From positions 1,198,001-1,262,000 of the forward strand of contig NZ_CP074436.1 of assembly GCF_016858305.2 (NCBI RefSeq): a stretch of 64,000 bases of DNA, given 5' to 3'. Positions within the stretch are counted from its first letter, which is position 1; every line of letters begins with the position of its first letter. The notes beneath the pieces were generated by a model, which did no database searches, had not been told where the DNA came from, and saw only the letters and a list, made by a program, of their open reading frames with translations. Source of the DNA: Polaribacter sp. Q13 (GTDB lineage: Bacteria > Bacteroidota > Bacteroidia > Flavobacteriales > Flavobacteriaceae). A program made the translations under genes and the position numbers. Below, one piece after another: positions 1 through 64,000 of this stretch.

Positions 1-785
1 AAAGCAGTTTTATCATCACCATATTTCTTGCCTAAATAATTAATCTCATTATTTAAATTTAAGCTATCCACTTTATTCTTTAATATTTCCGCTGTTATAT
101 CTCCTTCTCCACCAATAAAGTTGCATTTAAAGCCAATCCCTCTTTCTTTTAATAACTTACAAGCTTCTACTAAAATAAATACGCCTTTAGATTTTATTAA
201 ATTTGAAAGAAATAAAATTTTGACAGTTTTTTTATCAACATCATCATTCTTTTTTTCATCCAATTCGATTTCTGGAATGCCGTTTGGGCAGATATGTATT
301 TTTGTTAACGGTACATATTTTTTTATGTCTTTATATAAATGTTTAGATAACAAAATGACTTCTGCATTTTTAAAAATAAATTTATAACAGCTGTTATAAA
401 TCTTACTATTTTGATACTTACTTACGCCTTTGTTATGCATATGATACATGCATTTTACTCTAAAAATTTTTAATAAACTAATTAATAATACATCTCTAAA
501 AAAAGCAGCGCCAGTTGCTGTAATGGCAAAATAACAAAGCGCAGGTTTCTTTTTTAATAGCTTAAAAAACAACGCGAACCACACGTTAACAAAGCCCATT
601 ACTTTATTTAAACTTATTTTACCTGTTTCACTTACATTGTTAGAAGCTAATAAATTTAAATAATCGCCATTAACTTGCTCATTAATATATTTGCTATCTT
701 TTATAAATTTCCCCACCATAGATGAACCATGAACTGGAGGTGGAAGATGTAAAAGAAATAGAATATTTTTTTTTTTTAAAATCAT
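1..785 (-). CDS. Glycosyltransferase family 4, partial (3' end outside window)
   Basis: Translating the minus strand from the ATG at 785 gives 261 uninterrupted codons to the left edge. The start overlaps the stop of the upstream gene as ATGA, which fixes it. The N-terminus has a hydrophobic first strand followed by a PPPVHGSS-type loop, as in GT-B donor-independent domains of GT4 enzymes. Near residue 190 the C-terminal Rossmann half begins with ILFLSNLIKSKG, the usual GT4 'sugar-nucleotide domain' opening, followed by a GGEGD loop. The expected EX7E motif would lie beyond the edge. It probably transfers one sugar of the O-unit on the cytoplasmic membrane face; donor and acceptor are unknown. 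Confidence 0.85.
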   Translation of the reverse strand, partial: MILKKKNILFLLHLPPPVHGSSMVGKFIKDSKYINEQVNGDYLNLLASNNVSETGKISLNKVMGFVNVWFALFFKLLKKKPALCYFAITATGAAFFRDVLLISLLKIFRVKCMYHMHNKGVSKYQNSKIYNSCYKFIFKNAEVILLSKHLYKDIKKYVPLTKIHICPNGIPEIELDEKKNDDVDKKTVKILFLSNLIKSKGVFILVEACKLLKERGIGFKCNFIGGEGDITAEILKNKVDSLNLNNEINYLGKKYGDDKTA

Positions 786-1870
786 TTTAATTTTTGAATA
801 TATAAAGCCTCATATTTTTCTTGCATTTGCGTCAAACTAAAATTTTCATTTGCAAACTTGCTGGCTTGATCTATCATTTTTTCCTTATCAATATTTTGAA
901 TTTTTTCATTAAAAATATTTAAATATGCTTCAATTGAATTATTTTCTACTTTTAAAAGCCAATCATTAGGCAAGGTTTCTTTTAGACCTAAACAGTTATT
1001 TATAATACATAGCAACCTATTCATATTGGCTTCTACACACATTAAACCTAGGCCTTCAAAATTTGATGGCATAAATAAGTAATCAAAGGATTCTAAATAT
1101 TGTGATAAATTAAATATTTTATCATATTTACTAACATGTTTTAATGATTCAGTGGCATTTAGCAATGTAACCTCTAAAGAACCTTCCCCAATAATATGAA
1201 AATGAAAACGATTATCATTTTTTAAAGCATTTATAACCGAAATTAATTCAGCAACACCTTTTTGATATTCTAATCTCCCTGCAAATAAAATATTAATTTT
1301 ATTATTTTTTATGTCTGGAAATATTTTTTGGATTGATTTCTCTACACCATTAAAAATAATTGGGAGTTTTTCTACTTTATTTTGTTCTTTATAACTATGT
1401 TTTGTAGAAGTTGAAATGGCCACATTACTATTTTTTTTTATAAAAAAAGGTTCTACAATAGCACCTATTTTGCCCCATTCATTCCATAATTGGGTGTTGT
1501 GTATTGTTCTAACATATTTATGTTTTAACATAAATAAACCAGCTAATTTTGAAAACAAAAAAACACTTAAATCGGGTATTTCTGTATGAGTATGAATAAT
1601 ATTAGGCCTTATTTTAAAACATTTTAACAGAAAAGTTATAGGAAAAAATAAAATAGCTAATTTTTTAGATGAAATATTGGAACGGTGGTAGTGAATGTTA
1701 TTGGCCTTACATTCTTCTATAAATTTATCAGAAAATTCAGAATTTGCACGCACAATTTCAAATAAATGATACTCAAAATTCACAGATTTAGACTTAGCAA
1801 TATTAATAGCTACTCGCTCTGCTCCTCCCATATCAAAATGAGTAATTATATGAAATACTTTACTCTTCAT
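782..1870 (-). CDS. Glycosyltransferase family 4
   Basis: A complete 362-aa GT-B enzyme. The N-terminal HFDMGGAERVA segment (residues 11-21) is the classic GT4 acceptor-domain signature. FAGRLEYQKG (196-205) opens the nucleotide-sugar domain, and the EX7E motif is intact with E272 and E280, which in this family contact the donor ribose/phosphate. Length is normal for the family. It overlaps the upstream GT4 by 11 bp and the downstream GT4 by 4 bp, so translation is probably coupled within one polysaccharide operon. Sugar specificity cannot be read from the sequence. Confidence 0.9.
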   Translation of the reverse strand: MKSKVFHIITHFDMGGAERVAINIAKSKSVNFEYHLFEIVRANSEFSDKFIEECKANNIHYHRSNISSKKLAILFFPITFLLKCFKIRPNIIHTHTEIPDLSVFLFSKLAGLFMLKHKYVRTIHNTQLWNEWGKIGAIVEPFFIKKNSNVAISTSTKHSYKEQNKVEKLPIIFNGVEKSIQKIFPDIKNNKINILFAGRLEYQKGVAELISVINALKNDNRFHFHIIGEGSLEVTLLNATESLKHVSKYDKIFNLSQYLESFDYLFMPSNFEGLGLMCVEANMNRLLCIINNCLGLKETLPNDWLLKVENNSIEAYLNIFNEKIQNIDKEKMIDQASKFANENFSLTQMQEKYEALYIQKLK

Positions 1871-2975
1871 TAAAAATAGCTTTTTTTAAAACTTTAAGCT
1901 GATAATATGGATTGTACTTCTCATCAATTATTTGAAAACAATTATCAACCAATTCATTATTTTTAGTAGGGTGTTTTTTCAACCAATCTTTAATTGAATT
2001 CTTTAAAGACTCCAAATTATTTTCTTCAAAAAATGCACCACTAACTCCTTTCGTTATAGATTCATATTCTGGCATTTGATTACTAAAATTTGAATGGGTT
2101 ATTACGGGCGTTCCAAAAGATAAAGAATGTATAGCTGTTAAACCAACATTACCAGGAGACAAACAAATGTCTGCATTATAAATAAGATTACCAACCTCAT
2201 ACTCATCATAACAAGCGCCATAAAACCAACTATACTGTTCTAAGCCATCTTTTTTTGCTTTATTTACTAAAATGTCTTTTTCATTCCCTTCTCCAATATA
2301 GATACAATTAACATTCAGGTTTTCTTCTCCTAATACTTTCATTACCTCTAAAATCATCGATAACTTTTTCTTTTTCTCTAAACGACCAATAAATAATAGT
2401 ACAGGAAAATCATTCTTAAAATATTTTTTGTAAGTTTCATTTTTAGAAAGAGATTTTCTGATTTTTAATTGGTTTTCATAATCCAAAGAATTAGCTATAA
2501 CATATAATTTTTCAGGTTTATACCCTATCTCCATTAAAATACTTTTCGCGTATTCGCCATATAATAATAACCCTTTAGATGGCCCAAAATAAAGTTTATT
2601 CTTTATGCGATGTAAACTAGATTCTTTGCCATTACAACCGTGAGTCCAGAAGAATACGTTTTTACCAAGTAATTTTGCTGTATAAATAAAAATCCAACTA
2701 CTCAAACAAGCTGTATCTACTGTTAAAATATAATTTTTGTAATTTTTAAACAAAAGTTTTAAGACCCCTGTTTGCCAAATGATACGTTTTTTAACAACAA
2801 TGTTTCTGAACTTTTTTCTAAACCCATTAAGGCTACTTACATCCATAGCTTTTAATGTGCCTGGTACGTTTTTTCCAAAATAAAAATCACATCCTAACTC
2901 TTTGTCCATCAATTCGTATATAGATTTTCTATAATGAGGTGGATAATTGAAAATACAACAAACTTTTTTTTGCAT
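1860..2975 (-). CDS. Glycosyltransferase family 4 with degenerate EX7E
   Basis: A 371-aa GT4-like protein. FIGRLEKKKK (195-204) marks the start of the C-terminal domain. The region where EX7E is expected reads PGNVGLTAIHSLSFGTP (274-290), with Asn and His/Ser in place of the two glutamates. From general knowledge, a PG-VGL-type version of this motif is found in a subset of Bacteroidetes GT4 enzymes, so it need not be inactive. It lies 2 bp after the acyltransferase at 2978 and overlaps the next GT4. The role is inferred to be O-unit assembly; donor unknown. Confidence 0.85.
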   Translation of the reverse strand: MQKKVCCIFNYPPHYRKSIYELMDKELGCDFYFGKNVPGTLKAMDVSSLNGFRKKFRNIVVKKRIIWQTGVLKLLFKNYKNYILTVDTACLSSWIFIYTAKLLGKNVFFWTHGCNGKESSLHRIKNKLYFGPSKGLLLYGEYAKSILMEIGYKPEKLYVIANSLDYENQLKIRKSLSKNETYKKYFKNDFPVLLFIGRLEKKKKLSMILEVMKVLGEENLNVNCIYIGEGNEKDILVNKAKKDGLEQYSWFYGACYDEYEVGNLIYNADICLSPGNVGLTAIHSLSFGTPVITHSNFSNQMPEYESITKGVSGAFFEENNLESLKNSIKDWLKKHPTKNNELVDNCFQIIDEKYNPYYQLKVLKKAIFNEE

Positions 2976-2977
2976 AA

Positions 2978-3538
2978 TTATAAATACATTAATACATTTT
3001 TGGCCCCATCTAAGTTTATTACTTTTGCAGGAACACCAGCAACAGTGGCACCTTCAGGAACATCTTTTATAACTACAGTATTAGGCGCTATAAAAACATT
3101 ATCACCTATTTTTATATTACCTACAATTTTACAACCGGGAGCTAGTACCACATTGTCTCCTATAATAGGTGTGCCTTTACCTCTAACGCTTCCAATAGTG
3201 ACTCCTTGAAATATAGTGCAATTAGCCCCTATAAGTGCCCCCCCGTTTATTACTATACAAGAAAAATGCGGAAAGTTTAATCCTTTACCACAGGTAGTCA
3301 TAAAATCTATTTGTATACCTGTTTTTAACTGATTCCTTTTATGTATCACATATGTTAACCCATAAAGGGTTTTAAATATTATATTTTTTTTCGCCCCTAA
3401 ATACGTATCTAACCTAAACCAAAAGGTAATCTTAAAAGAGGCATTAAAAAGTAAGTATCTTAATGCGTTCTTTTTGTTTGCTATTGTAAGTCTCCCTAAA
3501 TCAGACTTTATATCTTGTCTACATTCCTTAAAAGTCAT
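2978..3538 (-). CDS. Serine acetyltransferase-like hexapeptide O-acetyltransferase
   Basis: A 186-aa protein with an alpha-helical N-terminus and a left-handed beta-helix of hexapeptide repeats from about residue 85 to 175 (IGANCTIFQGVTIG, IGDNVVLAPGCKI, IGDNVFIAPNTVV). It ends in the VPAKVI sequence typical of the CysE/LbH_SAT group. The N-terminal half is shorter than in housekeeping CysE. Position between a GT2 and a GT4 in the polysaccharide operon suggests acetylation of a sugar or polysaccharide precursor with acetyl-CoA rather than cysteine synthesis. That assignment is by context only. Confidence 0.8.
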   Translation of the reverse strand: MTFKECRQDIKSDLGRLTIANKKNALRYLLFNASFKITFWFRLDTYLGAKKNIIFKTLYGLTYVIHKRNQLKTGIQIDFMTTCGKGLNFPHFSCIVINGGALIGANCTIFQGVTIGSVRGKGTPIIGDNVVLAPGCKIVGNIKIGDNVFIAPNTVVIKDVPEGATVAGVPAKVINLDGAKNVLMYL

Positions 3539-3544
3539 AATATT

Positions 3545-4387
3545 TTATTTTTTTAAACTCCATATAAATGGGAAAATAACTCTTAAGTGATTGGTCCCAT
3601 AATGCCAAATGGCATTGGTTATACCTTTATGTCGTTTCTCAAAAATAAAAAACTCTTCGGGGTTGTTTCCTAAAGGAGATCGAAAAGCTTTCCACCTTTG
3701 TTTAAGAGTTTTTTTAGGATTGCACCAAGTAGCTAAGCTTTCATGGACATCGCATTTTCCTAAAAAGCCTGGTGCCACATACATTTTAATTCCTAGTTTA
3801 GAAGCACGTAAGCCATAATCAAAATCTCCTAGGGCATGGTGGAAAACAGGGTCGTTATACCCTACTTTTTGATAAACCTCTTTTGGAATCCATACTATAT
3901 TTCCATTAAAATAATCACAAGCTATTGCTTGTTCTTTTGGAGTTATCAATCCATCAATTAGACTACGCCCACCATAAGTAGTTACTTTTTGTTTGCCATC
4001 TAAAGCACTGGTAGCTCCAACAATAATGGCTTGGTTATCCTTTTGTTTAGAAGTTGATGCTAATGCTTCTAAAACATCTTTGTTAAGTTCTGTGTCATCA
4101 TTTAACCAAAGGTAAAAATCAAAATCGTTAGATTTTACAGCTGTAGACCAAGCCAAATACATACCTCTATTCCAAAATAAACTTCCACTTCCATGAATAA
4201 TAATAACTTCTGGAAATTGATTTTTTACTGCTTCTCTAGTGCCATCTGTAGAGTCATCATCAACCAGAAAAACTGTAAATATATACCCTACGGGTATTTT
4301 ATTTAAATAAAGTCCTTTTAAGCATTCTATTGTTTTTTCCTTCCGGTTATAACAAGCGAGTAGTATTGCTATTTGTTTAACAACCAT
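3545..4387 (-). CDS. Glycosyltransferase family 2
   Basis: A 280-aa GT-A enzyme. It opens with IAILLACYNRKEKT, followed by the VDDDSTDGT nucleotide-binding loop (42-50). The metal-binding acidic motif is NDD (96-98) inside FYLWLNDDTELN. The length and HHALGDFDYGLRASKLG segment fit the rhamnosyltransferase-like GT2 subgroup, but specificity is not determinable. The gene is 1 bp from the Wzy-like gene start side and 6 bp from the downstream acyltransferase, consistent with a single transcript. Confidence 0.9.
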   Translation of the reverse strand: MVVKQIAILLACYNRKEKTIECLKGLYLNKIPVGYIFTVFLVDDDSTDGTREAVKNQFPEVIIIHGSGSLFWNRGMYLAWSTAVKSNDFDFYLWLNDDTELNKDVLEALASTSKQKDNQAIIVGATSALDGKQKVTTYGGRSLIDGLITPKEQAIACDYFNGNIVWIPKEVYQKVGYNDPVFHHALGDFDYGLRASKLGIKMYVAPGFLGKCDVHESLATWCNPKKTLKQRWKAFRSPLGNNPEEFFIFEKRHKGITNAIWHYGTNHLRVIFPFIWSLKK

Positions 4388-4388
4388 T

Positions 4389-5663
4389 TCATTTTCTTTT
4401 ATTAATAAAGTATTCTAGCTTACGATAACGCTTTTCAAAAATACCACGAACCCAAATTTTAACTTCTATGTCTGACATTTTACGGAATGATTTTGAAAAG
4501 CACATGCCGATCATCAACCATAAAAGCACATAATTTAAAGTAAAATTATTAATATCTTCTACCCAGGAAAAGGCCCAACGAAATGCTACAAATAGCCCAA
4601 GCATTTTGCTAAAAATATTTTTCGATTGATTTATGGCTACATAGCTCGCTTTCCAGAAAACTAAGAAATACAGAATCACTCCAACAACTCCTGTCCATGT
4701 AAAGATATTCAAAATACCTACTTCATTACCCAATCGCTCCTTGCGACCAGTAACCTCTGCTATTTCAGAAAAAGCTTCTGTATCATTTCCTCGTGCAGGA
4801 CTTCGCCCAATTAACCAAGAATTATGGTTTTGCGCAGATTGTAAAACCTCTACATACAAAAAAGACCGCGTATCCGTTTTTAAATTAGCTTCCTCAATTT
4901 CACCTTCCGAATTCCTGCTTACTTCCATATAATCTCCCTCAATGTAATCACCCATTTTAAAAACATTAAAGGTTCCCATAGTTGCAAAAACAAACAAAAT
5001 TATAGGAGCGAATAAAAAGACTAAACGTACTGAATCTATAATCCATTTAGAAATAAATAATCGAAAATAATAAATAAGCATAAGAAACAATGCTACAACA
5101 AATTTTATCACATAACTTCTTGCACCTAGATTAATTAGAATTACCAATATTGAAAGAGTAAGTATCCCGATTTGCCACTTTTTTGTCAAAACTGGTAAAA
5201 ATAGAAGAAATAAACTTACAACTACCAGATACTGCCCATAAGCCCCTGTTGGTATAAAAGGTATAAATAAAATAAAAATGGGCAGTCCGTATATAATATA
5301 AAACCTTAAAATAGATTGTACTATATGTTTATCTGTTGCTACAAATGCCAGCAGAGGTAGAAGTAATGCCAATGCATTTCCAAACAAACCTTTAAAATCC
5401 CAATAGGTTTCAGCTATAAATACACCTCGAAAAGAACTAAAGATATTCCACCAAAGATAAACCATAACAATTATCATGGCTTTTGCATTTCTTGGCTTAA
5501 AGAAATAATATTTGAAACGCCAAAATAAATACAATATTAATGACTTAATAAGCCACCAAATGGTGGTATTCTTTATTGGTAATGAAGTATATGGTTCTAA
5601 TGAAAGAACAGCAATAAAAATTATACTAATTGGTAAAAGTTTAAGTATGGTAGCTTTATTCAT
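4389..5663 (-). CDS. O-antigen polymerase/ligase-like membrane protein (Wzy/WaaL type)
   Basis: A 424-aa polytopic protein with about ten hydrophobic segments. A large extracytoplasmic loop at roughly residues 230-310 contains TDTRSFLYVEVLQ and a GRSPARGND stretch, the arrangement seen in Wzy polymerases and WaaL-type ligases. Sequence conservation in these families is weak, so the call rests on topology and operon context: it sits among GTs and acyltransferases with a Wzx gene upstream. Its stop is followed 1 bp later by the GT2 gene, and its start overlaps the upstream acyltransferase by 8 bp. Confidence 0.65.
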   Translation of the reverse strand: MNKATILKLLPISIIFIAVLSLEPYTSLPIKNTTIWWLIKSLILYLFWRFKYYFFKPRNAKAMIIVMVYLWWNIFSSFRGVFIAETYWDFKGLFGNALALLLPLLAFVATDKHIVQSILRFYIIYGLPIFILFIPFIPTGAYGQYLVVVSLFLLFLPVLTKKWQIGILTLSILVILINLGARSYVIKFVVALFLMLIYYFRLFISKWIIDSVRLVFLFAPIILFVFATMGTFNVFKMGDYIEGDYMEVSRNSEGEIEEANLKTDTRSFLYVEVLQSAQNHNSWLIGRSPARGNDTEAFSEIAEVTGRKERLGNEVGILNIFTWTGVVGVILYFLVFWKASYVAINQSKNIFSKMLGLFVAFRWAFSWVEDINNFTLNYVLLWLMIGMCFSKSFRKMSDIEVKIWVRGIFEKRYRKLEYFINKRK

Positions 5664-6285
5664 TATTAATCACTTTTTTAATGAATTTAGCTGGATTACC
5701 TGCCCATATTTCATTAGCAGGAATACTTTTAGTCACCACAGAACATGCTCCTACAATAGAATTTTTTCCAATAATTACCCCCTTCAAAATAGTAGTATGA
5801 GCTCCAATAAAAACATGATCTTTTATTTCTACAGCTACATTGGCTGTGTTTTTAGTATCCATAGCTGCATTTTGTCGAATACTTGCTTCTAATGAATGGA
5901 AATCGGTATCGTAAATGCAAACACCACCACCTATTTTTACATAGTTACCAATAGTAATACTTTTATGAGCTACAAGTGCAGTAGAGCTTATACCTACATG
6001 ATTACCAATTACAATTGATGCATTTCGATCTACAAAAAGAACACATTTTTGTGGCCGACCAATAGGATTACCTAAAAGACCGTTATTCATTTTAAAATTA
6101 TCCCCAATACTACAAGATGCCCCCCTTGCAACACTTATAAAAGGAATTCCATTAGAATCTATTTTGCCAAACTTCACGTTATTACAATAAAGTAGCAACC
6201 TTGTGCAAATAGTATTAGCACACTTCCTTACTGAACCGTATAGGTTTCGGAATAACTTAAATAGAAGAGTTATAATTTTTTGCAT
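5656..6285 (-). CDS. WbbJ-like hexapeptide acyltransferase
   Basis: A 209-aa left-handed beta-helix protein. Hexapeptide turns run from about residue 55 to 195 (IGDNFKMNNG, IGNHVGISSTALVA, IGNYVKIGGGVCIYDTDFHSL, IGAHTTILKGVIIG) and it ends with AGNPAKFIKKV. The IYDTDFHSL loop carries the His used as general base in the galactoside/maltose acetyltransferase branch. It probably O-acetylates a sugar of the repeating unit. The start overlaps the end of the GT4 at 6270 by 16 bp. Confidence 0.85.
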   Translation of the reverse strand: MQKIITLLFKLFRNLYGSVRKCANTICTRLLLYCNNVKFGKIDSNGIPFISVARGASCSIGDNFKMNNGLLGNPIGRPQKCVLFVDRNASIVIGNHVGISSTALVAHKSITIGNYVKIGGGVCIYDTDFHSLEASIRQNAAMDTKNTANVAVEIKDHVFIGAHTTILKGVIIGKNSIVGACSVVTKSIPANEIWAGNPAKFIKKVINNE

Positions 6286-7499
6286 ACTGTTTGATATATT
6301 GCATTTAACCTTTGAGCATTGTGCTTTCCATTGTGACGTAATACAGCAGCTTTTTTTCCGTTGACTGATAGTTTGCTTGTAAATTCATCATCCGAAAATA
6401 TATCACATACTGACTTTGCCAACATTTCCACTTCTTCAAAACGATACAGTAAGCCCGATTCTCCATGGGTAATCATATCTGGAGTACCTCCAACGTAAGA
6501 AGCTACACAAGGAACACCTAATAATTGGGCTTCACCTACTGAATTGGGACTATTTTCGATGGAAGAAGGACAAACAAAAACATTCGACTTTAGATATCTT
6601 TTACACATTTCAGCTTCAGATAGTAGTCCGGTAAAAATGATATGATCCGTTAGGTCATTTTCTTTTATCAAAGTGGTTATGTATTTTGCGAAACCATTTA
6701 AACGCCAAGTTTTATTAGTTATAAAATTATTTCCTGCTACATATACCTTCGTATCTGGATAATGATTTAAGATTAATGGTAAAGCTATAATCATTTGCTG
6801 CAAGCCCTTAATTGGATAATGTGCTTGACTTAAGAAAATTGAATGCTTCTGACATGTGGTTAATGCCCAATTTTGCCCATAAAATGATTCTCGAAGTGTT
6901 TCATTACAAAAATGATAGCTAATTTTAGGGTTTAATGCCCAAGCGTGAGTCCGATCCCACTGTGTACGGCCAATAATATGATTTACAGATTTAATTAATA
7001 GTTTTTCCTTTAATCCTCGCAATCGCATATTCTTTTGCTGTGTAAAAATACTATCAAAACGGATTCTATCCCGAAGTGTAATCATTTTTCTTAATATTTT
7101 TTCTGCAATACCTCCAAAATAGTAACGTTCGTATATACTCACCAACCCCTGAATAGAAACAACTACTCCATCATTGCCACATTCTTTAACATACGCTAAA
7201 CCATGTGGGTATTCTGTTCCGTGTATATGAATAATATCTGGTAAAAAATTTTCTTTTACTAAACGCCAATATTTTTCTAATTCTTTATTGGGTAATAAAA
7301 AATAAGTAATATTACCTCTGTTCAATATCTTAAGATCTGAGCCATTATACAATGTTGCTACACTTAATTTTATTTTTTTATTTTCCTCTAACATACTTTT
7401 TGCTCCAGCGTACATCCAACCACCAACAACTGGTGAAGAGATCCCCAACTCTTTACAAACATCAGGAAACAAAGTATTAGTTATCCAAAGAACTTTCAT
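6270..7499 (-). CDS. Glycosyltransferase family 4
   Basis: A GT-B enzyme of 409 aa when started at the ATG at 7499. A longer in-frame start at 7544 would run 40 bp into the preceding GT2 gene and add 15 residues before the natural first strand MKVLWITNTLFPD, so 7499 is preferred. It leaves a 5-bp gap with AAAGAG upstream. The C-terminal domain has the EX7E glutamates in SSIENSPNSVGEAQ followed by GVPCVASYVGGTPDMI. The N-terminal domain has an IHIHGTEYPHG segment. Likely adds a sugar to the lipid-linked O-unit. Confidence 0.9.
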   Translation of the reverse strand: MKVLWITNTLFPDVCKELGISSPVVGGWMYAGAKSMLEENKKIKLSVATLYNGSDLKILNRGNITYFLLPNKELEKYWRLVKENFLPDIIHIHGTEYPHGLAYVKECGNDGVVVSIQGLVSIYERYYFGGIAEKILRKMITLRDRIRFDSIFTQQKNMRLRGLKEKLLIKSVNHIIGRTQWDRTHAWALNPKISYHFCNETLRESFYGQNWALTTCQKHSIFLSQAHYPIKGLQQMIIALPLILNHYPDTKVYVAGNNFITNKTWRLNGFAKYITTLIKENDLTDHIIFTGLLSEAEMCKRYLKSNVFVCPSSIENSPNSVGEAQLLGVPCVASYVGGTPDMITHGESGLLYRFEEVEMLAKSVCDIFSDDEFTSKLSVNGKKAAVLRHNGKHNAQRLNAIYQTVCKKL

Positions 7500-7504
7500 A
7501 ATTA

Positions 7505-8404
7505 TTAACTCTTTATTGGTGAAGCATAATTTTTTAATTTCCAAAAAATAGGTTGAAAAAAATTAGCACGTTGTTTTATTGAGATAACAAAAGATTTTAG
7601 GAAAATATAAAAGCCATACTTTTCCTTAATATTTATGAGAAAGGTATAAATCCCTGCACCTTTTAGCCAATCTGAATGACCTATGCTAGAATAGAATCGT
7701 GCACGCCAAATAAATAGTTTCATCCTTTCAATATCATAAACCCAATCATTATTATGCCCATGTGATAAACTCGTTTTATTGAAGGTATGATAGTAAATCA
7801 TATTTCTGTCAACTTCAATTACTTTGGTATTATAATTTGCTATCAATACAAAAAAACAATCATTACCAACTATTCTTTCTTCAAAAGATAATTCTAAAAA
7901 ATCAATAAAAGATTTTTTATACATTTTACTCCATGGCACCCATACTCCATATTTTAGATTGTCAATACTAGCTTGTATATTTGGATTGTAAGCATCAATT
8001 TTTTGTTGATACGCATTTCCTTGCTTACTCATTACTTTATCACAATCTATATTAAAAAAAATCACTTCTGAATTTGAGTTAACATATTTTAAAATAGTTG
8101 AGTAAAAAGAACTTGTAAAATAATCATCAGCATCAGCAAATATTAACCATTTACCTTTAGCTTTAGACATTCCAACATTTCTTGCATAACCAGCTCCTTT
8201 TCCTTCTTTATTAAAATATACTTCTATATCTTTTCCATTAATACCTGGAAATAAATCAAAATCTACAATATTTGAATCACTATTATCATCTACAATAATT
8301 ATCTGTATATTATTTAGATGTGGAATTGAATCAAGGCATCTTTGTAGTGATACTGGATCATTCTTATGGGGAATAATTATTGAAAAATCAATTGACTCTT
8401 TCAT
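7505..8404 (-). CDS. Glycosyltransferase family 2
   Basis: A 299-aa GT-A protein. FSIIIPHKNDPVSL opens the fold, IIIVDDNSD (35-43) binds the nucleotide, and DADDYF (91-96) supplies the DxD metal site. The C-terminal part carries a hydrophobic, basic segment near residues 255-290 that could associate with the membrane. Its start overlaps the DUF2264 stop as ATGA (8401-8404), indicating translational coupling. Function in polysaccharide unit assembly is inferred from family and context. Confidence 0.9.
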   Translation of the reverse strand: MKESIDFSIIIPHKNDPVSLQRCLDSIPHLNNIQIIIVDDNSDSNIVDFDLFPGINGKDIEVYFNKEGKGAGYARNVGMSKAKGKWLIFADADDYFTSSFYSTILKYVNSNSEVIFFNIDCDKVMSKQGNAYQQKIDAYNPNIQASIDNLKYGVWVPWSKMYKKSFIDFLELSFEERIVGNDCFFVLIANYNTKVIEVDRNMIYYHTFNKTSLSHGHNNDWVYDIERMKLFIWRARFYSSIGHSDWLKGAGIYTFLINIKEKYGFYIFLKSFVISIKQRANFFQPIFWKLKNYASPIKS

Positions 8405-9651
8405 ATATGAAACTTATTTTTTAATAATATTATACGCCTTACAAGACTATTTTTTAAAAGTAAATTTTTAAATGAAATCTTATTTATTTCAATTAATGCA
8501 TAATCTCCTTTCACATCCTTTCCATTCCACAACTGCAAATTAGTCCATTCTTTATAGGGTTGAGACCAAAATACATCTTCTTTCGGCAACCCTAATGGTA
8601 GAAATATAGTAAGGCAGTGATAAGAACTACCACGATTAACATATTCCTCTGCCAATGAATGTTGAATACTAGTTAAACCTATCTCTAACCAATTATTCTG
8701 GTCAAAATTTAAAGGGTTTTTTAATTGCCTCTTGATGATTGCTGTTAATCCAGATCTTACCTGTTCTGGTGAAATTGAATTTGGTAAGCTTCCCATTAAA
8801 GCGACTTGTGATAAGGCATGAAAAACTCCAAATCTACAAGTTATTGTTCTACCAATAATTGGATAAGTTCCTTCGGGAGATATGAGACGTTCCTGAATCT
8901 CAGCAAATCTAATATGTCTAGCTAACTGAATATTCAAATATTTAGAACCTGACAAATTATATCGTTTCATAACCATTAAAATATCTGTCAACATTGGGTG
9001 TATTACAAAACTATTGTAATAATCTACATTTAAAATATTTCCATCACCATATATTCCATCTCCTTTGTAAAATTTTTTTATAAATTTTTTAACGCCATAC
9101 AATAATCTTTTCTTATTGCATTGCTCTGTAAATCTATACAAAGCAGCCTCAATCATTGATGCAAATAATAACCAATTATTATCATTGGGTTTTATTACTC
9201 TTGTTTTCTTCAGTTCATAGATAATACGTTGCTGAGTTAATTTATCTAACTGCCCCCATAGTTGTTTTGGGGCACGTAATAAGCCTTGTGATAAATATGC
9301 CGCATCAACTAATGACTGTTGGCCGTTTCCAAAATCTACATAATCCATAGCTTGTGGATTCACTAAGTTTGATAAGCCTTTTACTGCTAATTTTAAATAT
9401 TTTGACCGTAATTTTCCTTCATCAGTATTATCAGATTCTAACTCAAACCAAGGGGCTATTCCGCAAATAACTCTACCAATAGCCTCTAAATAAGAAAATT
9501 TTCTACGTTTTTCTTTAGGATCCAAAATAAAATCATAGGGCATATTTTGCTTTAGCGTGTCATTTGCCAAGTTTTTTAAAACAGGGTCTGCAATCCGAGT
9601 CATTTGAGATACCCAATATGAACGATCATTTGGAAATTTAGATATTTTCAT
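8401..9651 (-). CDS. DUF2264 family protein
   Basis: A 416-aa protein matching the DUF2264 pattern: DRSYWVSQMTRIADPVLKNLA near the N-terminus, then the LEAIGRVICGIAPWFEL block. It is rich in helices, and the fold is expected to be an (alpha/alpha) barrel like polysaccharide lyases and glucuronyl hydrolases. There is no signal peptide, so it should be cytoplasmic. Members are usually met in carbohydrate-degradation loci; here it lies between a GT2 (4-bp overlap) and an acyltransferase (3-bp gap) inside a biosynthesis operon. I do not know its reaction. Confidence 0.8.
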   Translation of the reverse strand: MKISKFPNDRSYWVSQMTRIADPVLKNLANDTLKQNMPYDFILDPKEKRRKFSYLEAIGRVICGIAPWFELESDNTDEGKLRSKYLKLAVKGLSNLVNPQAMDYVDFGNGQQSLVDAAYLSQGLLRAPKQLWGQLDKLTQQRIIYELKKTRVIKPNDNNWLLFASMIEAALYRFTEQCNKKRLLYGVKKFIKKFYKGDGIYGDGNILNVDYYNSFVIHPMLTDILMVMKRYNLSGSKYLNIQLARHIRFAEIQERLISPEGTYPIIGRTITCRFGVFHALSQVALMGSLPNSISPEQVRSGLTAIIKRQLKNPLNFDQNNWLEIGLTSIQHSLAEEYVNRGSSYHCLTIFLPLGLPKEDVFWSQPYKEWTNLQLWNGKDVKGDYALIEINKISFKNLLLKNSLVRRIILLKNKFHI

Positions 9652-9654
9652 ACA

Positions 9655-10461
9655 TCATATCTTATTGAGTAATAATCTACTAGTAGTATCAGAAACGATT
9701 GTATGATTATCGGGAACAGTATTACCCAAAACTACTGTTCGGAATCCCACAATACATTTATCACCTAATACAGCCCCTTTTAATAAAGCTGCTTCCCTTC
9801 CTATCCAACAGTCATCCCCTATTGTTATAGGTCTCGTTTTAGGCTTCTCGTATTCATACCCAAAATTAGGAAACTTTTCTTCTGTTAAAGAGCGACGTTT
9901 CTGATAAGGGTAAATATTATGGGTATTTGTATCCCAAATCATGCAATTAAAAGAAATTTGATTATAACTTCCTATTTGAATCTTTTCATCAGCCCTAAGC
10001 TCTGACCCTTCATTTATATTGGTGTAATCACCAATTACTATTTGACCACCAAATCGGACTAGAATGCGCTCACATCTGATCATATTGCATTTACCAATAG
10101 TAAAGCTAGAATTTGATATTATAATTTGCAGAGCTTTAATAGCATTTCCTTTTTGAATTATAGATGCTCTACCTATATCAAATTGCCCAGTTAATTTAAT
10201 ATCAACATGATTAATTATAGCGAACTCTCCTTGCATAAAAACGCTGTTACTATCAACTATAACATTTGAATTCCTACAACTCGCATTATTCTCCATTTTA
10301 AATAAAGAATTAGCTTTAACTAAAATAAATGAGTTTTTAATTTTCACATTGCTCCCAATATCAAATTTTGCACCTTTCTCTACTCGCACAATTGAATACG
10401 AAAAAAGATACTTCAATTTGATTTGGAATAGAACTAATATAATTTTACTCAAAACTCTCAT
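9655..10461 (-). CDS. Hexapeptide-repeat acyltransferase
   Basis: A 268-aa protein, longer than the usual 190-220 aa. About the first 30 residues are hydrophobic and basic. From residue 30 to 260 it is built from IG-type hexapeptide turns (FDIGSNVKI, FDIGRASI, FTIGKCNMI, IVIGDYTNINEG, IQIGSYNQISFNCMIWDTNTHNI, ITIGDDCWIGREAALLKG). The WDTNTHNI loop corresponds to the catalytic His region of WbbJ-like transferases. Acetylation of the surface glycan is the probable role; donor and target are not shown by the sequence. Confidence 0.8.
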   Translation of the reverse strand: MRVLSKIILVLFQIKLKYLFSYSIVRVEKGAKFDIGSNVKIKNSFILVKANSLFKMENNASCRNSNVIVDSNSVFMQGEFAIINHVDIKLTGQFDIGRASIIQKGNAIKALQIIISNSSFTIGKCNMIRCERILVRFGGQIVIGDYTNINEGSELRADEKIQIGSYNQISFNCMIWDTNTHNIYPYQKRRSLTEEKFPNFGYEYEKPKTRPITIGDDCWIGREAALLKGAVLGDKCIVGFRTVVLGNTVPDNHTIVSDTTSRLLLNKI

Positions 10462-10475
10462 TTATATTCTTATTT

Positions 10476-11450
10476 TTACCAATAACAACTACTTTCTACC
10501 TCTTTACTATTTTTAGGTGTTTCTTTCATTCCCGGATAAACCCAATGTTTATTCATTAATTTTTTGTAATCCAGAATTTTCCCATTCCTAGTAGTTTCAT
10601 CCCAATTCTCCCATCTTTTACCTCGAATTCCAAATAATAGTTGCAGACTTCCCCCTATATGAATCACCTTTTTCCCATTTCGCTTTATGTGAGCAGCTAA
10701 TGGAAAACCATAAGCACCTGCTCCAATCAAACAAATATCATAATCTTGTTTGTCAATTTCAGACTTCATATAATTCAAGGCCTCAAACCAATCCTGAAAT
10801 TGTGTTTTTTCACCAGCTATACTCTGCACTGCTTTAATCGTTTTTAATTCAAATTCTGGTAACAAATTATTTTCAAACAACAATTCTCGTTTTTGATATT
10901 GTTTTACAATTGTTTCAGTAAAAGGATGTATAACCAAAATTTTTTTTCCTTCTAAACCCCTTGTCCAAGAATAGTCACTCCAAAAAGGATCTAATGTTAA
11001 GAGGTCTATCTTTTCTGCATTAGATAACAGATTATCAAAATATTTTTCGTTCACCAACCAAGAACCTAAAACATCTACTTGAGGTATATCAGCAATCATT
11101 AACTCACAAAACTGTTCAATTTTACTTACTGTTGGAGGGAAAAAACCACTCCATCGTTGCATCTGTTCTAACACGCCCTCATTCCACCACCAAGGCAACG
11201 TTTTCCCTTGAACATATTTAAATATATTTTTATCAGTTTGCTTAACGCCCAAATAATTCACCAATGTTGTTAACTCAGTACTTCCAAAGCGAGCAATCAT
11301 ACAAGGTTTATCAGCTATTAAAGCATCATAAATGATTTGTGAAGCTTTGTTTGGGTCTTGTTCAGATAATGGTTTTTGTGGTTCTTTTTTCCATAATTTT
11401 CCATAAATTTTACGGAGAGATTTCAAAAACAAAATTAAGATTTTAGTCAT
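10476..11450 (-). CDS. GT-D fold (DUF1792-like) glycosyltransferase
   Basis: A 324-aa protein. The N-terminal CMIARFGSTEL (about residues 50-60) resembles the ARFGDGE donor-site motif of the GT-D fold first described for streptococcal DUF1792 glucosyltransferases. The C-terminal block CLIGAGAYGFPLAAHIKRNGKK...GGSLQLLFGIRGKRW is also typical of that group. Recognised from pattern memory rather than a search. It overlaps the following fucosyltransferase-like gene start as ATGA (11447-11450). It probably adds one hexose to the O-unit. Confidence 0.7.
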   Translation of the reverse strand: MTKILILFLKSLRKIYGKLWKKEPQKPLSEQDPNKASQIIYDALIADKPCMIARFGSTELTTLVNYLGVKQTDKNIFKYVQGKTLPWWWNEGVLEQMQRWSGFFPPTVSKIEQFCELMIADIPQVDVLGSWLVNEKYFDNLLSNAEKIDLLTLDPFWSDYSWTRGLEGKKILVIHPFTETIVKQYQKRELLFENNLLPEFELKTIKAVQSIAGEKTQFQDWFEALNYMKSEIDKQDYDICLIGAGAYGFPLAAHIKRNGKKVIHIGGSLQLLFGIRGKRWENWDETTRNGKILDYKKLMNKHWVYPGMKETPKNSKEVESSCYW

Positions 11451-12427
11451 TCTACAACCATTAAGTTATTATTAATTGTCCCATCTTCTTTGGCCACAAT
11501 CCAATCTTTTGTCTTTGGATAACCATGCCAAAAATTAGCTGGCACTAATTTTATTCCCTTATTTAATAAAGCGGGGTTATAAGAAAAGGAACTTTTACTG
11601 GTAATTAATACATCTGCAAAAACCATATGAGCAAAAGAATCTTGCGCATTCATATCTAAACAAAAAGTAATATTCTTAAAATTTTTAAACTCAGGGAAGT
11701 CTGCTTCAGATCCTTGAGAAAACAAATAAATAGCAATAGGCATCTTCGTTTCTAACTGCTTTAAAACATTACTTAATACGTTTACAAAATAATCGTTGTT
11801 TTGCCAACGCATTACTAAATTGGGATTGTTATTTTTTTGGCCAATCACAATATCTCCTCTCCTCACATGAATAGCAATATTATAGCTATCCTTTGAATAG
11901 ATTATTTTTTCACTTTTTCTAACTTTTGATGCCAAAAATTTATCTTGAATACTTTCTTGTACACCAAACTGATCTCTATAAAACTGGTCTTGTTCACAAA
12001 CAAAAACAACTTTTTTATTTGCGTATGCCTTAACAATATTTTTGATTAAAGAAATTTCTTTTACATTATTTTCATTAAATAGTGGTAAACGAACTTTTTT
12101 ATACCCTTGTTTTATTAATTCGTCAATTGCTATTTCTCCTGCGCCAAAACCTAAAAATTCTTCCCATTTAATTGAAGAAAAAGGAATGTGAGTAAATTTT
12201 AAGTTAAATTGTTGCGCAAACCAATAACCAGCAATCCAATTGGCCATTTGATGCCCTATGCCTGCTCCTGGATTTGGTATCGCTGTGAAATATTGTTCAA
12301 CACTAGCTGGATTATTATTATTATTATTATTATTCCAATATGCTCTGTATAAATAATTATACCATTTCTTGCTTTTGGCGTAGCTTACAAGCTTTAGCCA
12401 TAATTTATTTTTTATTTTTTGTATCAC
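11447..12427 (-). CDS. GT11/fucosyltransferase-like GT-B protein with poly-Asn tract
   Basis: A 326-aa protein. IAIHVRRGDIV (about residues 185-195) matches the HxRRGD donor-binding motif of alpha-1,2 and alpha-1,6 fucosyltransferases. The N-terminal GAGIGHQMANWIAGYWFA parallels the GGLGNQLFQ opening of GT11, and SSFSYNPALLN resembles its C-terminal motif. Fucose transfer is therefore plausible but not certain. Residues 32-39 are eight consecutive Asn encoded by an (AAT)8 tract in an exposed N-terminal linker. It is cotranscribed with the GT-D gene. Confidence 0.65.
   Translation of the reverse strand: MIQKIKNKLWLKLVSYAKSKKWYNYLYRAYWNNNNNNNNPASVEQYFTAIPNPGAGIGHQMANWIAGYWFAQQFNLKFTHIPFSSIKWEEFLGFGAGEIAIDELIKQGYKKVRLPLFNENNVKEISLIKNIVKAYANKKVVFVCEQDQFYRDQFGVQESIQDKFLASKVRKSEKIIYSKDSYNIAIHVRRGDIVIGQKNNNPNLVMRWQNNDYFVNVLSNVLKQLETKMPIAIYLFSQGSEADFPEFKNFKNITFCLDMNAQDSFAHMVFADVLITSKSSFSYNPALLNKGIKLVPANFWHGYPKTKDWIVAKEDGTINNNLMVVE
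12311..12334. repeat. (ATT)8 trinucleotide microsatellite inside a CDS
   Basis: Eight perfect ATT units on the plus strand, read as AAT (Asn) on the coding strand of the gene at 11447-12427. Unit gain or loss by slippage would change the number of Asn residues without breaking the frame. Confidence 0.95.
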
Positions 12428-12473
12428 GATCTAATTTATTAAATAGAGTATTTATCCGTTTTTTATTTCATAA

Positions 12474-13256
12474 CTATTGATGAAATAAAGCCCAATAACG
12501 ACCTTTTAAATAGTGTAATTTATAAATTAGGCTTATTTTAATTCTAAGTTTTAAGGGGCTTTGAGTTTTGGTATAAAATCCTCTTTTACTATAATCAACA
12601 TAGTAATTAATACTGTCTAAGTGTTCTTTAGCATTTGCTAACCACTTTCCTTTATTTAAACATCCTGATAAATCATAAATTATAGGTAATTGTGCAGTTT
12701 TAGAAATACAAGTGAATTTTAATTTCATTTTATTCACTCGTTTTGATCCGTAGATTTCAGAAGTCCATGGATTTTCATGTGGTAATACCATTTTTTTAAG
12801 AACTCTTTTTTTGAAAAAAGAAATTTGAAAAGAGAACATAAACTGTGTAGGTGGTACTATAATATCAATATCCTTAAAATTAGTTTTTTCTAATTCTCTA
12901 TAACCCTGCTGTGTTAAATACATAGCGTCTATATTTTGATCTTTAAAATAGTTAAAATATTCTATCATTTTAGCATGGTTTACATCTGCCATAAAGATAT
13001 GATCAATCATCATTAGTAATACGTAATCAGTTTCAACTCTATCAAGCCCTTTTTTAAAAGTTTTTCCAAAGCTGTTATGTTGCCCAACATTCGTACAAAT
13101 TATGTTTAATTTAGTGTGTTGATAGGTTTTACTTTCTGTATTTAAATAAATATCCCCTTTATATTGTGGCCAATACTTGTGGAATAGATCAAAAAAAACC
13201 GGCCATAAATCAGCATAGGCATCTGAGGAACTAATAAAAATCGAATACTCTTTCAT
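12474..13256 (-). CDS. Putative GT-A-like glycosyltransferase of unknown family
   Basis: A 260-aa cytoplasmic protein. It begins YSIFISSSDAYADLWPVFFDLF, followed by IICTNVGQ and VLLMMIDHIFM. The acidic strand end of the last (IDH) is where other GT-A enzymes hold the DxD. This arrangement recalls uncharacterised bacterial glycosyltransferases that start 'SSSDAYxDLWxPFF'. It sits 3 bp after the Wzx gene at 13260. I can support 'glycosyltransferase-like' from fold pattern and operon position, not the sugar. Confidence 0.55.
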   Translation of the reverse strand: MKEYSIFISSSDAYADLWPVFFDLFHKYWPQYKGDIYLNTESKTYQHTKLNIICTNVGQHNSFGKTFKKGLDRVETDYVLLMMIDHIFMADVNHAKMIEYFNYFKDQNIDAMYLTQQGYRELEKTNFKDIDIIVPPTQFMFSFQISFFKKRVLKKMVLPHENPWTSEIYGSKRVNKMKLKFTCISKTAQLPIIYDLSGCLNKGKWLANAKEHLDSINYYVDYSKRGFYTKTQSPLKLRIKISLIYKLHYLKGRYWALFHQ

Positions 13257-13259
13257 TTA

Positions 13260-14792
13260 TTATTTTGTTTTATATTTTGAAAGAAGATTGTTAAATATGT
13301 TCTCAACCATACTTTTTTCAGATATCGTTAATCCAATAGACCAAACAACGACAAAAAAGAAACAAGTACTTACAGTTAAGACTACTGCAAACCTCATAAA
13401 ACTTTCTTCTAAGAAATAATTAGGAATGGCTGTTAATAAAATTAAAATTATAAAAGTAAACACACTTTTAAACACCACATCTTTTAAATATTTAGTGACA
13501 GATAAACCACACTCTTTTTTTGCGAAATATAAAATAATACCAGCATTACAAACGGCATATATAATAAAAACGATATATAAGGTGTATGGTTGATAGCCGA
13601 AAGAAAATAGTATGTAACTTATTATTAAAGGCATAAAAGTTATGATAGCCTTATATATTTGATACTTTCTAATATTCCCCACAGCGGCAATGGAAGATGT
13701 TAAGGTAAGAAAAAGCTGTTCTATTAAATTTCTTACTAACAATAATTGACAAAATATAACGGTGTATTCAGGAACTTTTTTCAACCAAAACCCAAAAATA
13801 TAAGGCATTTCTATTAGTACTGGTATATAAAAAATGGTTAACAGAAAAAAGGATACTTTACTTCCTATAAAAGACGCTTTTAACATTAAGCTTCTATCTC
13901 CAGCACCTTCACTTTTTGCTATTAAAGGATTTAATGCCTTCATCATAGTGCTCGCAAAAGCCCCCAATTGCCCACTTACTTGACTAGAAACCCCTTGAGC
14001 AGCATTTACCGCAGTACCAAAAAACATATTAACTACTATACCTTGCCCATAATTGGCAATTAAACTACTAGAAGAACCTAAAAAACTCCAGCCAGCAAAA
14101 CTAGTCATTTCTTTAAACAGTGGCTTGTTAAAATATTTTTTAATATTGATGTCTACTTCTTCGTATTTTTTATGACAATAAATTTGGCGTATAATTAATA
14201 ACAAGACAGATAGTGAAGCCATTAAAAGCCCATACATATATAATCTATCGAAACTCGTATAAGTAATAAATAAGGCGATGCCTAACTTAAATATCGTTTC
14301 CGCTATGCGTAAAATAGCTACAAATAACATGTTTTCGTGCGCATTAATAATTGCATCATACGGTACGGATATTATGGTAAAAAACGTACTTACAATTAAA
14401 AATTGATAGATAAGTTTGGCAACACCTATCCGTTCTATATCAATTTTTAAAATACCATCAAACAGAAAATAGCCCACTACTTCTAATAAAACAACCACAA
14501 TAATGGCAATAAAAAAATGTAATACCAGGCTAATATTAAAAATATTTTTTTGTTTTTTAAAATTACCTTCTCCTTGCGCAAAAGACATAAACCGCTGTGA
14601 AGCTCCTGCCATTGCTGCATTTAAAAAGGTTAACATTACAATTGCACCACCTACTACATTAAAGATTCCAAAATCTTCGGCACCTAAGGCGGCTAGAATT
14701 AAACGTGTTGTGTACAAAGACATCAACACTGTGATGGCCATTTGAGCGTATAAAATTCCAGTATTTTTTGCTACGCGTTTTGCTTCTTTCAT
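13260..14792 (-). CDS. Wzx-type polysaccharide flippase (MATE/PST superfamily)
   Basis: A 510-aa protein with about 12-14 hydrophobic segments. The N-terminal RVAKNTGILYAQMAITVLMSLYTTRLIL and GIFNVVGGAIVMLTFLNAAM are typical of lipid-linked oligosaccharide exporters in Bacteroidetes. It should flip undecaprenyl-PP-linked O-units across the inner membrane for the Wzy-like protein at 4389-5663. It is the first structural gene after upxY, about 100 bp downstream of its stop. Confidence 0.85.
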   Translation of the reverse strand: MKEAKRVAKNTGILYAQMAITVLMSLYTTRLILAALGAEDFGIFNVVGGAIVMLTFLNAAMAGASQRFMSFAQGEGNFKKQKNIFNISLVLHFFIAIIVVVLLEVVGYFLFDGILKIDIERIGVAKLIYQFLIVSTFFTIISVPYDAIINAHENMLFVAILRIAETIFKLGIALFITYTSFDRLYMYGLLMASLSVLLLIIRQIYCHKKYEEVDINIKKYFNKPLFKEMTSFAGWSFLGSSSSLIANYGQGIVVNMFFGTAVNAAQGVSSQVSGQLGAFASTMMKALNPLIAKSEGAGDRSLMLKASFIGSKVSFFLLTIFYIPVLIEMPYIFGFWLKKVPEYTVIFCQLLLVRNLIEQLFLTLTSSIAAVGNIRKYQIYKAIITFMPLIISYILFSFGYQPYTLYIVFIIYAVCNAGIILYFAKKECGLSVTKYLKDVVFKSVFTFIILILLTAIPNYFLEESFMRFAVVLTVSTCFFFVVVWSIGLTISEKSMVENIFNNLLSKYKTK

Positions 14793-14893
14793 GTATCGTT
14801 TTAGTTGCCTAAATTATTTAGAAATAATACTTTTCTTTTATTTACCATTTAAAAATATTCAAAAAATTATGTTTCTAAATGAAACGCATTGTA

Positions 14894-15463
14894 TTAGTTT
14901 CTGCCATCTAAAACTACGGCATTCTCTTGCTTTATTAAATTCTTTTCTAGACTCTGTATAGGTAACGTAACTTCTACACAAGTACCTAAAGTCTCCATTT
15001 CTATAATTACCATGTTTTTTCCTGCATGGGTTAAATAGGTACCATGTAATCCTTTAAAAGGGCCTTCTAAAACGGTAATTTTTGTTCCTTTTGCCATTCT
15101 ATTTCTTCTGGTACAAATAGTTGAAACAAGATTTGTGTTGTTAGATAGAATTCTTAAATTTTCAATCTCGGTATCCTTAACAACCGCGTATGTACCCAAA
15201 TACTTTAAAATAGAAACAACACCTATTATGGGATAAACTGCTAATAATTCTTTTTGAGTTGCTTGCACAAACACATAAGAATTGATTAAGGGCACTTGCA
15301 TTTTCTTTTTACGATCACTCCATTGTTTTACTACGGTTTGTAAAGGTAAAAAAACTTCGAAGCCAGCCTTAGAAAGTCTTTCTTCTACTTTTTTTTCTGC
15401 TTTAGGTCTAGTAAATACGGCAAACCACTGCTTATCTTTTGTTGTTTTTTTTGGTAAATTCAT
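14894..15463 (-). CDS. UpxY-family NusG-like antiterminator
   Basis: A 189-aa NusG paralogue. The N-terminal NGN domain (QWFAVFTRPKAEKKVEERL, NSYVFVQAT, ILKYLGTYAVV) is followed by a KOW motif near residues 125-150 (KGTKITVLEGPFKGLHG). In Bacteroides, UpxY proteins are encoded first in each capsule locus and allow RNA polymerase to pass the long leader of their own operon. The same arrangement is seen here: first gene of a 15-kb polysaccharide operon, with a long untranslated region upstream. The ATG at 15463 gives the natural NGN start. Confidence 0.9.
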   Translation of the reverse strand: MNLPKKTTKDKQWFAVFTRPKAEKKVEERLSKAGFEVFLPLQTVVKQWSDRKKKMQVPLINSYVFVQATQKELLAVYPIIGVVSILKYLGTYAVVKDTEIENLRILSNNTNLVSTICTRRNRMAKGTKITVLEGPFKGLHGTYLTHAGKNMVIIEMETLGTCVEVTLPIQSLEKNLIKQENAVVLDGRN

Positions 15464-15487
15464 ACTATCTTATTTTAATCATTGTTT

Positions 15488-15945
15488 TTTAAAAACAAGC
15501 CTAACATATTATGACTTCGCTACTTTTAATTTTTAAGCTATTTATTTTATTGTTAATTTTAATAAATTCAAAAAACAAAATTGGAAACACTTTTCCCAAA
15601 TAATTATGGCTTCGCCATCGAAAATCACATTTTAGTAGTAAATAAAAATTTAATACATAAAAACGACAACGTTTACAGGAACTTTTTAGGTAATAAAAAG
15701 TCTCATTTTCAATAAAAAGATAGGAAATTGGTTAACCAAAAGACTTACAATAATATAATTCTTAAATGGAACCTTAGGGGGGTGGCAATCCTTATTCGAG
15801 ACAAAGAAATGTAAAACTTTAAACTTAAATAGCAATTATTTTAACCTAAAAAGTAATTATTTTAACTACCGTAAATTATTAACTTACTTCTTCTTTTTTT
15901 CAATTATCCTCATTTTCTTCTAATGAAGCTTAATTATAACACTAA
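15488..15945 (-). promoter_or_regulatory. upxY leader region, copy A of a ~455-bp direct repeat
   Basis: Directly upstream of upxY and about 554 bp from a diverged second copy. Conserved landmarks are a CCCCCC tract within a GGATTGC-ACCCCCC block (read on minus, around 15776-15790), the palindrome TTGGTTAACCAA (15728-15739) and an ATGGC/GCCAT inverted repeat (about 15606-15618). A degraded TAnnTTTG-like box (TTTCTTTG on minus, near 15810) lies just before the C-rich block. That would place transcription start there and give a leader of about 340 nt. Role as the UpxY target leader is inferred from position. Confidence 0.55.
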
Positions 15946-16041
15946 AACGTATCGTTTTAGCTATTAATACCTTAAAAACAACCTTAAAGCATCTTTTTTA
16001 AATAAAAGAATACAAATTGATTATAGCAGAGGATCTTTTTT

Positions 16042-16475
16042 TTTTAAAACAAGCCGAACCTATTACAACTAAGATATTTCTAAATTTTAAACTACGTATG
16101 CTACTGTTAATTTTAGCAAATTTAAAAGCCAAAATTGGAAGTAATTATCCCAAAAAATATGGCTTCGCCGCCGAAAATCACACTTCAGTAGTAAATTAAA
16201 ATTTAATACTTAAAAATGACAACGTTATTAGAAACTCTTTAATAACAAAAAGTCTCATTTTCAATAAAAAGTTGGATAATTGGTTAACCATAAGATTTAC
16301 AGTAATATAACTCTTATATAGAACCTTTAGGGGGGTAGCAATCCTTTTTCTTTCTTCGCAAATATAGAATTTTTAACATAAAAAGCTAATTATTTAACTT
16401 AAAAAACTACTTATTTACTACTCATTTTTAAAAATTGTCCTCACCTTTTTCTAATAAAGCTCAATTATAACAACA
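16042..16475 (-). repeat. Copy B of the upxY leader-like direct repeat
   Basis: Diverged second copy of the sequence next to upxY, in the same orientation. Its offset is 553-554 bp across most of the length, shrinking toward the right through small deletions. It keeps the six-G/C tract (16330-16335), TTGGTTAACCAT and the ATGGC-type stem. It has a perfect TAnnTTTG box on the minus strand (TATATTTG, 16366-16359) where copy A has a mismatch. The weak ORF across 16017-16199 has no protein character. Confidence 0.65.
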
Positions 16476-16479
16476 AAAA

Positions 16480-16750
16480 TACTCTTTTAATTAGCAGCAC
16501 TTTACACTAGCCGTAAAGCAGGTTTCTTATAATAAATCTAGATAACACCTTATTTATAATGCTCCCCATCAAGAACAATTTTTTAAAAAGGTAGAAATAT
16601 GTTTACATCTGCAAACAGTTCTAATTTTTAGAACAAATAAAGCATCTACTAACGCAACATTCGCTCTAGATCCTAAATTATCACTAAATACAGAAAAAGA
16701 ATCTATTCTTTTAAAAAGTAGTTTTATATTTATAAAAAATTAAAAAAAAC
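16480..16750. other. AT-rich intergenic sequence
   Basis: I see no gene, strong hairpin or repeat between the end of leader copy B and the small lipoprotein ORF. It presumably holds the promoter of the ORF at 16751, but no convincing TAnnTTTG/TTTG pair is visible. Confidence 0.5.
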
Positions 16751-16987
16751 ATGAAATTTAGGTTTTACCATGTATTCTTCTTAGCGTATCTTTTATGTAC
16801 TTCTTGCACTAATGAAGACTCTAAATTTGACCTTGACACTCATCTTTATGCAAATGTAAATACATCTGTTTCTAGTAATGATGTATTAGGTACATGGGAT
16901 ATCTATCCTGTAGCATTCGATGATAATTATAAAGAAGTTCCTGTTAGTTATCAAGATTGTGATAGCAATGATCTTCTATTACTATAA
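16751..16987 (+). CDS. Small putative lipoprotein, possibly truncated
   Basis: 78 aa with a signal peptide ending in a lipobox (LLCTSC, Cys at about 19), so an outer-membrane lipoprotein is predicted. After a short linker, VLGTWDIYPVAFDD and a QDCDSND segment resemble the first strands of a lipocalin-like domain, which normally runs 100 residues or more. Here a stop follows at once. The gene may be a truncated relic, or a genuine short lipoprotein. The next ORF is in a different frame 34 bp downstream. Confidence 0.5.
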   Translation: MKFRFYHVFFLAYLLCTSCTNEDSKFDLDTHLYANVNTSVSSNDVLGTWDIYPVAFDDNYKEVPVSYQDCDSNDLLLL

Positions 16988-17021
16988 ACCAATTACCTTA
17001 AAGGGTTAATCTTTCTAAAAA

Positions 17022-17381
17022 ATGACAATTCAAGATGTAGTAGGCACTTTTTCTATTATTGGCAGCAATCAAGATGCTGATAAAAACACGTATAAAGGAG
17101 AACTTCATTTATCTTTAGATGAAAATGAAAGAATTGTTGCCAAATGGAATATTAGTGAATCTCAAGAACAATCTGGTACAGGATTTTTTAAAAATAACAT
17201 TCTTGTGATCAACTTTACATATGTAGGCTTTGAAGATAAAATATATAAAGGAGTGGTGGTTTATAAATGTTTAAACAAAGATATTTTAGAAGGTTTTTGG
17301 TCTGAAGAAGCAGGAAACCCGAAATTCTTAGGATCAGAAAATTGTTTTAGAGTAAAAAACGCTAAAACAATTTTAAATTAG
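17022..17381 (+). CDS. Hypothetical 119-aa protein, single beta-rich domain
   Basis: No signal peptide. The sequence alternates short beta strands (VVGTFSIIGSN, YKGELHLSLDE, VAKWNISES, GTGFFKNNILVINFTYVG, YKGVVVYKCLN) and looks like one small beta-sandwich or barrel domain that would usually be exported. Its GTF opening parallels the GTW of the preceding ORF, suggesting both may derive from one lipoprotein broken by frameshift and stop codons. It ends 9 bp before the convergent manA stop. Function unknown. Confidence 0.5.
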   Translation: MTIQDVVGTFSIIGSNQDADKNTYKGELHLSLDENERIVAKWNISESQEQSGTGFFKNNILVINFTYVGFEDKIYKGVVVYKCLNKDILEGFWSEEAGNPKFLGSENCFRVKNAKTILN

Positions 17382-17390
17382 ATTCTAATT

Positions 17391-18617
17391 TTATTTTGGC
17401 ACACTTGCCTTGTAAATTTCTACCTCAGAGGTTGTTGTAATCTGATAAGTTGTATTCGCTTTTATAAGTACAGACTGCCCTTTATCTAAGGAAATAGACT
17501 CGTTATTTTGGGTAACAGTGGCAGCTCCTTTTAAAGCCATTAATATTTCTACAGAATTTGAAGTAGCAGTATGAGTGACCGTTTTTGTCAATTCAATTTT
17601 ACTTAGTTCAAAATCTTTAGCCTTGGTTTTAAAAACAACTTCTCCGTTTGCTTTATTTTCATCACCAAGTAAAATATTCGGAATCGTTTCTTCGAATTTT
17701 GTGTTTTTAATCAATTCGGCAACATCTATATGCTTGCTTGTTAATCCAGCTCTTAAAACATTGTCTGAATTTGCCATTAACTCCATATTTACACCTTCTA
17801 AATACGCATGTGGCACACCTGCATCCTGAAAAATAGCTTCTCCCCTGCTTAAATTTAAAATATTAAAAAAGTAAATAGAAAAGATTCCTTTATCAATATC
17901 TTCAGTATCTTTATTGTTTAATGATTTTGCTGCCCAAAATGCTGGCGAAGATTTCGCTAACTCATTCTTTCTATATTTAGGTAGAATTCTTTTTACCAAA
18001 GGTCTTAAAATTGTATTTACCTCTTCTTGGCTATATTCCATTACCTTTTTATAAAGTCCTAAATACCCTTCTTCTAAAAAAGTGTTTAATAAGAAACTTA
18101 ATTCTACCGTTTCTTTTAAGTTTTTTACTAATTTTTCTTGTTCTAAAAAACCATGTAACAACCAAAAATCTGTTAAAGCCACCATTATTTCTGGCTTGTG
18201 ATTTTCGTCTTTAAAATTTCTATTACTTGCTGTTAAAGGAATTCCTTGTTCGTTTTCTTTTTTATACCCTATTTTAGCCGCAGCAATACTAGGGTGTACT
18301 TGTATAGAAAGCATTTTACTAACATCTAAAACTTTAAACAAATAGGGTAATTTACCAAAGTCGGTTGCCACCTCTGCCCCTAAGTTCTCTGTTCTATTTT
18401 GATCTAAAAACTGCTCTAAAGAAACGCTGCCTTTATCTGTAATTACTTTTGATGGTGCTTTTAAATGCGCCCCTAACCAATATTCTGCATACGTGGTGTT
18501 TGGTACTATCGGTTGTGAAACTAAATTAGGAATGAAGCTTTCTCCCCCCCAATCATAATTTTGCACTTGTCCTTCAATTCTAAATAGTCTATTGTCTTTT
18601 GTATCCAAATTCCCCAT
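17391..18617 (-). CDS. manA: Mannose-6-phosphate isomerase, type I
   Basis: A 408-aa class I phosphomannose isomerase interconverting fructose-6-P and mannose-6-P. Zinc ligands are visible as Q106 and H108 (IQVHPS), E143 (HKPEIM) and H270 (VPHAYLEG). NSDNVLRAGLTSKHID is the conserved block after the last ligand. The C-terminal cupin-like segment is present. It is the last gene of the minus-strand arm that begins with the REC-GT2 fusion, 9 bp after the small GT-like gene. That placement suggests it supplies a mannose precursor (GDP-mannose) to the exopolysaccharide system. Confidence 0.93.
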   Translation of the reverse strand: MGNLDTKDNRLFRIEGQVQNYDWGGESFIPNLVSQPIVPNTTYAEYWLGAHLKAPSKVITDKGSVSLEQFLDQNRTENLGAEVATDFGKLPYLFKVLDVSKMLSIQVHPSIAAAKIGYKKENEQGIPLTASNRNFKDENHKPEIMVALTDFWLLHGFLEQEKLVKNLKETVELSFLLNTFLEEGYLGLYKKVMEYSQEEVNTILRPLVKRILPKYRKNELAKSSPAFWAAKSLNNKDTEDIDKGIFSIYFFNILNLSRGEAIFQDAGVPHAYLEGVNMELMANSDNVLRAGLTSKHIDVAELIKNTKFEETIPNILLGDENKANGEVVFKTKAKDFELSKIELTKTVTHTATSNSVEILMALKGAATVTQNNESISLDKGQSVLIKANTTYQITTTSEVEIYKASVPK

Positions 18618-18626
18618 ATTTTTTTA

Positions 18627-19037
18627 TTAGCCGTTTATTAATTCTTTAAGATCATAGACTTTTCTTAATAGTACTCTTTCATCTATTTTATGAACCAAAT
18701 CTTCCGCAGATATCTTCCTCATTTTCTTCATTAGCGTTTTGTTGAAAATATTTTTTGGTGATGTGTGAACAATCAAATTAATATCTTCTGTTTTAGACAA
18801 AAATCGTACACCCGCTTTTACTGCAGACATGGATGTCTTTTCTTTTCGTAAATTTAAAATAGAAATATCAAATTTAGAAGATTCTTTTAACTTAAAAAGA
18901 AATTTTAATATTTTATTATCATTGCCATTATTTACAAGACATATTTTATATTGTTTATTAAAGAATGATTTTAAATAGAAATTTTCTAAAACATCCATAT
19001 CGTTCTTACCAAAAACAACGATGATCCCTTTCTTCAT
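18627..19037 (-). CDS. Half-length GT2-like protein
   Basis: 136 aa. The alternating pattern IIVVFGKND, YKICLVNNGND, FDISILNLRKEKTSMSAVKAGVRFLSK and INLIVHT follows the first half of a GT2 Rossmann-like domain, including a residual 'VNNG' nucleotide loop and the K-SAVKAG helix. There is no DxD motif and no acceptor half. It lies between the REC-GT2 gene and manA. It could be a regulatory pseudoenzyme or a shortened duplicate of the neighbouring GT2. Catalysis is unlikely from what is visible. Confidence 0.5.
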   Translation of the reverse strand: MKKGIIVVFGKNDMDVLENFYLKSFFNKQYKICLVNNGNDNKILKFLFKLKESSKFDISILNLRKEKTSMSAVKAGVRFLSKTEDINLIVHTSPKNIFNKTLMKKMRKISAEDLVHKIDERVLLRKVYDLKELING

Positions 19038-19108
19038 ATTTCCTTTTTTTTATAATTTTAAGCACTGTTAATGCATTTTAGACCAACAATTCCTTTATTT
19101 TTAACAAA

Positions 19109-20263
19109 CTATTTTTTCTTTCCTTTTCTATAAAACCAAGCTATTTGACCTAATTGCCCCACTATTTTTACAGAATCTTTCATAGATAGTTTAGAACCAT
19201 CTGCATGAATCCATCTTTTTAAGGGTTGCTCACATAACATTTCTTTTGCTTTATCCAATCCATAATGAAGTGTTATTCTTCTAAAAATTTCTATATCAAA
19301 AATCCATTGTGTTACAAATTTATCACCAAAAGAAATATCAATAACATCTTTATGAAATATTTTTGCTCCACATTGTGTATCCTTAAAGTCCATAGAAAGT
19401 ATTTTTCTGATGATAAAATTAATCGTCATACTAATAATTTTCCTTGCAGATTCTTTAGTAATATTCGCCCCCATTCTACTAATTCTAGAACCACTTACTA
19501 TTTTATACTTTTCATTCCCTTCAATAGTGGTAACTAAATCGTCAAAATCGGCTAAATCTGTAGATAAATCGGCATCTAAAAATCCTATAAAGTCTAAATC
19601 TTCTTGTTTAGCCATGTATAACATTCCTTGTCTTACGGCTTCTGCTTTACCTCCATTTTTTTCACAATCGTACACGGTAATAAAATCTTCTCTACCTTTT
19701 CTTAGTGTATTTAAAACTTCTAATGTTTTATCTTTACTTCCATCGTTTACAAAACACAAATGATAGCCAGAGTTTTTATCTATATAATCTGTAAACTCTT
19801 TACTTAACAATCTTTCTTCTTCGTTATAACAAGGAATTACAACACCTACACATCTTTCTTGAATAATGGTGTTTGAGTATTTTTTTGTGCTATCCATATT
19901 TTCTGGAGCACCAATTAATCTTTTTGTTCTTAAGCCAACCTCTGTTAAACTTAATGGCTTTTTCATGTAATCATTTACTCCTAGCTCAAAACCTTTGGTA
20001 ATCATTTCATCATCTGTATTACCAGATAAAATCATAATTGGGGTGTCAGATTTTTTTACTTCTCTAATATGTCTTACAACTTCTAACCCAGAAATGGTAG
20101 GCATATTAATATCAACAATAACTAAATCTGGCTGAAAAGAATTAAATAATTCAATTCCTTTTACACCATCAGTTTCCGTAATTACTTCATAGCCCATTTC
20201 TTTTAATCTAACTTCTAATGGAATTAAAACTAATTTCTGATCATCTATTGCTAATATTTTCAT
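19109..20263 (-). CDS. Response-regulator receiver fused to ALG5/DPM1-like GT2
   Basis: 384 aa in two parts. Residues 1-115 form a receiver domain with the acidic pair D7/D8, phosphoacceptor D51, conserved S80 and K102-P103. Residues 138-384 form a GT2 with VVIPCYNEEE, FVNDGSKDKT (171-180), the DAD metal site (230-232), SGSR (257-260) and KDTQCGAKIF (294-303). The last motif is characteristic of dolichyl/polyprenyl-phosphate glucose and mannose synthases. No membrane helix is evident, so it should act peripherally on lipid phosphate. Its product would be a polyprenyl-P-sugar donor for the GT-C-like protein encoded divergently. Activity control by phosphorylation is inferred from the fusion. 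Confidence 0.88.
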   Translation of the reverse strand: MKILAIDDQKLVLIPLEVRLKEMGYEVITETDGVKGIELFNSFQPDLVIVDINMPTISGLEVVRHIREVKKSDTPIMILSGNTDDEMITKGFELGVNDYMKKPLSLTEVGLRTKRLIGAPENMDSTKKYSNTIIQERCVGVVIPCYNEEERLLSKEFTDYIDKNSGYHLCFVNDGSKDKTLEVLNTLRKGREDFITVYDCEKNGGKAEAVRQGMLYMAKQEDLDFIGFLDADLSTDLADFDDLVTTIEGNEKYKIVSGSRISRMGANITKESARKIISMTINFIIRKILSMDFKDTQCGAKIFHKDVIDISFGDKFVTQWIFDIEIFRRITLHYGLDKAKEMLCEQPLKRWIHADGSKLSMKDSVKIVGQLGQIAWFYRKGKKK

Positions 20264-20295
20264 GTCTGGGGTTTTTTTATTAATTAATTACACTG

Positions 20296-20303
20296 CAAAA
20301 ATA
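20296..20303 (-). promoter_or_regulatory. Candidate -7 box for the REC-GT2 arm
   Basis: TATTTTTG on the minus strand matches the Bacteroidetes TAnnTTTG element. No TTTG lies at the expected -33 distance, as would suit an activator-dependent promoter. The predicted transcription start is near 20289, about 26 nt before the ATG. Confidence 0.45.
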
Positions 20304-20339
20304 CTTTAGTTTTATTACCTTACTTTTAAATTAGTTATT

Positions 20340-20372
20340 AAAGGTAGTTTAACTCAGTTGAAAGGTAGTTTA
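20340..20372. promoter_or_regulatory. Paired 12-bp direct repeats, candidate LytTR operator
   Basis: AAAGGTAGTTTA occurs at 20340-20351 and again, identically, at 20361-20372, a period of 21 bp. LytTR regulators (AgrA, AlgR and relatives) typically bind two about 9-bp direct repeats spaced 12 bp apart, placing both on one helix face. The pair is centred at 20356, about 53-54 bp from the -7 boxes of both divergent promoters. A LytTR regulator is encoded nearby at 32963-33673. Binding is inferred. Confidence 0.6.
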
Positions 20373-20409
20373 CTTTAGACTAATATAAAAAATTATCCTT
20401 AAAAATATT

Positions 20410-20417
20410 TATCTTTA
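20410..20417 (+). promoter_or_regulatory. Candidate -7 box for the plus-strand exopolysaccharide arm
   Basis: TATCTTTA matches seven of eight positions of TAnnTTTG and lies 27 bp before the ATG at 20444. No -33 TTTG is present at the usual 19-21 bp spacing. The direct repeats at 20340-20372 sit at about -52 to -84 relative to the expected start. Confidence 0.4.
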
Positions 20418-20443
20418 CATCATTATAAGCCCGACTTCTGTTA

Positions 20444-23400
20444 ATGAAAGAAAAATCTAATAAATACTTAATTACTGCAATTCTTTTGGCAGTACTTTTT
20501 CATGGATCTACTATTTTCTTTACACTAGAAACTACTTATGATGCTTTAATTCATTTATTTTTTGCAGATCATTATGCACATCATTGGTTTGAACCTTGGA
20601 ACTATAAGTGGTACACTGGTTTTACGGTACAAAGTTATCCGCCTTTAGTACATCAAACAATTGGCGCATTATCTTTAATAGGAGGGCTAAAATTTGGAAT
20701 GTTTACGGTTGCCCTAATTGCTATTTTACTCTTTGTTACGGGTGCTTATAGATATTCTTTACTAATAACAGCAAATAGAACTGTTGCTGGTTATGCGGCT
20801 ATTTTAGCCGTATTTTCTTCCTCTTTTGTAGAAACCTTGCATATTTTTGGGCAATTGCCCAGTATTATTGGAGTTTCCGTTTTAATGCATTCCTTACCAG
20901 AAATTTATTTATGGCTTAAAACAGGTAAATATAAATTTTTCTTTACATCGCTTTCTTTAATTGCCGTTACCGTAACCTCTCATCATGTTACCCCCATTTT
21001 TGGAATGTTATTTTTTATTTTTCCTCTAATTGGTACTGTAATTATGGATGTTGCTAAAGAAGAAGCAGGTTCTTATAAAAATGTTACATTCTTATTGTTT
21101 CTAAAAACGTTTATGAAACAATTAAAACGAAACTTAACATTTGGTTTTTCTGCTTTACTACTTATTATATTTTGCATTTTTCCTTATTGGATGAACTCTA
21201 AATTAAATCCAATTACTCAAGTACCAATTCCGCATGGTTCTAGAGATAGTTTTATAGAAGTAACCTCATCTGGTTTGGTGTTTTTTACAATTCCATGGGG
21301 ACTTTTATTGTTTGTGCTTCCTTATTTATTCTACAGATATTTTAGTAAAAGATATATCTGTTTTGGTATCTCTTTTACCATGTTGGTTATTTTAGGTACA
21401 GGAGGAACAACCCCAATACCCAAAATACTTTTAGGTGAAAATGCCTTTAATATTTTAACGCTAGATAGATTTACACTTTGGGCTACCATTATGTCTATTC
21501 CTATTTTTGGCGAATTTATTTATAGGTTTGTAGAAGGTGATTTAAAAACGTTAATACAAGATCGGTTTGGCGCCGTTTATCATAGATTAATAGGAGGCCT
21601 TTTAGCAGGCGCTTACGTTTCTATGGTCATTTTTACTATGAGCTTAGGATACTTTAGACCGTCACAACCTCAAAAAATAAAAATGTTGCCTATTGTTAAT
21701 TTTTTGAGTCAAGATTCTCATGATCAATGGCGGTATTTAACGTTAGGTTTTGGAGATCAAATGGCATGGTTAGCTGCACAAACAAATGCTTTAAGTGTAG
21801 ATGGTAATTACCACTCTGCAAGACGATTACCAGAATTAACCACAAGACCCATAGAGCGTTTAGAAAATTCTAAATTTAAAGGAGTTGCTGGTATTGGTTC
21901 TTTGCAACAGTTTTTAACAACTCCAGAGAAATACAATTTAAAATATATTTTTTCGAATGATAAATTTTATGATCCGGTATTATTTTTCTGCGGATGGCAG
22001 CGTTTATCTCAGTTAGAAAATGGTATTATGGTTTGGGAAAAACTAAACGTACCTCCTATTTCTTCTATTTTACCAAAAGAAGATGTACCTGCATGGGTGA
22101 AAATAATTTGGGGAATTATTCCTTTTTTAACCGTGCTTATTGCCTTTATTTTAAATGTACAATCCTTATTTGTAAACAGTTTAAAAACAAAAATAAAAGC
22201 GGTACCGGTTTACTTTAAATTTAAAGTAGAATATAATAAATTTCCTAGAATTGTTTTAAAAGCACTTCATATTTGGGCAGTAGTATTAATACTTGTTATT
22301 GCGTATGCTTGCTATATGTTTTACATTAAAAATGATACCCAAAGGTCTCCAGAAAATGTGGTAAAAGCGTATTATGACGCTGTCGATTTTAAAGAATTGA
22401 ATAAAAGTTTTACCTATATAGACCCAGAAGATCAACTTACACGTGCTCAATATTTATTAGAAATATCGGTTACAGATGGTTTATTAAGTTCTTATGCAAA
22501 ATTAGATGCTATTACTACAGAAATTATAAAACAAACAGATAGTATGGCTACTTTAAAAGTAGAAACAAAATGGATTACTCCTCTTGAAAAATTATCGAAA
22601 ACAGAATTTAAAACAGCGGTTAAAAGAAACAGTAAGTGGTATTTAAAACCTACAAGAAAATCGATAGATTTACCGCCAGATCAATTATACTCTAAGAATT
22701 CTACGGGTTATTTTAACCAAGGAAGAAGAAGAATTACCACAGAACAAACCCATCATGAAGATGTGTTAAAACAACCTGTATTAGAAATTGTATCTGCTAA
22801 ACTGATAAAATTTAACAAACGGTATGCTATTATTGGTGAAGTACAAAATATAGACAATGTTCCATCAGACGTAGTCTTAAAAGGAACGCTTTATAATGAT
22901 GATAATAAAGAGCTGGCAACCTACAATGCAAAACACATTTTAAAACACAAGTTAATGCCTAAAGAAATTAGTGCTTTTAGAATTAATTTTGAAGGTATTG
23001 CCTGGTCTAAAACAAAAGATTCTATTCCAAAAACATTTAATCCAGATGAATTTACGCCTGTAGAATTAAGTGAACAACCCACAAAATTTAATTTACAAGC
23101 TGCAGGAAACACCACAAATTCTGATCTTTTTAAAGACATTGTTTTAAGTGAAATGAATATTACACCTAATGTTATTAGCGGAACTTTATTTAATAGTGGA
23201 ATTCAAGAAATTACAGTTCCTCAATTAATTATTACATTTTACAATGAGAAAAAAGAAATGATTTGGGTAGACAACCTGTTTTTAAAAGAAGGAATACGAC
23301 AAGAAAGAAAACTGCGTTTTAACTATCCAATACCGCTAAACCCAGTTATAAAAACCATTAATGATGACATGAGTTTTTGTTTTGTAAACGGTTTGCCAAA

Positions 23401-23533
23401 TAAAGATATTGCCTTTAAAATAATGCCAAAAAGAATAAAAAATCAAACCATTGGTAACTTACAAAAAGTAACACATCCACTTTTTAGTTATGTAAGAATA
23501 GAATTAAGTATGTATATCGGTAATCCAAAATAA
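20444..23533 (+). CDS. PTPS-related GT-C-like membrane protein with large periplasmic domain
   Basis: 1029 aa. Residues 1-430 hold about nine to eleven membrane segments. The first loop contains TTYDALIHLFFADHYAHHW, with acidic residues D33 and D42, followed by PWNYKWYTGF and YPPLVHQ. This is the pattern of the '6-pyruvoyl-tetrahydropterin synthase-related' membrane family, which belongs with GT-C enzymes that use polyprenyl-P-sugar donors. Further helices occur near 545-565 and 600-620. Residues 625-1029 are soluble and probably periplasmic: an NTF2-like segment, then two FxLYD-like beta domains. The stop overlaps the next ATG (TAATG). Likely polymerises or decorates the exported glycan; this is inference. 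Confidence 0.75.
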   Translation: MKEKSNKYLITAILLAVLFHGSTIFFTLETTYDALIHLFFADHYAHHWFEPWNYKWYTGFTVQSYPPLVHQTIGALSLIGGLKFGMFTVALIAILLFVTGAYRYSLLITANRTVAGYAAILAVFSSSFVETLHIFGQLPSIIGVSVLMHSLPEIYLWLKTGKYKFFFTSLSLIAVTVTSHHVTPIFGMLFFIFPLIGTVIMDVAKEEAGSYKNVTFLLFLKTFMKQLKRNLTFGFSALLLIIFCIFPYWMNSKLNPITQVPIPHGSRDSFIEVTSSGLVFFTIPWGLLLFVLPYLFYRYFSKRYICFGISFTMLVILGTGGTTPIPKILLGENAFNILTLDRFTLWATIMSIPIFGEFIYRFVEGDLKTLIQDRFGAVYHRLIGGLLAGAYVSMVIFTMSLGYFRPSQPQKIKMLPIVNFLSQDSHDQWRYLTLGFGDQMAWLAAQTNALSVDGNYHSARRLPELTTRPIERLENSKFKGVAGIGSLQQFLTTPEKYNLKYIFSNDKFYDPVLFFCGWQRLSQLENGIMVWEKLNVPPISSILPKEDVPAWVKIIWGIIPFLTVLIAFILNVQSLFVNSLKTKIKAVPVYFKFKVEYNKFPRIVLKALHIWAVVLILVIAYACYMFYIKNDTQRSPENVVKAYYDAVDFKELNKSFTYIDPEDQLTRAQYLLEISVTDGLLSSYAKLDAITTEIIKQTDSMATLKVETKWITPLEKLSKTEFKTAVKRNSKWYLKPTRKSIDLPPDQLYSKNSTGYFNQGRRRITTEQTHHEDVLKQPVLEIVSAKLIKFNKRYAIIGEVQNIDNVPSDVVLKGTLYNDDNKELATYNAKHILKHKLMPKEISAFRINFEGIAWSKTKDSIPKTFNPDEFTPVELSEQPTKFNLQAAGNTTNSDLFKDIVLSEMNITPNVISGTLFNSGIQEITVPQLIITFYNEKKEMIWVDNLFLKEGIRQERKLRFNYPIPLNPVIKTINDDMSFCFVNGLPNKDIAFKIMPKRIKNQTIGNLQKVTHPLFSYVRIELSMYIGNPK

Positions 23534-24750
23534 TGAAGTTAAAACAAGTTTTTTTTCTGATACTGTTTCAGTTCGTAGTGATTTCTTTTCTTGCACAAGA
23601 AACAACTGCGACGCATTCTGGTATTTCTTTAATATCTACAAAAAAAACTTTTATTGTGGGTGATAAAATTACGCTCGAGTTTCTTGTAAAAAATGACTCG
23701 ATTATTCAATTATATTGCGCTAATAGTTATGGTGCTACCGTTTTAACACCTAAAGTTATAGCCAAAAAAAACACGTTTAAAATCCCCTCTTTTATGTCAA
23801 AAAAAAGAGGGGTATTATCTTGGAGCATTATAAATTCTTCGGAAGAAATTTCTGGTAATATATCCATTCTTTCGCAACAGCAACCAACCACTATAGAAAC
23901 CTATGTAGGGCCACCAAGTATAGATGCCGGTGGTTTAGATTACACCATGTTAGTGGTAATACCCACAGATAGTTTAGACAACCCTATTTTAGATCATAGT
24001 AAAGTTGATGTAAAGTATCAATTTTTGAAATCAGAAAAATCTCAACCTATTTTAACCGATAAATTAATAGGCTATAAAAACATCTTTTCTCCTAAAAAAA
24101 GTGGAAGAATGATTATTTCATCAGAATCTTATGGTTTAAATTCTAAAGAATTTGATGTAAATATTATGCCTGCTATTGCTACCAATTTTAAACTTTTTGC
24201 AAGCAGAAATCATGAATATGCAGATGGTAATCAAATTACAACCTTTTACACATCCATCATAAAAGACAAAAACAGAAATATTGTAAGTGATGGGAGTTAT
24301 ATAGAATTTTATATCACCAATAAAAAGGGAGATATTTTAAAAACCACTGGTACTACAATAAATGGTGTTGCTCATGCAAAAATTATCCATCCAGATTTTG
24401 AAGAAGTATGGAAAGTGAAAGCATATTTTATAGGTATTTCAGAAAGTAACGCCATAACAATTAAGTACAAAAAAGTAATTGAAGATTATACTGTTTCTTT
24501 TACAGCACATAATAGAAGCATAAAAATAGGACCCTTAAAAAGTTTTATGAAACAAATAATTCCAGATGGACTCTCTGTAAAATTATCTATTTATAAAAAT
24601 AACACTCTTACTAAAGAGCTTTTTAAAGAATCTTTAAATGGGTTTGCTACGTTTTATTTAGATCCCAATATTTTCGAAAATAATTTGTATAAAATTGTTA
24701 TTGAAACTGCTGGAATTAAAAAAGAATTTAAAAGTTTTAAATTATGGTAA
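23533..24750 (+). CDS. Periplasmic Ig-like multidomain protein
   Basis: 405 aa with a cleavable signal peptide (hydrophobic 5-20, cleavage near FLAQE). The rest is beta-rich and looks like three or four Ig-like domains: about 28-125, 125-215, 215-320 (YADGNQITTFYTSIIKDKNRN, the intimin/invasin or Big-1-like pattern) and 320-405. There is no catalytic motif and no sorting domain, so it probably stays in the periplasm. Start and end both overlap the neighbouring genes (1 bp and 7 bp). A scaffold between the GT-C-like protein and the hydrolase is a reasonable guess. Confidence 0.6.
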   Translation: MKLKQVFFLILFQFVVISFLAQETTATHSGISLISTKKTFIVGDKITLEFLVKNDSIIQLYCANSYGATVLTPKVIAKKNTFKIPSFMSKKRGVLSWSIINSSEEISGNISILSQQQPTTIETYVGPPSIDAGGLDYTMLVVIPTDSLDNPILDHSKVDVKYQFLKSEKSQPILTDKLIGYKNIFSPKKSGRMIISSESYGLNSKEFDVNIMPAIATNFKLFASRNHEYADGNQITTFYTSIIKDKNRNIVSDGSYIEFYITNKKGDILKTTGTTINGVAHAKIIHPDFEEVWKVKAYFIGISESNAITIKYKKVIEDYTVSFTAHNRSIKIGPLKSFMKQIIPDGLSVKLSIYKNNTLTKELFKESLNGFATFYLDPNIFENNLYKIVIETAGIKKEFKSFKLW

Positions 24751-26261
24751 AAACGAACAAACGAATTCTTAGAGGTGTTTTAATGCTTACTTATTTATTT
24801 ATAATAGGAATTCTTTTATTCTTAGTAAGCTCTTTGTACAGTTTTTTAAATACAGGTGCAGACAGAAGTAAAATGTTGCACACAGAGGTAAAACAAGTAG
24901 AACAATATTTACCTAAAGTTACTTGGAAAAATGATGGAAACAAAGGAAGAAAAATAAGTCAAGAAAAAATAATTGCTGTTCAGAATGATTATTTAGACGC
25001 TTGGTACGTAAAACAAGTTGCCTATAAAACCAATACTAGAGTAGGAATTGAAGACTATTTTACTAAAAGCTCTCGAAAAAACATATACAACATATTAGAT
25101 TACAATAAATTACATAAAACGTCTATAGAGTCTACTACCTTAGAACACAACTTAGATCTCGAGTTTTTTAGTGAAGATGGGCAATTAATTGTTTTAAAAG
25201 ATTCTAATGCTTTAGAGTATAAAAAAATTTTAAAAGACAAAAAATTAATTTTAGAATCTACTGAAGTCTCCACTTATAGATACGTTTTATTACTAGAAGA
25301 TGGTTTTTGGCGGGTAAGACATATGGTAAAAGAAAGTACTGCTAAATTTAAGGATACCTCTCAAAAAAATCCATTAAATTTTACAAATATAAAAGGGATT
25401 AACTACTATCCGCAAGCGACTCCTTGGAATATGTATGGGGATGCATTTGACATCAATATTATTAAAAACGATTTTAGAATTATTAAAAAAGCCGGTTTAA
25501 ATTCTATAAGAATATTTGTGCCTTACGAAGATTTTGGAAAAGCAAATGTAAAATTTGAGAAGTTAGAAAAACTAAAAAAAGTTTTAGATACGGCGTTCGC
25601 AGAAGACTTAAAAGTTGTAGTTACTTTGTTTGATTTTTACGGAAATTATGATGTTTTAGATTGGACATTGAACCAAAGACATGCCGAAAAAATTGTAGAA
25701 ACATTTAAAGATCATCCCGCTATTTTAGCCTGGGATGTTAAAAATGAACCGAACTTAGATTTTGCTTCTAGAGGCGAAGTAAATGTAACCGCTTGGTTAG
25801 ATTTTATGATTATCTTAATAAAAAAAATAGATAAAAAACATCCTGTAACTATTGGTTGGTCTAATACAAAAAGTGCCACTATTTTAAAAGATAAGGTAGA
25901 TGTAGTCTCTTTTCATTATTATGAAGATATAGAGCAACTTGAAAGCGAATACCTAAAATTAAAAGAAGAAATAAAAGACAAACCAATCGTTTTACAAGAG
26001 TTTGGTTTATCTTCTTATGGTGGTTTTTGGAGACCTTTTGTGGGCTCTGAAGAAAAACAAGCAAACTATTATAAAGAAATACAAAGCATCATGACAAAAA
26101 ACTCAATTCCTTTTATGTCATGGACTTTATATGATTTTGATGTTGTCCCCAAAGAAGTTTTAGGAAGTCTTCCTTGGAGAACAAACCCTCAGAAAAAATT
26201 TGGTTTTATCACCAGTTCTGGTGCAAAGAAATTATCTTATAAATATATTTCTAAAGAATAA
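24744..26261 (+). CDS. Membrane-anchored clan GH-A (GH5/GH39-like) glycoside hydrolase
   Basis: 505 aa. One N-terminal membrane helix (about 11-33) is followed by an NTF2-like segment to about 205 and a TIM barrel (about 215-505). The retaining catalytic pair is visible: acid/base E335 in WDVKNEPN and nucleophile E419 in VLQEFG. Barrel strands such as SIRIFVPYEDFG and VVTLFDFYGNYD fit the cellulase-like clan. Synthase-dependent exopolysaccharide systems commonly carry such a periplasmic hydrolase (PslG, BcsZ, PelA) to release or proofread polymer. It ends 3 bp before the convergent GT4 gene. Confidence 0.8.
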   Translation: MVKTNKRILRGVLMLTYLFIIGILLFLVSSLYSFLNTGADRSKMLHTEVKQVEQYLPKVTWKNDGNKGRKISQEKIIAVQNDYLDAWYVKQVAYKTNTRVGIEDYFTKSSRKNIYNILDYNKLHKTSIESTTLEHNLDLEFFSEDGQLIVLKDSNALEYKKILKDKKLILESTEVSTYRYVLLLEDGFWRVRHMVKESTAKFKDTSQKNPLNFTNIKGINYYPQATPWNMYGDAFDINIIKNDFRIIKKAGLNSIRIFVPYEDFGKANVKFEKLEKLKKVLDTAFAEDLKVVVTLFDFYGNYDVLDWTLNQRHAEKIVETFKDHPAILAWDVKNEPNLDFASRGEVNVTAWLDFMIILIKKIDKKHPVTIGWSNTKSATILKDKVDVVSFHYYEDIEQLESEYLKLKEEIKDKPIVLQEFGLSSYGGFWRPFVGSEEKQANYYKEIQSIMTKNSIPFMSWTLYDFDVVPKEVLGSLPWRTNPQKKFGFITSSGAKKLSYKYISKE

Positions 26262-26264
26262 TGA

Positions 26265-27446
26265 TTACTTCTTTTTAGCTATAATTTTATCAAATTCTTC
26301 TAAATACATATTCGTAATTCTTTCCATAGGAAAAGCAGTTGCAGCTTTATAATTAGCTTCACCTAATTCAATTCTATAGGCATCATTAGTTACAATCGCT
26401 TTAATGGCGTTTGCTAAACTTGTTACACTTTCTGGTTCAAAAAACTCTCCTCTATATCCTTCATCTTCAATTAAAGTGGCTAAATCTCCTAAATTTGGCA
26501 TTACTACTGCTCTACCATAACTACCTGCTTGGTGTAACACTCCAGAACTGCCTGTTGTAGACGTATAAGGAAAAACAACTACAGCACTTTCTGTAAACAA
26601 CGGTTCTACTTCATTTTCTTCTACATACCCAGTAAACGTAAGTTGTGGTACATGTTTATACGTTTCTTTAGCATTTTCTAAATAACCGGGTACGTTTGGG
26701 TTGTCTGTTCCGGCAATTACAATTTCTAAATCTAAGCCAGTTTCTTTTCTTACAATTTCTACAGCTTCAATCATCGCTTCTACTTTTTTGTAGGTTCCGA
26801 ATTTACCAAAAGCCATAATTTTTAAAGGACCTTCTGGCAATTTTTGTGATGGATTATCAGGAATTTCAAAAGTTCCATGAGGAATCATTTTTACATTATC
26901 AACCTTATATTTATCTTCTAAGGTAGTAACATATTTATCCATGGTTACCGTAACTAAATCTGCTTTTAAAATCAATCTGGTTAAGGATGTACCAATAAAA
27001 TTATATATTTTTTGAGCCAATTTATTAGAAGTAAATCCAGCACTATCTAAATCTACTTGTTCTAAAATATTATGTAATAAAACGATGGTAGGAATTCCTT
27101 TCATTTTACAAATTAAAGGCAATGTTAACCCTAATGCAGCAACAACTTTCTTATCTCCAAACTTCATAAATTGCAAGTTGAATAAAACAGCATCTGGTTT
27201 GGTTTCATTAATTGCTTTTATAACATTATTTGTATTACCGTAGCTATTAAATTTCCAACATTCTTTCACCGTAATTTTACATCCTTTCTCCGTAAAATTA
27301 ATATCTTTTCCTTCTGGAGTTTCATCCGTTAAAAGAATTAATTCTGTTACTTTTTTACTTTGCCTAAAACTTTTTACTAAGTGATATGCGTATTCGTTTA
27401 AAGTTACTTTACTTGGTGGATATGCAGTTACGAGGGCTAATTTCAT
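26265..27446 (-). CDS. Glycosyltransferase family 4 (exopolysaccharide cluster)
   Basis: A 393-aa GT-B protein, cytoplasmic. It opens KLALVTAYPPSKVTLNEYAYH and the C-terminal domain starts with IMAFGKFGTYKKVEAMIEAV. The motif near residue 283 reads ESAVVVFPYTSTTGSSGVLHQAG, in which the second glutamate of EX7E is replaced by a SSGVLHQAG-type loop; this variant occurs in several GT4 subfamilies. With the flippase gene 112 bp upstream (27559-28827), the pair resembles PelF/PelG in order and type. It may be the chain-extending enzyme of this system, but direct similarity to PelF is not claimed. Confidence 0.85.
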   Translation of the reverse strand: MKLALVTAYPPSKVTLNEYAYHLVKSFRQSKKVTELILLTDETPEGKDINFTEKGCKITVKECWKFNSYGNTNNVIKAINETKPDAVLFNLQFMKFGDKKVVAALGLTLPLICKMKGIPTIVLLHNILEQVDLDSAGFTSNKLAQKIYNFIGTSLTRLILKADLVTVTMDKYVTTLEDKYKVDNVKMIPHGTFEIPDNPSQKLPEGPLKIMAFGKFGTYKKVEAMIEAVEIVRKETGLDLEIVIAGTDNPNVPGYLENAKETYKHVPQLTFTGYVEENEVEPLFTESAVVVFPYTSTTGSSGVLHQAGSYGRAVVMPNLGDLATLIEDEGYRGEFFEPESVTSLANAIKAIVTNDAYRIELGEANYKAATAFPMERITNMYLEEFDKIIAKKK

Positions 27447-27558
27447 ATTGTGAATTTTTAATTATGATTCAAATTTCAGGTTTTTACTTTTATTTTTTAT
27501 ACTAAAACGGCTCAAATACCATTATATATAGATGATTGGAAAATAGGTTTAGATATTA

Positions 27559-28827
27559 TTATTCTTTAGTTTCTTTAATGGCTTTTGTAGCTTTAGAATC
27601 TTTAAAAAAGAAGAAACTAAGTTGCACTATTAAAAGTAAAACCATTGCTATAATTTGCACATGAACAACTTGCTCTAATGTTTCATGATACAGCACAACC
27701 AAAACTATTTGTAACATTCCAAAAATTCCAGAAAGTACAACAGGTACATATTTATCTAACGACAAATAATAATATGCAAATATATTTGAGATGGCAAAAA
27801 TTCCTGTCGCAGAAGCATATTTCCATAATAATGATGCAACTGATAAGTATTCACTACCAAATAAAATTTTAATTATTTCATCAGGAAATAAAAAGCAACT
27901 AATAACAATTACAGCAGCAATAAAACCAATATAAACAACATATTTTAACAAGATTGGTAACGTATCTTTGCCTTCTTTTTTTAATTGAACAACTTTTGGT
28001 AAAAGTAACATTACAAACATCCAAGCAATAAAATAGACAACTCTACCAATAAGAGCTAATGAAGCGTATAAACCAGCCTCATAAGATTCAAAATAATGTT
28101 TTACTAATAAAATATCACTGTTGTTAATAATGATTTGTGTTAACTCGTAAAAAGCTGTAATAACAAAGAAGTTCTTTACCAACTTTTTATTATCTGCCTC
28201 TAAACTAAAAGGTTTAAGTAAAGAAATATGGCTGCTTTTAAACGGAATTAATCCAAAAACAAAAGAACAAAAAATACCGATTGCTATAATTAAAGAAGAA
28301 TCAATATCTAAAAAATATAATAATGCGAAGGTTAATATTAAACGACTAATCATTTCTGATTGATACGTAATTGATAAAGATTTTAATTCTTGTTTTCCTT
28401 GAAAAACGCCTCTATTTACACTCATTAAAAAATAAAACGGAACTCCAAATCCAAAAATAACAAACATTGTAGAAGAAGTTGTTTTAAAGAAATGCTGCAA
28501 TTGCGTTGAAAAAACAATAATAGCAATCCCTAAAAAGATTCCGGTAAATAAAGCATTTTTATAAATTTTAGAAATAAAGCCGGTAAAAATAGTATCTTCA
28601 AAAAGTACAGAAAATTTAGCTGTTACCAATTGAAAAGTCATTGCCACAAAAGACAATACCAATAAAAATGTAATTAAGATAGCTGCATCTGCAAATTTTT
28701 CTGGCCCTAAAACACGTCCTAAAACCAAATTGTATAAATAGTTTCCTCCATTTACAAGAAGAACACTTAACATAAATAACTGTTCCGGTTTAATTCCGTT
28801 TTTCACAAATCGCATAATTGCTTGCAT
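27559..28827 (-). CDS. Oligosaccharide flippase-family membrane protein (PelG/Wzx-like)
   Basis: A 422-aa protein with about 12 hydrophobic helices. It starts LFMLSVLLVNGGNYLYNLVLGRVLGPEKFADAA, the usual PST/MATE exporter opening. GVFQGKQELKSLSITYQ and AGLYASLALIGRVVYFIAW are family-typical loops. It is separate from the Wzx of the upxY operon and lies next to a GT4 and an outer-membrane TPR-barrel gene. A role in moving the polymer or its lipid-linked unit across the inner membrane is inferred. Confidence 0.8.
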   Translation of the reverse strand: MQAIMRFVKNGIKPEQLFMLSVLLVNGGNYLYNLVLGRVLGPEKFADAAILITFLLVLSFVAMTFQLVTAKFSVLFEDTIFTGFISKIYKNALFTGIFLGIAIIVFSTQLQHFFKTTSSTMFVIFGFGVPFYFLMSVNRGVFQGKQELKSLSITYQSEMISRLILTFALLYFLDIDSSLIIAIGIFCSFVFGLIPFKSSHISLLKPFSLEADNKKLVKNFFVITAFYELTQIIINNSDILLVKHYFESYEAGLYASLALIGRVVYFIAWMFVMLLLPKVVQLKKEGKDTLPILLKYVVYIGFIAAVIVISCFLFPDEIIKILFGSEYLSVASLLWKYASATGIFAISNIFAYYYLSLDKYVPVVLSGIFGMLQIVLVVLYHETLEQVVHVQIIAMVLLLIVQLSFFFFKDSKATKAIKETKE

Positions 28828-29052
28828 ATTATTCCTCTTTTTATTGAGCTATTTTTACGTTCTCAAATTAATCATAAATTTCTTTACAATCATCAATATT
28901 CTATTACTATTTTCTAGATAACCCAAAATCTTACTAAAAACAAATATCACCTAGTTTCTTCAAAAATAATTCCTTTTCACGTTGAAAAACACTTTTATAT
29001 CGATAAAAGATTAATTACTATTGCTTAACTTGCCAAAGCTAAATTTAAACCT

Positions 29053-31131
29053 ATGAAAATAATATATTCTACTCTTTTCTTCTTTCTTTTCTTAAGTATA
29101 CAAAGCTTTAGTCAAGATATGCAAGAAGGTTTTACCTACTTAGAAACAGGTAAATACCAAGAAGCTGAAGTTTTTTTTAAAGATATCCTAAAAGAATACC
29201 CTACAAACAAAACGGCAAGACTTTGTTACGGAAGAGCCATTGGTTTAAATGGAAAGGCAACAGCTGCGGTAACACTTTTTACAAATTTACTAAAAGATTA
29301 TCCCACAGATTTTGAAGTGAAACTGAATTATGCAGAATCTTTACTTTGGAATAAAAATTATCCTGATGCAAAATCTTTTTATCAAACTTTACTAAAAGAA
29401 AATGATAAAAGCTTTCCTGCATTGTTAGGTTATGCGAATACTTTATCTAATTTAAAAGAATTTGAAGACGCTTTAATCTACGTAGATAAAGCTTTAGAAG
29501 TACTCCCTGGAAACCCTAATGCATTGGTTTCTAAGAAATATATGAGATTAGGATTGGCGAGTAAAAAAGTAACGGATCAAAAATATGAGGAAGCAGAAAC
29601 AATTTTAAAAGAAAATTTCACTTCTTTCAAAGACGATAAGGAAACATTACTAAACCTTGCTAATTTGTATTTAATTTCTAAACAAATAGAAAAAGCGAAA
29701 AGCACTTATGAAATTATAGGTAAAAAACCAGAAGATAAACTAACCTCTTTAAACGGAATTTCTTTAGCTTATCACCTAGATACTGATGATAAAACGGCAT
29801 TAACTATAAGTAAAACAGCACTAAAAAGCATTGATAAAAACACCTCTGAAACCTTAAAAAATCAAACCACAGAAAGATATATTCAAGCATTAATTTGGAA
29901 TAAAAAATATACACCTGCCGAAACTGAAATTGATAAATTATTAGACAACAATGAAAAACCAGAAAACTGGATGCTTTCTTTAAGAGCTACTCTTAATATT
30001 TATAAAAGTGATTTTAAGAAGAGTATAGCAGATTATAATTTAATCTTAAAAAAAGACAGCGCTTCGTTTGATGGTAATCTTGGAAAAGCAAATGCCCTGA
30101 AAGCCTCTGGTTACTATAACAATGCTTATAAAAGTGCAGAAAACACACTTACTTTTTATGAAAAACAGAAAGATGCTTCTAACTTTATAAAACAATTAGA
30201 TGTAAGCTTTACCCCTTTTGTAGAAACCAAATTTTCTTATTCTTATGATAATGGAGATAACGAAGCAAATGCTTACGATGTAAAAGCGGAAATTCCTTTT
30301 TCTACAAAGTTTAAAATTTCAGCCAATTATAATTATAGAACAACCCTTAATAATCAAATTGACTCATTAAAAGCTACTACCAATAATTTATTATTAGGTG
30401 TTTCTTATCAAATATTAAATAATGTTACCTTAAAAGGTAGTTTTGGTGTTACGTCTTCCGATTCAGAAGCTGAAAAGTACACTCAATTATTAACAGATAT
30501 TTCTGTTAATATAAAACCATTTAAGCTTCAAAGCTTAGATTTAGGTTACAAAAGAGATGTTCAGAATTTTAATGCCGCGTTATTAAATGATGAAATTGTA
30601 CAAAATAATCTTATTTTAAATTATAGTTTAAATACAAACTTTAACCTCGGTTGGTTTACGCAGTATTATTATACATGGCAAAGTGATGAAAACGTTAGAA
30701 ACCTCTTATTTACGTCTCTTTACTATAATATCTTTGCGAAACCATCTATAAAAGCAGGTCTTAATTATCAAAATATTTCTTTTAAAGACTCTAAAGATAA
30801 TTATTTTAGTCCTAGTAAATTTAATGCCGTAGAGATTTTTGTTGATCTAATAAAAGATGAAGCTGCCGCTAAGAAAAAAGAATGGTTTTATGGTTTAACT
30901 GCAGCCACTGGTCTACAATATATAGAAAATGATGACGCTCAAAGCACGTATAGAGTTCAGGCTAAATTAGGATATAAATTTTCTGAACGTGCATTAATAA
31001 ACATCTATGGTTTGCAAAGTAATATAGCTTCTACTGCTGCATCTGCAACAACCTCAGCAAGTTTTACGTACACAGAATTTGGGTTACGTTTTAAATGGAT
31101 CTTCTTAAAAAAACCTTTGTATAAAAAATAA
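29053..31131 (+). CDS. TPR periplasmic domain plus outer-membrane beta-barrel exporter
   Basis: 692 aa. A signal peptide (cleavage near SFSQD) precedes about ten TPR-like helical repeats between residues 25 and 390 (FTYLETGKYQEAEVFFKDIL, ALLGYANTLSNLKEFEDAL and so on). From about 395 to the end, alternating amphipathic strands (FSYSYDNGDNEA, YNYRTTLNN, WFTQYYYTWQSDEN, TEFGLRFKWIF) form a beta-barrel. This two-part layout matches BcsC, PgaA and PelB exopolysaccharide secretins. It most likely guides the polymer from the hydrolase/GT-C assembly through the outer membrane. Confidence 0.8.
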   Translation: MKIIYSTLFFFLFLSIQSFSQDMQEGFTYLETGKYQEAEVFFKDILKEYPTNKTARLCYGRAIGLNGKATAAVTLFTNLLKDYPTDFEVKLNYAESLLWNKNYPDAKSFYQTLLKENDKSFPALLGYANTLSNLKEFEDALIYVDKALEVLPGNPNALVSKKYMRLGLASKKVTDQKYEEAETILKENFTSFKDDKETLLNLANLYLISKQIEKAKSTYEIIGKKPEDKLTSLNGISLAYHLDTDDKTALTISKTALKSIDKNTSETLKNQTTERYIQALIWNKKYTPAETEIDKLLDNNEKPENWMLSLRATLNIYKSDFKKSIADYNLILKKDSASFDGNLGKANALKASGYYNNAYKSAENTLTFYEKQKDASNFIKQLDVSFTPFVETKFSYSYDNGDNEANAYDVKAEIPFSTKFKISANYNYRTTLNNQIDSLKATTNNLLLGVSYQILNNVTLKGSFGVTSSDSEAEKYTQLLTDISVNIKPFKLQSLDLGYKRDVQNFNAALLNDEIVQNNLILNYSLNTNFNLGWFTQYYYTWQSDENVRNLLFTSLYYNIFAKPSIKAGLNYQNISFKDSKDNYFSPSKFNAVEIFVDLIKDEAAAKKKEWFYGLTAATGLQYIENDDAQSTYRVQAKLGYKFSERALINIYGLQSNIASTAASATTSASFTYTEFGLRFKWIFLKKPLYKK

Positions 31132-31155
31132 GGGCAAAAGATTTCTCTTTTGCCC
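31132..31155. terminator. Bidirectional hairpin between convergent genes
   Basis: A perfect 10-bp stem (GGGCAAAAGA and its complement) with a 4-nt loop starts immediately after the stop of the barrel gene. On the minus strand it is followed by a T-rich run (TTATTTTTTAT), making it a good terminator for the converging T9SS-protein gene. On the plus strand the tail is weaker. Confidence 0.75.
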
Positions 31156-31183
31156 AACTACATTCCTACTTTGTTTTGGGGGA

Positions 31184-32863
31184 CTAGTTGACGATAAAGG
31201 TTCCAGAATGTTGATTATTTTCATCGTCAATAAGCCTGTATTTATAAACTCCTTTTTTTAATTGAGGAGCATTGTATTGTACTTTTTTAGAAGAAGAAGA
31301 ATTTGTATTAATTTTCTGAGCATCTACAATTCTACCCATTAAATTATATACATTAATTTGAATATATTTAGCTACTTTAGGTAACTGTATTGTTGTAGAA
31401 TTTGTAAAAGGATTTGGATAGTTTAATAATTTTTCGCTAAGCTCTTCTGTAAAACTTTCCTCATTTAAATTATTGTTTAGAGTAAATGCTATCTTATTTA
31501 TATCTAAACTAAAAGGCTTATAATATGTGTAATCACCTATTACTGAAAATACTATTGTTTTAATACTTGAAACCATAACCTTCTTCCCCGCATCATCTAC
31601 AAAATCTAACAATGAAATGGTATATGTTTTCTCTGCTGAATTTGCAGGAATCGTATATCGTAACCTATGCTCCCAGTCTCTATTTTCATTCGTCATAATA
31701 ACGACTTCTACCGGTTCATTATTTTTAATATTGAAATTTATAAAATTATACCCCTCAACACTTAAACTTTCATTTCTAGGTAAAAGGTGTCTAAATAAAT
31801 TAATATTTCCTTTTACTTCTCCTATTACCTTTACGCTCCTATCCACTTCATAAATAGCATCATCTTCTTCTCTTTCAGATAAGTTTACTTCAAAATTAGA
31901 AACCGTTACATACTCTTTCAAATAATCTAAACCCCAAGGTCCATCTGCCACGTATAAAGCATCTTTTTGCTTAGAAGAAGTTGTTTCTAAATAAAAACCA
32001 ATATCAAATAAAACACCTGTTTCTATAGATAATACTTCATTATAGTTTCCTGAAAGTGAAAAAACATTGGCTGCTTTAATATGTGCTGTTAATTCTGTTT
32101 CGGCAATATTACCAACAAAATTAACTGACTTTTCTTGTGTTCTATTTACAATATTTAGGTTTAGAATACCATTAACATAACTACCAGATTTAACAAAAAC
32201 ATTTGGTAAAACACTTGTTTCTAAGGTACTTTTTAATCCATCTTTAGATGAATGTTTGTCTATAATAAAATTTGCTATTGATAAAACTTGAGAAAAGGAT
32301 GTTCCAAAAATTATATAGTTATGATAATTACCAGTTGGGTATTGGTCTATATTCCAGAAACTAAATAATTCATTTTCTTTTGTATCAACTCTAATAGAAA
32401 AGCGTAATGTATATTTAGTTTGACCAGAAACACTACTTATTTTAGATTTAATTACTTGATGCTCATTTACAAGTATAGTACTAATACTATCTAAACGATC
32501 ATTATTTAATCTGTCATAAATAATTTTTGAATGATCATAAACAACTCCATCCGATTTGGTTGCTATAACAGAAGATACTTTATTTTTACCCTGATAATAA
32601 CTTACGGAAAAAGTCTCTTTAATATTTAAATTTTTAGAGAGTCCTTTAGGTTTAAAAACAAATGCCGTTTCTGTATGATTACTTCCTGTTTCTGGTAAAT
32701 AATCTATTAAAGCATTTGTTATATTACTTTTAGATAATTGACTCTTATTAAACCTTACGCCTTCTCCAACACCAAATCCATCGGCTTTGTTTGTTTGAGC
32801 GTTTAAGTTTGTAGCTACTATAAAAGTAGAAATTAGCAATAAATTTTTTATGATATATTTCAT
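31184..32863 (-). CDS. T9SS-secreted protein with type A sorting domain
   Basis: 559 aa. A signal peptide (cleavage near NLNAQT) leads into a large beta-rich region. The C-terminal about 80 residues carry LNYPNPFTNSTTIQLP, VYNLMGRIV and KKGVYKYRL, the type IX secretion sorting domain. Residues 25-220 (a TLRFSIRVDTKEN segment, SFWNIDQYPTGNYHN) look like a lectin or lyase-type jelly roll, and 320-460 like a carbohydrate-binding sandwich. No catalytic motif is recognisable. Placed between the exporter and the signalling operon, it could be a cell-surface or matrix protein that binds the exported glycan; this is speculation. Confidence 0.75.
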   Translation of the reverse strand: MKYIIKNLLLISTFIVATNLNAQTNKADGFGVGEGVRFNKSQLSKSNITNALIDYLPETGSNHTETAFVFKPKGLSKNLNIKETFSVSYYQGKNKVSSVIATKSDGVVYDHSKIIYDRLNNDRLDSISTILVNEHQVIKSKISSVSGQTKYTLRFSIRVDTKENELFSFWNIDQYPTGNYHNYIIFGTSFSQVLSIANFIIDKHSSKDGLKSTLETSVLPNVFVKSGSYVNGILNLNIVNRTQEKSVNFVGNIAETELTAHIKAANVFSLSGNYNEVLSIETGVLFDIGFYLETTSSKQKDALYVADGPWGLDYLKEYVTVSNFEVNLSEREEDDAIYEVDRSVKVIGEVKGNINLFRHLLPRNESLSVEGYNFINFNIKNNEPVEVVIMTNENRDWEHRLRYTIPANSAEKTYTISLLDFVDDAGKKVMVSSIKTIVFSVIGDYTYYKPFSLDINKIAFTLNNNLNEESFTEELSEKLLNYPNPFTNSTTIQLPKVAKYIQINVYNLMGRIVDAQKINTNSSSSKKVQYNAPQLKKGVYKYRLIDDENNQHSGTFIVN

Positions 32864-32962
32864 TATACCACAAAAATAAGCACTAACTAAAGTAAAATTA
32901 TTAAATTTTAGCCACTTACACTTTAACTATAGATGAGTGGTAAGGCTTGTTTAGATAAATAA

Positions 32963-33673
32963 TTAAAGTAAATCTAATCTTTTCATTAATTCTGGTCGTT
33001 TAGACCTACTAACAGGAATAACGTCTTTCTTTATTAAGACACTATTGTCTTCAATATCTATAATTTTTTTAATATTGATAATATAAGAACGATGTATTTT
33101 AAGGAATAGAGAATCTGGTAGTTTTTCTTCAATTTTCTTAAGAGTAGAATGTACTTTATAATCTTTTGTTTCTGTTTTTATTTTAATATAATCTCCTTTG
33201 GCTTCTATTAAATAAATACTAGGTAAATCTATTTTTATCAATCTACGATCTATGTTTACGTAAAAATCGTTTTCAATATCTATGGGTTTAGAAGTTTCTT
33301 TTTTTACTTCATTTGAGGCTAAATTTTTTCTTTCAGCTTTATCAATTGCTTTTTTAAAACGAGGTAACTCTAAAGGTTTTAATAAATAATCTACAATAAA
33401 GTCATACTCAAAAGCTTCTATAGCAAATTTAGGATCTGAAGTAGTTAAAATAATTTTTGGTGGGTTTTTTAAACTTTTAATAAAATCTAAACCACTAAAA
33501 TTAGGCATATGAATATCTAAAAAGATTAAGTCTACCTTATTCTCATTCAAATACTTTATTGCTTCTATGGCACTTGGAAACTCTTCTAAAAGGTTTAAAG
33601 AATCTATTTCATTGCATAAGGTTTTAATTATAACCCTTGCCATTTTTTCATCATCAATAATAATACAATTCAT
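32963..33673 (-). CDS. LytTR-family response regulator
   Basis: 236 aa. The receiver domain (1-120) has IIDDEK, phosphoacceptor D53 in FLDIHMPNFSG and K-P near residue 98. The LytTR DNA-binding domain occupies about 135-236 (FYVNIDRRLIKIDL, IYLIEAKGDYIKI, LFLKIHRSYIINIKKI). It is the last gene of the signalling operon, 5 bp after the Hpt gene, so it is the probable phosphorelay output. The 21-bp-period direct repeats at 20340-20372 are a candidate target. Confidence 0.92.
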   Translation of the reverse strand: MNCIIIDDEKMARVIIKTLCNEIDSLNLLEEFPSAIEAIKYLNENKVDLIFLDIHMPNFSGLDFIKSLKNPPKIILTTSDPKFAIEAFEYDFIVDYLLKPLELPRFKKAIDKAERKNLASNEVKKETSKPIDIENDFYVNIDRRLIKIDLPSIYLIEAKGDYIKIKTETKDYKVHSTLKKIEEKLPDSLFLKIHRSYIINIKKIIDIEDNSVLIKKDVIPVSRSKRPELMKRLDLL

Positions 33674-33678
33674 AAAAC

Positions 33679-33996
33679 TTATATAGTTTCTATATACGCC
33701 GTAATTGTTTTTAAAATCTTCTCAAAATCTTCTTCCTTCTCTAAACTTAGTTCTCGAAGATTATGTTCAAACTCATTAGCAATTTCGTAGCTCTTTTCGA
33801 GACCTAAAATACTAATTTTATGTTTAAGTTTATGAACATTTTCTTCAATTTTTTTAAACTCTTTATTTTCTAAGCTGTTATAGTAATCTTTTTTCTCTTC
33901 TGGAAACTCTGTTTTAATTACTTTTATTAACTCTGCTTTAATAGAATCATCGCCTCTTGCTAATTGTTCTATATATTCTAAATTTGGTTGCTCCAT
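33679..33996 (-). CDS. Hpt phosphotransfer protein
   Basis: 105 aa, all helical. VHKLKHKISILGL (54-66) is the Hpt signature with H55 as the phosphorylatable histidine. It stands alone as a separate small gene between the histidine kinase (2-bp gap) and the LytTR regulator. It would relay phosphate from a kinase/receiver pair to the output regulator, or to the receiver of the REC-GT2 protein. Confidence 0.85.
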   Translation of the reverse strand: MEQPNLEYIEQLARGDDSIKAELIKVIKTEFPEEKKDYYNSLENKEFKKIEENVHKLKHKISILGLEKSYEIANEFEHNLRELSLEKEEDFEKILKTITAYIETI

Positions 33997-33998
33997 GG

Positions 33999-35042
33999 TT
34001 ATTTTTTTAAACTAAAATAAAAAGTAGAACCTACTTTTGGTGTAGATTCTATAGAAATTTCACCTTTATATAGCTCAATTACTTTTTTAACAATCGATAA
34101 TCCAATTCCAGATGAGCTATAATCGTCCTCTAATTTTTGAAATGTAACAAATATTTTATCAAAATATCTTTCTTCAATACCTATTCCATTATCTTTAATA
34201 TAGAAATTCCAGAAGTCTTCTTCTTCTTTAAAACCAATTTCAACTATAATATTTTCTTTATTGTTAAATTTTATAGCATTATCTATTAAGTGAGAAAATA
34301 ACTTTTCAAGTCTGTATTCATCTCCTTTAATAGTTGGTAATTTTTTTGGAATAATAAAAGTAACATTCTCTTTTTTATCAATATCTTGTATAATTGTATC
34401 AACTAAAGCAGCTAAACTTATATCTATTAAATCACTATAAGCATTACCTATTGATGAATATTGTAAAATTCCTTTTACAATAATATCCATTCTTTCTACA
34501 TTTTCTTTAATAAGTTCTAGCTTTTCATTTCCACTTTCATCTATAAGATCTAAATAGTCTTCCTGTAACCAAGTTGTTAAGGCTTCTACACTTTGTAAAG
34601 GAGTTCTTAAATCATGAGAAAACATTTGTGTGTACTCTTTTAATTCTTGATTTTGATGTTCTAAATTCTTTAAAAGGATATCTTTTTGTTGATTGATACG
34701 TATTATTTCTCTTGTCTGATTATCAATAAAATCTACCAATTTTAAAGAATCTGAATTCTCCATTGGACGATCATCTTTTAAATCATAAAACTGTAATTTA
34801 TCGATTACACTTTCTAATTTTGAAATTATATTTTTCTGAGAGTCAGACTCTTCTCTTAATTGTTCATTAGCACTATACAGTTCGTCTGAACTGAATTTAG
34901 TTGCTCTTTGCAACATTAAAAACTGTTCTTCTGAAATACTGTAAGATTTATCTATAGCCTCTAAGAATTGGTCCAATTCTTTGTTAGACTGTAATTCTTT
35001 GGGAAGAAATTTTCTTATTTGTCTTTTTAATAGAGAATTCAT
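33999..35042 (-). CDS. Histidine kinase (FIST-linked)
   Basis: 347 aa from the ATG at 35042, which shares one base with the FIST stop (TAATG). A longer frame to 35090 would overlap the FIST gene by 49 bp and is less likely. Residues 1-130 form helical coiled-coil. The HisKA box is MFSHDLRTPLQSVEAL and the HATPase has DNAIKFNN, IKDNGIGI and SGIGLSIVKK. There are no membrane helices, so the kinase is cytoplasmic and would be switched by the FIST protein or another partner. Confidence 0.9.
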   Translation of the reverse strand: MNSLLKRQIRKFLPKELQSNKELDQFLEAIDKSYSISEEQFLMLQRATKFSSDELYSANEQLREESDSQKNIISKLESVIDKLQFYDLKDDRPMENSDSLKLVDFIDNQTREIIRINQQKDILLKNLEHQNQELKEYTQMFSHDLRTPLQSVEALTTWLQEDYLDLIDESGNEKLELIKENVERMDIIVKGILQYSSIGNAYSDLIDISLAALVDTIIQDIDKKENVTFIIPKKLPTIKGDEYRLEKLFSHLIDNAIKFNNKENIIVEIGFKEEEDFWNFYIKDNGIGIEERYFDKIFVTFQKLEDDYSSSGIGLSIVKKVIELYKGEISIESTPKVGSTFYFSLKK

Positions 35043-36187
35043 TACTCGCTTATTAATGTAACTGTCATGGTTTGGTTGTGCAATTGACAACTATTTTCTC
35101 CAATAAAAGGCGCTATTTCGCCATAAGAATACAACCCTGTTATCGTTGCAGTATCACCAACAACTTCTATTACCTCTTCTACTTCTTCTTCTACTCTTTG
35201 GTCTAACACTAATTTTCTACCAATACAACTTACTAAAATTGCTAATTCTGGTTTCTTCTTTCTAAATTCTAAAGCACTTACAGCTGCTTTTTCTGCTGCA
35301 TTTACAATGTTATCTACATTAGTCATCATTAATTGCACTTTAGTATCTTCTACAATATCACCCGCTAAAATCATAGAATTCTCTTCTTCGTCTATATTTA
35401 ATATACTTCGCACAATTGTATTAGTACCATCTTCAGATTTTACATTTAGAGGATATAACAATGCTGCTCCTGGCAATTCTTTAGATTTTTCTCCTAAGTA
35501 TTTCTTATACAAATCTAAAGCAGGTAAATTATCTAATTCATATAAAATATTCCCTTTAGATTTGGTGACCACTCTTTCTGGCCCAAAAGGAGTCCAACCT
35601 CCATTAATAGAAAAAGTAATTTCTAAGGTTTCTCCATACAATCCTATAGCCACCATTTCTCCTGGTTTAGGGTTTTCGTTGTAAGAAGAAATTGTTTTTT
35701 CAAATCGTGCATCATCTCCACACAAAGCACCTGTAATTAACAAGTTATTGTCTGTAGCGGCATTCATTCCTCTCGTTAATTGACTACCGTTTATAAAACT
35801 GCCTTCAGAGAGTACAAAAACGTGTTTTAAACCTTCTTTTGGCAACTGACTTATTAAGTCTTTACCTATTGCAAAACTATCAATTTTGTGGTTTGGATCT
35901 GCGTTTAAAATATTTGCTGTTTTAATAACAAAAGTACTTTTTTCGAATTCAATAGCTGTAATTGTTATGGTTTCATCATCTATAGATTCTGATGAAATAT
36001 CTCCACAAGCAGAACCAAACACAATATGACCATCTTTAAATAAGTCTCTAACCTCATCAAGAATAGTTTCTTCTTCTAATAAATATCGATTACCAAAAAC
36101 AAGAACTAACGGTGCTATTAAATCTATTTTTTCTGATAAATATTTCCAATCAGTATTTTTATGCTTTTTAAGTTGTACAGTTTTCAT
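35042..36187 (-). CDS. FIST N- and C-domain sensor protein
   Basis: 381 aa. FIST_N spans about 20-200 (LVLVFGNRYLL, GSACGDI, ALCGDDARF) and FIST_C about 215-365 (ALDLYKKYLGEKSKELP, LVSCIGRKLVLDQR, GLYSYGEIAPF). FIST domains are proposed to bind small ligands such as amino acids and are found next to or fused with signalling enzymes. It is directly adjacent to the PAS kinase (0-bp gap) and coupled to the downstream kinase. Ligand unknown. Confidence 0.9.
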   Translation of the reverse strand: MKTVQLKKHKNTDWKYLSEKIDLIAPLVLVFGNRYLLEEETILDEVRDLFKDGHIVFGSACGDISSESIDDETITITAIEFEKSTFVIKTANILNADPNHKIDSFAIGKDLISQLPKEGLKHVFVLSEGSFINGSQLTRGMNAATDNNLLITGALCGDDARFEKTISSYNENPKPGEMVAIGLYGETLEITFSINGGWTPFGPERVVTKSKGNILYELDNLPALDLYKKYLGEKSKELPGAALLYPLNVKSEDGTNTIVRSILNIDEEENSMILAGDIVEDTKVQLMMTNVDNIVNAAEKAAVSALEFRKKKPELAILVSCIGRKLVLDQRVEEEVEEVIEVVGDTATITGLYSYGEIAPFIGENSCQLHNQTMTVTLISE

Positions 36188-38167
36188 TTAATTCTTTTTT
36201 ATGGTGAAGTAAAAAGTAGTACCAATGTTTGGTTCACTTTCTAACCAGATTTTTCCTTCGTGTAAATCAATTATTTTTCTAACAATAGATAATCCTATTC
36301 CTGTAGAATCTTCCCTTTTATTTAACGAAGTAAACACTTCAAATATTTTACTATGATATTTTTTTTCTATACCTATACCATTATCTTTTACAGAAAATTG
36401 ATGAAAGGTTCCTTTGTCTGTGTAATCTATTTCTACAAGACCTATTTCTTTATCACAAAATTTAATAGCATTACTTATAAAATTTTGAAATAATTGATGA
36501 AACTTGGTTTTATCTCCTCTAACGATTGGTAATTTATGAATTACATTTACAGATATATTTTCTGGAATAAATAAAAACTTTTTTAAATTAGACAACGTAA
36601 TATTTAAGTCTACATCTTCATCTTCTGTAACAGCAGTACCAGCACTTGAGTATTCTAAAACATCAGAAATTAATTTTTCCATGGTTTCTAATGTGGTATT
36701 TAACAGATCGAAGTTTTGAAGTGTTATTTCATCAAATTTACCTTCGTTATCTAATTTTATCCAAGTAACTAATGCATCTATACTTCTTAGCGGAGATTTT
36801 AAATCGTGCGAAACAATATGCGCATACTCATGCAATTCTGTATTTCTTTTTTCTAACTCTTTTAAAATTTGTTCCTTTTGAAATTGCAATCTTTTAAATT
36901 TAGTGATATCTAAATTTAATGCTATTGACCCCACATTTTCTCCAAACAAATTATAATTAGGTGCAGCACTTACCAACCAATATTTAATTTCTCCCTTTTT
37001 ATTTTTAGTTTTTAATTCATAAGAAGAAGACTCTCCATTAAGACGTTTTACTTTTTGATCATTTATAATATCTAAATCTCCGTTAAATGTAAAAATATCA
37101 CGTCCTACTTTTCCTATTAACTCTTCTTTAGCATAACCAGACATTTCTATAAAACTTTGATTAACCATCGAAATTTGCTCCTCCTTATTAATCTCTACGA
37201 GCCCTAAATTCATATTAGCAATTATGCTGCTATATTTCTCTTTTTCTACTTCTAAACTTAAACTGTATTTTTTTTCTAGGGTAATATCTCTAAACGTCCA
37301 TAAATAACCTTTTAATTTATCTCCAATAAAAATAGGTGTATAATTTCTTTCGAGAATTATACCGTCTATCATTTCTAATTGTTCGCCAAAAACAGGTTTT
37401 TTATTAGCTACTATTTCATCCATTCTTTCTACAAAAGTAGATGATTCTTTAAATAAAACTTTATTTTGTTCTGATGCCATTTTACAATCTATCCCCTTTA
37501 AATCTTTGGGTAGCGCATCTATTTTAAATAATTCACAAAATTTGGTGTTGGATAATATTATTTTTCTATTTTCATCTTCTAAAATAATACCACTATTTAA
37601 ATTTAAGACAAGTGCAGCCAATCTATTTTCAGATTCAATAATTAAATCTTCTGAAGCTTTTTGTTTTGTAATATCTCTAATAATACCTTGTGCAGCAACA
37701 GCTTTATTTTCTTTATTATAAATAAGTGTTGCATTTACTTGTAGCCATTTTACTTCTTTACTTTTGGTATAAACTCTAGAAGTATATCTATTAAAAAATC
37801 CTTTTTCGTATAATTCTTTAAAAGCATTATAGGTATATTCAATATCATCTTGGTATACAATATCAGTTAAATTAAACTTTTCTTTTTCTATATCATACCC
37901 AAAAAGGTCTACAGCAATTTCATTCATCTGTAAAACATTACCAAAAAGATCCATAACTAAATATGCATCATTAATGTTTTTAAAAACTCCTTCTAGTGTA
38001 GATGATTTCTCATTTAAAAGTTCTTCTAATTCTTGAGATTTAGAATATAGTTCTCTAGATTTATCTTCAAGAATTTTTTCTGCCGCTTTCCTTGCAGCTT
38101 TTTCACGTTTTAGAGCGCGTTGTAATATTCCTATTTGATCTTGATTTTCTTTTAGGGGAATAGTCAT
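36188..38167 (-). CDS. Multi-PAS histidine kinase
   Basis: 659 aa, soluble. An N-terminal coiled coil (10-60) is followed by PAS domains at about 60-180 (NINDAYLVMDLFGNVLQMNE), 185-300 (NSGIILEDENRKIILSN) and 310-430 (NLGLVEINKEEQISMVNQSF), and then HisKA (IVSHDLKSPLRSIDAL). The HATPase C-terminus carries FCDKEIGLVE, VKDNGIGI and STGIGLSIVRK. There is no receiver domain. It lies between H-NOX and FIST genes. In other bacteria H-NOX proteins inhibit a partner kinase when NO-bound, so this is the natural partner candidate. Confidence 0.9.
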   Translation of the reverse strand: MTIPLKENQDQIGILQRALKREKAARKAAEKILEDKSRELYSKSQELEELLNEKSSTLEGVFKNINDAYLVMDLFGNVLQMNEIAVDLFGYDIEKEKFNLTDIVYQDDIEYTYNAFKELYEKGFFNRYTSRVYTKSKEVKWLQVNATLIYNKENKAVAAQGIIRDITKQKASEDLIIESENRLAALVLNLNSGIILEDENRKIILSNTKFCELFKIDALPKDLKGIDCKMASEQNKVLFKESSTFVERMDEIVANKKPVFGEQLEMIDGIILERNYTPIFIGDKLKGYLWTFRDITLEKKYSLSLEVEKEKYSSIIANMNLGLVEINKEEQISMVNQSFIEMSGYAKEELIGKVGRDIFTFNGDLDIINDQKVKRLNGESSSYELKTKNKKGEIKYWLVSAAPNYNLFGENVGSIALNLDITKFKRLQFQKEQILKELEKRNTELHEYAHIVSHDLKSPLRSIDALVTWIKLDNEGKFDEITLQNFDLLNTTLETMEKLISDVLEYSSAGTAVTEDEDVDLNITLSNLKKFLFIPENISVNVIHKLPIVRGDKTKFHQLFQNFISNAIKFCDKEIGLVEIDYTDKGTFHQFSVKDNGIGIEKKYHSKIFEVFTSLNKREDSTGIGLSIVRKIIDLHEGKIWLESEPNIGTTFYFTIKKN

Positions 38168-38248
38168 TTTTTACTTCTTTTACGGTATAGCACATAAATT
38201 TAATTTATTTTCTGCTTAAAAAAAAATTTTTGTAGAAAATAGACCTAT

Positions 38249-38788
38249 TTAAATTTTATTAACAATAAACCTTACTTCTGTACCATCTTCTTTAATTTTT
38301 TCTAAAACGATAGATGCTTTAGTATTAAAATGCTCAAAAGTTTTATTCATTAAACCTAATCCAAAATGATGCATTGCTCTACTAGATTTATAAATCATAA
38401 TTATAGAGTTATCCGTTTTTTCTTCTACAATAAATGTAGGCAGTTCTGCATCTGGATATATTTTTTGAACTTCTACATGTATATGATTTTCAATAGATGC
38501 TAACATTTCTATAGGGTCTTTATACGTTGCCAAAAGACCTGGGTAACTTCTTTCTATCAATCCGAAAAAGTGTTCTGCATAAACTAAAAGTAAATCATCT
38601 GTAGAAATACCTGTATTACCACTTAAATTAGTAACCAATTGTAGCATTTCAGAAAAACTATAGGTGCCAATTGATGTATATACCCCTTCTGATTCTAATT
38701 TAGATTGAGAAATAATTTTATCTACCATCTCTAAACCAAACTTTTCTTCTACTAAATCTAAAAACTCTGTAAAAACGACTCCCTTCAT
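38249..38788 (-). CDS. H-NOX (HNOB) haem nitric-oxide sensor
   Basis: 179 aa, the normal stand-alone H-NOX length. The proximal haem ligand is H104, P117 is 13 residues on, and Y133-x-S135-x-R137 is the haem-propionate YxSxR motif. These spacings (13 and 29 residues) equal those of the structurally known Thermoanaerobacter protein (H102, P115, Y131). The distal pocket shows no obvious Tyr at the O2-stabilising position, which would favour NO selectivity, but I cannot be sure by eye. It is 1 bp downstream of the CheY-like gene and 81 bp upstream of the PAS kinase. Confidence 0.9.
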   Translation of the reverse strand: MKGVVFTEFLDLVEEKFGLEMVDKIISQSKLESEGVYTSIGTYSFSEMLQLVTNLSGNTGISTDDLLLVYAEHFFGLIERSYPGLLATYKDPIEMLASIENHIHVEVQKIYPDAELPTFIVEEKTDNSIIMIYKSSRAMHHFGLGLMNKTFEHFNTKASIVLEKIKEDGTEVRFIVNKI

Positions 38789-38789
38789 A

Positions 38790-39203
38790 TTAATATTTTT
38801 TTAATTCATTTATGCTCCAATAAGATAATACGGCTTCAATCTTTTTAACATAATCATCATATTTTAAAGGCTTTAAAACGTAACCAGAAACCCCTATTTT
38901 ATAACATTCTTCTAGATCTTTTTGATTATCTGAAGTGGTTAAAATAACAGTAGGTATATGTTGTATCTCTTTATTATTTTTTAAGATTGATAAAAATTCT
39001 ATACCACTCATTTTTGGCATGTTTAAATCTAATAAAATTAAATCAGGAAAGTTACTTTTATCTTGTAAAATTTCTAATGCTTCTTCACCATTTTTAGCTT
39101 CTTGCATAGTGTGTTCTAATTTTAACAATGAAAGTGTTCTTTTCATTTTCATAATTTCAATTAGATTATCTTCAATCAATAATACTTTTAAATTCTTAGC
39201 CAT
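38790..39203 (-). CDS. CheY-like single-domain response regulator
   Basis: 137 aa from the ATG at 39203 (MAKNLKVLLIEDN). An upstream in-frame ATG at 39233 would overlap a TAAATTTG promoter box (39231-39238, minus), so the shorter start is preferred. Receiver features are IEDN, phosphoacceptor Asp in LLLDLNMPKMSG, LTTSD and LKPL. There is no output domain, so it works as a phosphate shuttle or by protein contact. It is the first gene of the seven-gene signalling operon. Confidence 0.88.
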   Translation of the reverse strand: MAKNLKVLLIEDNLIEIMKMKRTLSLLKLEHTMQEAKNGEEALEILQDKSNFPDLILLDLNMPKMSGIEFLSILKNNKEIQHIPTVILTTSDNQKDLEECYKIGVSGYVLKPLKYDDYVKKIEAVLSYWSINELKKY

Positions 39204-39230
39204 TTTAGGAGGTTTTACGTTTATTTTATA

Positions 39231-39238
39231 CAAATTTA
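39231..39238 (-). promoter_or_regulatory. -7 promoter box of the signalling operon
   Basis: TAAATTTG on the minus strand is a perfect TAnnTTTG element, giving a start near 39225 and a roughly 20-nt leader before the regulator ATG at 39203. A -33 TTTG is not evident. Confidence 0.45.
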
Positions 39239-39264
39239 AGATTATTAATTAGAGTTATCTATCG

Positions 39265-39330
39265 ATGGTTGGTCAAAAAGGATTAGGTGTAGATGAAATG
39301 CAAAAAAGTATAGACCATATTAAATTGTAA
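39265..39330 (+). pseudogene. Possible C-terminal gene remnant
   Basis: A 21-codon open stretch ending in TAA, translating to MVGQKGLGVDEM then QKSIDHIKL, has the look of the final helix of a TIM-barrel or dehydrogenase-type protein. A stop codon lies five codons upstream, so it is not part of a full gene. It sits between the signalling operon promoter and the eda terminator. It may be chance; I could not identify a parent protein. Confidence 0.2.
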
Positions 39331-39334
39331 AGAC

Positions 39335-39370
39335 AAAAAAAAGCTCCAACTTTTCAGCTGGAGCTTTTTT
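39335..39370. terminator. Rho-independent terminator after eda
   Basis: An A-run, AGCTCCAAC, a 6-nt loop, GCTGGAGCT and a T-run form a 9-bp stem with one mismatch, flanked by A and T tracts on both sides. It follows the eda stop by 17 bp on the minus strand and should work in both directions. Confidence 0.85.
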
Positions 39371-39387
39371 GTATAAAATAGTTTAGA

Positions 39388-40056
39388 CTATTTTCTTACT
39401 GCTTTTACAATAGCTAAAGCTGCTCTCACATCTTTTTCTAATTTCGCATAATCTTTATTTGCTATAATTTCTTTAGAAATTAATTTAGATCCCATTCCAA
39501 CACAAGTTACACCTGCATCAAACCAACCTTTTAAATTTTCTTCTGTTGGAGAAACTCCACCTGTTGGCATAACGCTTGTCCAAGGTTGAGGCCCTTTAAC
39601 TCCTTTTACAAATTGAGGTCCATAAATATCACCAGGGAATAATTTAACGATTTCACATCCTAATTCTTCTGCTCTAGTAATTTCTGTTAAGGTACCACAA
39701 CCAGGAGACCATAAAACTTTTTTACGGTTACATGCAATTGCAATATCTTCTCTTAAAACAGGAGTTACAACAAAGTTTGCTCCTAATGCCATGTATAATG
39801 ATGCTGCACCTGCATCTGTTACAGAACCTACACCCATTATCATACCTGGTAATTCTGCAATAGCATATTTTGTTAACTCACCAAAAACTTCGTGAGCAAA
39901 ATCTCCACGAGCTGTAAACTCCATTAAACGAGCTCCACCATCGTAACATGCTTTTAATACTTTTTTACTTAATTCTATGTCGTTATGAAAAAATAAAGGA
40001 ATCATTCCTGTTTCTTTCATTACTTGTGCTACTTCTAATCTTGAAAATTGTGCCAT
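39388..40056 (-). CDS. eda: KDPG/KHG aldolase
   Basis: 222 aa, cytoplasmic class I aldolase splitting 2-keto-3-deoxy-6-phosphogluconate to pyruvate and glyceraldehyde-3-P. The Schiff-base lysine is K138 in CEIVKLFPGD, E46 is the general acid/base in LMEFTAR, and GCGT and MPTGGV form the phosphate-binding loops. It is the last gene of the kdgK-pfk-eda operon and completes KDG breakdown, as needed for alginate- or pectin-derived uronates. Confidence 0.93.
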   Translation of the reverse strand: MAQFSRLEVAQVMKETGMIPLFFHNDIELSKKVLKACYDGGARLMEFTARGDFAHEVFGELTKYAIAELPGMIMGVGSVTDAGAASLYMALGANFVVTPVLREDIAIACNRKKVLWSPGCGTLTEITRAEELGCEIVKLFPGDIYGPQFVKGVKGPQPWTSVMPTGGVSPTEENLKGWFDAGVTCVGMGSKLISKEIIANKDYAKLEKDVRAALAIVKAVRK

Positions 40057-40109
40057 TTTTTTAATGTTTATTTGTGTAATCGTTTATTTGTGTATTTGTT
40101 TGATCGTGT

Positions 40110-40156
40110 AATTGTTGAATTGTACTTGAATGTTAAAGTTACACAATTTAACAATT
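40110..40156. repeat. Inverted repeat between pfk and eda
   Basis: Arms AATTGTTGAATTGT (40110-40123) and ACAATTTAACAATT (40143-40156) pair at 13 of 14 positions. The sequence just before the left arm (GATCGTGTAATTGTT) is shared with the inverted repeat on the other side of pfk. Confidence 0.6.
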
Positions 40157-40172
40157 AAACCCTTAAACAATT

Positions 40173-41390
40173 TTAACTCCAGTTTAATATTTTTTTGAAA
40201 TCATACACTTCAGGATTTGAAACATACTTTTTTGCATTTTCATAATCCTTTTCTTTTAAGAAGAATAAGTTTTCTATGAATAATTGTGCCATATCAGAAT
40301 TGATATCTACTAATCTTGGTGGAATTTTACCATTTTCATCTTCAAAATCTTTTAGATATAAAGGTGAAATATCTCCATTAGAATTAGCACTTACAATACA
40401 ACCTGTAACACCTTGATCAAATAATTTTTTAACTCCAATACCTAATAAAGTACATAAGGTTAAATCGAAAGCAATAGGATTACAACATCTTAATTCATAA
40501 CCAAGCTCTACGGGTCTAGATTTAATTTCTAATCCAATTTCTTTTAACTTAACTTGTAGTAAATAATTAAATATATGAGATTTACTAACATTCCCTAATT
40601 CTGGATGTCCATGATCATCATAGGTAAAATTAATTCCAGAATTAATAATTTCCTCTTCTTCCATGAAGTGAAAAACACCTTCACTAATTAAAGCGACTCC
40701 GTATTCCACACCCATAATTTTACATTTTACAATAGAAGAAATAATCATATTGATTAACTTCTGGAATGTAATAGTTGTTTTGTTGAACATTTCTGGAATA
40801 ATCACCATCTGAAAATGACATGCCGAAGCAATTCCAAATGCTAAATGCCCTGCAGAACGTCCCATTGCAGACATTACAAACCAATTTTCACTGGTTCTAG
40901 CATCTTCATAAACCGTATTACCAATACGTACACCTTCATCTTTTGCTGTATGAAAACCAAATGTTGGGTTTCTATCTGGCAAAGGTAAATCGTTATCTAT
41001 TGTTTTTGGTACATGAATATGTCTAACATCTAATTCTTGCTCCTTTAAATATTTGGTTAATCTATTTGCAGTAGAAGCGGTATCGTCTCCACCAATAGTA
41101 ACCAATAACTTTACATTATTTTTTTTGAAAAAATCTGCCTTAAAATCACTGTCTTTTGGTTTAAATCTGCTCATTATAAGACTAGATCCACCACGACTAA
41201 AAATACGATCTGCACGATGAAAATCGAAAATTTCCAATTCAGGATTTTCAGAAAGCAACCCTTGGTATCCATGATGCACACCAATAACCTTATAACCATC
41301 TTTCATAAAGGTTTTAGCCACAGTACTAATAACGGTATTAATACCAGGGGCAGGTCCGCCTCCACACATAATAGCTATAGATTTTTTCAT
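40173..41390 (-). CDS. Phosphofructokinase, PPi-type signature
   Basis: 405 aa. The donor-specificity positions read GGDD (100-103) and PKTIDND (128-134). In ATP enzymes these are GGDG and PGTIDND; Asp and Lys at the two variable positions (D103, K129) are the hallmark of pyrophosphate-dependent PFK. MGRSAGHLA and IIPEMF follow as in the PPi/long-PFK groups. The enzyme would catalyse the reversible fructose-6-P/fructose-1,6-bisP step. It is flanked by related inverted repeats inside the KDG operon, an unusual place for it. Confidence 0.88.
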   Translation of the reverse strand: MKKSIAIMCGGGPAPGINTVISTVAKTFMKDGYKVIGVHHGYQGLLSENPELEIFDFHRADRIFSRGGSSLIMSRFKPKDSDFKADFFKKNNVKLLVTIGGDDTASTANRLTKYLKEQELDVRHIHVPKTIDNDLPLPDRNPTFGFHTAKDEGVRIGNTVYEDARTSENWFVMSAMGRSAGHLAFGIASACHFQMVIIPEMFNKTTITFQKLINMIISSIVKCKIMGVEYGVALISEGVFHFMEEEEIINSGINFTYDDHGHPELGNVSKSHIFNYLLQVKLKEIGLEIKSRPVELGYELRCCNPIAFDLTLCTLLGIGVKKLFDQGVTGCIVSANSNGDISPLYLKDFEDENGKIPPRLVDINSDMAQLFIENLFFLKEKDYENAKKYVSNPEVYDFKKILNWS

Positions 41391-41425
41391 GTTTTATTGT
41401 AAATGTTTAAAAATATATAATTGTT

Positions 41426-41478
41426 TTAATCGTGTAATTATTTTTAGCAGTTAAACGCTTAAACAATTACACGATTAA
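41426..41478. repeat. Inverted repeat between kdgK and pfk
   Basis: Arms share TTAATCGTGTAATT plus further T/A pairs (about 41426-41443 and 41461-41478) around a 17-nt loop. It lies 7 bp after the kdgK stop and may lower read-through into pfk. The arm sequence recurs near 40102-40116. Confidence 0.65.
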
Positions 41479-41484
41479 ACATTT

Positions 41485-42531
41485 TTATCTTGCTACTCTT
41501 CCAGATGCATCACCACCCATAAGTTTGTTTACCTCTGCAACAGTAACTAAGTTAGCATCACCTTTAATAGTGTGTTTTAAACAAGATGCAGCAACTGCAA
41601 AGTCTAAAGCATTTTGATCGTTATCTGGGTAAGTTAATAATCCGTAGATTAAACCTCCCATAAAAGAATCTCCACCACCTACTCTATCTACGATATCTGT
41701 AATTTGGTATTGACGCGTTTCTAACATTTGTTTTCCATCATATAAAACTCCTGCCCATGTATTATGAGATGCAGAAACAGAACCTCTTAAAGTAGTAATT
41801 ACTTTTTTAGCTCTTGGAAATTTCTCCATCATTTGCTGACAAACAGATAAAAAAGCTTCTGCTTTAACATCATGTCCTGCTGTTTGAACTGCAGCACCAT
41901 CAGGCTTAATACCAAAGTGCATTTCTGCATCTTCTTCATTTCCTAAAATGATATCACAATAAGACGTTAATTCTGTCATGATTGTTTCTCTATGCGCAGC
42001 ATCACAGAAATTCCATAATTTTGCACGGTAGTTTAAATCTGTAGAAATAGTAATTCCTTTTGCACTTGCCACTTTTAAAGCTTCTAAAGTTACATCTGCA
42101 GCTCCTTGAGAAATTGCAGGGATAATACCAGTCCAATGAAACCATTCACATCCTTCAAAAACTGCATCCCAATCAATCATTCCAGATTCAATTTCTGCAA
42201 TAGCAGAATGCGCTCTGTCATAAACCACTTTAGATCCTCTAGATACAGCACCAGTTTCTAAGAAATAAATTCCTAAACGGTCTCCACCATACACAATCTT
42301 ATCTACACCAACACCTCTTTTACGCATTTCCATCATTGCACACTCACCAATATCATTCTTTGGTAAACGTGTTACAAAATCTACATCTATTCCGTAGTTT
42401 GCTAATGATACTGCTACATTAGATTCTCCACCACCGTAAACAGCGTCAAAATTATTTGCTTGTGAAAATCTTAAAAATCCTTGAGGAGCTAATCTTAACA
42501 TGATCTCTCCGAATGTTACTACTTTTGCCAT
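41485..42531 (-). CDS. kdgK: 2-keto-3-deoxygluconate kinase (PfkB family)
   Basis: 348 aa. Ribokinase/PfkB features: YGGGESNVAVSLANYG near the N-terminus and the anion-hole motif RVGGGDSFMGG with catalytic D288. Residues RGSKVVYDRAHSA and STDLNYRAKLW are typical of Bacteroidetes KDG kinases. It phosphorylates KDG to KDPG for eda. First gene of the operon; AAAGGATTAAA precedes the ATG. A LacI-type operator lies about 30 bp upstream. Confidence 0.9.
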   Translation of the reverse strand: MAKVVTFGEIMLRLAPQGFLRFSQANNFDAVYGGGESNVAVSLANYGIDVDFVTRLPKNDIGECAMMEMRKRGVGVDKIVYGGDRLGIYFLETGAVSRGSKVVYDRAHSAIAEIESGMIDWDAVFEGCEWFHWTGIIPAISQGAADVTLEALKVASAKGITISTDLNYRAKLWNFCDAAHRETIMTELTSYCDIILGNEEDAEMHFGIKPDGAAVQTAGHDVKAEAFLSVCQQMMEKFPRAKKVITTLRGSVSASHNTWAGVLYDGKQMLETRQYQITDIVDRVGGGDSFMGGLIYGLLTYPDNDQNALDFAVAASCLKHTIKGDANLVTVAEVNKLMGGDASGRVAR

Positions 42532-42560
42532 TTTAATCCTTTTTTAATATTATAGTTAAT

Positions 42561-42578
42561 TGGTTAAACGTTTAAGCA
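42561..42578. promoter_or_regulatory. LacI-type operator O2 near kdgK
   Basis: TGGTTAAACGTTTAAGCA is symmetric except at one pair of positions around a central CG. It shares the TTAA-CG-TTAAGCA frame with the palindrome at 42644-42673. It lies 30 bp before the kdgK ATG, where it would block transcription. Confidence 0.65.
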
Positions 42579-42620
42579 GATTCTAAAAATAAAATCAAAA
42601 GGAAAGAATTGAACTATCGT

Positions 42621-42651
42621 TTTGATTATAATTAATATCGAATTATATTTG
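42621..42651 (+). promoter_or_regulatory. Promoter of the KDG-operon lacI
   Basis: TTTG (42621-42624), 19 bp, then TATATTTG (42644-42651) is an exact match to the Bacteroidetes -33/-7 consensus. Transcription would start near 42658. The -7 box is the left end of the palindromic operator, implying autoregulation. Confidence 0.7.
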
Positions 42652-42673
42652 CTTAATCGATTAAGCAAATATA
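42644..42673. promoter_or_regulatory. LacI-type operator O1, perfect 30-bp palindrome
   Basis: Perfect symmetry around 42658/42659 with core TTGCTTAATCGATTAAGCAA. This has the form of a LacI/GalR operator (central CG). It overlaps the -7 box and start site of the divergent regulator gene. Confidence 0.8.
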
Positions 42674-42684
42674 TAAAAAAAATT

Positions 42685-43704
42685 ATTATCAAAAAGAAAA
42701 CTACCATAAAAGATATTGCCAATGTTTTAAACATCTCTGCAGCTGCTGTTTCTAAAGCGCTACACAATGATGATAGAATAAGCGAAAAGACTAAGAAAGC
42801 TGTTAGGCAGGTTGCTGAAAATTTAAATTATCAGCCTAATCATCTGGCAAGTGCTCTTAGAAGTGGAAAAAGTAAATTAGTGGGTGTTATTGTTCCTAGA
42901 ACAAATAGCAATTTTTTTTCATCTGTAATTCAGAATATAGAGGAAGTTTTAAATAAGGAAGGTTATAGTATCATTATTACACAATCTAACGAGTCTTTTA
43001 AAAAAGAATGTGCTAGCATAGACACCTTATTATTTACACAAGTAGATGGTATTATCGCGTCTATGGCAAACGAAACTGTAGATTTAACGTATTTTGAAAA
43101 AATTAAAAAAGCAAGTATCCCTTTAATTCTGTTTGATAGAGGAGAAAATGATTTAAATGTAGATTATATTGGTATTGATGATTATAATAGCAGTCATATA
43201 ATAGTAGAGCACCTTGTTAAAAAAGGATGTAAAAGAATTGCACACATTGGTGGATATAAACATACTAGAATTTTTAACAATAGAATTAGAGGTTATATTG
43301 ATGCCTTAAAAAAGAATAATTTACCTTTAAATGATGAGTTATTAATAGAAGGAAGCCTTACAATAGAGGATGGAAGAGAAAAAATGATACAGCTTTTATC
43401 TTTAAAAAATAGACCAGATGCTGTTTATGTAGCAAGTGATTATGCTGCTTTAGGAGCTTTACAAGTATTAAAAGAAAATAATATTAAAATACCAGATGAA
43501 ATTGCCTTAGTAGGTTTTGGTAACGAACCCTTTACCTCTATGACAACACCAACTATAACGAGTATAGACCAGCATAGTGCAGAAATAGGACAACAGGCTG
43601 CTTTTGCTTTCTTAGCGCACGCAAAAACAAAAGTTGTTAAACAAACTTTTACCAAAAGAATATTAGATGTTGCACTTATAGAAAGAGATTCTTCTAACCG
43701 GTAA
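42685..43704 (+). CDS. LacI-family regulator of the KDG operon
   Basis: About 340 aa. The HTH begins TTIKDIANVLNISAAAVSKALHND, followed by the hinge YQPNHLASALRSGKS and a periplasmic-binding-like effector domain ending ITSIDQHSAEIG. There is no ATG at the expected place. In-frame TTG codons at 42622 and 42649 fall inside the -33 and -7 elements, so they are unlikely to be translated. An ATT at 42682 or 42685 would put the HTH at the usual distance; I chose 42685 provisionally. It probably senses KDG or a related keto-sugar acid. Confidence 0.8.
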   Translation: MIKKKTTIKDIANVLNISAAAVSKALHNDDRISEKTKKAVRQVAENLNYQPNHLASALRSGKSKLVGVIVPRTNSNFFSSVIQNIEEVLNKEGYSIIITQSNESFKKECASIDTLLFTQVDGIIASMANETVDLTYFEKIKKASIPLILFDRGENDLNVDYIGIDDYNSSHIIVEHLVKKGCKRIAHIGGYKHTRIFNNRIRGYIDALKKNNLPLNDELLIEGSLTIEDGREKMIQLLSLKNRPDAVYVASDYAALGALQVLKENNIKIPDEIALVGFGNEPFTSMTTPTITSIDQHSAEIGQQAAFAFLAHAKTKVVKQTFTKRILDVALIERDSSNR

Positions 43705-43784
43705 TACGCCTACCTTTTCTTTACATTAGAATAGAAACTTTTTCCTATTTTTGATATGTCTATAAATAACACCAACTACTTTAA

Positions 43785-44435
43785 ATGAAACAACTAATTA
43801 TTTTATTATTATTAATTATTGCTTGTACCATTGGATATGGAAAATATAAACAATACAAAAGGTACAACTCACCAAATGTGGATTATAAAACCACTAAAAA
43901 AATAGACACGGAATACCACAATCAAGAAGTGGTATTGAATTATTATAAAGCTATTGAAAACACTAACAGTTTTATAAAAATGGAATGGACAGCTAATGAT
44001 ATAGATGTTAGAAGTCCAGAAGATGATTCTGAAAAAACCAAATTAGCCGTTAAAAATTATGCCGAAAAACTTGCCACTATTAAATATTATGAGAGCAAAT
44101 TAGAAAAATCTTTCCTTTTAAAAGCAAAAGGTTTGTCTAATGAAGAAATACAATTTTTAGAAAAAACAGGAACCAGCTATAAGGCTTACCAAGAATCATT
44201 AGTGAATACCAAAATTAAAAGTATGTTTAATGCCAATATAAAAATGAATTATGGCCATAAAAATGCTTTGATATTTGAAATTCAAAAACAATTAAATAAA
44301 AAAGGTTTCGAGGTTTCTTTAGATGGTGCATACAAAACTGAAACGCTTAATGCAATTAAAACATTTGAAGAAAAAAACAACTTATTTGCGGATGGAGTTC
44401 TAGATGTTTTAACTATAGATGCCTTGTTTGAATAA
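43785..44435 (+). CDS. Membrane-anchored or exported protein with peptidoglycan-binding domain
   Basis: 216 aa. One N-terminal hydrophobic helix (3-20) without a clear cleavage site is followed by a helical, charged region. Residues 155-216 form a PG_binding_1-like domain (IFEIQKQLNKKGFEVSLDGAYKTETLNAIKTFEEKNNL, DGVLDVLT). No enzymatic domain is present. It probably attaches to the cell wall in the periplasm. It is a single gene with no functional link to its neighbours that I can see. Confidence 0.75.
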   Translation: MKQLIILLLLIIACTIGYGKYKQYKRYNSPNVDYKTTKKIDTEYHNQEVVLNYYKAIENTNSFIKMEWTANDIDVRSPEDDSEKTKLAVKNYAEKLATIKYYESKLEKSFLLKAKGLSNEEIQFLEKTGTSYKAYQESLVNTKIKSMFNANIKMNYGHKNALIFEIQKQLNKKGFEVSLDGAYKTETLNAIKTFEEKNNLFADGVLDVLTIDALFE

Positions 44436-44465
44436 AAAAAGAATTCTAAAAAGGGAGTTTTTTTC

Positions 44466-44546
44466 AATCTGAACTTATCTCAGATTCTTATGAAGATTTA
44501 AGTTCAGTAAGTGAAGATACTGAAACAAGTTCAGTATGCCAAGATT
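44466..44546. repeat. Intergenic TGAACTT/TTCAGTA palindromic repeats
   Basis: CTGAACTTATCTCAG (44469-44483), AAGTTCAGTAAG and the hairpin TACTGAA-acaag-TTCAGTA (44518-44536) are variants of one CTGAA/TTCAG word. Short elements of this kind recur in flavobacterial intergenic DNA, from memory. Confidence 0.45.
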
Positions 44547-44574
44547 AAATCCTTTTTAGACAGCCTCTTTATCC

Positions 44575-45135
44575 TTATTTTTTAACCTTCTTAGCCTTAT
44601 TAGGTTGTTTTTTAATTGCCTTTACTTTCTTCTTCTTTGGCATTTTACCTTTTATTCTATCTTTTTCAATGACGATATCTGCCATAAATTCTGAATTAAA
44701 TGTATGCTCTTTTGCTAATTTTATAAAGGTTAAGGCTGTTTTATAGTCTTTTAATTGCTCATTTAAAATGGCTTTTTTTAGATATAAAATGGCTTTATCA
44801 GATCCTTTTACGGTTAATGCAAAATCTATAAAATCTTCAGCTTCTTTATAATCTTCATTCCATAAAAGTGTATTTATATAAGGTGTATACACTTCAAAAG
44901 CATGAATGTTTTCTGCCAAAGCTTGTTTAAAATATACGATGGCTTCTTCATACTTATACAACTTTTCTGCATAAACACGCCCCATTAGCGTTAAGGCCAT
45001 TGTATTTTTATCGTCATAAGACAACGCAAAATTTAAGGCTTCCATTACCTCTTCTAAATCGAAAGGATAGCTCTCTAAAGCTTTAAAAATATAATTATTT
45101 ACCAATGTTCCCATATCTTTTTCTTTATTTCTCAT
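44575..45135 (-). CDS. TPR protein with basic C-terminal tail
   Basis: 186 aa. Tetratricopeptide-like helices occupy about 15-160 (ALNFALSYDDKNTMALTLMGRVYAEKLYKYEEAIVYFKQAL is the clearest pair). The last 30 residues are almost all Lys/Ala/Pro (KKKKVKAIKKQ), which could bind nucleic acid or an acidic partner. No signal peptide; cytoplasmic. Function unknown. Confidence 0.75.
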   Translation of the reverse strand: MRNKEKDMGTLVNNYIFKALESYPFDLEEVMEALNFALSYDDKNTMALTLMGRVYAEKLYKYEEAIVYFKQALAENIHAFEVYTPYINTLLWNEDYKEAEDFIDFALTVKGSDKAILYLKKAILNEQLKDYKTALTFIKLAKEHTFNSEFMADIVIEKDRIKGKMPKKKKVKAIKKQPNKAKKVKK

Positions 45136-45335
45136 TGTTAGAGAAACGAAGTAAATCTTACCGTTTAATAAGATTACTTTACGTTCTTTACAAACGACAA
45201 AGTTATTCTAATTGTTTTATTAAATCGTATTTAAGTTGATTTCTCTTTTTCTTAAATAATTATTGTCTTGAATTTGTGAAATTTTATTCAATAAATCTAT
45301 TTGTTTTTGGCTTATAAAATTTGCCCACAGACAAG

Positions 45336-45420
45336 CTTGCGTTAGGGATTGTAGCATTTGTTTGAGCTCTTTTTTCTTTTTCAGAAAAAAAGCGAGTGCG
45401 GAAAGCCCGTTAAAACGCCC
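45336..45420 (-). ncRNA. Candidate structured intergenic element
   Basis: A relatively G+C-rich block in AT-rich DNA folds into nested stems. Outer GCGTT (45339-45343) pairs with AACGC (45414-45418), GGG with CCC inside it, and an inner CTTTTTTC/GAAAAAAAG hairpin. It starts 6 bp after the end of the GH13 gene at 45426, so it would form at the 3' end of the maltodextrin operon transcript. A similar sequence (GGGCG, AACGGGC, TTTCCGC) seems to recur in other flavobacterial genomes, from memory only. It may be a 3' UTR structure or a REP-like element. Confidence 0.4.
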
Positions 45421-45425
45421 AAAAA

Positions 45426-47078
45426 TTAAAGTTTCTCTAACAAGATAATATCAAAATCTGAATTTACTATTACTTTTCCGTCTTTAACTTCTACCTCTTG
45501 GTTAGCATAAAAATCATTCAATTTCTCTCCATTTTTAAATAATGATGAAACTTGTATTTCTTTAATTCCTTTCTGTAAATTGATACCAACAATAATTTTA
45601 TCAGTATTTCTAACTCTAGAAAAAACCATTCCGTTTTCTTTAGAAATAAGTGTGTGCTTCCCTGCTCCTACTGCTGGATGATTGGCTCTAAACTGACCTA
45701 ATTTTTGCCAATGTTTTAAAATTTTCTGCGTTTTAGCTTTCGTTTTAATGTCATTCCAATTCATAAAAGAACGTAAAGTTGCATCCCCAACTGTCCCTTC
45801 TATTGTTAAATCTCTTGCAGATTCATCACCATAATATACTTGAGAAGTTCCGGGAGTTAACAACAACATTGTGGCTGTTTTATATGGCAATTCTCTTTCT
45901 TTATCAAAAGGTTGCCCATCATCATGAGAGGTTAGATAATTTAAGACGCCATACCCTTTTAAATCTGTATGTAAAAGCGAATCATATTTTTGAAAAACGG
46001 CTGTTTCTGGCATTTGCTTCACATTCCATTTTAACTCAAAATTGATTAAACTATTAAAAGCATGGTCAAAATAGTTGATTTTTTTCTCACCAAGATTAAA
46101 AGATTTTCCATCTGAAATAGTATAATTATACACTTCACCTACTAAATAAAAGTTGTTTTCATCCAAAACCTTTTCCGAATTATTCTTTTTATACTCTGCA
46201 AAAGCAGCATCGCATTCTTGCTTAAATTCCTGCCAAACAGACTCTTCTGTATGCTTTACAGTATCTACTCTGTAACCATCAATTCCGAATTCTGTAATAT
46301 AATCTGTAAGCCATTTCATAATATAGAAACGTGGCGCTCTTGGATGTCCTGTTCTAGTAAAAAAAGTATCTAATTCTTTTACTTCTTGCTCGTAACGTCC
46401 TTCTGCTTTCCATTTTTTAACCAATTGACTTGGCAATTCTACAGCCTCATTACTTTCTGTTTTTATGTCTGGTAAATTTTTTACCAACGTACAAGAAATG
46501 GTATGTTCATAAGAATCATACGTACACGGCGGACCAGTTCTTACCCAATCTGAAGGCCAAACCGGATCTTTATCCGTAACCGGACCTGTGTGATTGATAA
46601 CCGCATCTAACAAAACTCGAATGCCGTTTTTATGTGCAATTGCTACCAATTCTTTTAAGTCTTCTTTAGTTCCAAAATTTGGGTCAATCTTTGTCCAATC
46701 TTTAGCCCAATAGCCATGAAAACCATAAGACAAACCAGTTCCTTCATCAGTACCTCCATGAATTTGTTCTACAATTGGCGTCATCCAAATGGCATTGATT
46801 CCTAATTTTGTAAAATATCCTTCTTTTATTTTCTGAGTAATTCCTTTGATATCTCCGCCTTCAAAACCACGTAATTTTCCGGTTTCTTTGGTTCTATTAA
46901 AATTGATATCATTGGTGGTATCTCCGTTATTAAAACGGTCTGTCAACAAAAAATAAATGTTTGCTCCTTCCCAAACGAATTCTTTTTTTACGATTTGTTT
47001 TGCTATTTTTTCTGTTGATGAATTTTCTTTACAACTAAAAATAGTTACTAAAAGGAATAGGAAAAGTATTTTTTTCAT
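45426..47078 (-). CDS. GH13 alpha-amylase family lipoprotein
   Basis: 550 aa. The lipobox IFSC (Cys at 16) predicts a lipoprotein. The four GH13 regions are present: DAVINH, GYRVDTVKH (nucleophile Asp), LVGEVY (acid/base Glu) and LTSHDD. A C-terminal beta domain ends the protein. It should cleave alpha-1,4-glucans or malto-oligosaccharides at the cell surface or in the periplasm. It is the last gene of the maltodextrin operon. Confidence 0.92.
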   Translation of the reverse strand: MKKILFLFLLVTIFSCKENSSTEKIAKQIVKKEFVWEGANIYFLLTDRFNNGDTTNDINFNRTKETGKLRGFEGGDIKGITQKIKEGYFTKLGINAIWMTPIVEQIHGGTDEGTGLSYGFHGYWAKDWTKIDPNFGTKEDLKELVAIAHKNGIRVLLDAVINHTGPVTDKDPVWPSDWVRTGPPCTYDSYEHTISCTLVKNLPDIKTESNEAVELPSQLVKKWKAEGRYEQEVKELDTFFTRTGHPRAPRFYIMKWLTDYITEFGIDGYRVDTVKHTEESVWQEFKQECDAAFAEYKKNNSEKVLDENNFYLVGEVYNYTISDGKSFNLGEKKINYFDHAFNSLINFELKWNVKQMPETAVFQKYDSLLHTDLKGYGVLNYLTSHDDGQPFDKERELPYKTATMLLLTPGTSQVYYGDESARDLTIEGTVGDATLRSFMNWNDIKTKAKTQKILKHWQKLGQFRANHPAVGAGKHTLISKENGMVFSRVRNTDKIIVGINLQKGIKEIQVSSLFKNGEKLNDFYANQEVEVKDGKVIVNSDFDIILLEKL

Positions 47079-47098
47079 GGATAGATTATGTATTTATA

Positions 47099-47125
47099 CC
47101 TACAAGGTTTTTGAAACCTTGCAGG
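47099..47125. repeat. REP-like palindrome between two GH13 genes
   Basis: CCTACAAGGTTT and AAACCTTGCAGG form a 12-bp stem with one mismatch around a 3-nt loop. It belongs to the same type as the palindromes that flank the RAYT gene at 53538, but has CAAGG instead of CAAAGG. Confidence 0.7.
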
Positions 47126-47155
47126 ATATTTGAAAGGTATTGTAGTCTTTTAGAA

Positions 47156-49033
47156 TTATTCTTTCAGCTTTAAAATAAAAGATTCTAATGGTTTTACATC
47201 AACTCTTACTCTCGCCTCTCCATTTTCTACTTTTAAAGTTGATGAATACGTTTTATACAATTGATCTTCTACTTGATACTCTCCATCTTTCAGTTTCCAT
47301 TTTGCAATAATATCTTGTGGTACACCTAACTCAAAACCATAAGTATCATGTGCATTAAAATTAGAAACTATAATTAATTTTTCATTTTCACTCCAACGTA
47401 CAAAAGACAAAACTCTTTCATTATACCATTCTGTATGCTGACGGTTAAAATAATGAATGTCTTGGTAATCGCCCATTAAGGCATCACTTTTAATGGTGAA
47501 ATTTAATAAGCGTTTGTGAAAATCTCTTAAAGATTTTTCTTGATCCGTAGATTGACCTCCATCAAATTTCTTATTATTTACCCATCTTTGAAGCGTTGGA
47601 ACACCAATATAATCGAAAATTGAAGTTCTAGACTCAGTTCCAAATCCTGCATTTTCTGCACCTGGTTCCCCAAATTCTTGTCCGAAATAAATCATTGTAG
47701 GCGAAGTAGAAATTGTTGCAGAAACTACCATAGCTGGTTTTGCTTTTAAAGCATCTCCTGCAAACTCTGGACTTGCAATTCTTTGTTCATCATGGTTTTC
47801 TAAGAAGTGTAACATATTATGCTCTATATCTCTTAAATCTTCTTGAATTCCAGGAATATAATCTGTTTTTCCATGCCCTTGCATTATGTGCTTAATGGTA
47901 TCATATAACTGTACTTTGTCATACAAATAATCCATTTTACCTAAACGAATGTAGTTTCTATATTCATTTGGGTTGTATACTTCTGCTAATAAAAAAGCAT
48001 CTGGATTTTTCATTTTAATAGCAGAATTCATATAACTCCAAAACTCTACAGGCACCATTTCTGCCATGTCATATCTAAATCCGTCTATTCCTTTTGCTGT
48101 CCAGTACAAAGCAATATCTCTAAATTTAATCCAAGAACTTGGTACTTTTTTATCTTGCCAAAACTCAAAATGTTTTTTGTAATCTTCGTTTTCAAATCCG
48201 TTTGGCAATTCATCAAAATCTTTTCTTCCGTCCGGAGAAACACCATAATTTACTTTTACCGTTTCATACCAGTCGTTAAAATGAGGTTTTGCTGCACGAG
48301 ATCCATTTCCTGTCCATTTTGCAGGGTTTTCAACATATTTATGATCAGACAACCTATTTTTTTCTCCGCCTAACGGTGCATATCCATTTAAGAAATCTGG
48401 CACTTGAAACGCTTCATTTGGTACATAATAAAAATTATTATCTACATCATATTCCACTGTTTTATCATCATCTGCCCCAAAATCTTTGGTCCCTTTAGGA
48501 TTTGATAAACTTTGATAATTTCTTGCAACATGGTTTGGTACAATATCAATAATTACTTTTAATCCATTTTTATGAGAACGAGCTACTAAAGCCTCAAATT
48601 CTTCTAATCTGTTGGCTACATTTACAGCTAAATCCGGATTTACATTGTAATAATCTTTCACTGCATACGGAGAACCTGCTCTACCTTTTACAATATCCGG
48701 ATCATCATTAGAAATGCCAAACTTTGTATAATCTCTAATTACATCATGATGCGGAACACCTGTATACCAAATATGAGTAACACCTAAATCTTTTATTTCA
48801 GACAAGGCTTTATTTGTAAAATCGTTGAATTTACCCACACCATTTTCTTCAATTGTTCCCCAAGGTTTATTCGTGGTGTTTGTATTACCAAACAAACGTG
48901 TAAATACCTGATAAACTACTTCCTTTTTCTTTTTTGATGCACTTTTCATGTCGTTTTTTGATTTTTTTTCTGTTGAACAACCAATTACCAATAGTAAAAT
49001 TAAAACGGATAAAACGCTATTTATTTTTCTCAT
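47156..49033 (-). CDS. GH13 alpha-amylase family lipoprotein
   Basis: 625 aa with lipobox VIGCS. GH13 motifs are DIVPNH, GFRYDMAEM (nucleophile Asp), LLAEVYNP (Glu) and LENHDEQRI. The first substrate-facing loop is long (about 200-290), unlike the neighbour at 45426, so the two probably differ in chain-length or branch preference. It is 10 bp downstream of the GH31 gene in the same operon. Confidence 0.92.
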   Translation of the reverse strand: MRKINSVLSVLILLLVIGCSTEKKSKNDMKSASKKKKEVVYQVFTRLFGNTNTTNKPWGTIEENGVGKFNDFTNKALSEIKDLGVTHIWYTGVPHHDVIRDYTKFGISNDDPDIVKGRAGSPYAVKDYYNVNPDLAVNVANRLEEFEALVARSHKNGLKVIIDIVPNHVARNYQSLSNPKGTKDFGADDDKTVEYDVDNNFYYVPNEAFQVPDFLNGYAPLGGEKNRLSDHKYVENPAKWTGNGSRAAKPHFNDWYETVKVNYGVSPDGRKDFDELPNGFENEDYKKHFEFWQDKKVPSSWIKFRDIALYWTAKGIDGFRYDMAEMVPVEFWSYMNSAIKMKNPDAFLLAEVYNPNEYRNYIRLGKMDYLYDKVQLYDTIKHIMQGHGKTDYIPGIQEDLRDIEHNMLHFLENHDEQRIASPEFAGDALKAKPAMVVSATISTSPTMIYFGQEFGEPGAENAGFGTESRTSIFDYIGVPTLQRWVNNKKFDGGQSTDQEKSLRDFHKRLLNFTIKSDALMGDYQDIHYFNRQHTEWYNERVLSFVRWSENEKLIIVSNFNAHDTYGFELGVPQDIIAKWKLKDGEYQVEDQLYKTYSSTLKVENGEARVRVDVKPLESFILKLKE

Positions 49034-49042
49034 AATTGATTA

Positions 49043-51466
49043 TTATTTTAATGCTATTTTTACTCTTAATTCTTTCTTAGTATTCCATTTTAAAGGAATG
49101 GTAAGTGTATTTTTTTCTAATGAAAATTGTTTTCCTTTTCCATCGATTTTTATCTTTTTAGGATTCCAATTGATACTATGTATGATTAATTTAATTTCTT
49201 TTTCTGATGAATTCCAATTAGCACCTAACTCTGCTTCTAAATCAATTTCTAACCAACGTTTTGTTATTTCAGATTCAAAGGTTAGAATTTCATATGCTCC
49301 TTTCTCAAAAGCATTAGAAAGTAAACCATTGTCATTATACATTGAACCCTCACTTTTTTGCACTGATGCATCGTAATAATAATGAAGATCTAAAACATCA
49401 CCTGTATAATCATCTGTTGTTTGAACAATTTTTGTCATCGGAATAAAAACACCTCCTCTTACATAGGTAGGAATCGTTTCTTCATTTAACTGAACAGTTT
49501 TAGTTTGTCCTCCTTCAACTTTTTCGTCCGTATAAAAATTAAACCAATTGGCTGTTTTAGGAAAATAAATTTCTTTTGTTTTTACGGCATCTTTTAATAT
49601 TGGCGTAATTAAAAAGTCTTTTCCCCACATATATGTTGTTGAATTACTCATCAACTTTTCATCATCTTCTTCAAAGAAAATAGGACGCATTAAAGGTGTA
49701 CCTTTTTGATTGTTTTCAAAAGCCACATTGTAATTATAAGGCAATAATTTGTAGCGTAATTCAATTGCTTTTTTAGCTAATTCCTTGGCGCTATCACTTC
49801 TAAAAACAGGTTCACTAGCAACTCCTTCTTGCGCATGCGGTCTAAAAATAGGTTGAAAAACACCATATTGCAGCCAACGTGTGTATAAATTATCGTCTAA
49901 ATTATCTCCGGCAAATCCGCCTAAATCAGAATGCATATACCCCAAACCTTGCATGCCCATTTGTAAGGCAATTTCTGGTTGAGATTGCAATCCGCCCCAA
50001 GTTCTATTTACATCTCCAGACCAAGGAATCATACCAAAACGTTGCGAACCTGAAGAACCTGCACGCATTAAAATAAACGGTCTTTCTTGCGGAAATTCCT
50101 TTTGATATCCTTCAAAAATTAAACGCGCCCAATCATGTCCATAAATATTATGAATTTCATCTGCTTTTTTATTCTGGAAATTTACCCAAGACGGCAATAC
50201 TTCTGGTTCTCCTAAATCTCCCCAAAGTCCTTTTGCTCCAAGATTTATAAGTTCTTTATAAATGTTCCAAAACCACTCTTTTCCTTCCTTTTTGTAAATA
50301 TCTACAATACCTGTATTACCAAAATAGAAATCATATTTAGCTGAATTTCCTATGGAATCTGTTGCTAAAACTTCTTTTTCTTCAGCTTCATTCCACTTTT
50401 TAGAAGTGGATAAAATAAAAGGTTCTGTAATTAAAACAGTTTTAATTCCCTTGTCTTTAAGCCTAGAAATCATTGCTTTAATATCAGGAAAAGAGTCTTT
50501 GTAAACCTCAAGATTCCCCATGGTGCCTTGCAACTCTTTTCCAAACCAATACAAATCTAAAATCACGGCATCTACTGGTATTTTTTCTTCTTGAAATTTA
50601 GCTATGGTAGCTTCTGTTTCTCGCTGAGAATGATACCCAAATCTACTAGAAAAATTACCTAAAGTCCAACGGGCAGGCAAAGGTTGTTTTCCTGTTAAAG
50701 TGGTATAATTATTCACCAAATCTTCCCAAGAATCCCCTACAACAACTTGATAAGTTTTTCGTCCAGAAATAGTTTCATACGTTAAGGAATTGTCTTTTTT
50801 ACTATCTAAATCTAAATAACCAATGGGTGCATTATCAAAATGCAGCATGTATTTTTTTGATGAAATTACCAACGGAATTGTAAAGTTCATTAACTCTGCA
50901 TGCGTTTCGTAGCCATATTGCGCTCTGTTATAAAGTGGTAATCTGTAACCTCTTCTATTCATACCTAAAGCTCTTGCTCCAGCTCCATATAAAACTTCCT
51001 CAGCAGTTAAATTGAATTCAATTTTTTCTGTTTTTTTAGCTACAATATTCCCTTTTACCGATTCCAACGGTTGATGTTTGGATTTAAAATATCCTTTTTT
51101 CTCTGATGTAATTTCTTTATCCTTATAAAAATAAGAAATTTTAAAAGGTGATTTTTGAATTTTTACGGAAATACCTTTTGAGGAAAAATCAACAAAGTAT
51201 TCCGATTCTTTTAACTGAACATCTGCCAGATTTGGTTTTAAAACAACCGCATGAGAAGTAGAATTAAATTCTTCTCCTTTTGGAATAAAAGATGTTTCTA
51301 CAATTTTAGAGTTATAAAATTGAATTTGGTAAATTCCATCATTCACTTCAATTTTCAATAAATTTCCTTTATCAACACTTGCTTTTTTAAAAACTCTTTT
51401 AGAGTTTTGAGTAAAAGCAAAAGATGCTATAAACAATAATAAAAAAAGAATGATATAGGTTTTCAT
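49043..51466 (-). CDS. GH31 alpha-glucosidase, secreted
   Basis: 807 aa. A signal peptide (cleavage near AFTQN) precedes a galactose-mutarotase-like beta domain (about 30-260). The catalytic barrel carries nucleophile D417 in LWGDLGEP and acid/base D485 in PWSGDVNRTW. MQGLGYMHSDLGGFAG is the substrate-binding loop. It releases glucose from non-reducing ends of malto-oligosaccharides in the periplasm. Followed 10 bp later by a GH13 gene. Confidence 0.92.
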   Translation of the reverse strand: MKTYIILFLLLFIASFAFTQNSKRVFKKASVDKGNLLKIEVNDGIYQIQFYNSKIVETSFIPKGEEFNSTSHAVVLKPNLADVQLKESEYFVDFSSKGISVKIQKSPFKISYFYKDKEITSEKKGYFKSKHQPLESVKGNIVAKKTEKIEFNLTAEEVLYGAGARALGMNRRGYRLPLYNRAQYGYETHAELMNFTIPLVISSKKYMLHFDNAPIGYLDLDSKKDNSLTYETISGRKTYQVVVGDSWEDLVNNYTTLTGKQPLPARWTLGNFSSRFGYHSQRETEATIAKFQEEKIPVDAVILDLYWFGKELQGTMGNLEVYKDSFPDIKAMISRLKDKGIKTVLITEPFILSTSKKWNEAEEKEVLATDSIGNSAKYDFYFGNTGIVDIYKKEGKEWFWNIYKELINLGAKGLWGDLGEPEVLPSWVNFQNKKADEIHNIYGHDWARLIFEGYQKEFPQERPFILMRAGSSGSQRFGMIPWSGDVNRTWGGLQSQPEIALQMGMQGLGYMHSDLGGFAGDNLDDNLYTRWLQYGVFQPIFRPHAQEGVASEPVFRSDSAKELAKKAIELRYKLLPYNYNVAFENNQKGTPLMRPIFFEEDDEKLMSNSTTYMWGKDFLITPILKDAVKTKEIYFPKTANWFNFYTDEKVEGGQTKTVQLNEETIPTYVRGGVFIPMTKIVQTTDDYTGDVLDLHYYYDASVQKSEGSMYNDNGLLSNAFEKGAYEILTFESEITKRWLEIDLEAELGANWNSSEKEIKLIIHSINWNPKKIKIDGKGKQFSLEKNTLTIPLKWNTKKELRVKIALK

Positions 51467-51526
51467 ATTAATGTGTTTTAAGTCTTTTGGTTTTTGTTAC
51501 AAAAAGGAATACCTGCTTATTTATAA

Positions 51527-53479
51527 CTATATTTTCGTTGTTAAAATAATACTACCTCTATCGGTTAATTGAATTTCATTTCCCCATACAAACTCTTCGT
51601 CTGTAATAATATTTTTTACTGTTTTTCCTTTCATTCCAACCTCTTCAAATCGGTTTAAATCAACCGTAATAGGTTCTTTATTTTTATTGATAATATGCAC
51701 TACGGTTTCATCATCTTTTATTCTAAACAAGAAATAAACACCCATTAAAGGCGCAAAATGTATTGTTTTTCCATCATGAATGGCTGCACTATTTTTACGA
51801 TAGTTTAAAAGCTTTTTAATAAAAGATTGCATGTCCTTTTGGTATTCATTTAACCCTTCTCCAGTAAAAGCATTTACAACATCATCTGTCCAACCTCCAG
51901 GGAAATCACTTCTAATTAAACCATGATCTCCTGGATTTGCAGAATCGCTCATTAAAATTTCTGTACCATAATATATTTGTGGAATTCTAGGCAAAGTCAA
52001 CATATAACTTAAACCCATTTTCACTTTATAAAGATCTTCCCATAGTTCTGTATATATCCGGGTTTTATCATGGTTATCTAAAAAAACTAGAATATCTTTT
52101 GGAGTTGTATAATGAAAATCATTTGCTAAACCTTCATACAATTTTACTAACCCTTGATCCCAAGATTCTTCTTCATTTAAACCTTCTACAATAGCTTTTT
52201 GCATCGGAAAATCCATAGGTGATTTTAAGTTAGACTCATAACCATCTTTATTACAAGCTCCTCGTTGCCAATAACCAACAATTAAGGGGTTGTAACTCCA
52301 TTCTTCTCCTACAATAGAAAAATTAGGGTATTCATGCATAATAGCACCTGCCCAATTACTCATAAAGGCTTTATCTGGATATGGATAGGTATCTTGTCTA
52401 ATACCGCCTAACCCCAACGTTTCTATCCACCAGATACTATTTTGAATAATATATTTGGCTAAAAATGGATTCCGTTGGTTTAAATCTGGCATTTTAGGCG
52501 AAAACCACCCTTCATTATTCCCTTTTACATCAGCCTTTGCGGCATATATATCTTGATTTGTAGTTCTTCTATGATTAGATCCTATATTGGTTTCATTATT
52601 CCAATTATTAATATTCTCTTCATAGTTTTTTTGATTGTTTAACCAATCATCAAAAGGTAAATCCTCCATCCACCAATGGCCAATACCACAATGATTGGCA
52701 ACTTGATCCATGATTAATTTCATATTTTTTTCTCTTAACTTATCAGCTAATTTTTTATATTCTGATAAATTACCAAAACGAGAATCTACTGTATAGAAAT
52801 CTGTAATTGCATAGCCATGATAAGAACTTTCTGCCATATCATTTATTAACACTGGCGTTGGCCAAACAGCTGTAAATCCTAAGTCGTAAATATAATCTAC
52901 ATGATTTATGATTCCTTGTATATCACCACCGTGGCGCTTATAATTATCAGAACGATCTATATCTGTTTCTTTTAATGCTAAATTAATGTTATTAGAATCA
53001 TCTCCATTTGCAAAACGATCTGGTGTAATTAAATAAATAGCATCAGAACTGTTAAAACCAATATAATCTTCCGCGTTTTTCTCTCTTGATTTTAACTCAT
53101 ACGTATGCGTTTTTTTTGTACCATCAGTAAAATTAAAATCAATATTAAATACACCTGGATTTGTTGATTTATCAATGATTAAATCAATAAATAAGTAATT
53201 GTTACTTCTAGCTTTGTTAACTTTTTCAATAGAAACCCCTTCGTAAGAAATGGAAGGTGTTGCAAACCCAATATTTTCTTCTTTAACTAATAATTGTAGT
53301 GAAGTATCCTTAAAACCAATAAACCAATTAGGTGGTTCTACTCTTTCAATTTCGTTTATTACTGCTGTAATTTCCTTAGTAACCTCCATTTTATTTTGTT
53401 CTCGTTTTTGGCATGAAAACAAAAATACGATAACAAAAATTATAAGAACAGTTAAAAGGATGTATTTTAATAGTTTCAT
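51527..53479 (-). CDS. GH13 neopullulanase/cyclomaltodextrinase-like lipoprotein (SusA type)
   Basis: 650 aa, lipobox FLFSC. An N-terminal immunoglobulin-like domain (about 35-130) matches the neopullulanase/cyclomaltodextrinase group. GH13 motifs: DQVANH, GGIRQDTYPY (nucleophile Asp), IVGEEWS (Glu) and FLDNHDKTRI. In Bacteroides, the equivalent SusA degrades imported oligosaccharides in the periplasm. It is the first gene after the inserted RAYT unit, whose left palindrome lies 12 bp before its ATG. Confidence 0.9.
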   Translation of the reverse strand: MKLLKYILLTVLIIFVIVFLFSCQKREQNKMEVTKEITAVINEIERVEPPNWFIGFKDTSLQLLVKEENIGFATPSISYEGVSIEKVNKARSNNYLFIDLIIDKSTNPGVFNIDFNFTDGTKKTHTYELKSREKNAEDYIGFNSSDAIYLITPDRFANGDDSNNINLALKETDIDRSDNYKRHGGDIQGIINHVDYIYDLGFTAVWPTPVLINDMAESSYHGYAITDFYTVDSRFGNLSEYKKLADKLREKNMKLIMDQVANHCGIGHWWMEDLPFDDWLNNQKNYEENINNWNNETNIGSNHRRTTNQDIYAAKADVKGNNEGWFSPKMPDLNQRNPFLAKYIIQNSIWWIETLGLGGIRQDTYPYPDKAFMSNWAGAIMHEYPNFSIVGEEWSYNPLIVGYWQRGACNKDGYESNLKSPMDFPMQKAIVEGLNEEESWDQGLVKLYEGLANDFHYTTPKDILVFLDNHDKTRIYTELWEDLYKVKMGLSYMLTLPRIPQIYYGTEILMSDSANPGDHGLIRSDFPGGWTDDVVNAFTGEGLNEYQKDMQSFIKKLLNYRKNSAAIHDGKTIHFAPLMGVYFLFRIKDDETVVHIINKNKEPITVDLNRFEEVGMKGKTVKNIITDEEFVWGNEIQLTDRGSIILTTKI

Positions 53480-53491
53480 TTTATCCTATTT

Positions 53492-53524
53492 AAACCTCAA
53501 AGGTTTTAAAAACCTTTGAGGTTT
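53492..53524. repeat. Palindrome flanking the RAYT gene, left copy
   Basis: 15-bp arms, AAACCTCAAAGGTTT and AAACCTTTGAGGTTT, around a 3-nt loop. It lies 13 bp beyond the RAYT stop and is identical to the right copy except for its last base. It resembles REP elements mobilised by RAYT transposases. Confidence 0.9.
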
Positions 53525-53537
53525 GCTTTGTTACTAT

Positions 53538-54122
53538 TTATTCAAGTTCTTCAAAATTATCACTTTGTTCATTTTCATAATGAACATGAATAAAATTATC
53601 TTTATCATCAAATAATACAATTACTTCTTCTCTCTTTAAAATTGTTGGTTTTGATGATAAAATAGATTTATAAGATGAATATAAATATTCTTGATAATTA
53701 TCTGTAAAACCATGTTTAAGAGGATTTAAATGAATATATAAAATTACATTTCTTAAATAATTTAAATCCGTAATTCTATTACGTTTAAATCTAACTTTAA
53801 ACAAACTTCCTTCTCTGTTGTACTTTTTATTTATAGCTTTTGTATAAGCATTAAATAAGTTAGAAAAAGGTTGAGATAACTTATCTAAATTTATTTTATT
53901 AATTAATGATAACTCTTCTCTTGACTTTATTTTAATCAATAAATGAAAATGATTTTTCAACAAACAGTACACATATACATCTGCAATTGGTGAAATATGC
54001 TTTTTTACTAAATTTAAAAAATGTGAATAATTACTATCTTCAACAAATAAATTTTCTTTATTATTTCCTCTATTATAAATATGGTAAAAATGGTCTGGTT
54101 CTAAAACATCATATTTTTCCAT
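53538..54122 (-). mobile_element. RAYT (REP-associated Y1 tyrosine transposase)
   Basis: 194 aa. FYHIYNRGNNKENLF (12-26) opens the Y1_Tnp fold, the HUH motif is H58-F-H60 in LLKNHFHLLIK, and YIHLNPLKHGF lies at the C-terminal helix as in the TnpA_REP group. These single-strand nucleases act on REP palindromes. The gene plus two near-identical palindromes form a compact unit (53492-54177) located exactly between the GH65 and SusA-like genes, same orientation, so the operon may still be read through. Intact by eye. Confidence 0.9.
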
Positions 54123-54144
54123 ATTTTTAATTCGATTATTATGT

Positions 54145-54177
54145 AAACCTCAAAGGTTTTAAAAACCTTTGAGGTTC
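54145..54177. repeat. Palindrome flanking the RAYT gene, right copy
   Basis: Same palindrome as 53492-53524 with one change at the outer end (14 of 15 arm pairs kept). It is 22 bp upstream of the RAYT start and 10 bp beyond the GH65 stop. Confidence 0.9.
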
Positions 54178-54187
54178 GTATTTATAT

Positions 54188-56482
54188 TTAGTTATTTGGT
54201 GACACAGTTACTTGCGCTCCATCAACCAAAATATCTATTGCTTCTTTTCCTGCTAAAGTAAATTCAGTTCCTGTTTGAGAAACATTTACGGTAATTACTT
54301 GGTGTCTAAAATTCACTTTAAATGAATACGCTTTCCATCCTTTAGGTATTTTTGGAGAAAAAGAAAGCGTGTTATTTTTTACTCTCATTCCTCCAAAACC
54401 TTCTACAATACTCATCCAAGTTCCTGCCATAGAAGTAATATGTAACCCTTCTTCTACTTCGTGATTATAATCGTCTAAATCTAAACGAGAAGTACGTAAA
54501 TAGAACGTATACGCCTGGTCCATTCTGTCTAATTTTGCAGCCTGAATACTGTGTACACAAGGAGACAATGAACTTTCATGTACCGTAAATGGCTCGTAAA
54601 AATCGAAATGACGTTCTAATTCTTCCGTAGAAAAATCATCTTCGAACATATAAAAACCTTGTAAAGTATCGGCTTGTTTTATGTACGGAGAACGTAAAAT
54701 TCTGTCCCAACTCCATTTTTGATTTATTGGTCTTTGGCTTTTATCTAAATTGGCAACCGTAATTAATTCTTTATCTAAGAAACCATCTTGTTGCAAATAC
54801 ACCTTGTTTTTTTCTGAATATGGGAAATACATTCCATCAGCAACACTTTTCCATTTCACCAATTCTTCATCCGTGAAATTAACTTTTTCTTTTATTCTGA
54901 TGTAATCAGAAACATGATCCGTTTTTACAGTTTCGATATTTTCTAACGCATAATTAATACACCATTTAGCAATGTAATTCGTGTAAAAATTATTGTTGAT
55001 GTTATTCTCATATTCATTAGGACCTGTAACACCCAAAATCATGAATTTGTTTTTATCCGAAGAAAAAGTTGCTCTTTGTTGCCAAAAACGTGCAATGGCA
55101 ATTAAAACTTCCAATCCTTTTTCTGGAATGTAAGAATAATCATTTGTAAATCTATAATAGTTATAAATAGCAAAAGCGATGGCACCATTTCTATGAATTT
55201 CTTCAAAAGTAATTTCCCATTCGTTATGGCATTCTTCACCATTCATGGTTACCATTGGATACAACGCAGCTCCATTAGTAAAACCTAACTTTCCTGCATT
55301 TTCAATAGCTTTATCTAAATGATTGTATCTGTATTCTAACAAGGTTCTTGCAACAGATTGATCTTTGGTTGCCATATAAAAAGGAATACAATATGCTTCA
55401 GTATCCCAATAAGTACTTCCTCCATATTTTTCTCCTGTAAACCCTTTCGGACCAATATTTAAACTAGCATCTGTACCTAAATACGTTTGATTTAATTGAA
55501 AAATATTAAAACGAATTCCTTGTTGTGCTTTTACATCACCCTCTATAGTAATGTCGCTCATGCTCCAGATTTGTGCCCAAGATTCTTTTTGCTTTTCTAA
55601 TAAAACATCAAAACCAAAACTCACAGCTTTGTCTAAAGCTACTTTTGCAGCAGCAACTAATGCTTCTTTATCATGATCTCTATCAACTACATAACCACCA
55701 AATTTATGAATGGTAAATGTTTGATTTTCTTTAATATCTTGTTGATATGTAGAAGAAATTAAGTTAGAAGTTTGCTCACTTTTACCACTCACCTCAACTT
55801 CTTTATTATCTATAAAAAAACGAGATTCCATAAAAGTACACGTATAAAAATGTGTTTTCATGGTTCTTGCCTCAATATAAGATTGTTGGTTCTTTTGAGA
55901 AACTTTTAAAACATCCCAAAATTGATCATCCCAATTGGTATCTTCATTGGTAATTCCTGCATCTATATAAGGAATATATGTAATTTTAGCATCGGAATTT
56001 AACAAAGTAATATTGTAACTTATAGCACCAATCTCATCGATTTCTAGACTTAAAAAACGTTTTGTAGCAACATTAATTTTGATTCCGTTTTGTAAAACAG
56101 CTTCAAAACTTCTAGACAAACAACCTTCTTGCATGTTTAACTCTCTCTTAAATTTAGAAACCTCTTTACAGGTGTTTAAATCTAATTTTTCCTCATTGAT
56201 AAGTACGTTAATTCCAATCCAATTTGGTGCATTCAATACCTTTGCAAAATACTCTGGATATCCATTTTTCCACCATCCAACACGTGTTTTATCTGGGTAA
56301 TAAACACCACCAATATAACTCCCTTGAAAAGTTTCTCCTGAGTAATTTTCTTCAAAATTTGCTCTTTGTCCCATGGCGCCATTACCAATACTGAACAAGC
56401 TTTCTGATGATTTTACTTTCTCTGAATTAAAGCCTTCTTCTATAATAGACCATTCGTTTGGTATGATATAATCTTGATTCAT
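54188..56482 (-). CDS. GH65 maltose phosphorylase
   Basis: 764 aa, cytoplasmic (no signal). N-terminal beta-sandwich domain to about 270, then the (alpha/alpha)6 barrel with EECHNEWEITFEEIHRNG (416-433), which holds the catalytic Glu of GH65. GGSTYWDTEAYCIPFY and SPCVHSIQAA are further conserved parts. It phosphorolyses maltose to glucose and beta-glucose-1-P. The beta-phosphoglucomutase gene directly upstream uses the second product, which makes maltose the likely substrate over trehalose or kojibiose. Confidence 0.93.
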   Translation of the reverse strand: MNQDYIIPNEWSIIEEGFNSEKVKSSESLFSIGNGAMGQRANFEENYSGETFQGSYIGGVYYPDKTRVGWWKNGYPEYFAKVLNAPNWIGINVLINEEKLDLNTCKEVSKFKRELNMQEGCLSRSFEAVLQNGIKINVATKRFLSLEIDEIGAISYNITLLNSDAKITYIPYIDAGITNEDTNWDDQFWDVLKVSQKNQQSYIEARTMKTHFYTCTFMESRFFIDNKEVEVSGKSEQTSNLISSTYQQDIKENQTFTIHKFGGYVVDRDHDKEALVAAAKVALDKAVSFGFDVLLEKQKESWAQIWSMSDITIEGDVKAQQGIRFNIFQLNQTYLGTDASLNIGPKGFTGEKYGGSTYWDTEAYCIPFYMATKDQSVARTLLEYRYNHLDKAIENAGKLGFTNGAALYPMVTMNGEECHNEWEITFEEIHRNGAIAFAIYNYYRFTNDYSYIPEKGLEVLIAIARFWQQRATFSSDKNKFMILGVTGPNEYENNINNNFYTNYIAKWCINYALENIETVKTDHVSDYIRIKEKVNFTDEELVKWKSVADGMYFPYSEKNKVYLQQDGFLDKELITVANLDKSQRPINQKWSWDRILRSPYIKQADTLQGFYMFEDDFSTEELERHFDFYEPFTVHESSLSPCVHSIQAAKLDRMDQAYTFYLRTSRLDLDDYNHEVEEGLHITSMAGTWMSIVEGFGGMRVKNNTLSFSPKIPKGWKAYSFKVNFRHQVITVNVSQTGTEFTLAGKEAIDILVDGAQVTVSPNN

Positions 56483-56610
56483 TTTGTTTTTTTAAGATAT
56501 AAGAGCAAAGATGCTAGACCGCTACGCTATTAGACTGACTCTTGCTATGTAATTTATTTTTTGATCTTGTTTCTTGACTCTTTTTAGTCTTGTTTCTATT
56601 CTAGACCTAC

Positions 56611-57264
56611 TTATTTATCAATCAACTCCTGAATAAAATCAGTACTGATTTCTGTAAAATCCAAAAAGTTAAATTGTGCTTCAGAAAGTATTTTTTGATC
56701 TCCAATACCTATACTAATCATTTTTGCAGCATTTGCAGCTTCTACACCGGCAACAGCATCTTCAAAAACAACACAATCATTTGCATTTACACCTAATTGT
56801 TTTGCTGCTAAAAGAAAAACTTCAGGATCTGGTTTTGCTTTGGTTACATTATTTCCATCTACAATAGTATCAAAATAGTGTAAAAGTCCTACTTTTTCTA
56901 AAATAGGTTGTGCATTTTTACTCGCAGAACCTAAAGCAATAGGAATATTTTGTCCTTTTAAAAATTCTAAAACTTTAGGCACATCAGGTAAAATCTCTGA
57001 AGCGTCCATATTTTCGATATACTTTAAATAATCTACATTTTTTTCGATCATCCAAGTATCAAACTCTTCTTGTGTAGCTTCTCTATTACCAATTTCTAAC
57101 AAAATTTCTAAACAACGTTTTCTGCTTACGCCTTTAAATAATTCGTTTTGTTCTTTACTAAACTCGAAACCTAGTTCGTTTGCTAGTTTTTTCCAAGCTA
57201 AATAATGGTATTTTGCAGTGTCTACAATAACACCATCCAAATCGAATATAAATCCTTTTTTCAT
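56611..57264 (-). CDS. pgmB: Beta-phosphoglucomutase (HAD family)
   Basis: 217 aa. Catalytic aspartates D8 and D10 lie in FIFDLDGVIVDT; the cap has the RKRCLEILLEIG segment, and GSASKN and VFEDAVAGVEAA form the remaining HAD motifs. It converts beta-glucose-1-P to glucose-6-P for glycolysis. It is placed between the maltose transporter and maltose phosphorylase genes. Confidence 0.93.
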   Translation of the reverse strand: MKKGFIFDLDGVIVDTAKYHYLAWKKLANELGFEFSKEQNELFKGVSRKRCLEILLEIGNREATQEEFDTWMIEKNVDYLKYIENMDASEILPDVPKVLEFLKGQNIPIALGSASKNAQPILEKVGLLHYFDTIVDGNNVTKAKPDPEVFLLAAKQLGVNANDCVVFEDAVAGVEAANAAKMISIGIGDQKILSEAQFNFLDFTEISTDFIQELIDK

Positions 57265-57337
57265 GTATTTTTAAATTTTAATTTTGAAATTTAATTAATT
57301 TTAAAGTCAACTAATTAAATATATATGCTTTTTATTT

Positions 57338-58708
57338 TTAAATCTCTTCTTGATAACTAATTGCGTTTTTATTGGTAATTAATAAATTACATAAACCTGC
57401 AATTATTAAACTAATTCCTGCAACTGTCATAGCATTAATAGCATCTTCTCCTAATAAATTAGAGACATAATTAATCCCTCCTAATGCGGCAATAATTTGC
57501 GGAATTACAATAAACATATTAAATATTCCCATAATTACTCCCATTTTCTTTGGATCTACAGAACTAGATAACATCGCATATGGCATGGATAATATACTAC
57601 CCCAGGCAAAACCAATTAATACAAAACAATATTTTAAATTTTCTGGTGATGCATAACTCATCGCTAAAAAACCTGCACCTCCAATAATTAAAGAAAACAT
57701 ATGTACATATTTTCTGTTGATGTTTCTTTTGGAAGTATATAAGGTTAATAACAAAGCAAATACCATTGAAGATAGTCCGTAAATTCCCATTGCAGAACCT
57801 ACTGAATTAGATGATTCTTGAAATTTTGTATTGGCTATTTTAAACGCTTCTGCTTGTACCGTATCTGCCATATTAAAAGCGGCTTCTATAGGAGCTGGCG
57901 TATGAAACACATGTTCTGTTAAAGCAGGGTTTGCCATAGACCACATGGTAAAAAAAGCAAACCATGAGAAAAACTGAATCACTCCCAATTTTTTCATTGT
58001 GGTTGGCATGCTGCCAATATTGTTTAAGATATCTGGAATAAAATTATTCTTTTTCTCCTTTTCTTTTTCAAATTCTACCATGTCTTCTGGCGGATATTCA
58101 TCCGTTGTAAAAACGGTATATAAAATACTTGCCATAAAAACAAATGCTCCAATAGCAAAAGCAATTTTTACAGACATTGGTACAACACCAGATGCCGCTT
58201 CATTACTTACACCAAATTGAGAGACCATCCAAGGTAAATTACTTGCAATCCAAGTTCCAATACCTATAATTAATGTTTGTACAACAAAACCATAAGATCG
58301 TTGAGATTGTGGTAATTTATCTGCTACTAAAGCTCTAAAGGGTTCCATAGAAACATTTATAGATGCATCTAAAATCCATAAAAAACCAGCAGCAACCCAT
58401 AAAACAGGAGAATGAGGTACAAAAAACAGTGCTAAAGAACTTAAAATAGCACCTACTAAAAAGTAAGGTTTTCTTCTCCCCCATTTTATACTCCAAGTTC
58501 TATCACTCATATAACCAATAATTGGTTGTACAAGTAACCCTGTTAAAGGTGCGGCTATCCAAAGCATCGGAATTTCTTCCTTACCGGCTCCTAAAGTTTG
58601 AAAAATTCTTGACATGAATCCACCTTGCAAGGCGAACCCGAATTGTATTCCTAGAAATCCAAAACTCATGTTCCAGATTTGCCAGAAGCTTAACTTACGC
58701 TTTTCCAT
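57338..58708 (-). CDS. MFS disaccharide transporter (SLC45/maltose type)
   Basis: 456 aa with 12 predicted helices. WNMSFGFLGIQFGFALQGGFMSRIFQTLG begins the protein, and GYMSDRTWSIKWGRRKPYFL is the MFS loop 2-3 motif of the SLC45/sucrose-maltose branch. It should import maltose through the inner membrane for maltose phosphorylase. A LacI-type operator lies about 145 bp upstream, overlapping the regulator's stop codon. Confidence 0.88.
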   Translation of the reverse strand: MEKRKLSFWQIWNMSFGFLGIQFGFALQGGFMSRIFQTLGAGKEEIPMLWIAAPLTGLLVQPIIGYMSDRTWSIKWGRRKPYFLVGAILSSLALFFVPHSPVLWVAAGFLWILDASINVSMEPFRALVADKLPQSQRSYGFVVQTLIIGIGTWIASNLPWMVSQFGVSNEAASGVVPMSVKIAFAIGAFVFMASILYTVFTTDEYPPEDMVEFEKEKEKKNNFIPDILNNIGSMPTTMKKLGVIQFFSWFAFFTMWSMANPALTEHVFHTPAPIEAAFNMADTVQAEAFKIANTKFQESSNSVGSAMGIYGLSSMVFALLLTLYTSKRNINRKYVHMFSLIIGGAGFLAMSYASPENLKYCFVLIGFAWGSILSMPYAMLSSSVDPKKMGVIMGIFNMFIVIPQIIAALGGINYVSNLLGEDAINAMTVAGISLIIAGLCNLLITNKNAISYQEEI

Positions 58709-58853
58709 TATCGTATTCTATTAAGTAACTATTACGATAAGCGACTAGACTTATCAATTCATAAATTTTGTGGAATGTAATTTATTGATAAATCAGATTA
58801 ATGAAACAAAAGTAGATATTTTATCTGAATTTATGGAAAAGTAATAAAACTAT

Positions 58854-58873
58854 CTACGACGACGTTTTCGTAG
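58854..58873. promoter_or_regulatory. LacI-type operator upstream of the MFS gene
   Basis: CTACGACGACGTTTTCGTAG pairs at eight of ten positions and shares ACGTTTTCGT with the perfect operator at 59949-59966. Its first three bases are the complement of the lacI stop codon, so the operator is embedded in coding sequence. Confidence 0.55.
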
Positions 58874-59876
58874 ATTCTCGTAGTTTTAAGTCGCTAGAAA
58901 TAACAATTTTTTTAGGTTTGTAAACTTCAGAATCCTTTTCAATTCGTTCTATTAAAAGTTCTACTGCTTGTTTACCCATAACAAAACCATGTTGTGCAAC
59001 AGTGGTTATAGATGGAGATGAGTACCTAGAGATTAAACCATCTGTAAAACCAATGATTGCAATATCTTCAGGAACCCTTAAACCTTTATCTTTAGCTAAT
59101 TTCATTGCCTTTGCTGCATAAATTTCATTTACCGCAAAAATACCATCGATATCTTCTTCAAATATTTTTTCTATTTGATTACAGATATTAATACTTTCAT
59201 CAATCTCTATAATTAATTTAGAATCTGTTTTAATATAGGCTTCAATCAAAGCTTTTTCATAGCCCTGCCTCCTTAAAGCTCCTACATTCACATGTTTTGG
59301 TGTTGTTAATAAAGCAATTTTACTTCTTCCGATTTCTAACAAATGTTTGGTAGCTTTAAACCCAGCTCCAACATCATCTACCACTACTTTATCGCATAGA
59401 ATTTCATCTACAACTCTATCAAATAATACTAATGGAATTTCTTCTGATACTAAATCCTGAAAATGTTTAAAGTCTTTATTTTCTAGAGTTTCATTCGCTA
59501 TTGAAACGATTAAACCATCTACACTTCCGTTTGATAAAACTTTTAGAGTCTCTACCTCCTTTTTATAGGATTCATTCGAAAAACACACCATTATATGATA
59601 CCCTTTTTCTATAGCTCCTTCTTCTATCCCCATAATAACTGTAGAGAAAAAATGGTGTACTATTTTAGGTAAAATAACGCCAATTACTTTTGTTTTCTGA
59701 TTGCGAAGTTGCAATGCTAAACTATTAGGTTTGTAATTATAGTAATCTGCAAAAGCTTGAATTTTCTCTTTTGTTTCTTTACTAATTTCATGACTGTCTT
59801 TTAGAGCTTTTGAAACAGTAGATGTAGAAACACCTAATTCCTTAGCAATTGTTTTTATGGTTATTTTTTGCTTCAT
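58854..59876 (-). CDS. LacI-family regulator of the maltodextrin locus
   Basis: 340 aa. HTH: ITIKTIAKELGVSTSTVSKALKDS; hinge: YKPNSLALQLRNQKT; then an effector domain of the PBP1 fold with FDRVVDEILCDKVVVDD and ITTVAQHGFVMGKQA. It lies between the catabolic operon and divergent susC. Operators at 59949 and 58854 suggest it controls both arms and probably itself. Effector likely maltose or a derivative. Confidence 0.9.
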   Translation of the reverse strand: MKQKITIKTIAKELGVSTSTVSKALKDSHEISKETKEKIQAFADYYNYKPNSLALQLRNQKTKVIGVILPKIVHHFFSTVIMGIEEGAIEKGYHIMVCFSNESYKKEVETLKVLSNGSVDGLIVSIANETLENKDFKHFQDLVSEEIPLVLFDRVVDEILCDKVVVDDVGAGFKATKHLLEIGRSKIALLTTPKHVNVGALRRQGYEKALIEAYIKTDSKLIIEIDESINICNQIEKIFEEDIDGIFAVNEIYAAKAMKLAKDKGLRVPEDIAIIGFTDGLISRYSSPSITTVAQHGFVMGKQAVELLIERIEKDSEVYKPKKIVISSDLKLRESTKTSS

Positions 59877-59948
59877 TATTTATCAAAAGTAAAATATTAG
59901 TGTTAAATTTCATTAATTATGTAATAATAACTCAAAGAAAGTTGTTAA

Positions 59949-59966
59949 CACGAAAACGTTTTCGTG
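59949..59966. promoter_or_regulatory. LacI-type operator, perfect palindrome
   Basis: CACGAAAACGTTTTCGTG is perfectly symmetric with a central CG. It sits 13 bp upstream of the susC -33 element, so the regulator could activate susC rather than simply block it, and 73 bp upstream of the lacI start. Confidence 0.85.
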
Positions 59967-59978
59967 ATTTAAATCATG

Positions 59979-60008
59979 TTGTAAATGTTTCTCTAATAGG
60001 TATATTTA
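59979..60008 (+). promoter_or_regulatory. susC promoter
   Basis: TTG (59979-59981), 19 bp, TATATTTA (60001-60008) fits the Bacteroidetes -33/-7 pattern with one change in the -7 box. The start near 60015 gives a leader of about 60 nt. Confidence 0.6.
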
Positions 60009-60077
60009 CAGAGTGGAATGTAAATTTATTGTAAAATCACAAACTCAAATTTACAGTTATAATTTAACAAAATATAC

Positions 60078-62999
60078 ATGAAAAAATTTAAATTATTGTT
60101 AATTGGAATTCTTTTAACTACTTCTTTTAGCATGTTTGCACAACAAACAGTTAAAGGTGTTGTAAAAGATAAAACATCTGGTGATCCTTTGCCTGGTGTT
60201 AGTGTAGTAATTAAAGGTACTACAAAAGGTATACAAACCGATTTTGATGGAATCTTTAGTATTAATAAAATAAATAAAGGAGACATTCTTGTCTTTAGAT
60301 ATTTAGGTTTTGCAGATAAAGAGCTTACTATTGGTACAAATTATAACCTTACGGTAGTATTAGAAGAATCTGCAGAATCGTTAGATGAGATTGTAGTGGT
60401 AGGTTATGGTACAACTACTGTAAAAGACGCTACTGGTTCTGTAGAGTCTATTACCTCTAAAGATTTTACAAAAGGGAACATTGTAACACCAGAAAATTTA
60501 TTAAGTGGTAGGGTTTCTGGGGTAAGTGTTACTACAAGTGGTGCACCTGGTTCTGGATCTCAGATTACAATTCGTGGGGGTTCTTCTATCGGTGCTTCTA
60601 ACAGTCCTTTAATTATTATTGATGGTTTACCTATAGAAAATAGTGATGCTTCTATTGCTGGTTCTCGTGGTTTATTAGCAAACATTAACCCTAATGACAT
60701 AGAGTCTTTTTCTGTTTTAAAAGATGCTTCTGCAACCGCTATTTATGGTTCTAGAGCTTCTAATGGTGTTATAATCATTACTACTAAAAAAGGTAGAAAA
60801 GAATTTACATTAGATTTTGATATGCAATATACTTTTGGAGAAGTATTAGATAAAGTAAATGTTTTTTCTGCTGATGATTATAGAAATTTAATTACAGCAA
60901 AAAGACCTGGAGATGTTGCTGCTTTAGGTAGTGCAAATACAAATTGGCAAGATAAAGTATTACGTTCTACAACGTCTTCTTTATATAATCTTACTGCAAA
61001 AGGACAAATTTTTGGGGCAATACCTACAAGATTATCTATAGGTTTTGCAAACCAAGAAGGTGCTTTGTTAACTTCTCAGTTTGATAGAAAAACTATTTCC
61101 TTATCAATGAATCCTTCTTTATTTAAAGATCATTTAAAAATTAACCTAAATTATAACAGGGTTTTTGAAGACAGTCGTTTTGGAGATTCCGGACAAATAG
61201 GTGCTGCTTTACGTTACGACCCTACACAATCTGTGTATGATTCTTCTTCTAGGTTTGGTGGGTATTACCAACACTTTTCTAACGGAGAAATTGCAAACGG
61301 AACAACCAACCCAGTAGCATCTTTATTGCAAAGAAACAATACGGGATATGCTTTTAGACAATACGGAAACTTAAATTTCGATTATAAATTTCATTTTTTA
61401 CCAGAATTAAGAGCTGTTGTAAATGTTGGTTTCGATAAAATTAATTCAGAAAATAGTGATGTAACATCTAAATTAGCACCTGCACAGTCTAACGCTTTAT
61501 ATTTGGGTAATAATGCATTTAATACACAAGAAAGAGGTAATAAATTATTTGATACTTATTTTAACTATATAAAAGATTACAATAACTTTAATGTAGATCT
61601 TACCACTGGTTATTCTTATCAACGATTCGAAAATTTTGGTGCCAATTCTGGAAATAGAAATAACCCAGAAAATATATCTACAACTTTTGCAGATCCAGAT
61701 GTTGTTAATATTGGTTTCTTTGGTAGAGCTAAATTTAAATTCAACCAAAAATATTTACTTACTTTAAATTTTAGAAGAGATGGTACTTCTCGTTTTAGTT
61801 CAGACAATCAATGGGGTAACTTTGGTGGTGCTGCATTAGCATGGAACATTAGTGATGAAGATTTCTTAAAAGATTCTAAAGTAATTTCAAACTTAAAATT
61901 AAGAGCTAGTGTTGGTTTAACAGGACAACAAAACATACCTGGTGTTAATGATTTGTATTTAGATAGATACCGTTTTGGTAATGAAACTTCTAGATATTTG
62001 TTTGGAAACTCCACCATAAAATCTACCATTCCTTCTGTTGTAAACCCAAATTTAAAGTGGGAAGAAACAACAACTATAGAGTTTGGTGTAGATTATGGTT
62101 TGTTTGATAATAAATTTAGTGGATCTGTAAGTGCATTTCAAAAAACATCTAATGATTTATTATTTGATGCTGCTTTAGCAGATGGTACAAACTTTGGTAA
62201 CAGTACAATTCAGAATATTGGTCAATTACAAATTAAAGGTTTAGAGTTTACTTTAAATGGAGACATCCTTAAAAGTGAAGATTATAATTGGAACTTTACA
62301 TTTAACGCGACGTATTTAGATAGAAAAATTACAGAGCTTGCAAATAACCAAGACGTTAGAACTGGTGGTACTTCTGGTGGAACAGGAAATACCATTCAAT
62401 TATTAAGAGAAGGTTTTGCACCAAACTCTTTTCACGTATATAAACAACTATACAACACTGCAGGCAAACCAATAGAAGGAGCATATGCAGATTTAAATGA
62501 TGATGGTATTATTAATGATGAAGATCGTTATTTAAAAGAAAACCCAAATGCAGATGTAACTTTAGGTTTTCAATCTAGTTTTAATTACAAAAATTTCGAT
62601 TTAGGTTTTAACTTAAGAGCAAGCCTTGGTAATTATGTATATAATAACGTAAACTCTTCTAGAGCACAATACGAATTATTACAAGACAACGCTGTTTTAG
62701 GAAACTTGCCTACCTCTGTATTAAACACAGATTTCTTAAGAACGTCTAACGTTATAAATTCTGATATTTATATAGAAAATGCTTCTTATTTAAGAATGGA
62801 CAATGTTACTCTAGGATATACTTTTAACAACCCAATTAAAAAATTCTCTTACAGCAGTATTCGCTTATGGGCTGGGGTTCAAAATGTATTTACTTTAACA
62901 AACTACTCTGGTTTAGACCCAGAAGTGTTTGATGGAATTGATAATTTAATTTATCCTAGATCTAGAAACTTCTTAGTTGGAGCTAATATTAAATTCTAA
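60078..62999 (+). CDS. susC: SusC-type TonB-dependent receptor
   Basis: 973 aa. Signal peptide (cleavage near MFAQQ), carboxypeptidase-like domain (22-100), the DEIVVVGYGT block leading into the plug (about 105-235, with ENLLSGRVSGV and GSRASNGVIIITTKKG), then a 22-strand barrel ending in RNFLVGANIKF. It imports malto-oligosaccharides across the outer membrane together with the adjacent SusD. susD starts 10 bp downstream. Confidence 0.93.
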   Translation: MKKFKLLLIGILLTTSFSMFAQQTVKGVVKDKTSGDPLPGVSVVIKGTTKGIQTDFDGIFSINKINKGDILVFRYLGFADKELTIGTNYNLTVVLEESAESLDEIVVVGYGTTTVKDATGSVESITSKDFTKGNIVTPENLLSGRVSGVSVTTSGAPGSGSQITIRGGSSIGASNSPLIIIDGLPIENSDASIAGSRGLLANINPNDIESFSVLKDASATAIYGSRASNGVIIITTKKGRKEFTLDFDMQYTFGEVLDKVNVFSADDYRNLITAKRPGDVAALGSANTNWQDKVLRSTTSSLYNLTAKGQIFGAIPTRLSIGFANQEGALLTSQFDRKTISLSMNPSLFKDHLKINLNYNRVFEDSRFGDSGQIGAALRYDPTQSVYDSSSRFGGYYQHFSNGEIANGTTNPVASLLQRNNTGYAFRQYGNLNFDYKFHFLPELRAVVNVGFDKINSENSDVTSKLAPAQSNALYLGNNAFNTQERGNKLFDTYFNYIKDYNNFNVDLTTGYSYQRFENFGANSGNRNNPENISTTFADPDVVNIGFFGRAKFKFNQKYLLTLNFRRDGTSRFSSDNQWGNFGGAALAWNISDEDFLKDSKVISNLKLRASVGLTGQQNIPGVNDLYLDRYRFGNETSRYLFGNSTIKSTIPSVVNPNLKWEETTTIEFGVDYGLFDNKFSGSVSAFQKTSNDLLFDAALADGTNFGNSTIQNIGQLQIKGLEFTLNGDILKSEDYNWNFTFNATYLDRKITELANNQDVRTGGTSGGTGNTIQLLREGFAPNSFHVYKQLYNTAGKPIEGAYADLNDDGIINDEDRYLKENPNADVTLGFQSSFNYKNFDLGFNLRASLGNYVYNNVNSSRAQYELLQDNAVLGNLPTSVLNTDFLRTSNVINSDIYIENASYLRMDNVTLGYTFNNPIKKFSYSSIRLWAGVQNVFTLTNYSGLDPEVFDGIDNLIYPRSRNFLVGANIKF

Positions 63000-63009
63000 T
63001 AAAAACAAG

Positions 63010-64000
63010 ATGAAAAAATATATAAAAACAATAAAAAATCTATTCGTTGTTATTTTGTTAACATCAGTAGTTACTTCTTGTACAAACGATTTAAATATTG
63101 TACCAGAAGATGATCAAACGGTTTTAAGCGAAGCACTTTTTGAAAATGAAAGCGCTTATTTAGAAGTATTAGCCGGAACTTATGCCAACTTATCTTTAAC
63201 CGGAGTTGATGGTCCAGAAAGTTCTAATATTAAAGGTTTAGATGCAGGTACTAGTCAATATGGTAGAACATTATTGTATTTGCAAACTCTTTCTGCAGAC
63301 CAAATGATTTGGTCTTATGAGAATGACCCTGGTACAAGAGAAATTCAACGTAATATTTGGACTGCACAAAATCCAGTAATATTAGGTATGTTTAGTAGAG
63401 CGATGGTAACCGTAGCATTTGCTAACAATTTCTTAAGAGAAACAACCCCAGAAAAATTAAATGCAAGAAACGTATCTGCCAATACAAAAGCAGACATTGT
63501 TACTTATAGAGCAGAAGCCCGTTTGTTAAGAGCTTTGTCTTATTATAACTTAATGGACTTGTACGGTAAAGCTCCTATGGTTATAGAAACTGACCCAATT
63601 GCTGGTTTTAATCCTCCGCAAGCGGATAGAGCGGAATTATTTACATTTATAGAAAGTGAATTATTAGCAATTGATGCAGATTTAATGGCTCCAAGAACTA
63701 ATCTACATGGTAGAGCAGACAAAGCAGTTGCGTGGATGATTTTAGCTAAAATATACTTAAATGCAGATGTTTATATTGGTGAGCCAAAATATACAGAATG
63801 TTTAGCTGAATGTACAAAAATTTTAGGTGGTGGATTTTCTTTAGCAACCAATTATACACATTTATTTATGGCAGATAACAACACGAACTCTGCTAATAAT
63901 GAAATTATTTTCCCCTTAATTTCAGATGGTTTAATCACACAGAACTACGGACCAACAACAGTAATGGTAAATGGTGAAATAGGGAGTTTAGAAGCAAACG
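63010..64000 (+). CDS. susD: SusD/RagB glycan-binding lipoprotein, partial (3' end outside window)
   Basis: The ATG at 63010 opens 330 codons to the right edge. A lipobox (TSVVTSC) predicts surface lipoprotein. RAEARLLRALSYYNLMDLYGKAPMV is the hallmark SusD TPR segment, and DKAVAWMILAKIYLN the next. It forms the lid of the SusC channel and binds the starch or maltodextrin ligand. Not interrupted within the window. Confidence 0.93.
   Translation, partial: MKKYIKTIKNLFVVILLTSVVTSCTNDLNIVPEDDQTVLSEALFENESAYLEVLAGTYANLSLTGVDGPESSNIKGLDAGTSQYGRTLLYLQTLSADQMIWSYENDPGTREIQRNIWTAQNPVILGMFSRAMVTVAFANNFLRETTPEKLNARNVSANTKADIVTYRAEARLLRALSYYNLMDLYGKAPMVIETDPIAGFNPPQADRAELFTFIESELLAIDADLMAPRTNLHGRADKAVAWMILAKIYLNADVYIGEPKYTECLAECTKILGGGFSLATNYTHLFMADNNTNSANNEIIFPLISDGLITQNYGPTTVMVNGEIGSLEAN

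Follow-up and report, generated by a model that had tools for sequence, protein, structure and literature searches.

A conserved seven-gene core in Polaribacter sp. Q13, encoding a receiver-GT2 fusion, a GT-C protein, an Ig-like protein, a GH-A hydrolase, a GT4, a MOP flippase and a TPR-barrel protein (19109-31131), probably constitutes an envelope-spanning system of Bacteroidota for making and secreting a polysaccharide, with a synthase-type outer-membrane exporter and control by a phosphorelay rather than by c-di-GMP. This reading is based on sequence, predicted fold and conservation: the core is co-inherited and includes a barrel of the PelB/PgaA/BcsC type, a GT-C protein lies beside a GT2, a relay is a stable neighbour, and the genome has no GGDEF match; we infer the identity of the glycan, the order of the enzymes and a response to NO. 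The gene set is common to many marine bacteria and, judging from its sequences, seems to produce and export a sugar polymer of the cell surface. The window analysed is a stretch of 64,000 nt (assembly GCF_016858305.2, contig NZ_CP074436.1, positions 1,198,001-1,262,000 of the forward strand), and all locus coordinates are positions within it (Table 1). Rfam and tRNA scans gave no matches, and literature searches of open-access PMC listed no paper recognisable as describing the locus; an exopolysaccharide region of the Tenacibaculum maritimum genome is named MARIT_2522-2537 in the available part of its report (PMC5561996). The other published systems are likewise compared as the available parts of the cited papers describe them.

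Table 1. Predicted features of the locus and of the adjoining relay (last column: role, or presence in the 40 downstream regions)
Position	Strand	Product	Matches and features	Role or presence
17391..18617	-	ManA, mannose-6-phosphate isomerase class I	TIGR00218, 255.6 bits (cut-off 116.2)	accessory
18627..19037	-	136-aa protein, weakly receiver-like	no Pfam match; groups with receiver ORFs in ORF clustering	accessory
19109..20263	-	receiver fused to GT2, polyprenyl-phosphate sugar synthase type	PF00072 + PF00535	core
20444..23533	+	GT-C-fold membrane protein, 1029 aa	no Pfam match; NTF2-like domain 634-739; strand-rich C-terminal part	core
23533..24750	+	secreted Ig-like protein	Big_1, 20.3 bits (below cut-off 34.9); N-terminal hydrophobic segment	core
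24744..26261	+	membrane-anchored clan GH-A hydrolase	PF02836, 43.3 bits (cut-off 21); one N-terminal hydrophobic segment	core
26265..27446	-	GT4 glycosyltransferase	PF13692/PF00534; conserved	core
27559..28827	-	MOP-superfamily flippase-like transporter	PF01943, 30.7 bits (cut-off 28.2)	core
29053..31131	+	TPR superhelix and 16-strand outer-membrane barrel, putative polysaccharide exporter		core
31184..32863	-	T9SS-secreted surface protein, variable	Por_Secre_tail, PF18962/TIGR04183	accessory
32963..33673	-	LytTR response regulator	PF04397, PF00072	34/40
33679..33996	-	Hpt phosphotransfer protein	PF01627	36/40
33999..35090	-	histidine kinase	PF00512, PF02518	36/40 (where FIST is missing, may be the PAS kinase match)
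35042..36187	-	FIST-domain sensor, NosP-like	PF08495, PF10442	21/40
36188..38167	-	PAS histidine kinase		36/40
38249..38788	-	H-NOX haem gas sensor	PF07700, 137.5 bits	33/40
38790..39233	-	single-domain receiver	PF00072, 84.7 bits	33/40

The first-pass annotation took a parts list within 16 kb (17391..32863) as a candidate exopolysaccharide synthesis and export system. All ten ORFs of this region are open frames at the positions listed and the parts list was borne out, and the system itself stands as a conserved, co-inherited set with an exporter of PelB/PgaA/BcsC fold, while its boundaries and control logic had to be revised. Of the 100 loci compared, 70 have enough flank, and 59 of these share the core order and orientation, so the grouping goes beyond chance. 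Among 199 genomes of the window's family (Flavobacteriaceae), 55 carry the GT-C gene, 54 the hydrolase gene and 52 the flippase gene; no genome has either of the last two without GT-C. Co-occurrence had been proposed as the test that could refute the candidate, and the genes do co-occur in other genomes. In a sample across the phylum, 12 of 395 genomes were positive, one of them outside the family; a single-family distribution was rejected when the family of this outsider, searched directly, yielded a divergent version of the core in 27 of 150 genomes (for 16 of these 27 carriers the locus was read, on longer contigs).

The revised boundaries follow from what is kept around the core. ManA was rejected as a core member, being found in 12 of the 80 named loci (12 of the 100 compared), and so was the T9SS protein, found in 37 of the 80 and in the same number of the 63 loci where the TPR-barrel gene was seen, a count to be read with the caveat that some stretches stop shortly past that gene and that the T9SS protein family diverges fast; on these frequencies both are accessory. 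The named loci are the best 80 of 543 relatives, with at least 70% identity to the query and with genera repeated, and some come from the same strains as the family genomes. The complete core was seen in one Polaribacter locus (L031), and a receiver-GT2 gene in a Zobellia strain. Four upstream neighbours in the window are kept in none of 100 loci, a small gene at 17022 in three, and five non-core downstream genes in none of 40 downstream regions, whereas the relay at 32963-39233 is a stable neighbour. These 40 regions come from 40 of the 55 GT-C carriers in the family, leaving out the genome itself and G126, genomes with GT-C and flippase on separate contigs (G124, G138, G164, G177, G195), those with no flippase match (G048, G079, G106) or a short contig (G008, G062, G147), and two with a shifted layout (G001, G026); in the last two, fetched separately, the relay adjoins the TPR-barrel gene.

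The model of the TPR-barrel protein has PelB, PgaA and BcsC as its best structural matches. Synthase-dependent exopolysaccharide systems are defined by an inner-membrane synthase, a c-di-GMP-binding regulatory domain or co-polymerase, a periplasmic modification enzyme, and a TPR domain coupled to an outer-membrane pore (PMC7112194). The last of these is present in the locus, and the anchored GH-A protein, by its sequence, corresponds to the modification enzyme, with a presumably periplasmic location and a predicted activity; its relatives in the PDB belong to GH2, GH158 and GH5, and E335 and E419 are invariant in 21 sequences. Among the core family matches there is no c-di-GMP-binding regulatory domain or co-polymerase. 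The locus thus resembles the cellulose, PNAG, alginate and Pel systems in its periplasmic TPR and 16-strand barrel and in having a hydrolase, but it has a GT4 and a MOP protein in place of a multi-TM GT2 synthase (PMC7112194, PMC9601211), adds a GT-C protein and a polyprenyl-P sugar synthase, and has no c-di-GMP part in the core nor GGDEF in the genome. As first proposed, the core encodes no multi-TM GT2 of the BcsA, Alg8 or PgaC type, and the catalytic part of its lone GT2 is a weak PgaC-like match (54.7 bits against a cut-off of 422.3). By analogy with Pel, the GT4, which has no TM segment, and the MOP protein could act jointly as the inner-membrane synthase. The Pel membrane protein is of the MOP type, as in the locus.

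That the locus is simply a diverged Pel system is hardly credible. The broad parts GT4, MOP protein, TPR-barrel and hydrolase are shared and PelB is among the top structural matches of the barrel, but PelG (PF16933) has 0 matches in the whole genome while its control matched in Thermotoga maritima (1/14), which led us to reject membership in Pel; moreover, no Pel-named family occurs among the GT4, flippase and hydrolase matches, the genome has no GGDEF match, and the GT-C and GT2 are additional parts. Compared with PelA-G, the locus has the GT4, the TPR-barrel and the hydrolase, but none of the core matches is to a PelD-named family, in agreement with the first-pass annotation, and it has an Ig protein as a further extra and phosphorelay neighbours (PMC7112168).

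The predicted structure of the GT-C protein has a GT-C fold that matches STT3/ArnT, with STT3/AglB/PglB chains as its nearest structures, and this membrane fold, along with an acidic residue in its first external loop, places it in the GT-C superfamily. Its C-terminal part is probably Ig-like, and the position of the Ig-like gene after it is conserved. By sequence, neither the GT-C protein nor the flippase has a PDB match at E<=1; the PF10131 profile gave no matches anywhere, controls included, and is therefore uninformative. STT3, AglB and PglB use lipid-diphosphate glycans, which would fit a pathway of the Wzx/Wzy kind, in which a lipid-linked unit made by the GT4 is flipped by the MOP protein and polymerised by the GT-C protein, with a synthase-type barrel in place of the OPX exporter. 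The flippase family (PF01943, polysaccharide flippases) and the GT4 are shared with Psl and other such pathways, and a clan GH-A hydrolase (PslG in Psl) is common to Psl and the locus. Nevertheless, we consider this pathway unlikely: the matches of the ten genes in Pfam and NCBIfam include no initiating phosphoglycosyl transferase, PCP/Wzc or OPX, families that may lie elsewhere in the genome, there is just one GT4 and one GT2, and the exporter is a TPR-barrel.

GT-C enzymes like STT3, PglB and PMT also glycosylate proteins, and the GT-C fold lies near theirs. The glycan might accordingly stay attached, with the locus decorating a surface protein or lipid (an S-layer or gliding glycan, for example) while the barrel only passes it to the surface, and a T9SS surface protein often adjoins the core. 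This is very unlikely, as the exporter fold groups with exporters of free polymers and the T9SS protein reaches only the 37 of 63 loci given above, under the same caveat.

The GT2 is related in the PDB to GtrB-type sll0501 (E 4e-7) and ArnC (E 5e-7) and has conserved acidic motifs, with D230, D232 and D295 invariant in 18 aligned full-length fusions, so that it is predicted from sequence to be a polyprenyl-phosphate sugar synthase of the GtrB/ArnC/ALG5 kind, its substrate included. D7, D8, D51, S80 and K102 of its receiver are invariant in 18/18 of these fusions, which gives the acidic pair, phospho-Asp, Ser/Thr and Lys of an active-type receiver. A receiver is fused to or directly beside the GT2 in 83 of 96 loci; a universal fusion was rejected, since 13 of 95 loci lack it, as do all ten second-family loci with a GT2. 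The proposed logic, a receiver acting directly on an early polysaccharide enzyme, resembles Myxococcus xanthus EpsW-EpsZ, in which the receiver is a free protein and its target a phosphoglycosyl transferase, whereas the receiver of the locus is part of a polyprenyl-P-sugar GT2; the same paper also mentions monoPGTs of small size that carry receiver domains (PMC12802240). Archaeal REC-glycosyltransferase fusions such as MTH_548, found among archaea only in three Methanobacteriaceae genera, likewise join a receiver to a GT2-type domain, but that domain is BcsA-like (PF13641), and the available part of the report describes no comparable locus for them (PMC5847659).

Past the core lies a relay in the order LytTR-Hpt-kinase-FIST-PAS-kinase-H-NOX-receiver. 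The H-NOX protein belongs to the Pfam family, matches PDB 6bdd at 332.7 bits and has the proximal His (H102) and the YxSxR motif (YKSSR at 133-137), whereas the FIST protein falls below the cut-off for NosP (NF041558, 55.6 bits against 450) and is not assigned to it. Hpt and kinase genes lie within 20 kb in 36 of the 40 genomes examined, although kinase profiles cross-match, so that where FIST is missing both kinase matches may be one gene. None of the 55 GT-C carriers, the genome itself included, has a GGDEF match; in the second family, where co-occurrence of H-NOX and core repeats, the sole carrier without H-NOX (G693) has one. The core beside an NO-sensing-like relay suggests on/off control of slime production without the usual messenger molecule. 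In described H-NOX/NosP signalling, haem sensors, kinases and receivers are also tied to biofilm, and Legionella Hnox2 similarly neighbours a kinase and a CheY-like receiver whose output is unknown, but outputs are mostly c-di-GMP enzymes or quorum-sensing relays, as against LytTR and possibly a glycosyltransferase, with no GGDEF, in the locus (PMC8738867, PMC11237717).

It is doubtful that the relay is only a syntenic neighbour with other targets, leaving the polysaccharide genes outside its control. Of the 144 genomes that lack the core, 28 have H-NOX, and among the 50 double-positive genomes there are nine in which H-NOX lies more than 40 kb from GT-C or on another contig (eight on another contig, one about 2.3 Mb away). 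In four of those eight (G124, G164, G177, G195), however, H-NOX is 9-14 kb from the flippase gene; most other neighbours in the window are not conserved, the proximity recurs in the second family (within 40 kb in 15 of 26), and in Portibacter lacus core and relay form one block.

Under the favoured reading of a phosphorelay-controlled secretion system, the GT4 would be the cytoplasmic enzyme that builds the main chain, and the MOP protein would carry this chain or a lipid-linked precursor across the inner membrane. The GT2 would charge polyprenyl phosphate with a hexose, and in the periplasm the GT-C protein would add this sugar to the glycan, as a branch or extension. Ig and NTF2-like domains may hold the chain, which the GH-A enzyme would trim or release; the TPR-barrel would export it. 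H-NOX, joined by the NosP-like FIST protein in about half of the loci, would tune the kinases, and phosphate would pass via Hpt to LytTR, affecting transcription, and to the GT2 in loci with the receiver fusion, affecting enzyme activity. More tentatively, the locus may stand for a polysaccharide secretion machine of a new class that is widespread among marine Bacteroidota and combines a synthase-type outer-membrane exporter with GT4/flippase/GT-C synthesis. In such a machine c-di-GMP would give way to a haem gas-sensing phosphorelay, which in most Flavobacteriaceae carriers would directly phosphorylate the lipid-charging enzyme.

Marine Flavobacteriaceae are colonisers of particles and algae, yet only 4 of the 199 family genomes have a GGDEF match (two above the cut-off). 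For studying how matrix production is switched in this family, the locus offers a named gene set, a possible input signal (NO or a different haem ligand) and a possible point of control, the receiver attached to the lipid-charging GT2; each can be tested in cultured carrier genera.

The first-pass annotation had marked a candidate undescribed exopolysaccharide synthesis and export system in the interval listed in the table, and this observation is upheld, in a stronger form than first stated. The interval contains ten open frames, in a genome of 4.42 Mb on a single contig. Among them hmmscan identified ManA, a family-2 glycosyltransferase (GT2) with a fused receiver, a GT4, a transporter of PF01943, a protein with TPRs, one with Por_Secre_tail and a GH2-type TIM barrel (PF02836); one Big_1 match is weak, and the 1029-aa and 136-aa proteins gave no Pfam match.

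Features of the Polaribacter sp. Q13 window
Feature	Position	Strand	Content
Separate surface-glycan cluster	782-15463		several GT4 and GT2, hexapeptide acyltransferases, DUF2264, MATE-type flippase, NusG-like gene
Small gene	17022
Interval of the first-pass annotation	17391-32863		ten open frames
Core	19109-31131		receiver-GT2, GT-C, Ig, GH-A, GT4, flippase, TPR-barrel
GT-C gene	20444..23533	+	1029-aa membrane protein
T9SS gene	31184..32863
Relay	32963-39233	-	in order after the T9SS gene: LytTR, Hpt, kinase, FIST, PAS kinase, H-NOX, single receiver
Region that looks like one for sugar or starch use	39388-47078; 58854-59876		KDPG aldolase-type, phosphofructokinase, PfkB, LacI regulators, alpha-amylase

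Co-occurrence in other genomes, the check proposed for these genes, was found. The 80 best of 543 relatives from a scan of a species-level genome collection (Polaribacter, Tenacibaculum, Winogradskyella, Olleya, Algibacter, Formosa, Dokdonia, Kordia, Tamlana and others) were compared together with 20 more distant loci. Seventy of these 100 loci have enough flank, with 2.5 kb or more before GT-C and 9.5 kb or more beyond it. The seven core genes keep identical order and orientation in 59 of these 70; each of the remaining 11 has at least one core gene that has moved or was not detected in the stretch. The non-core neighbours from the window served as a control and were looked for in these loci too, over stretches of unequal length: none of the 100 core loci has the four tested upstream genes, which belong to the surface-glycan cluster, three have the small gene at 17022 and 12 have ManA, while the five downstream window genes occur in 0 of 40 regions. 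Among 199 genomes of the window's own family (Flavobacteriaceae, 198 genera), GT-C is present in 55, GH in 54 and the flippase in 52, and none has GH or flippase (E<=1e-20) without GT-C. GH is missing from one GT-C-positive genome (G079, whose GT-C is present only as broken pieces) and the flippase from three (G079, G048 and G106); in G164 flippase and GT-C lie on separate contigs. An in-frame stop is reported within the flippase match of G126 and G156, reflecting either decay or sequencing error.

The receiver shares an ORF with GT2 in 82 of the 95 loci with a GT2 ORF and is absent from it in 13. Its five canonical residues are present in 18/18 aligned full-length fusions, as are the acidic motifs of GT2. 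As published, the initiating transferase EpsZ of Myxococcus is activated by a free receiver (PMC12802240), whereas the receiver in the window is fused, and receiver-GT2 fusions have been published in archaea (PMC5847659); thus, neither idea is new alone. In the part of the open-access literature covered, we found no description of a polyprenyl-phosphate sugar synthase with a fused receiver within an export locus. Upstream of the flippase, 53 of 80 loci with room carry a small STAS-domain gene (~90 aa; 18395-18667 in locus L031, and similar), which is missing from the 225-bp gap there in the window; PF01740 scored above cut-off in one of three proteins tested.

The relay adjoins the T9SS gene, outside the first-pass interval. 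Its H-NOX has H102 and YKSSR and is very near PDB 6bdd (332.7 bits), an entry bearing the name aldolase that we take to be the Kordia algicida H-NOX; the FIST protein scores 55.6 bits against NosP, far under the cut-off of 450. In 40 20-kb regions, each taken from a separate genome and running outward from the flippase, Hpt and kinase matches occur in 36, LytTR in 34, H-NOX and the single receiver in 33 each, and FIST and the T9SS protein in 21 each; no relay genes were found in these regions of loci L155, L160, L166 and L176. H-NOX is present in 50 of the 55 Flavobacteriaceae carriers of GT-C versus 28 of 144 non-carriers (Fisher p 4e-21, phylogeny ignored). It lies within 40 kb of GT-C in 41 of the 50 double-positive genomes and, in G124, G164, G177 and G195, 9-14 kb from the flippase instead. 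GGDEF was detected in 4/199 genomes and 0/55 carriers, with the control positive in 8/14.

In a phylum sample, 12 of 395 genomes were positive, one of them outside Flavobacteriaceae (G348). It shares an identical GT-C region with Portibacter lacus, placed by NCBI in Saprospiria/Saprospirales, and 27 of 150 genomes of the family of G348 carry GT-C. Core-protein profiles were applied to 16 of these 27 loci. All 16 have GT-C, Ig and GH (short in one); the counts for other genes are GT4 14, TPR-barrel 13, flippase 12, GT2 10 (none with a receiver), LytTR and STAS-like ORFs 9 each, a PAS-kinase-like gene 7 and H-NOX 2. Their GT-C proteins share 40-45% identity with that of the window, and both D33 and H37 are retained. 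Genome-wide, H-NOX is found in 26/27 carriers versus 35/123 non-carriers (p 3e-11), within 40 kb of GT-C in 15 of the 26. GGDEF occurs in eight of the 150 genomes, including one carrier, G693, the sole carrier in this family without H-NOX and the sole one with a GGDEF match; this coincidence in one incomplete genome may be chance.

In a midpoint-rooted FastTree tree of GT-C, P. lacus groups with the other flavobacterial-type rows (34 in all; local support 0.997), apart from 16 other rows of the second family. It sits near Formosa and far from those 16, which is compatible with lateral transfer. Core and relay there form one block of ~22 kb near a contig end (L182 and L183; G348), which was probably acquired laterally. 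G+C is 0.33-0.38 in the block and 0.37-0.41 in the preceding 10 kb, but the following 5 kb read 0.35-0.36, so composition alone is indecisive.

The product of the locus is likely a polysaccharide; its identity, the order of the enzymes and any control by NO are inferred. The system is predicted to resemble synthase-dependent exporters at the outer membrane, but no c-di-GMP part of the kind that defines that family was found among its core matches, PelG, the single Pel marker searched for, gave no match in the genome, and the hallmarks of the Wzx/Wzy pathway are absent from the window's core. Hence, it appears to be a new variant of polysaccharide secretion, outside these classes.
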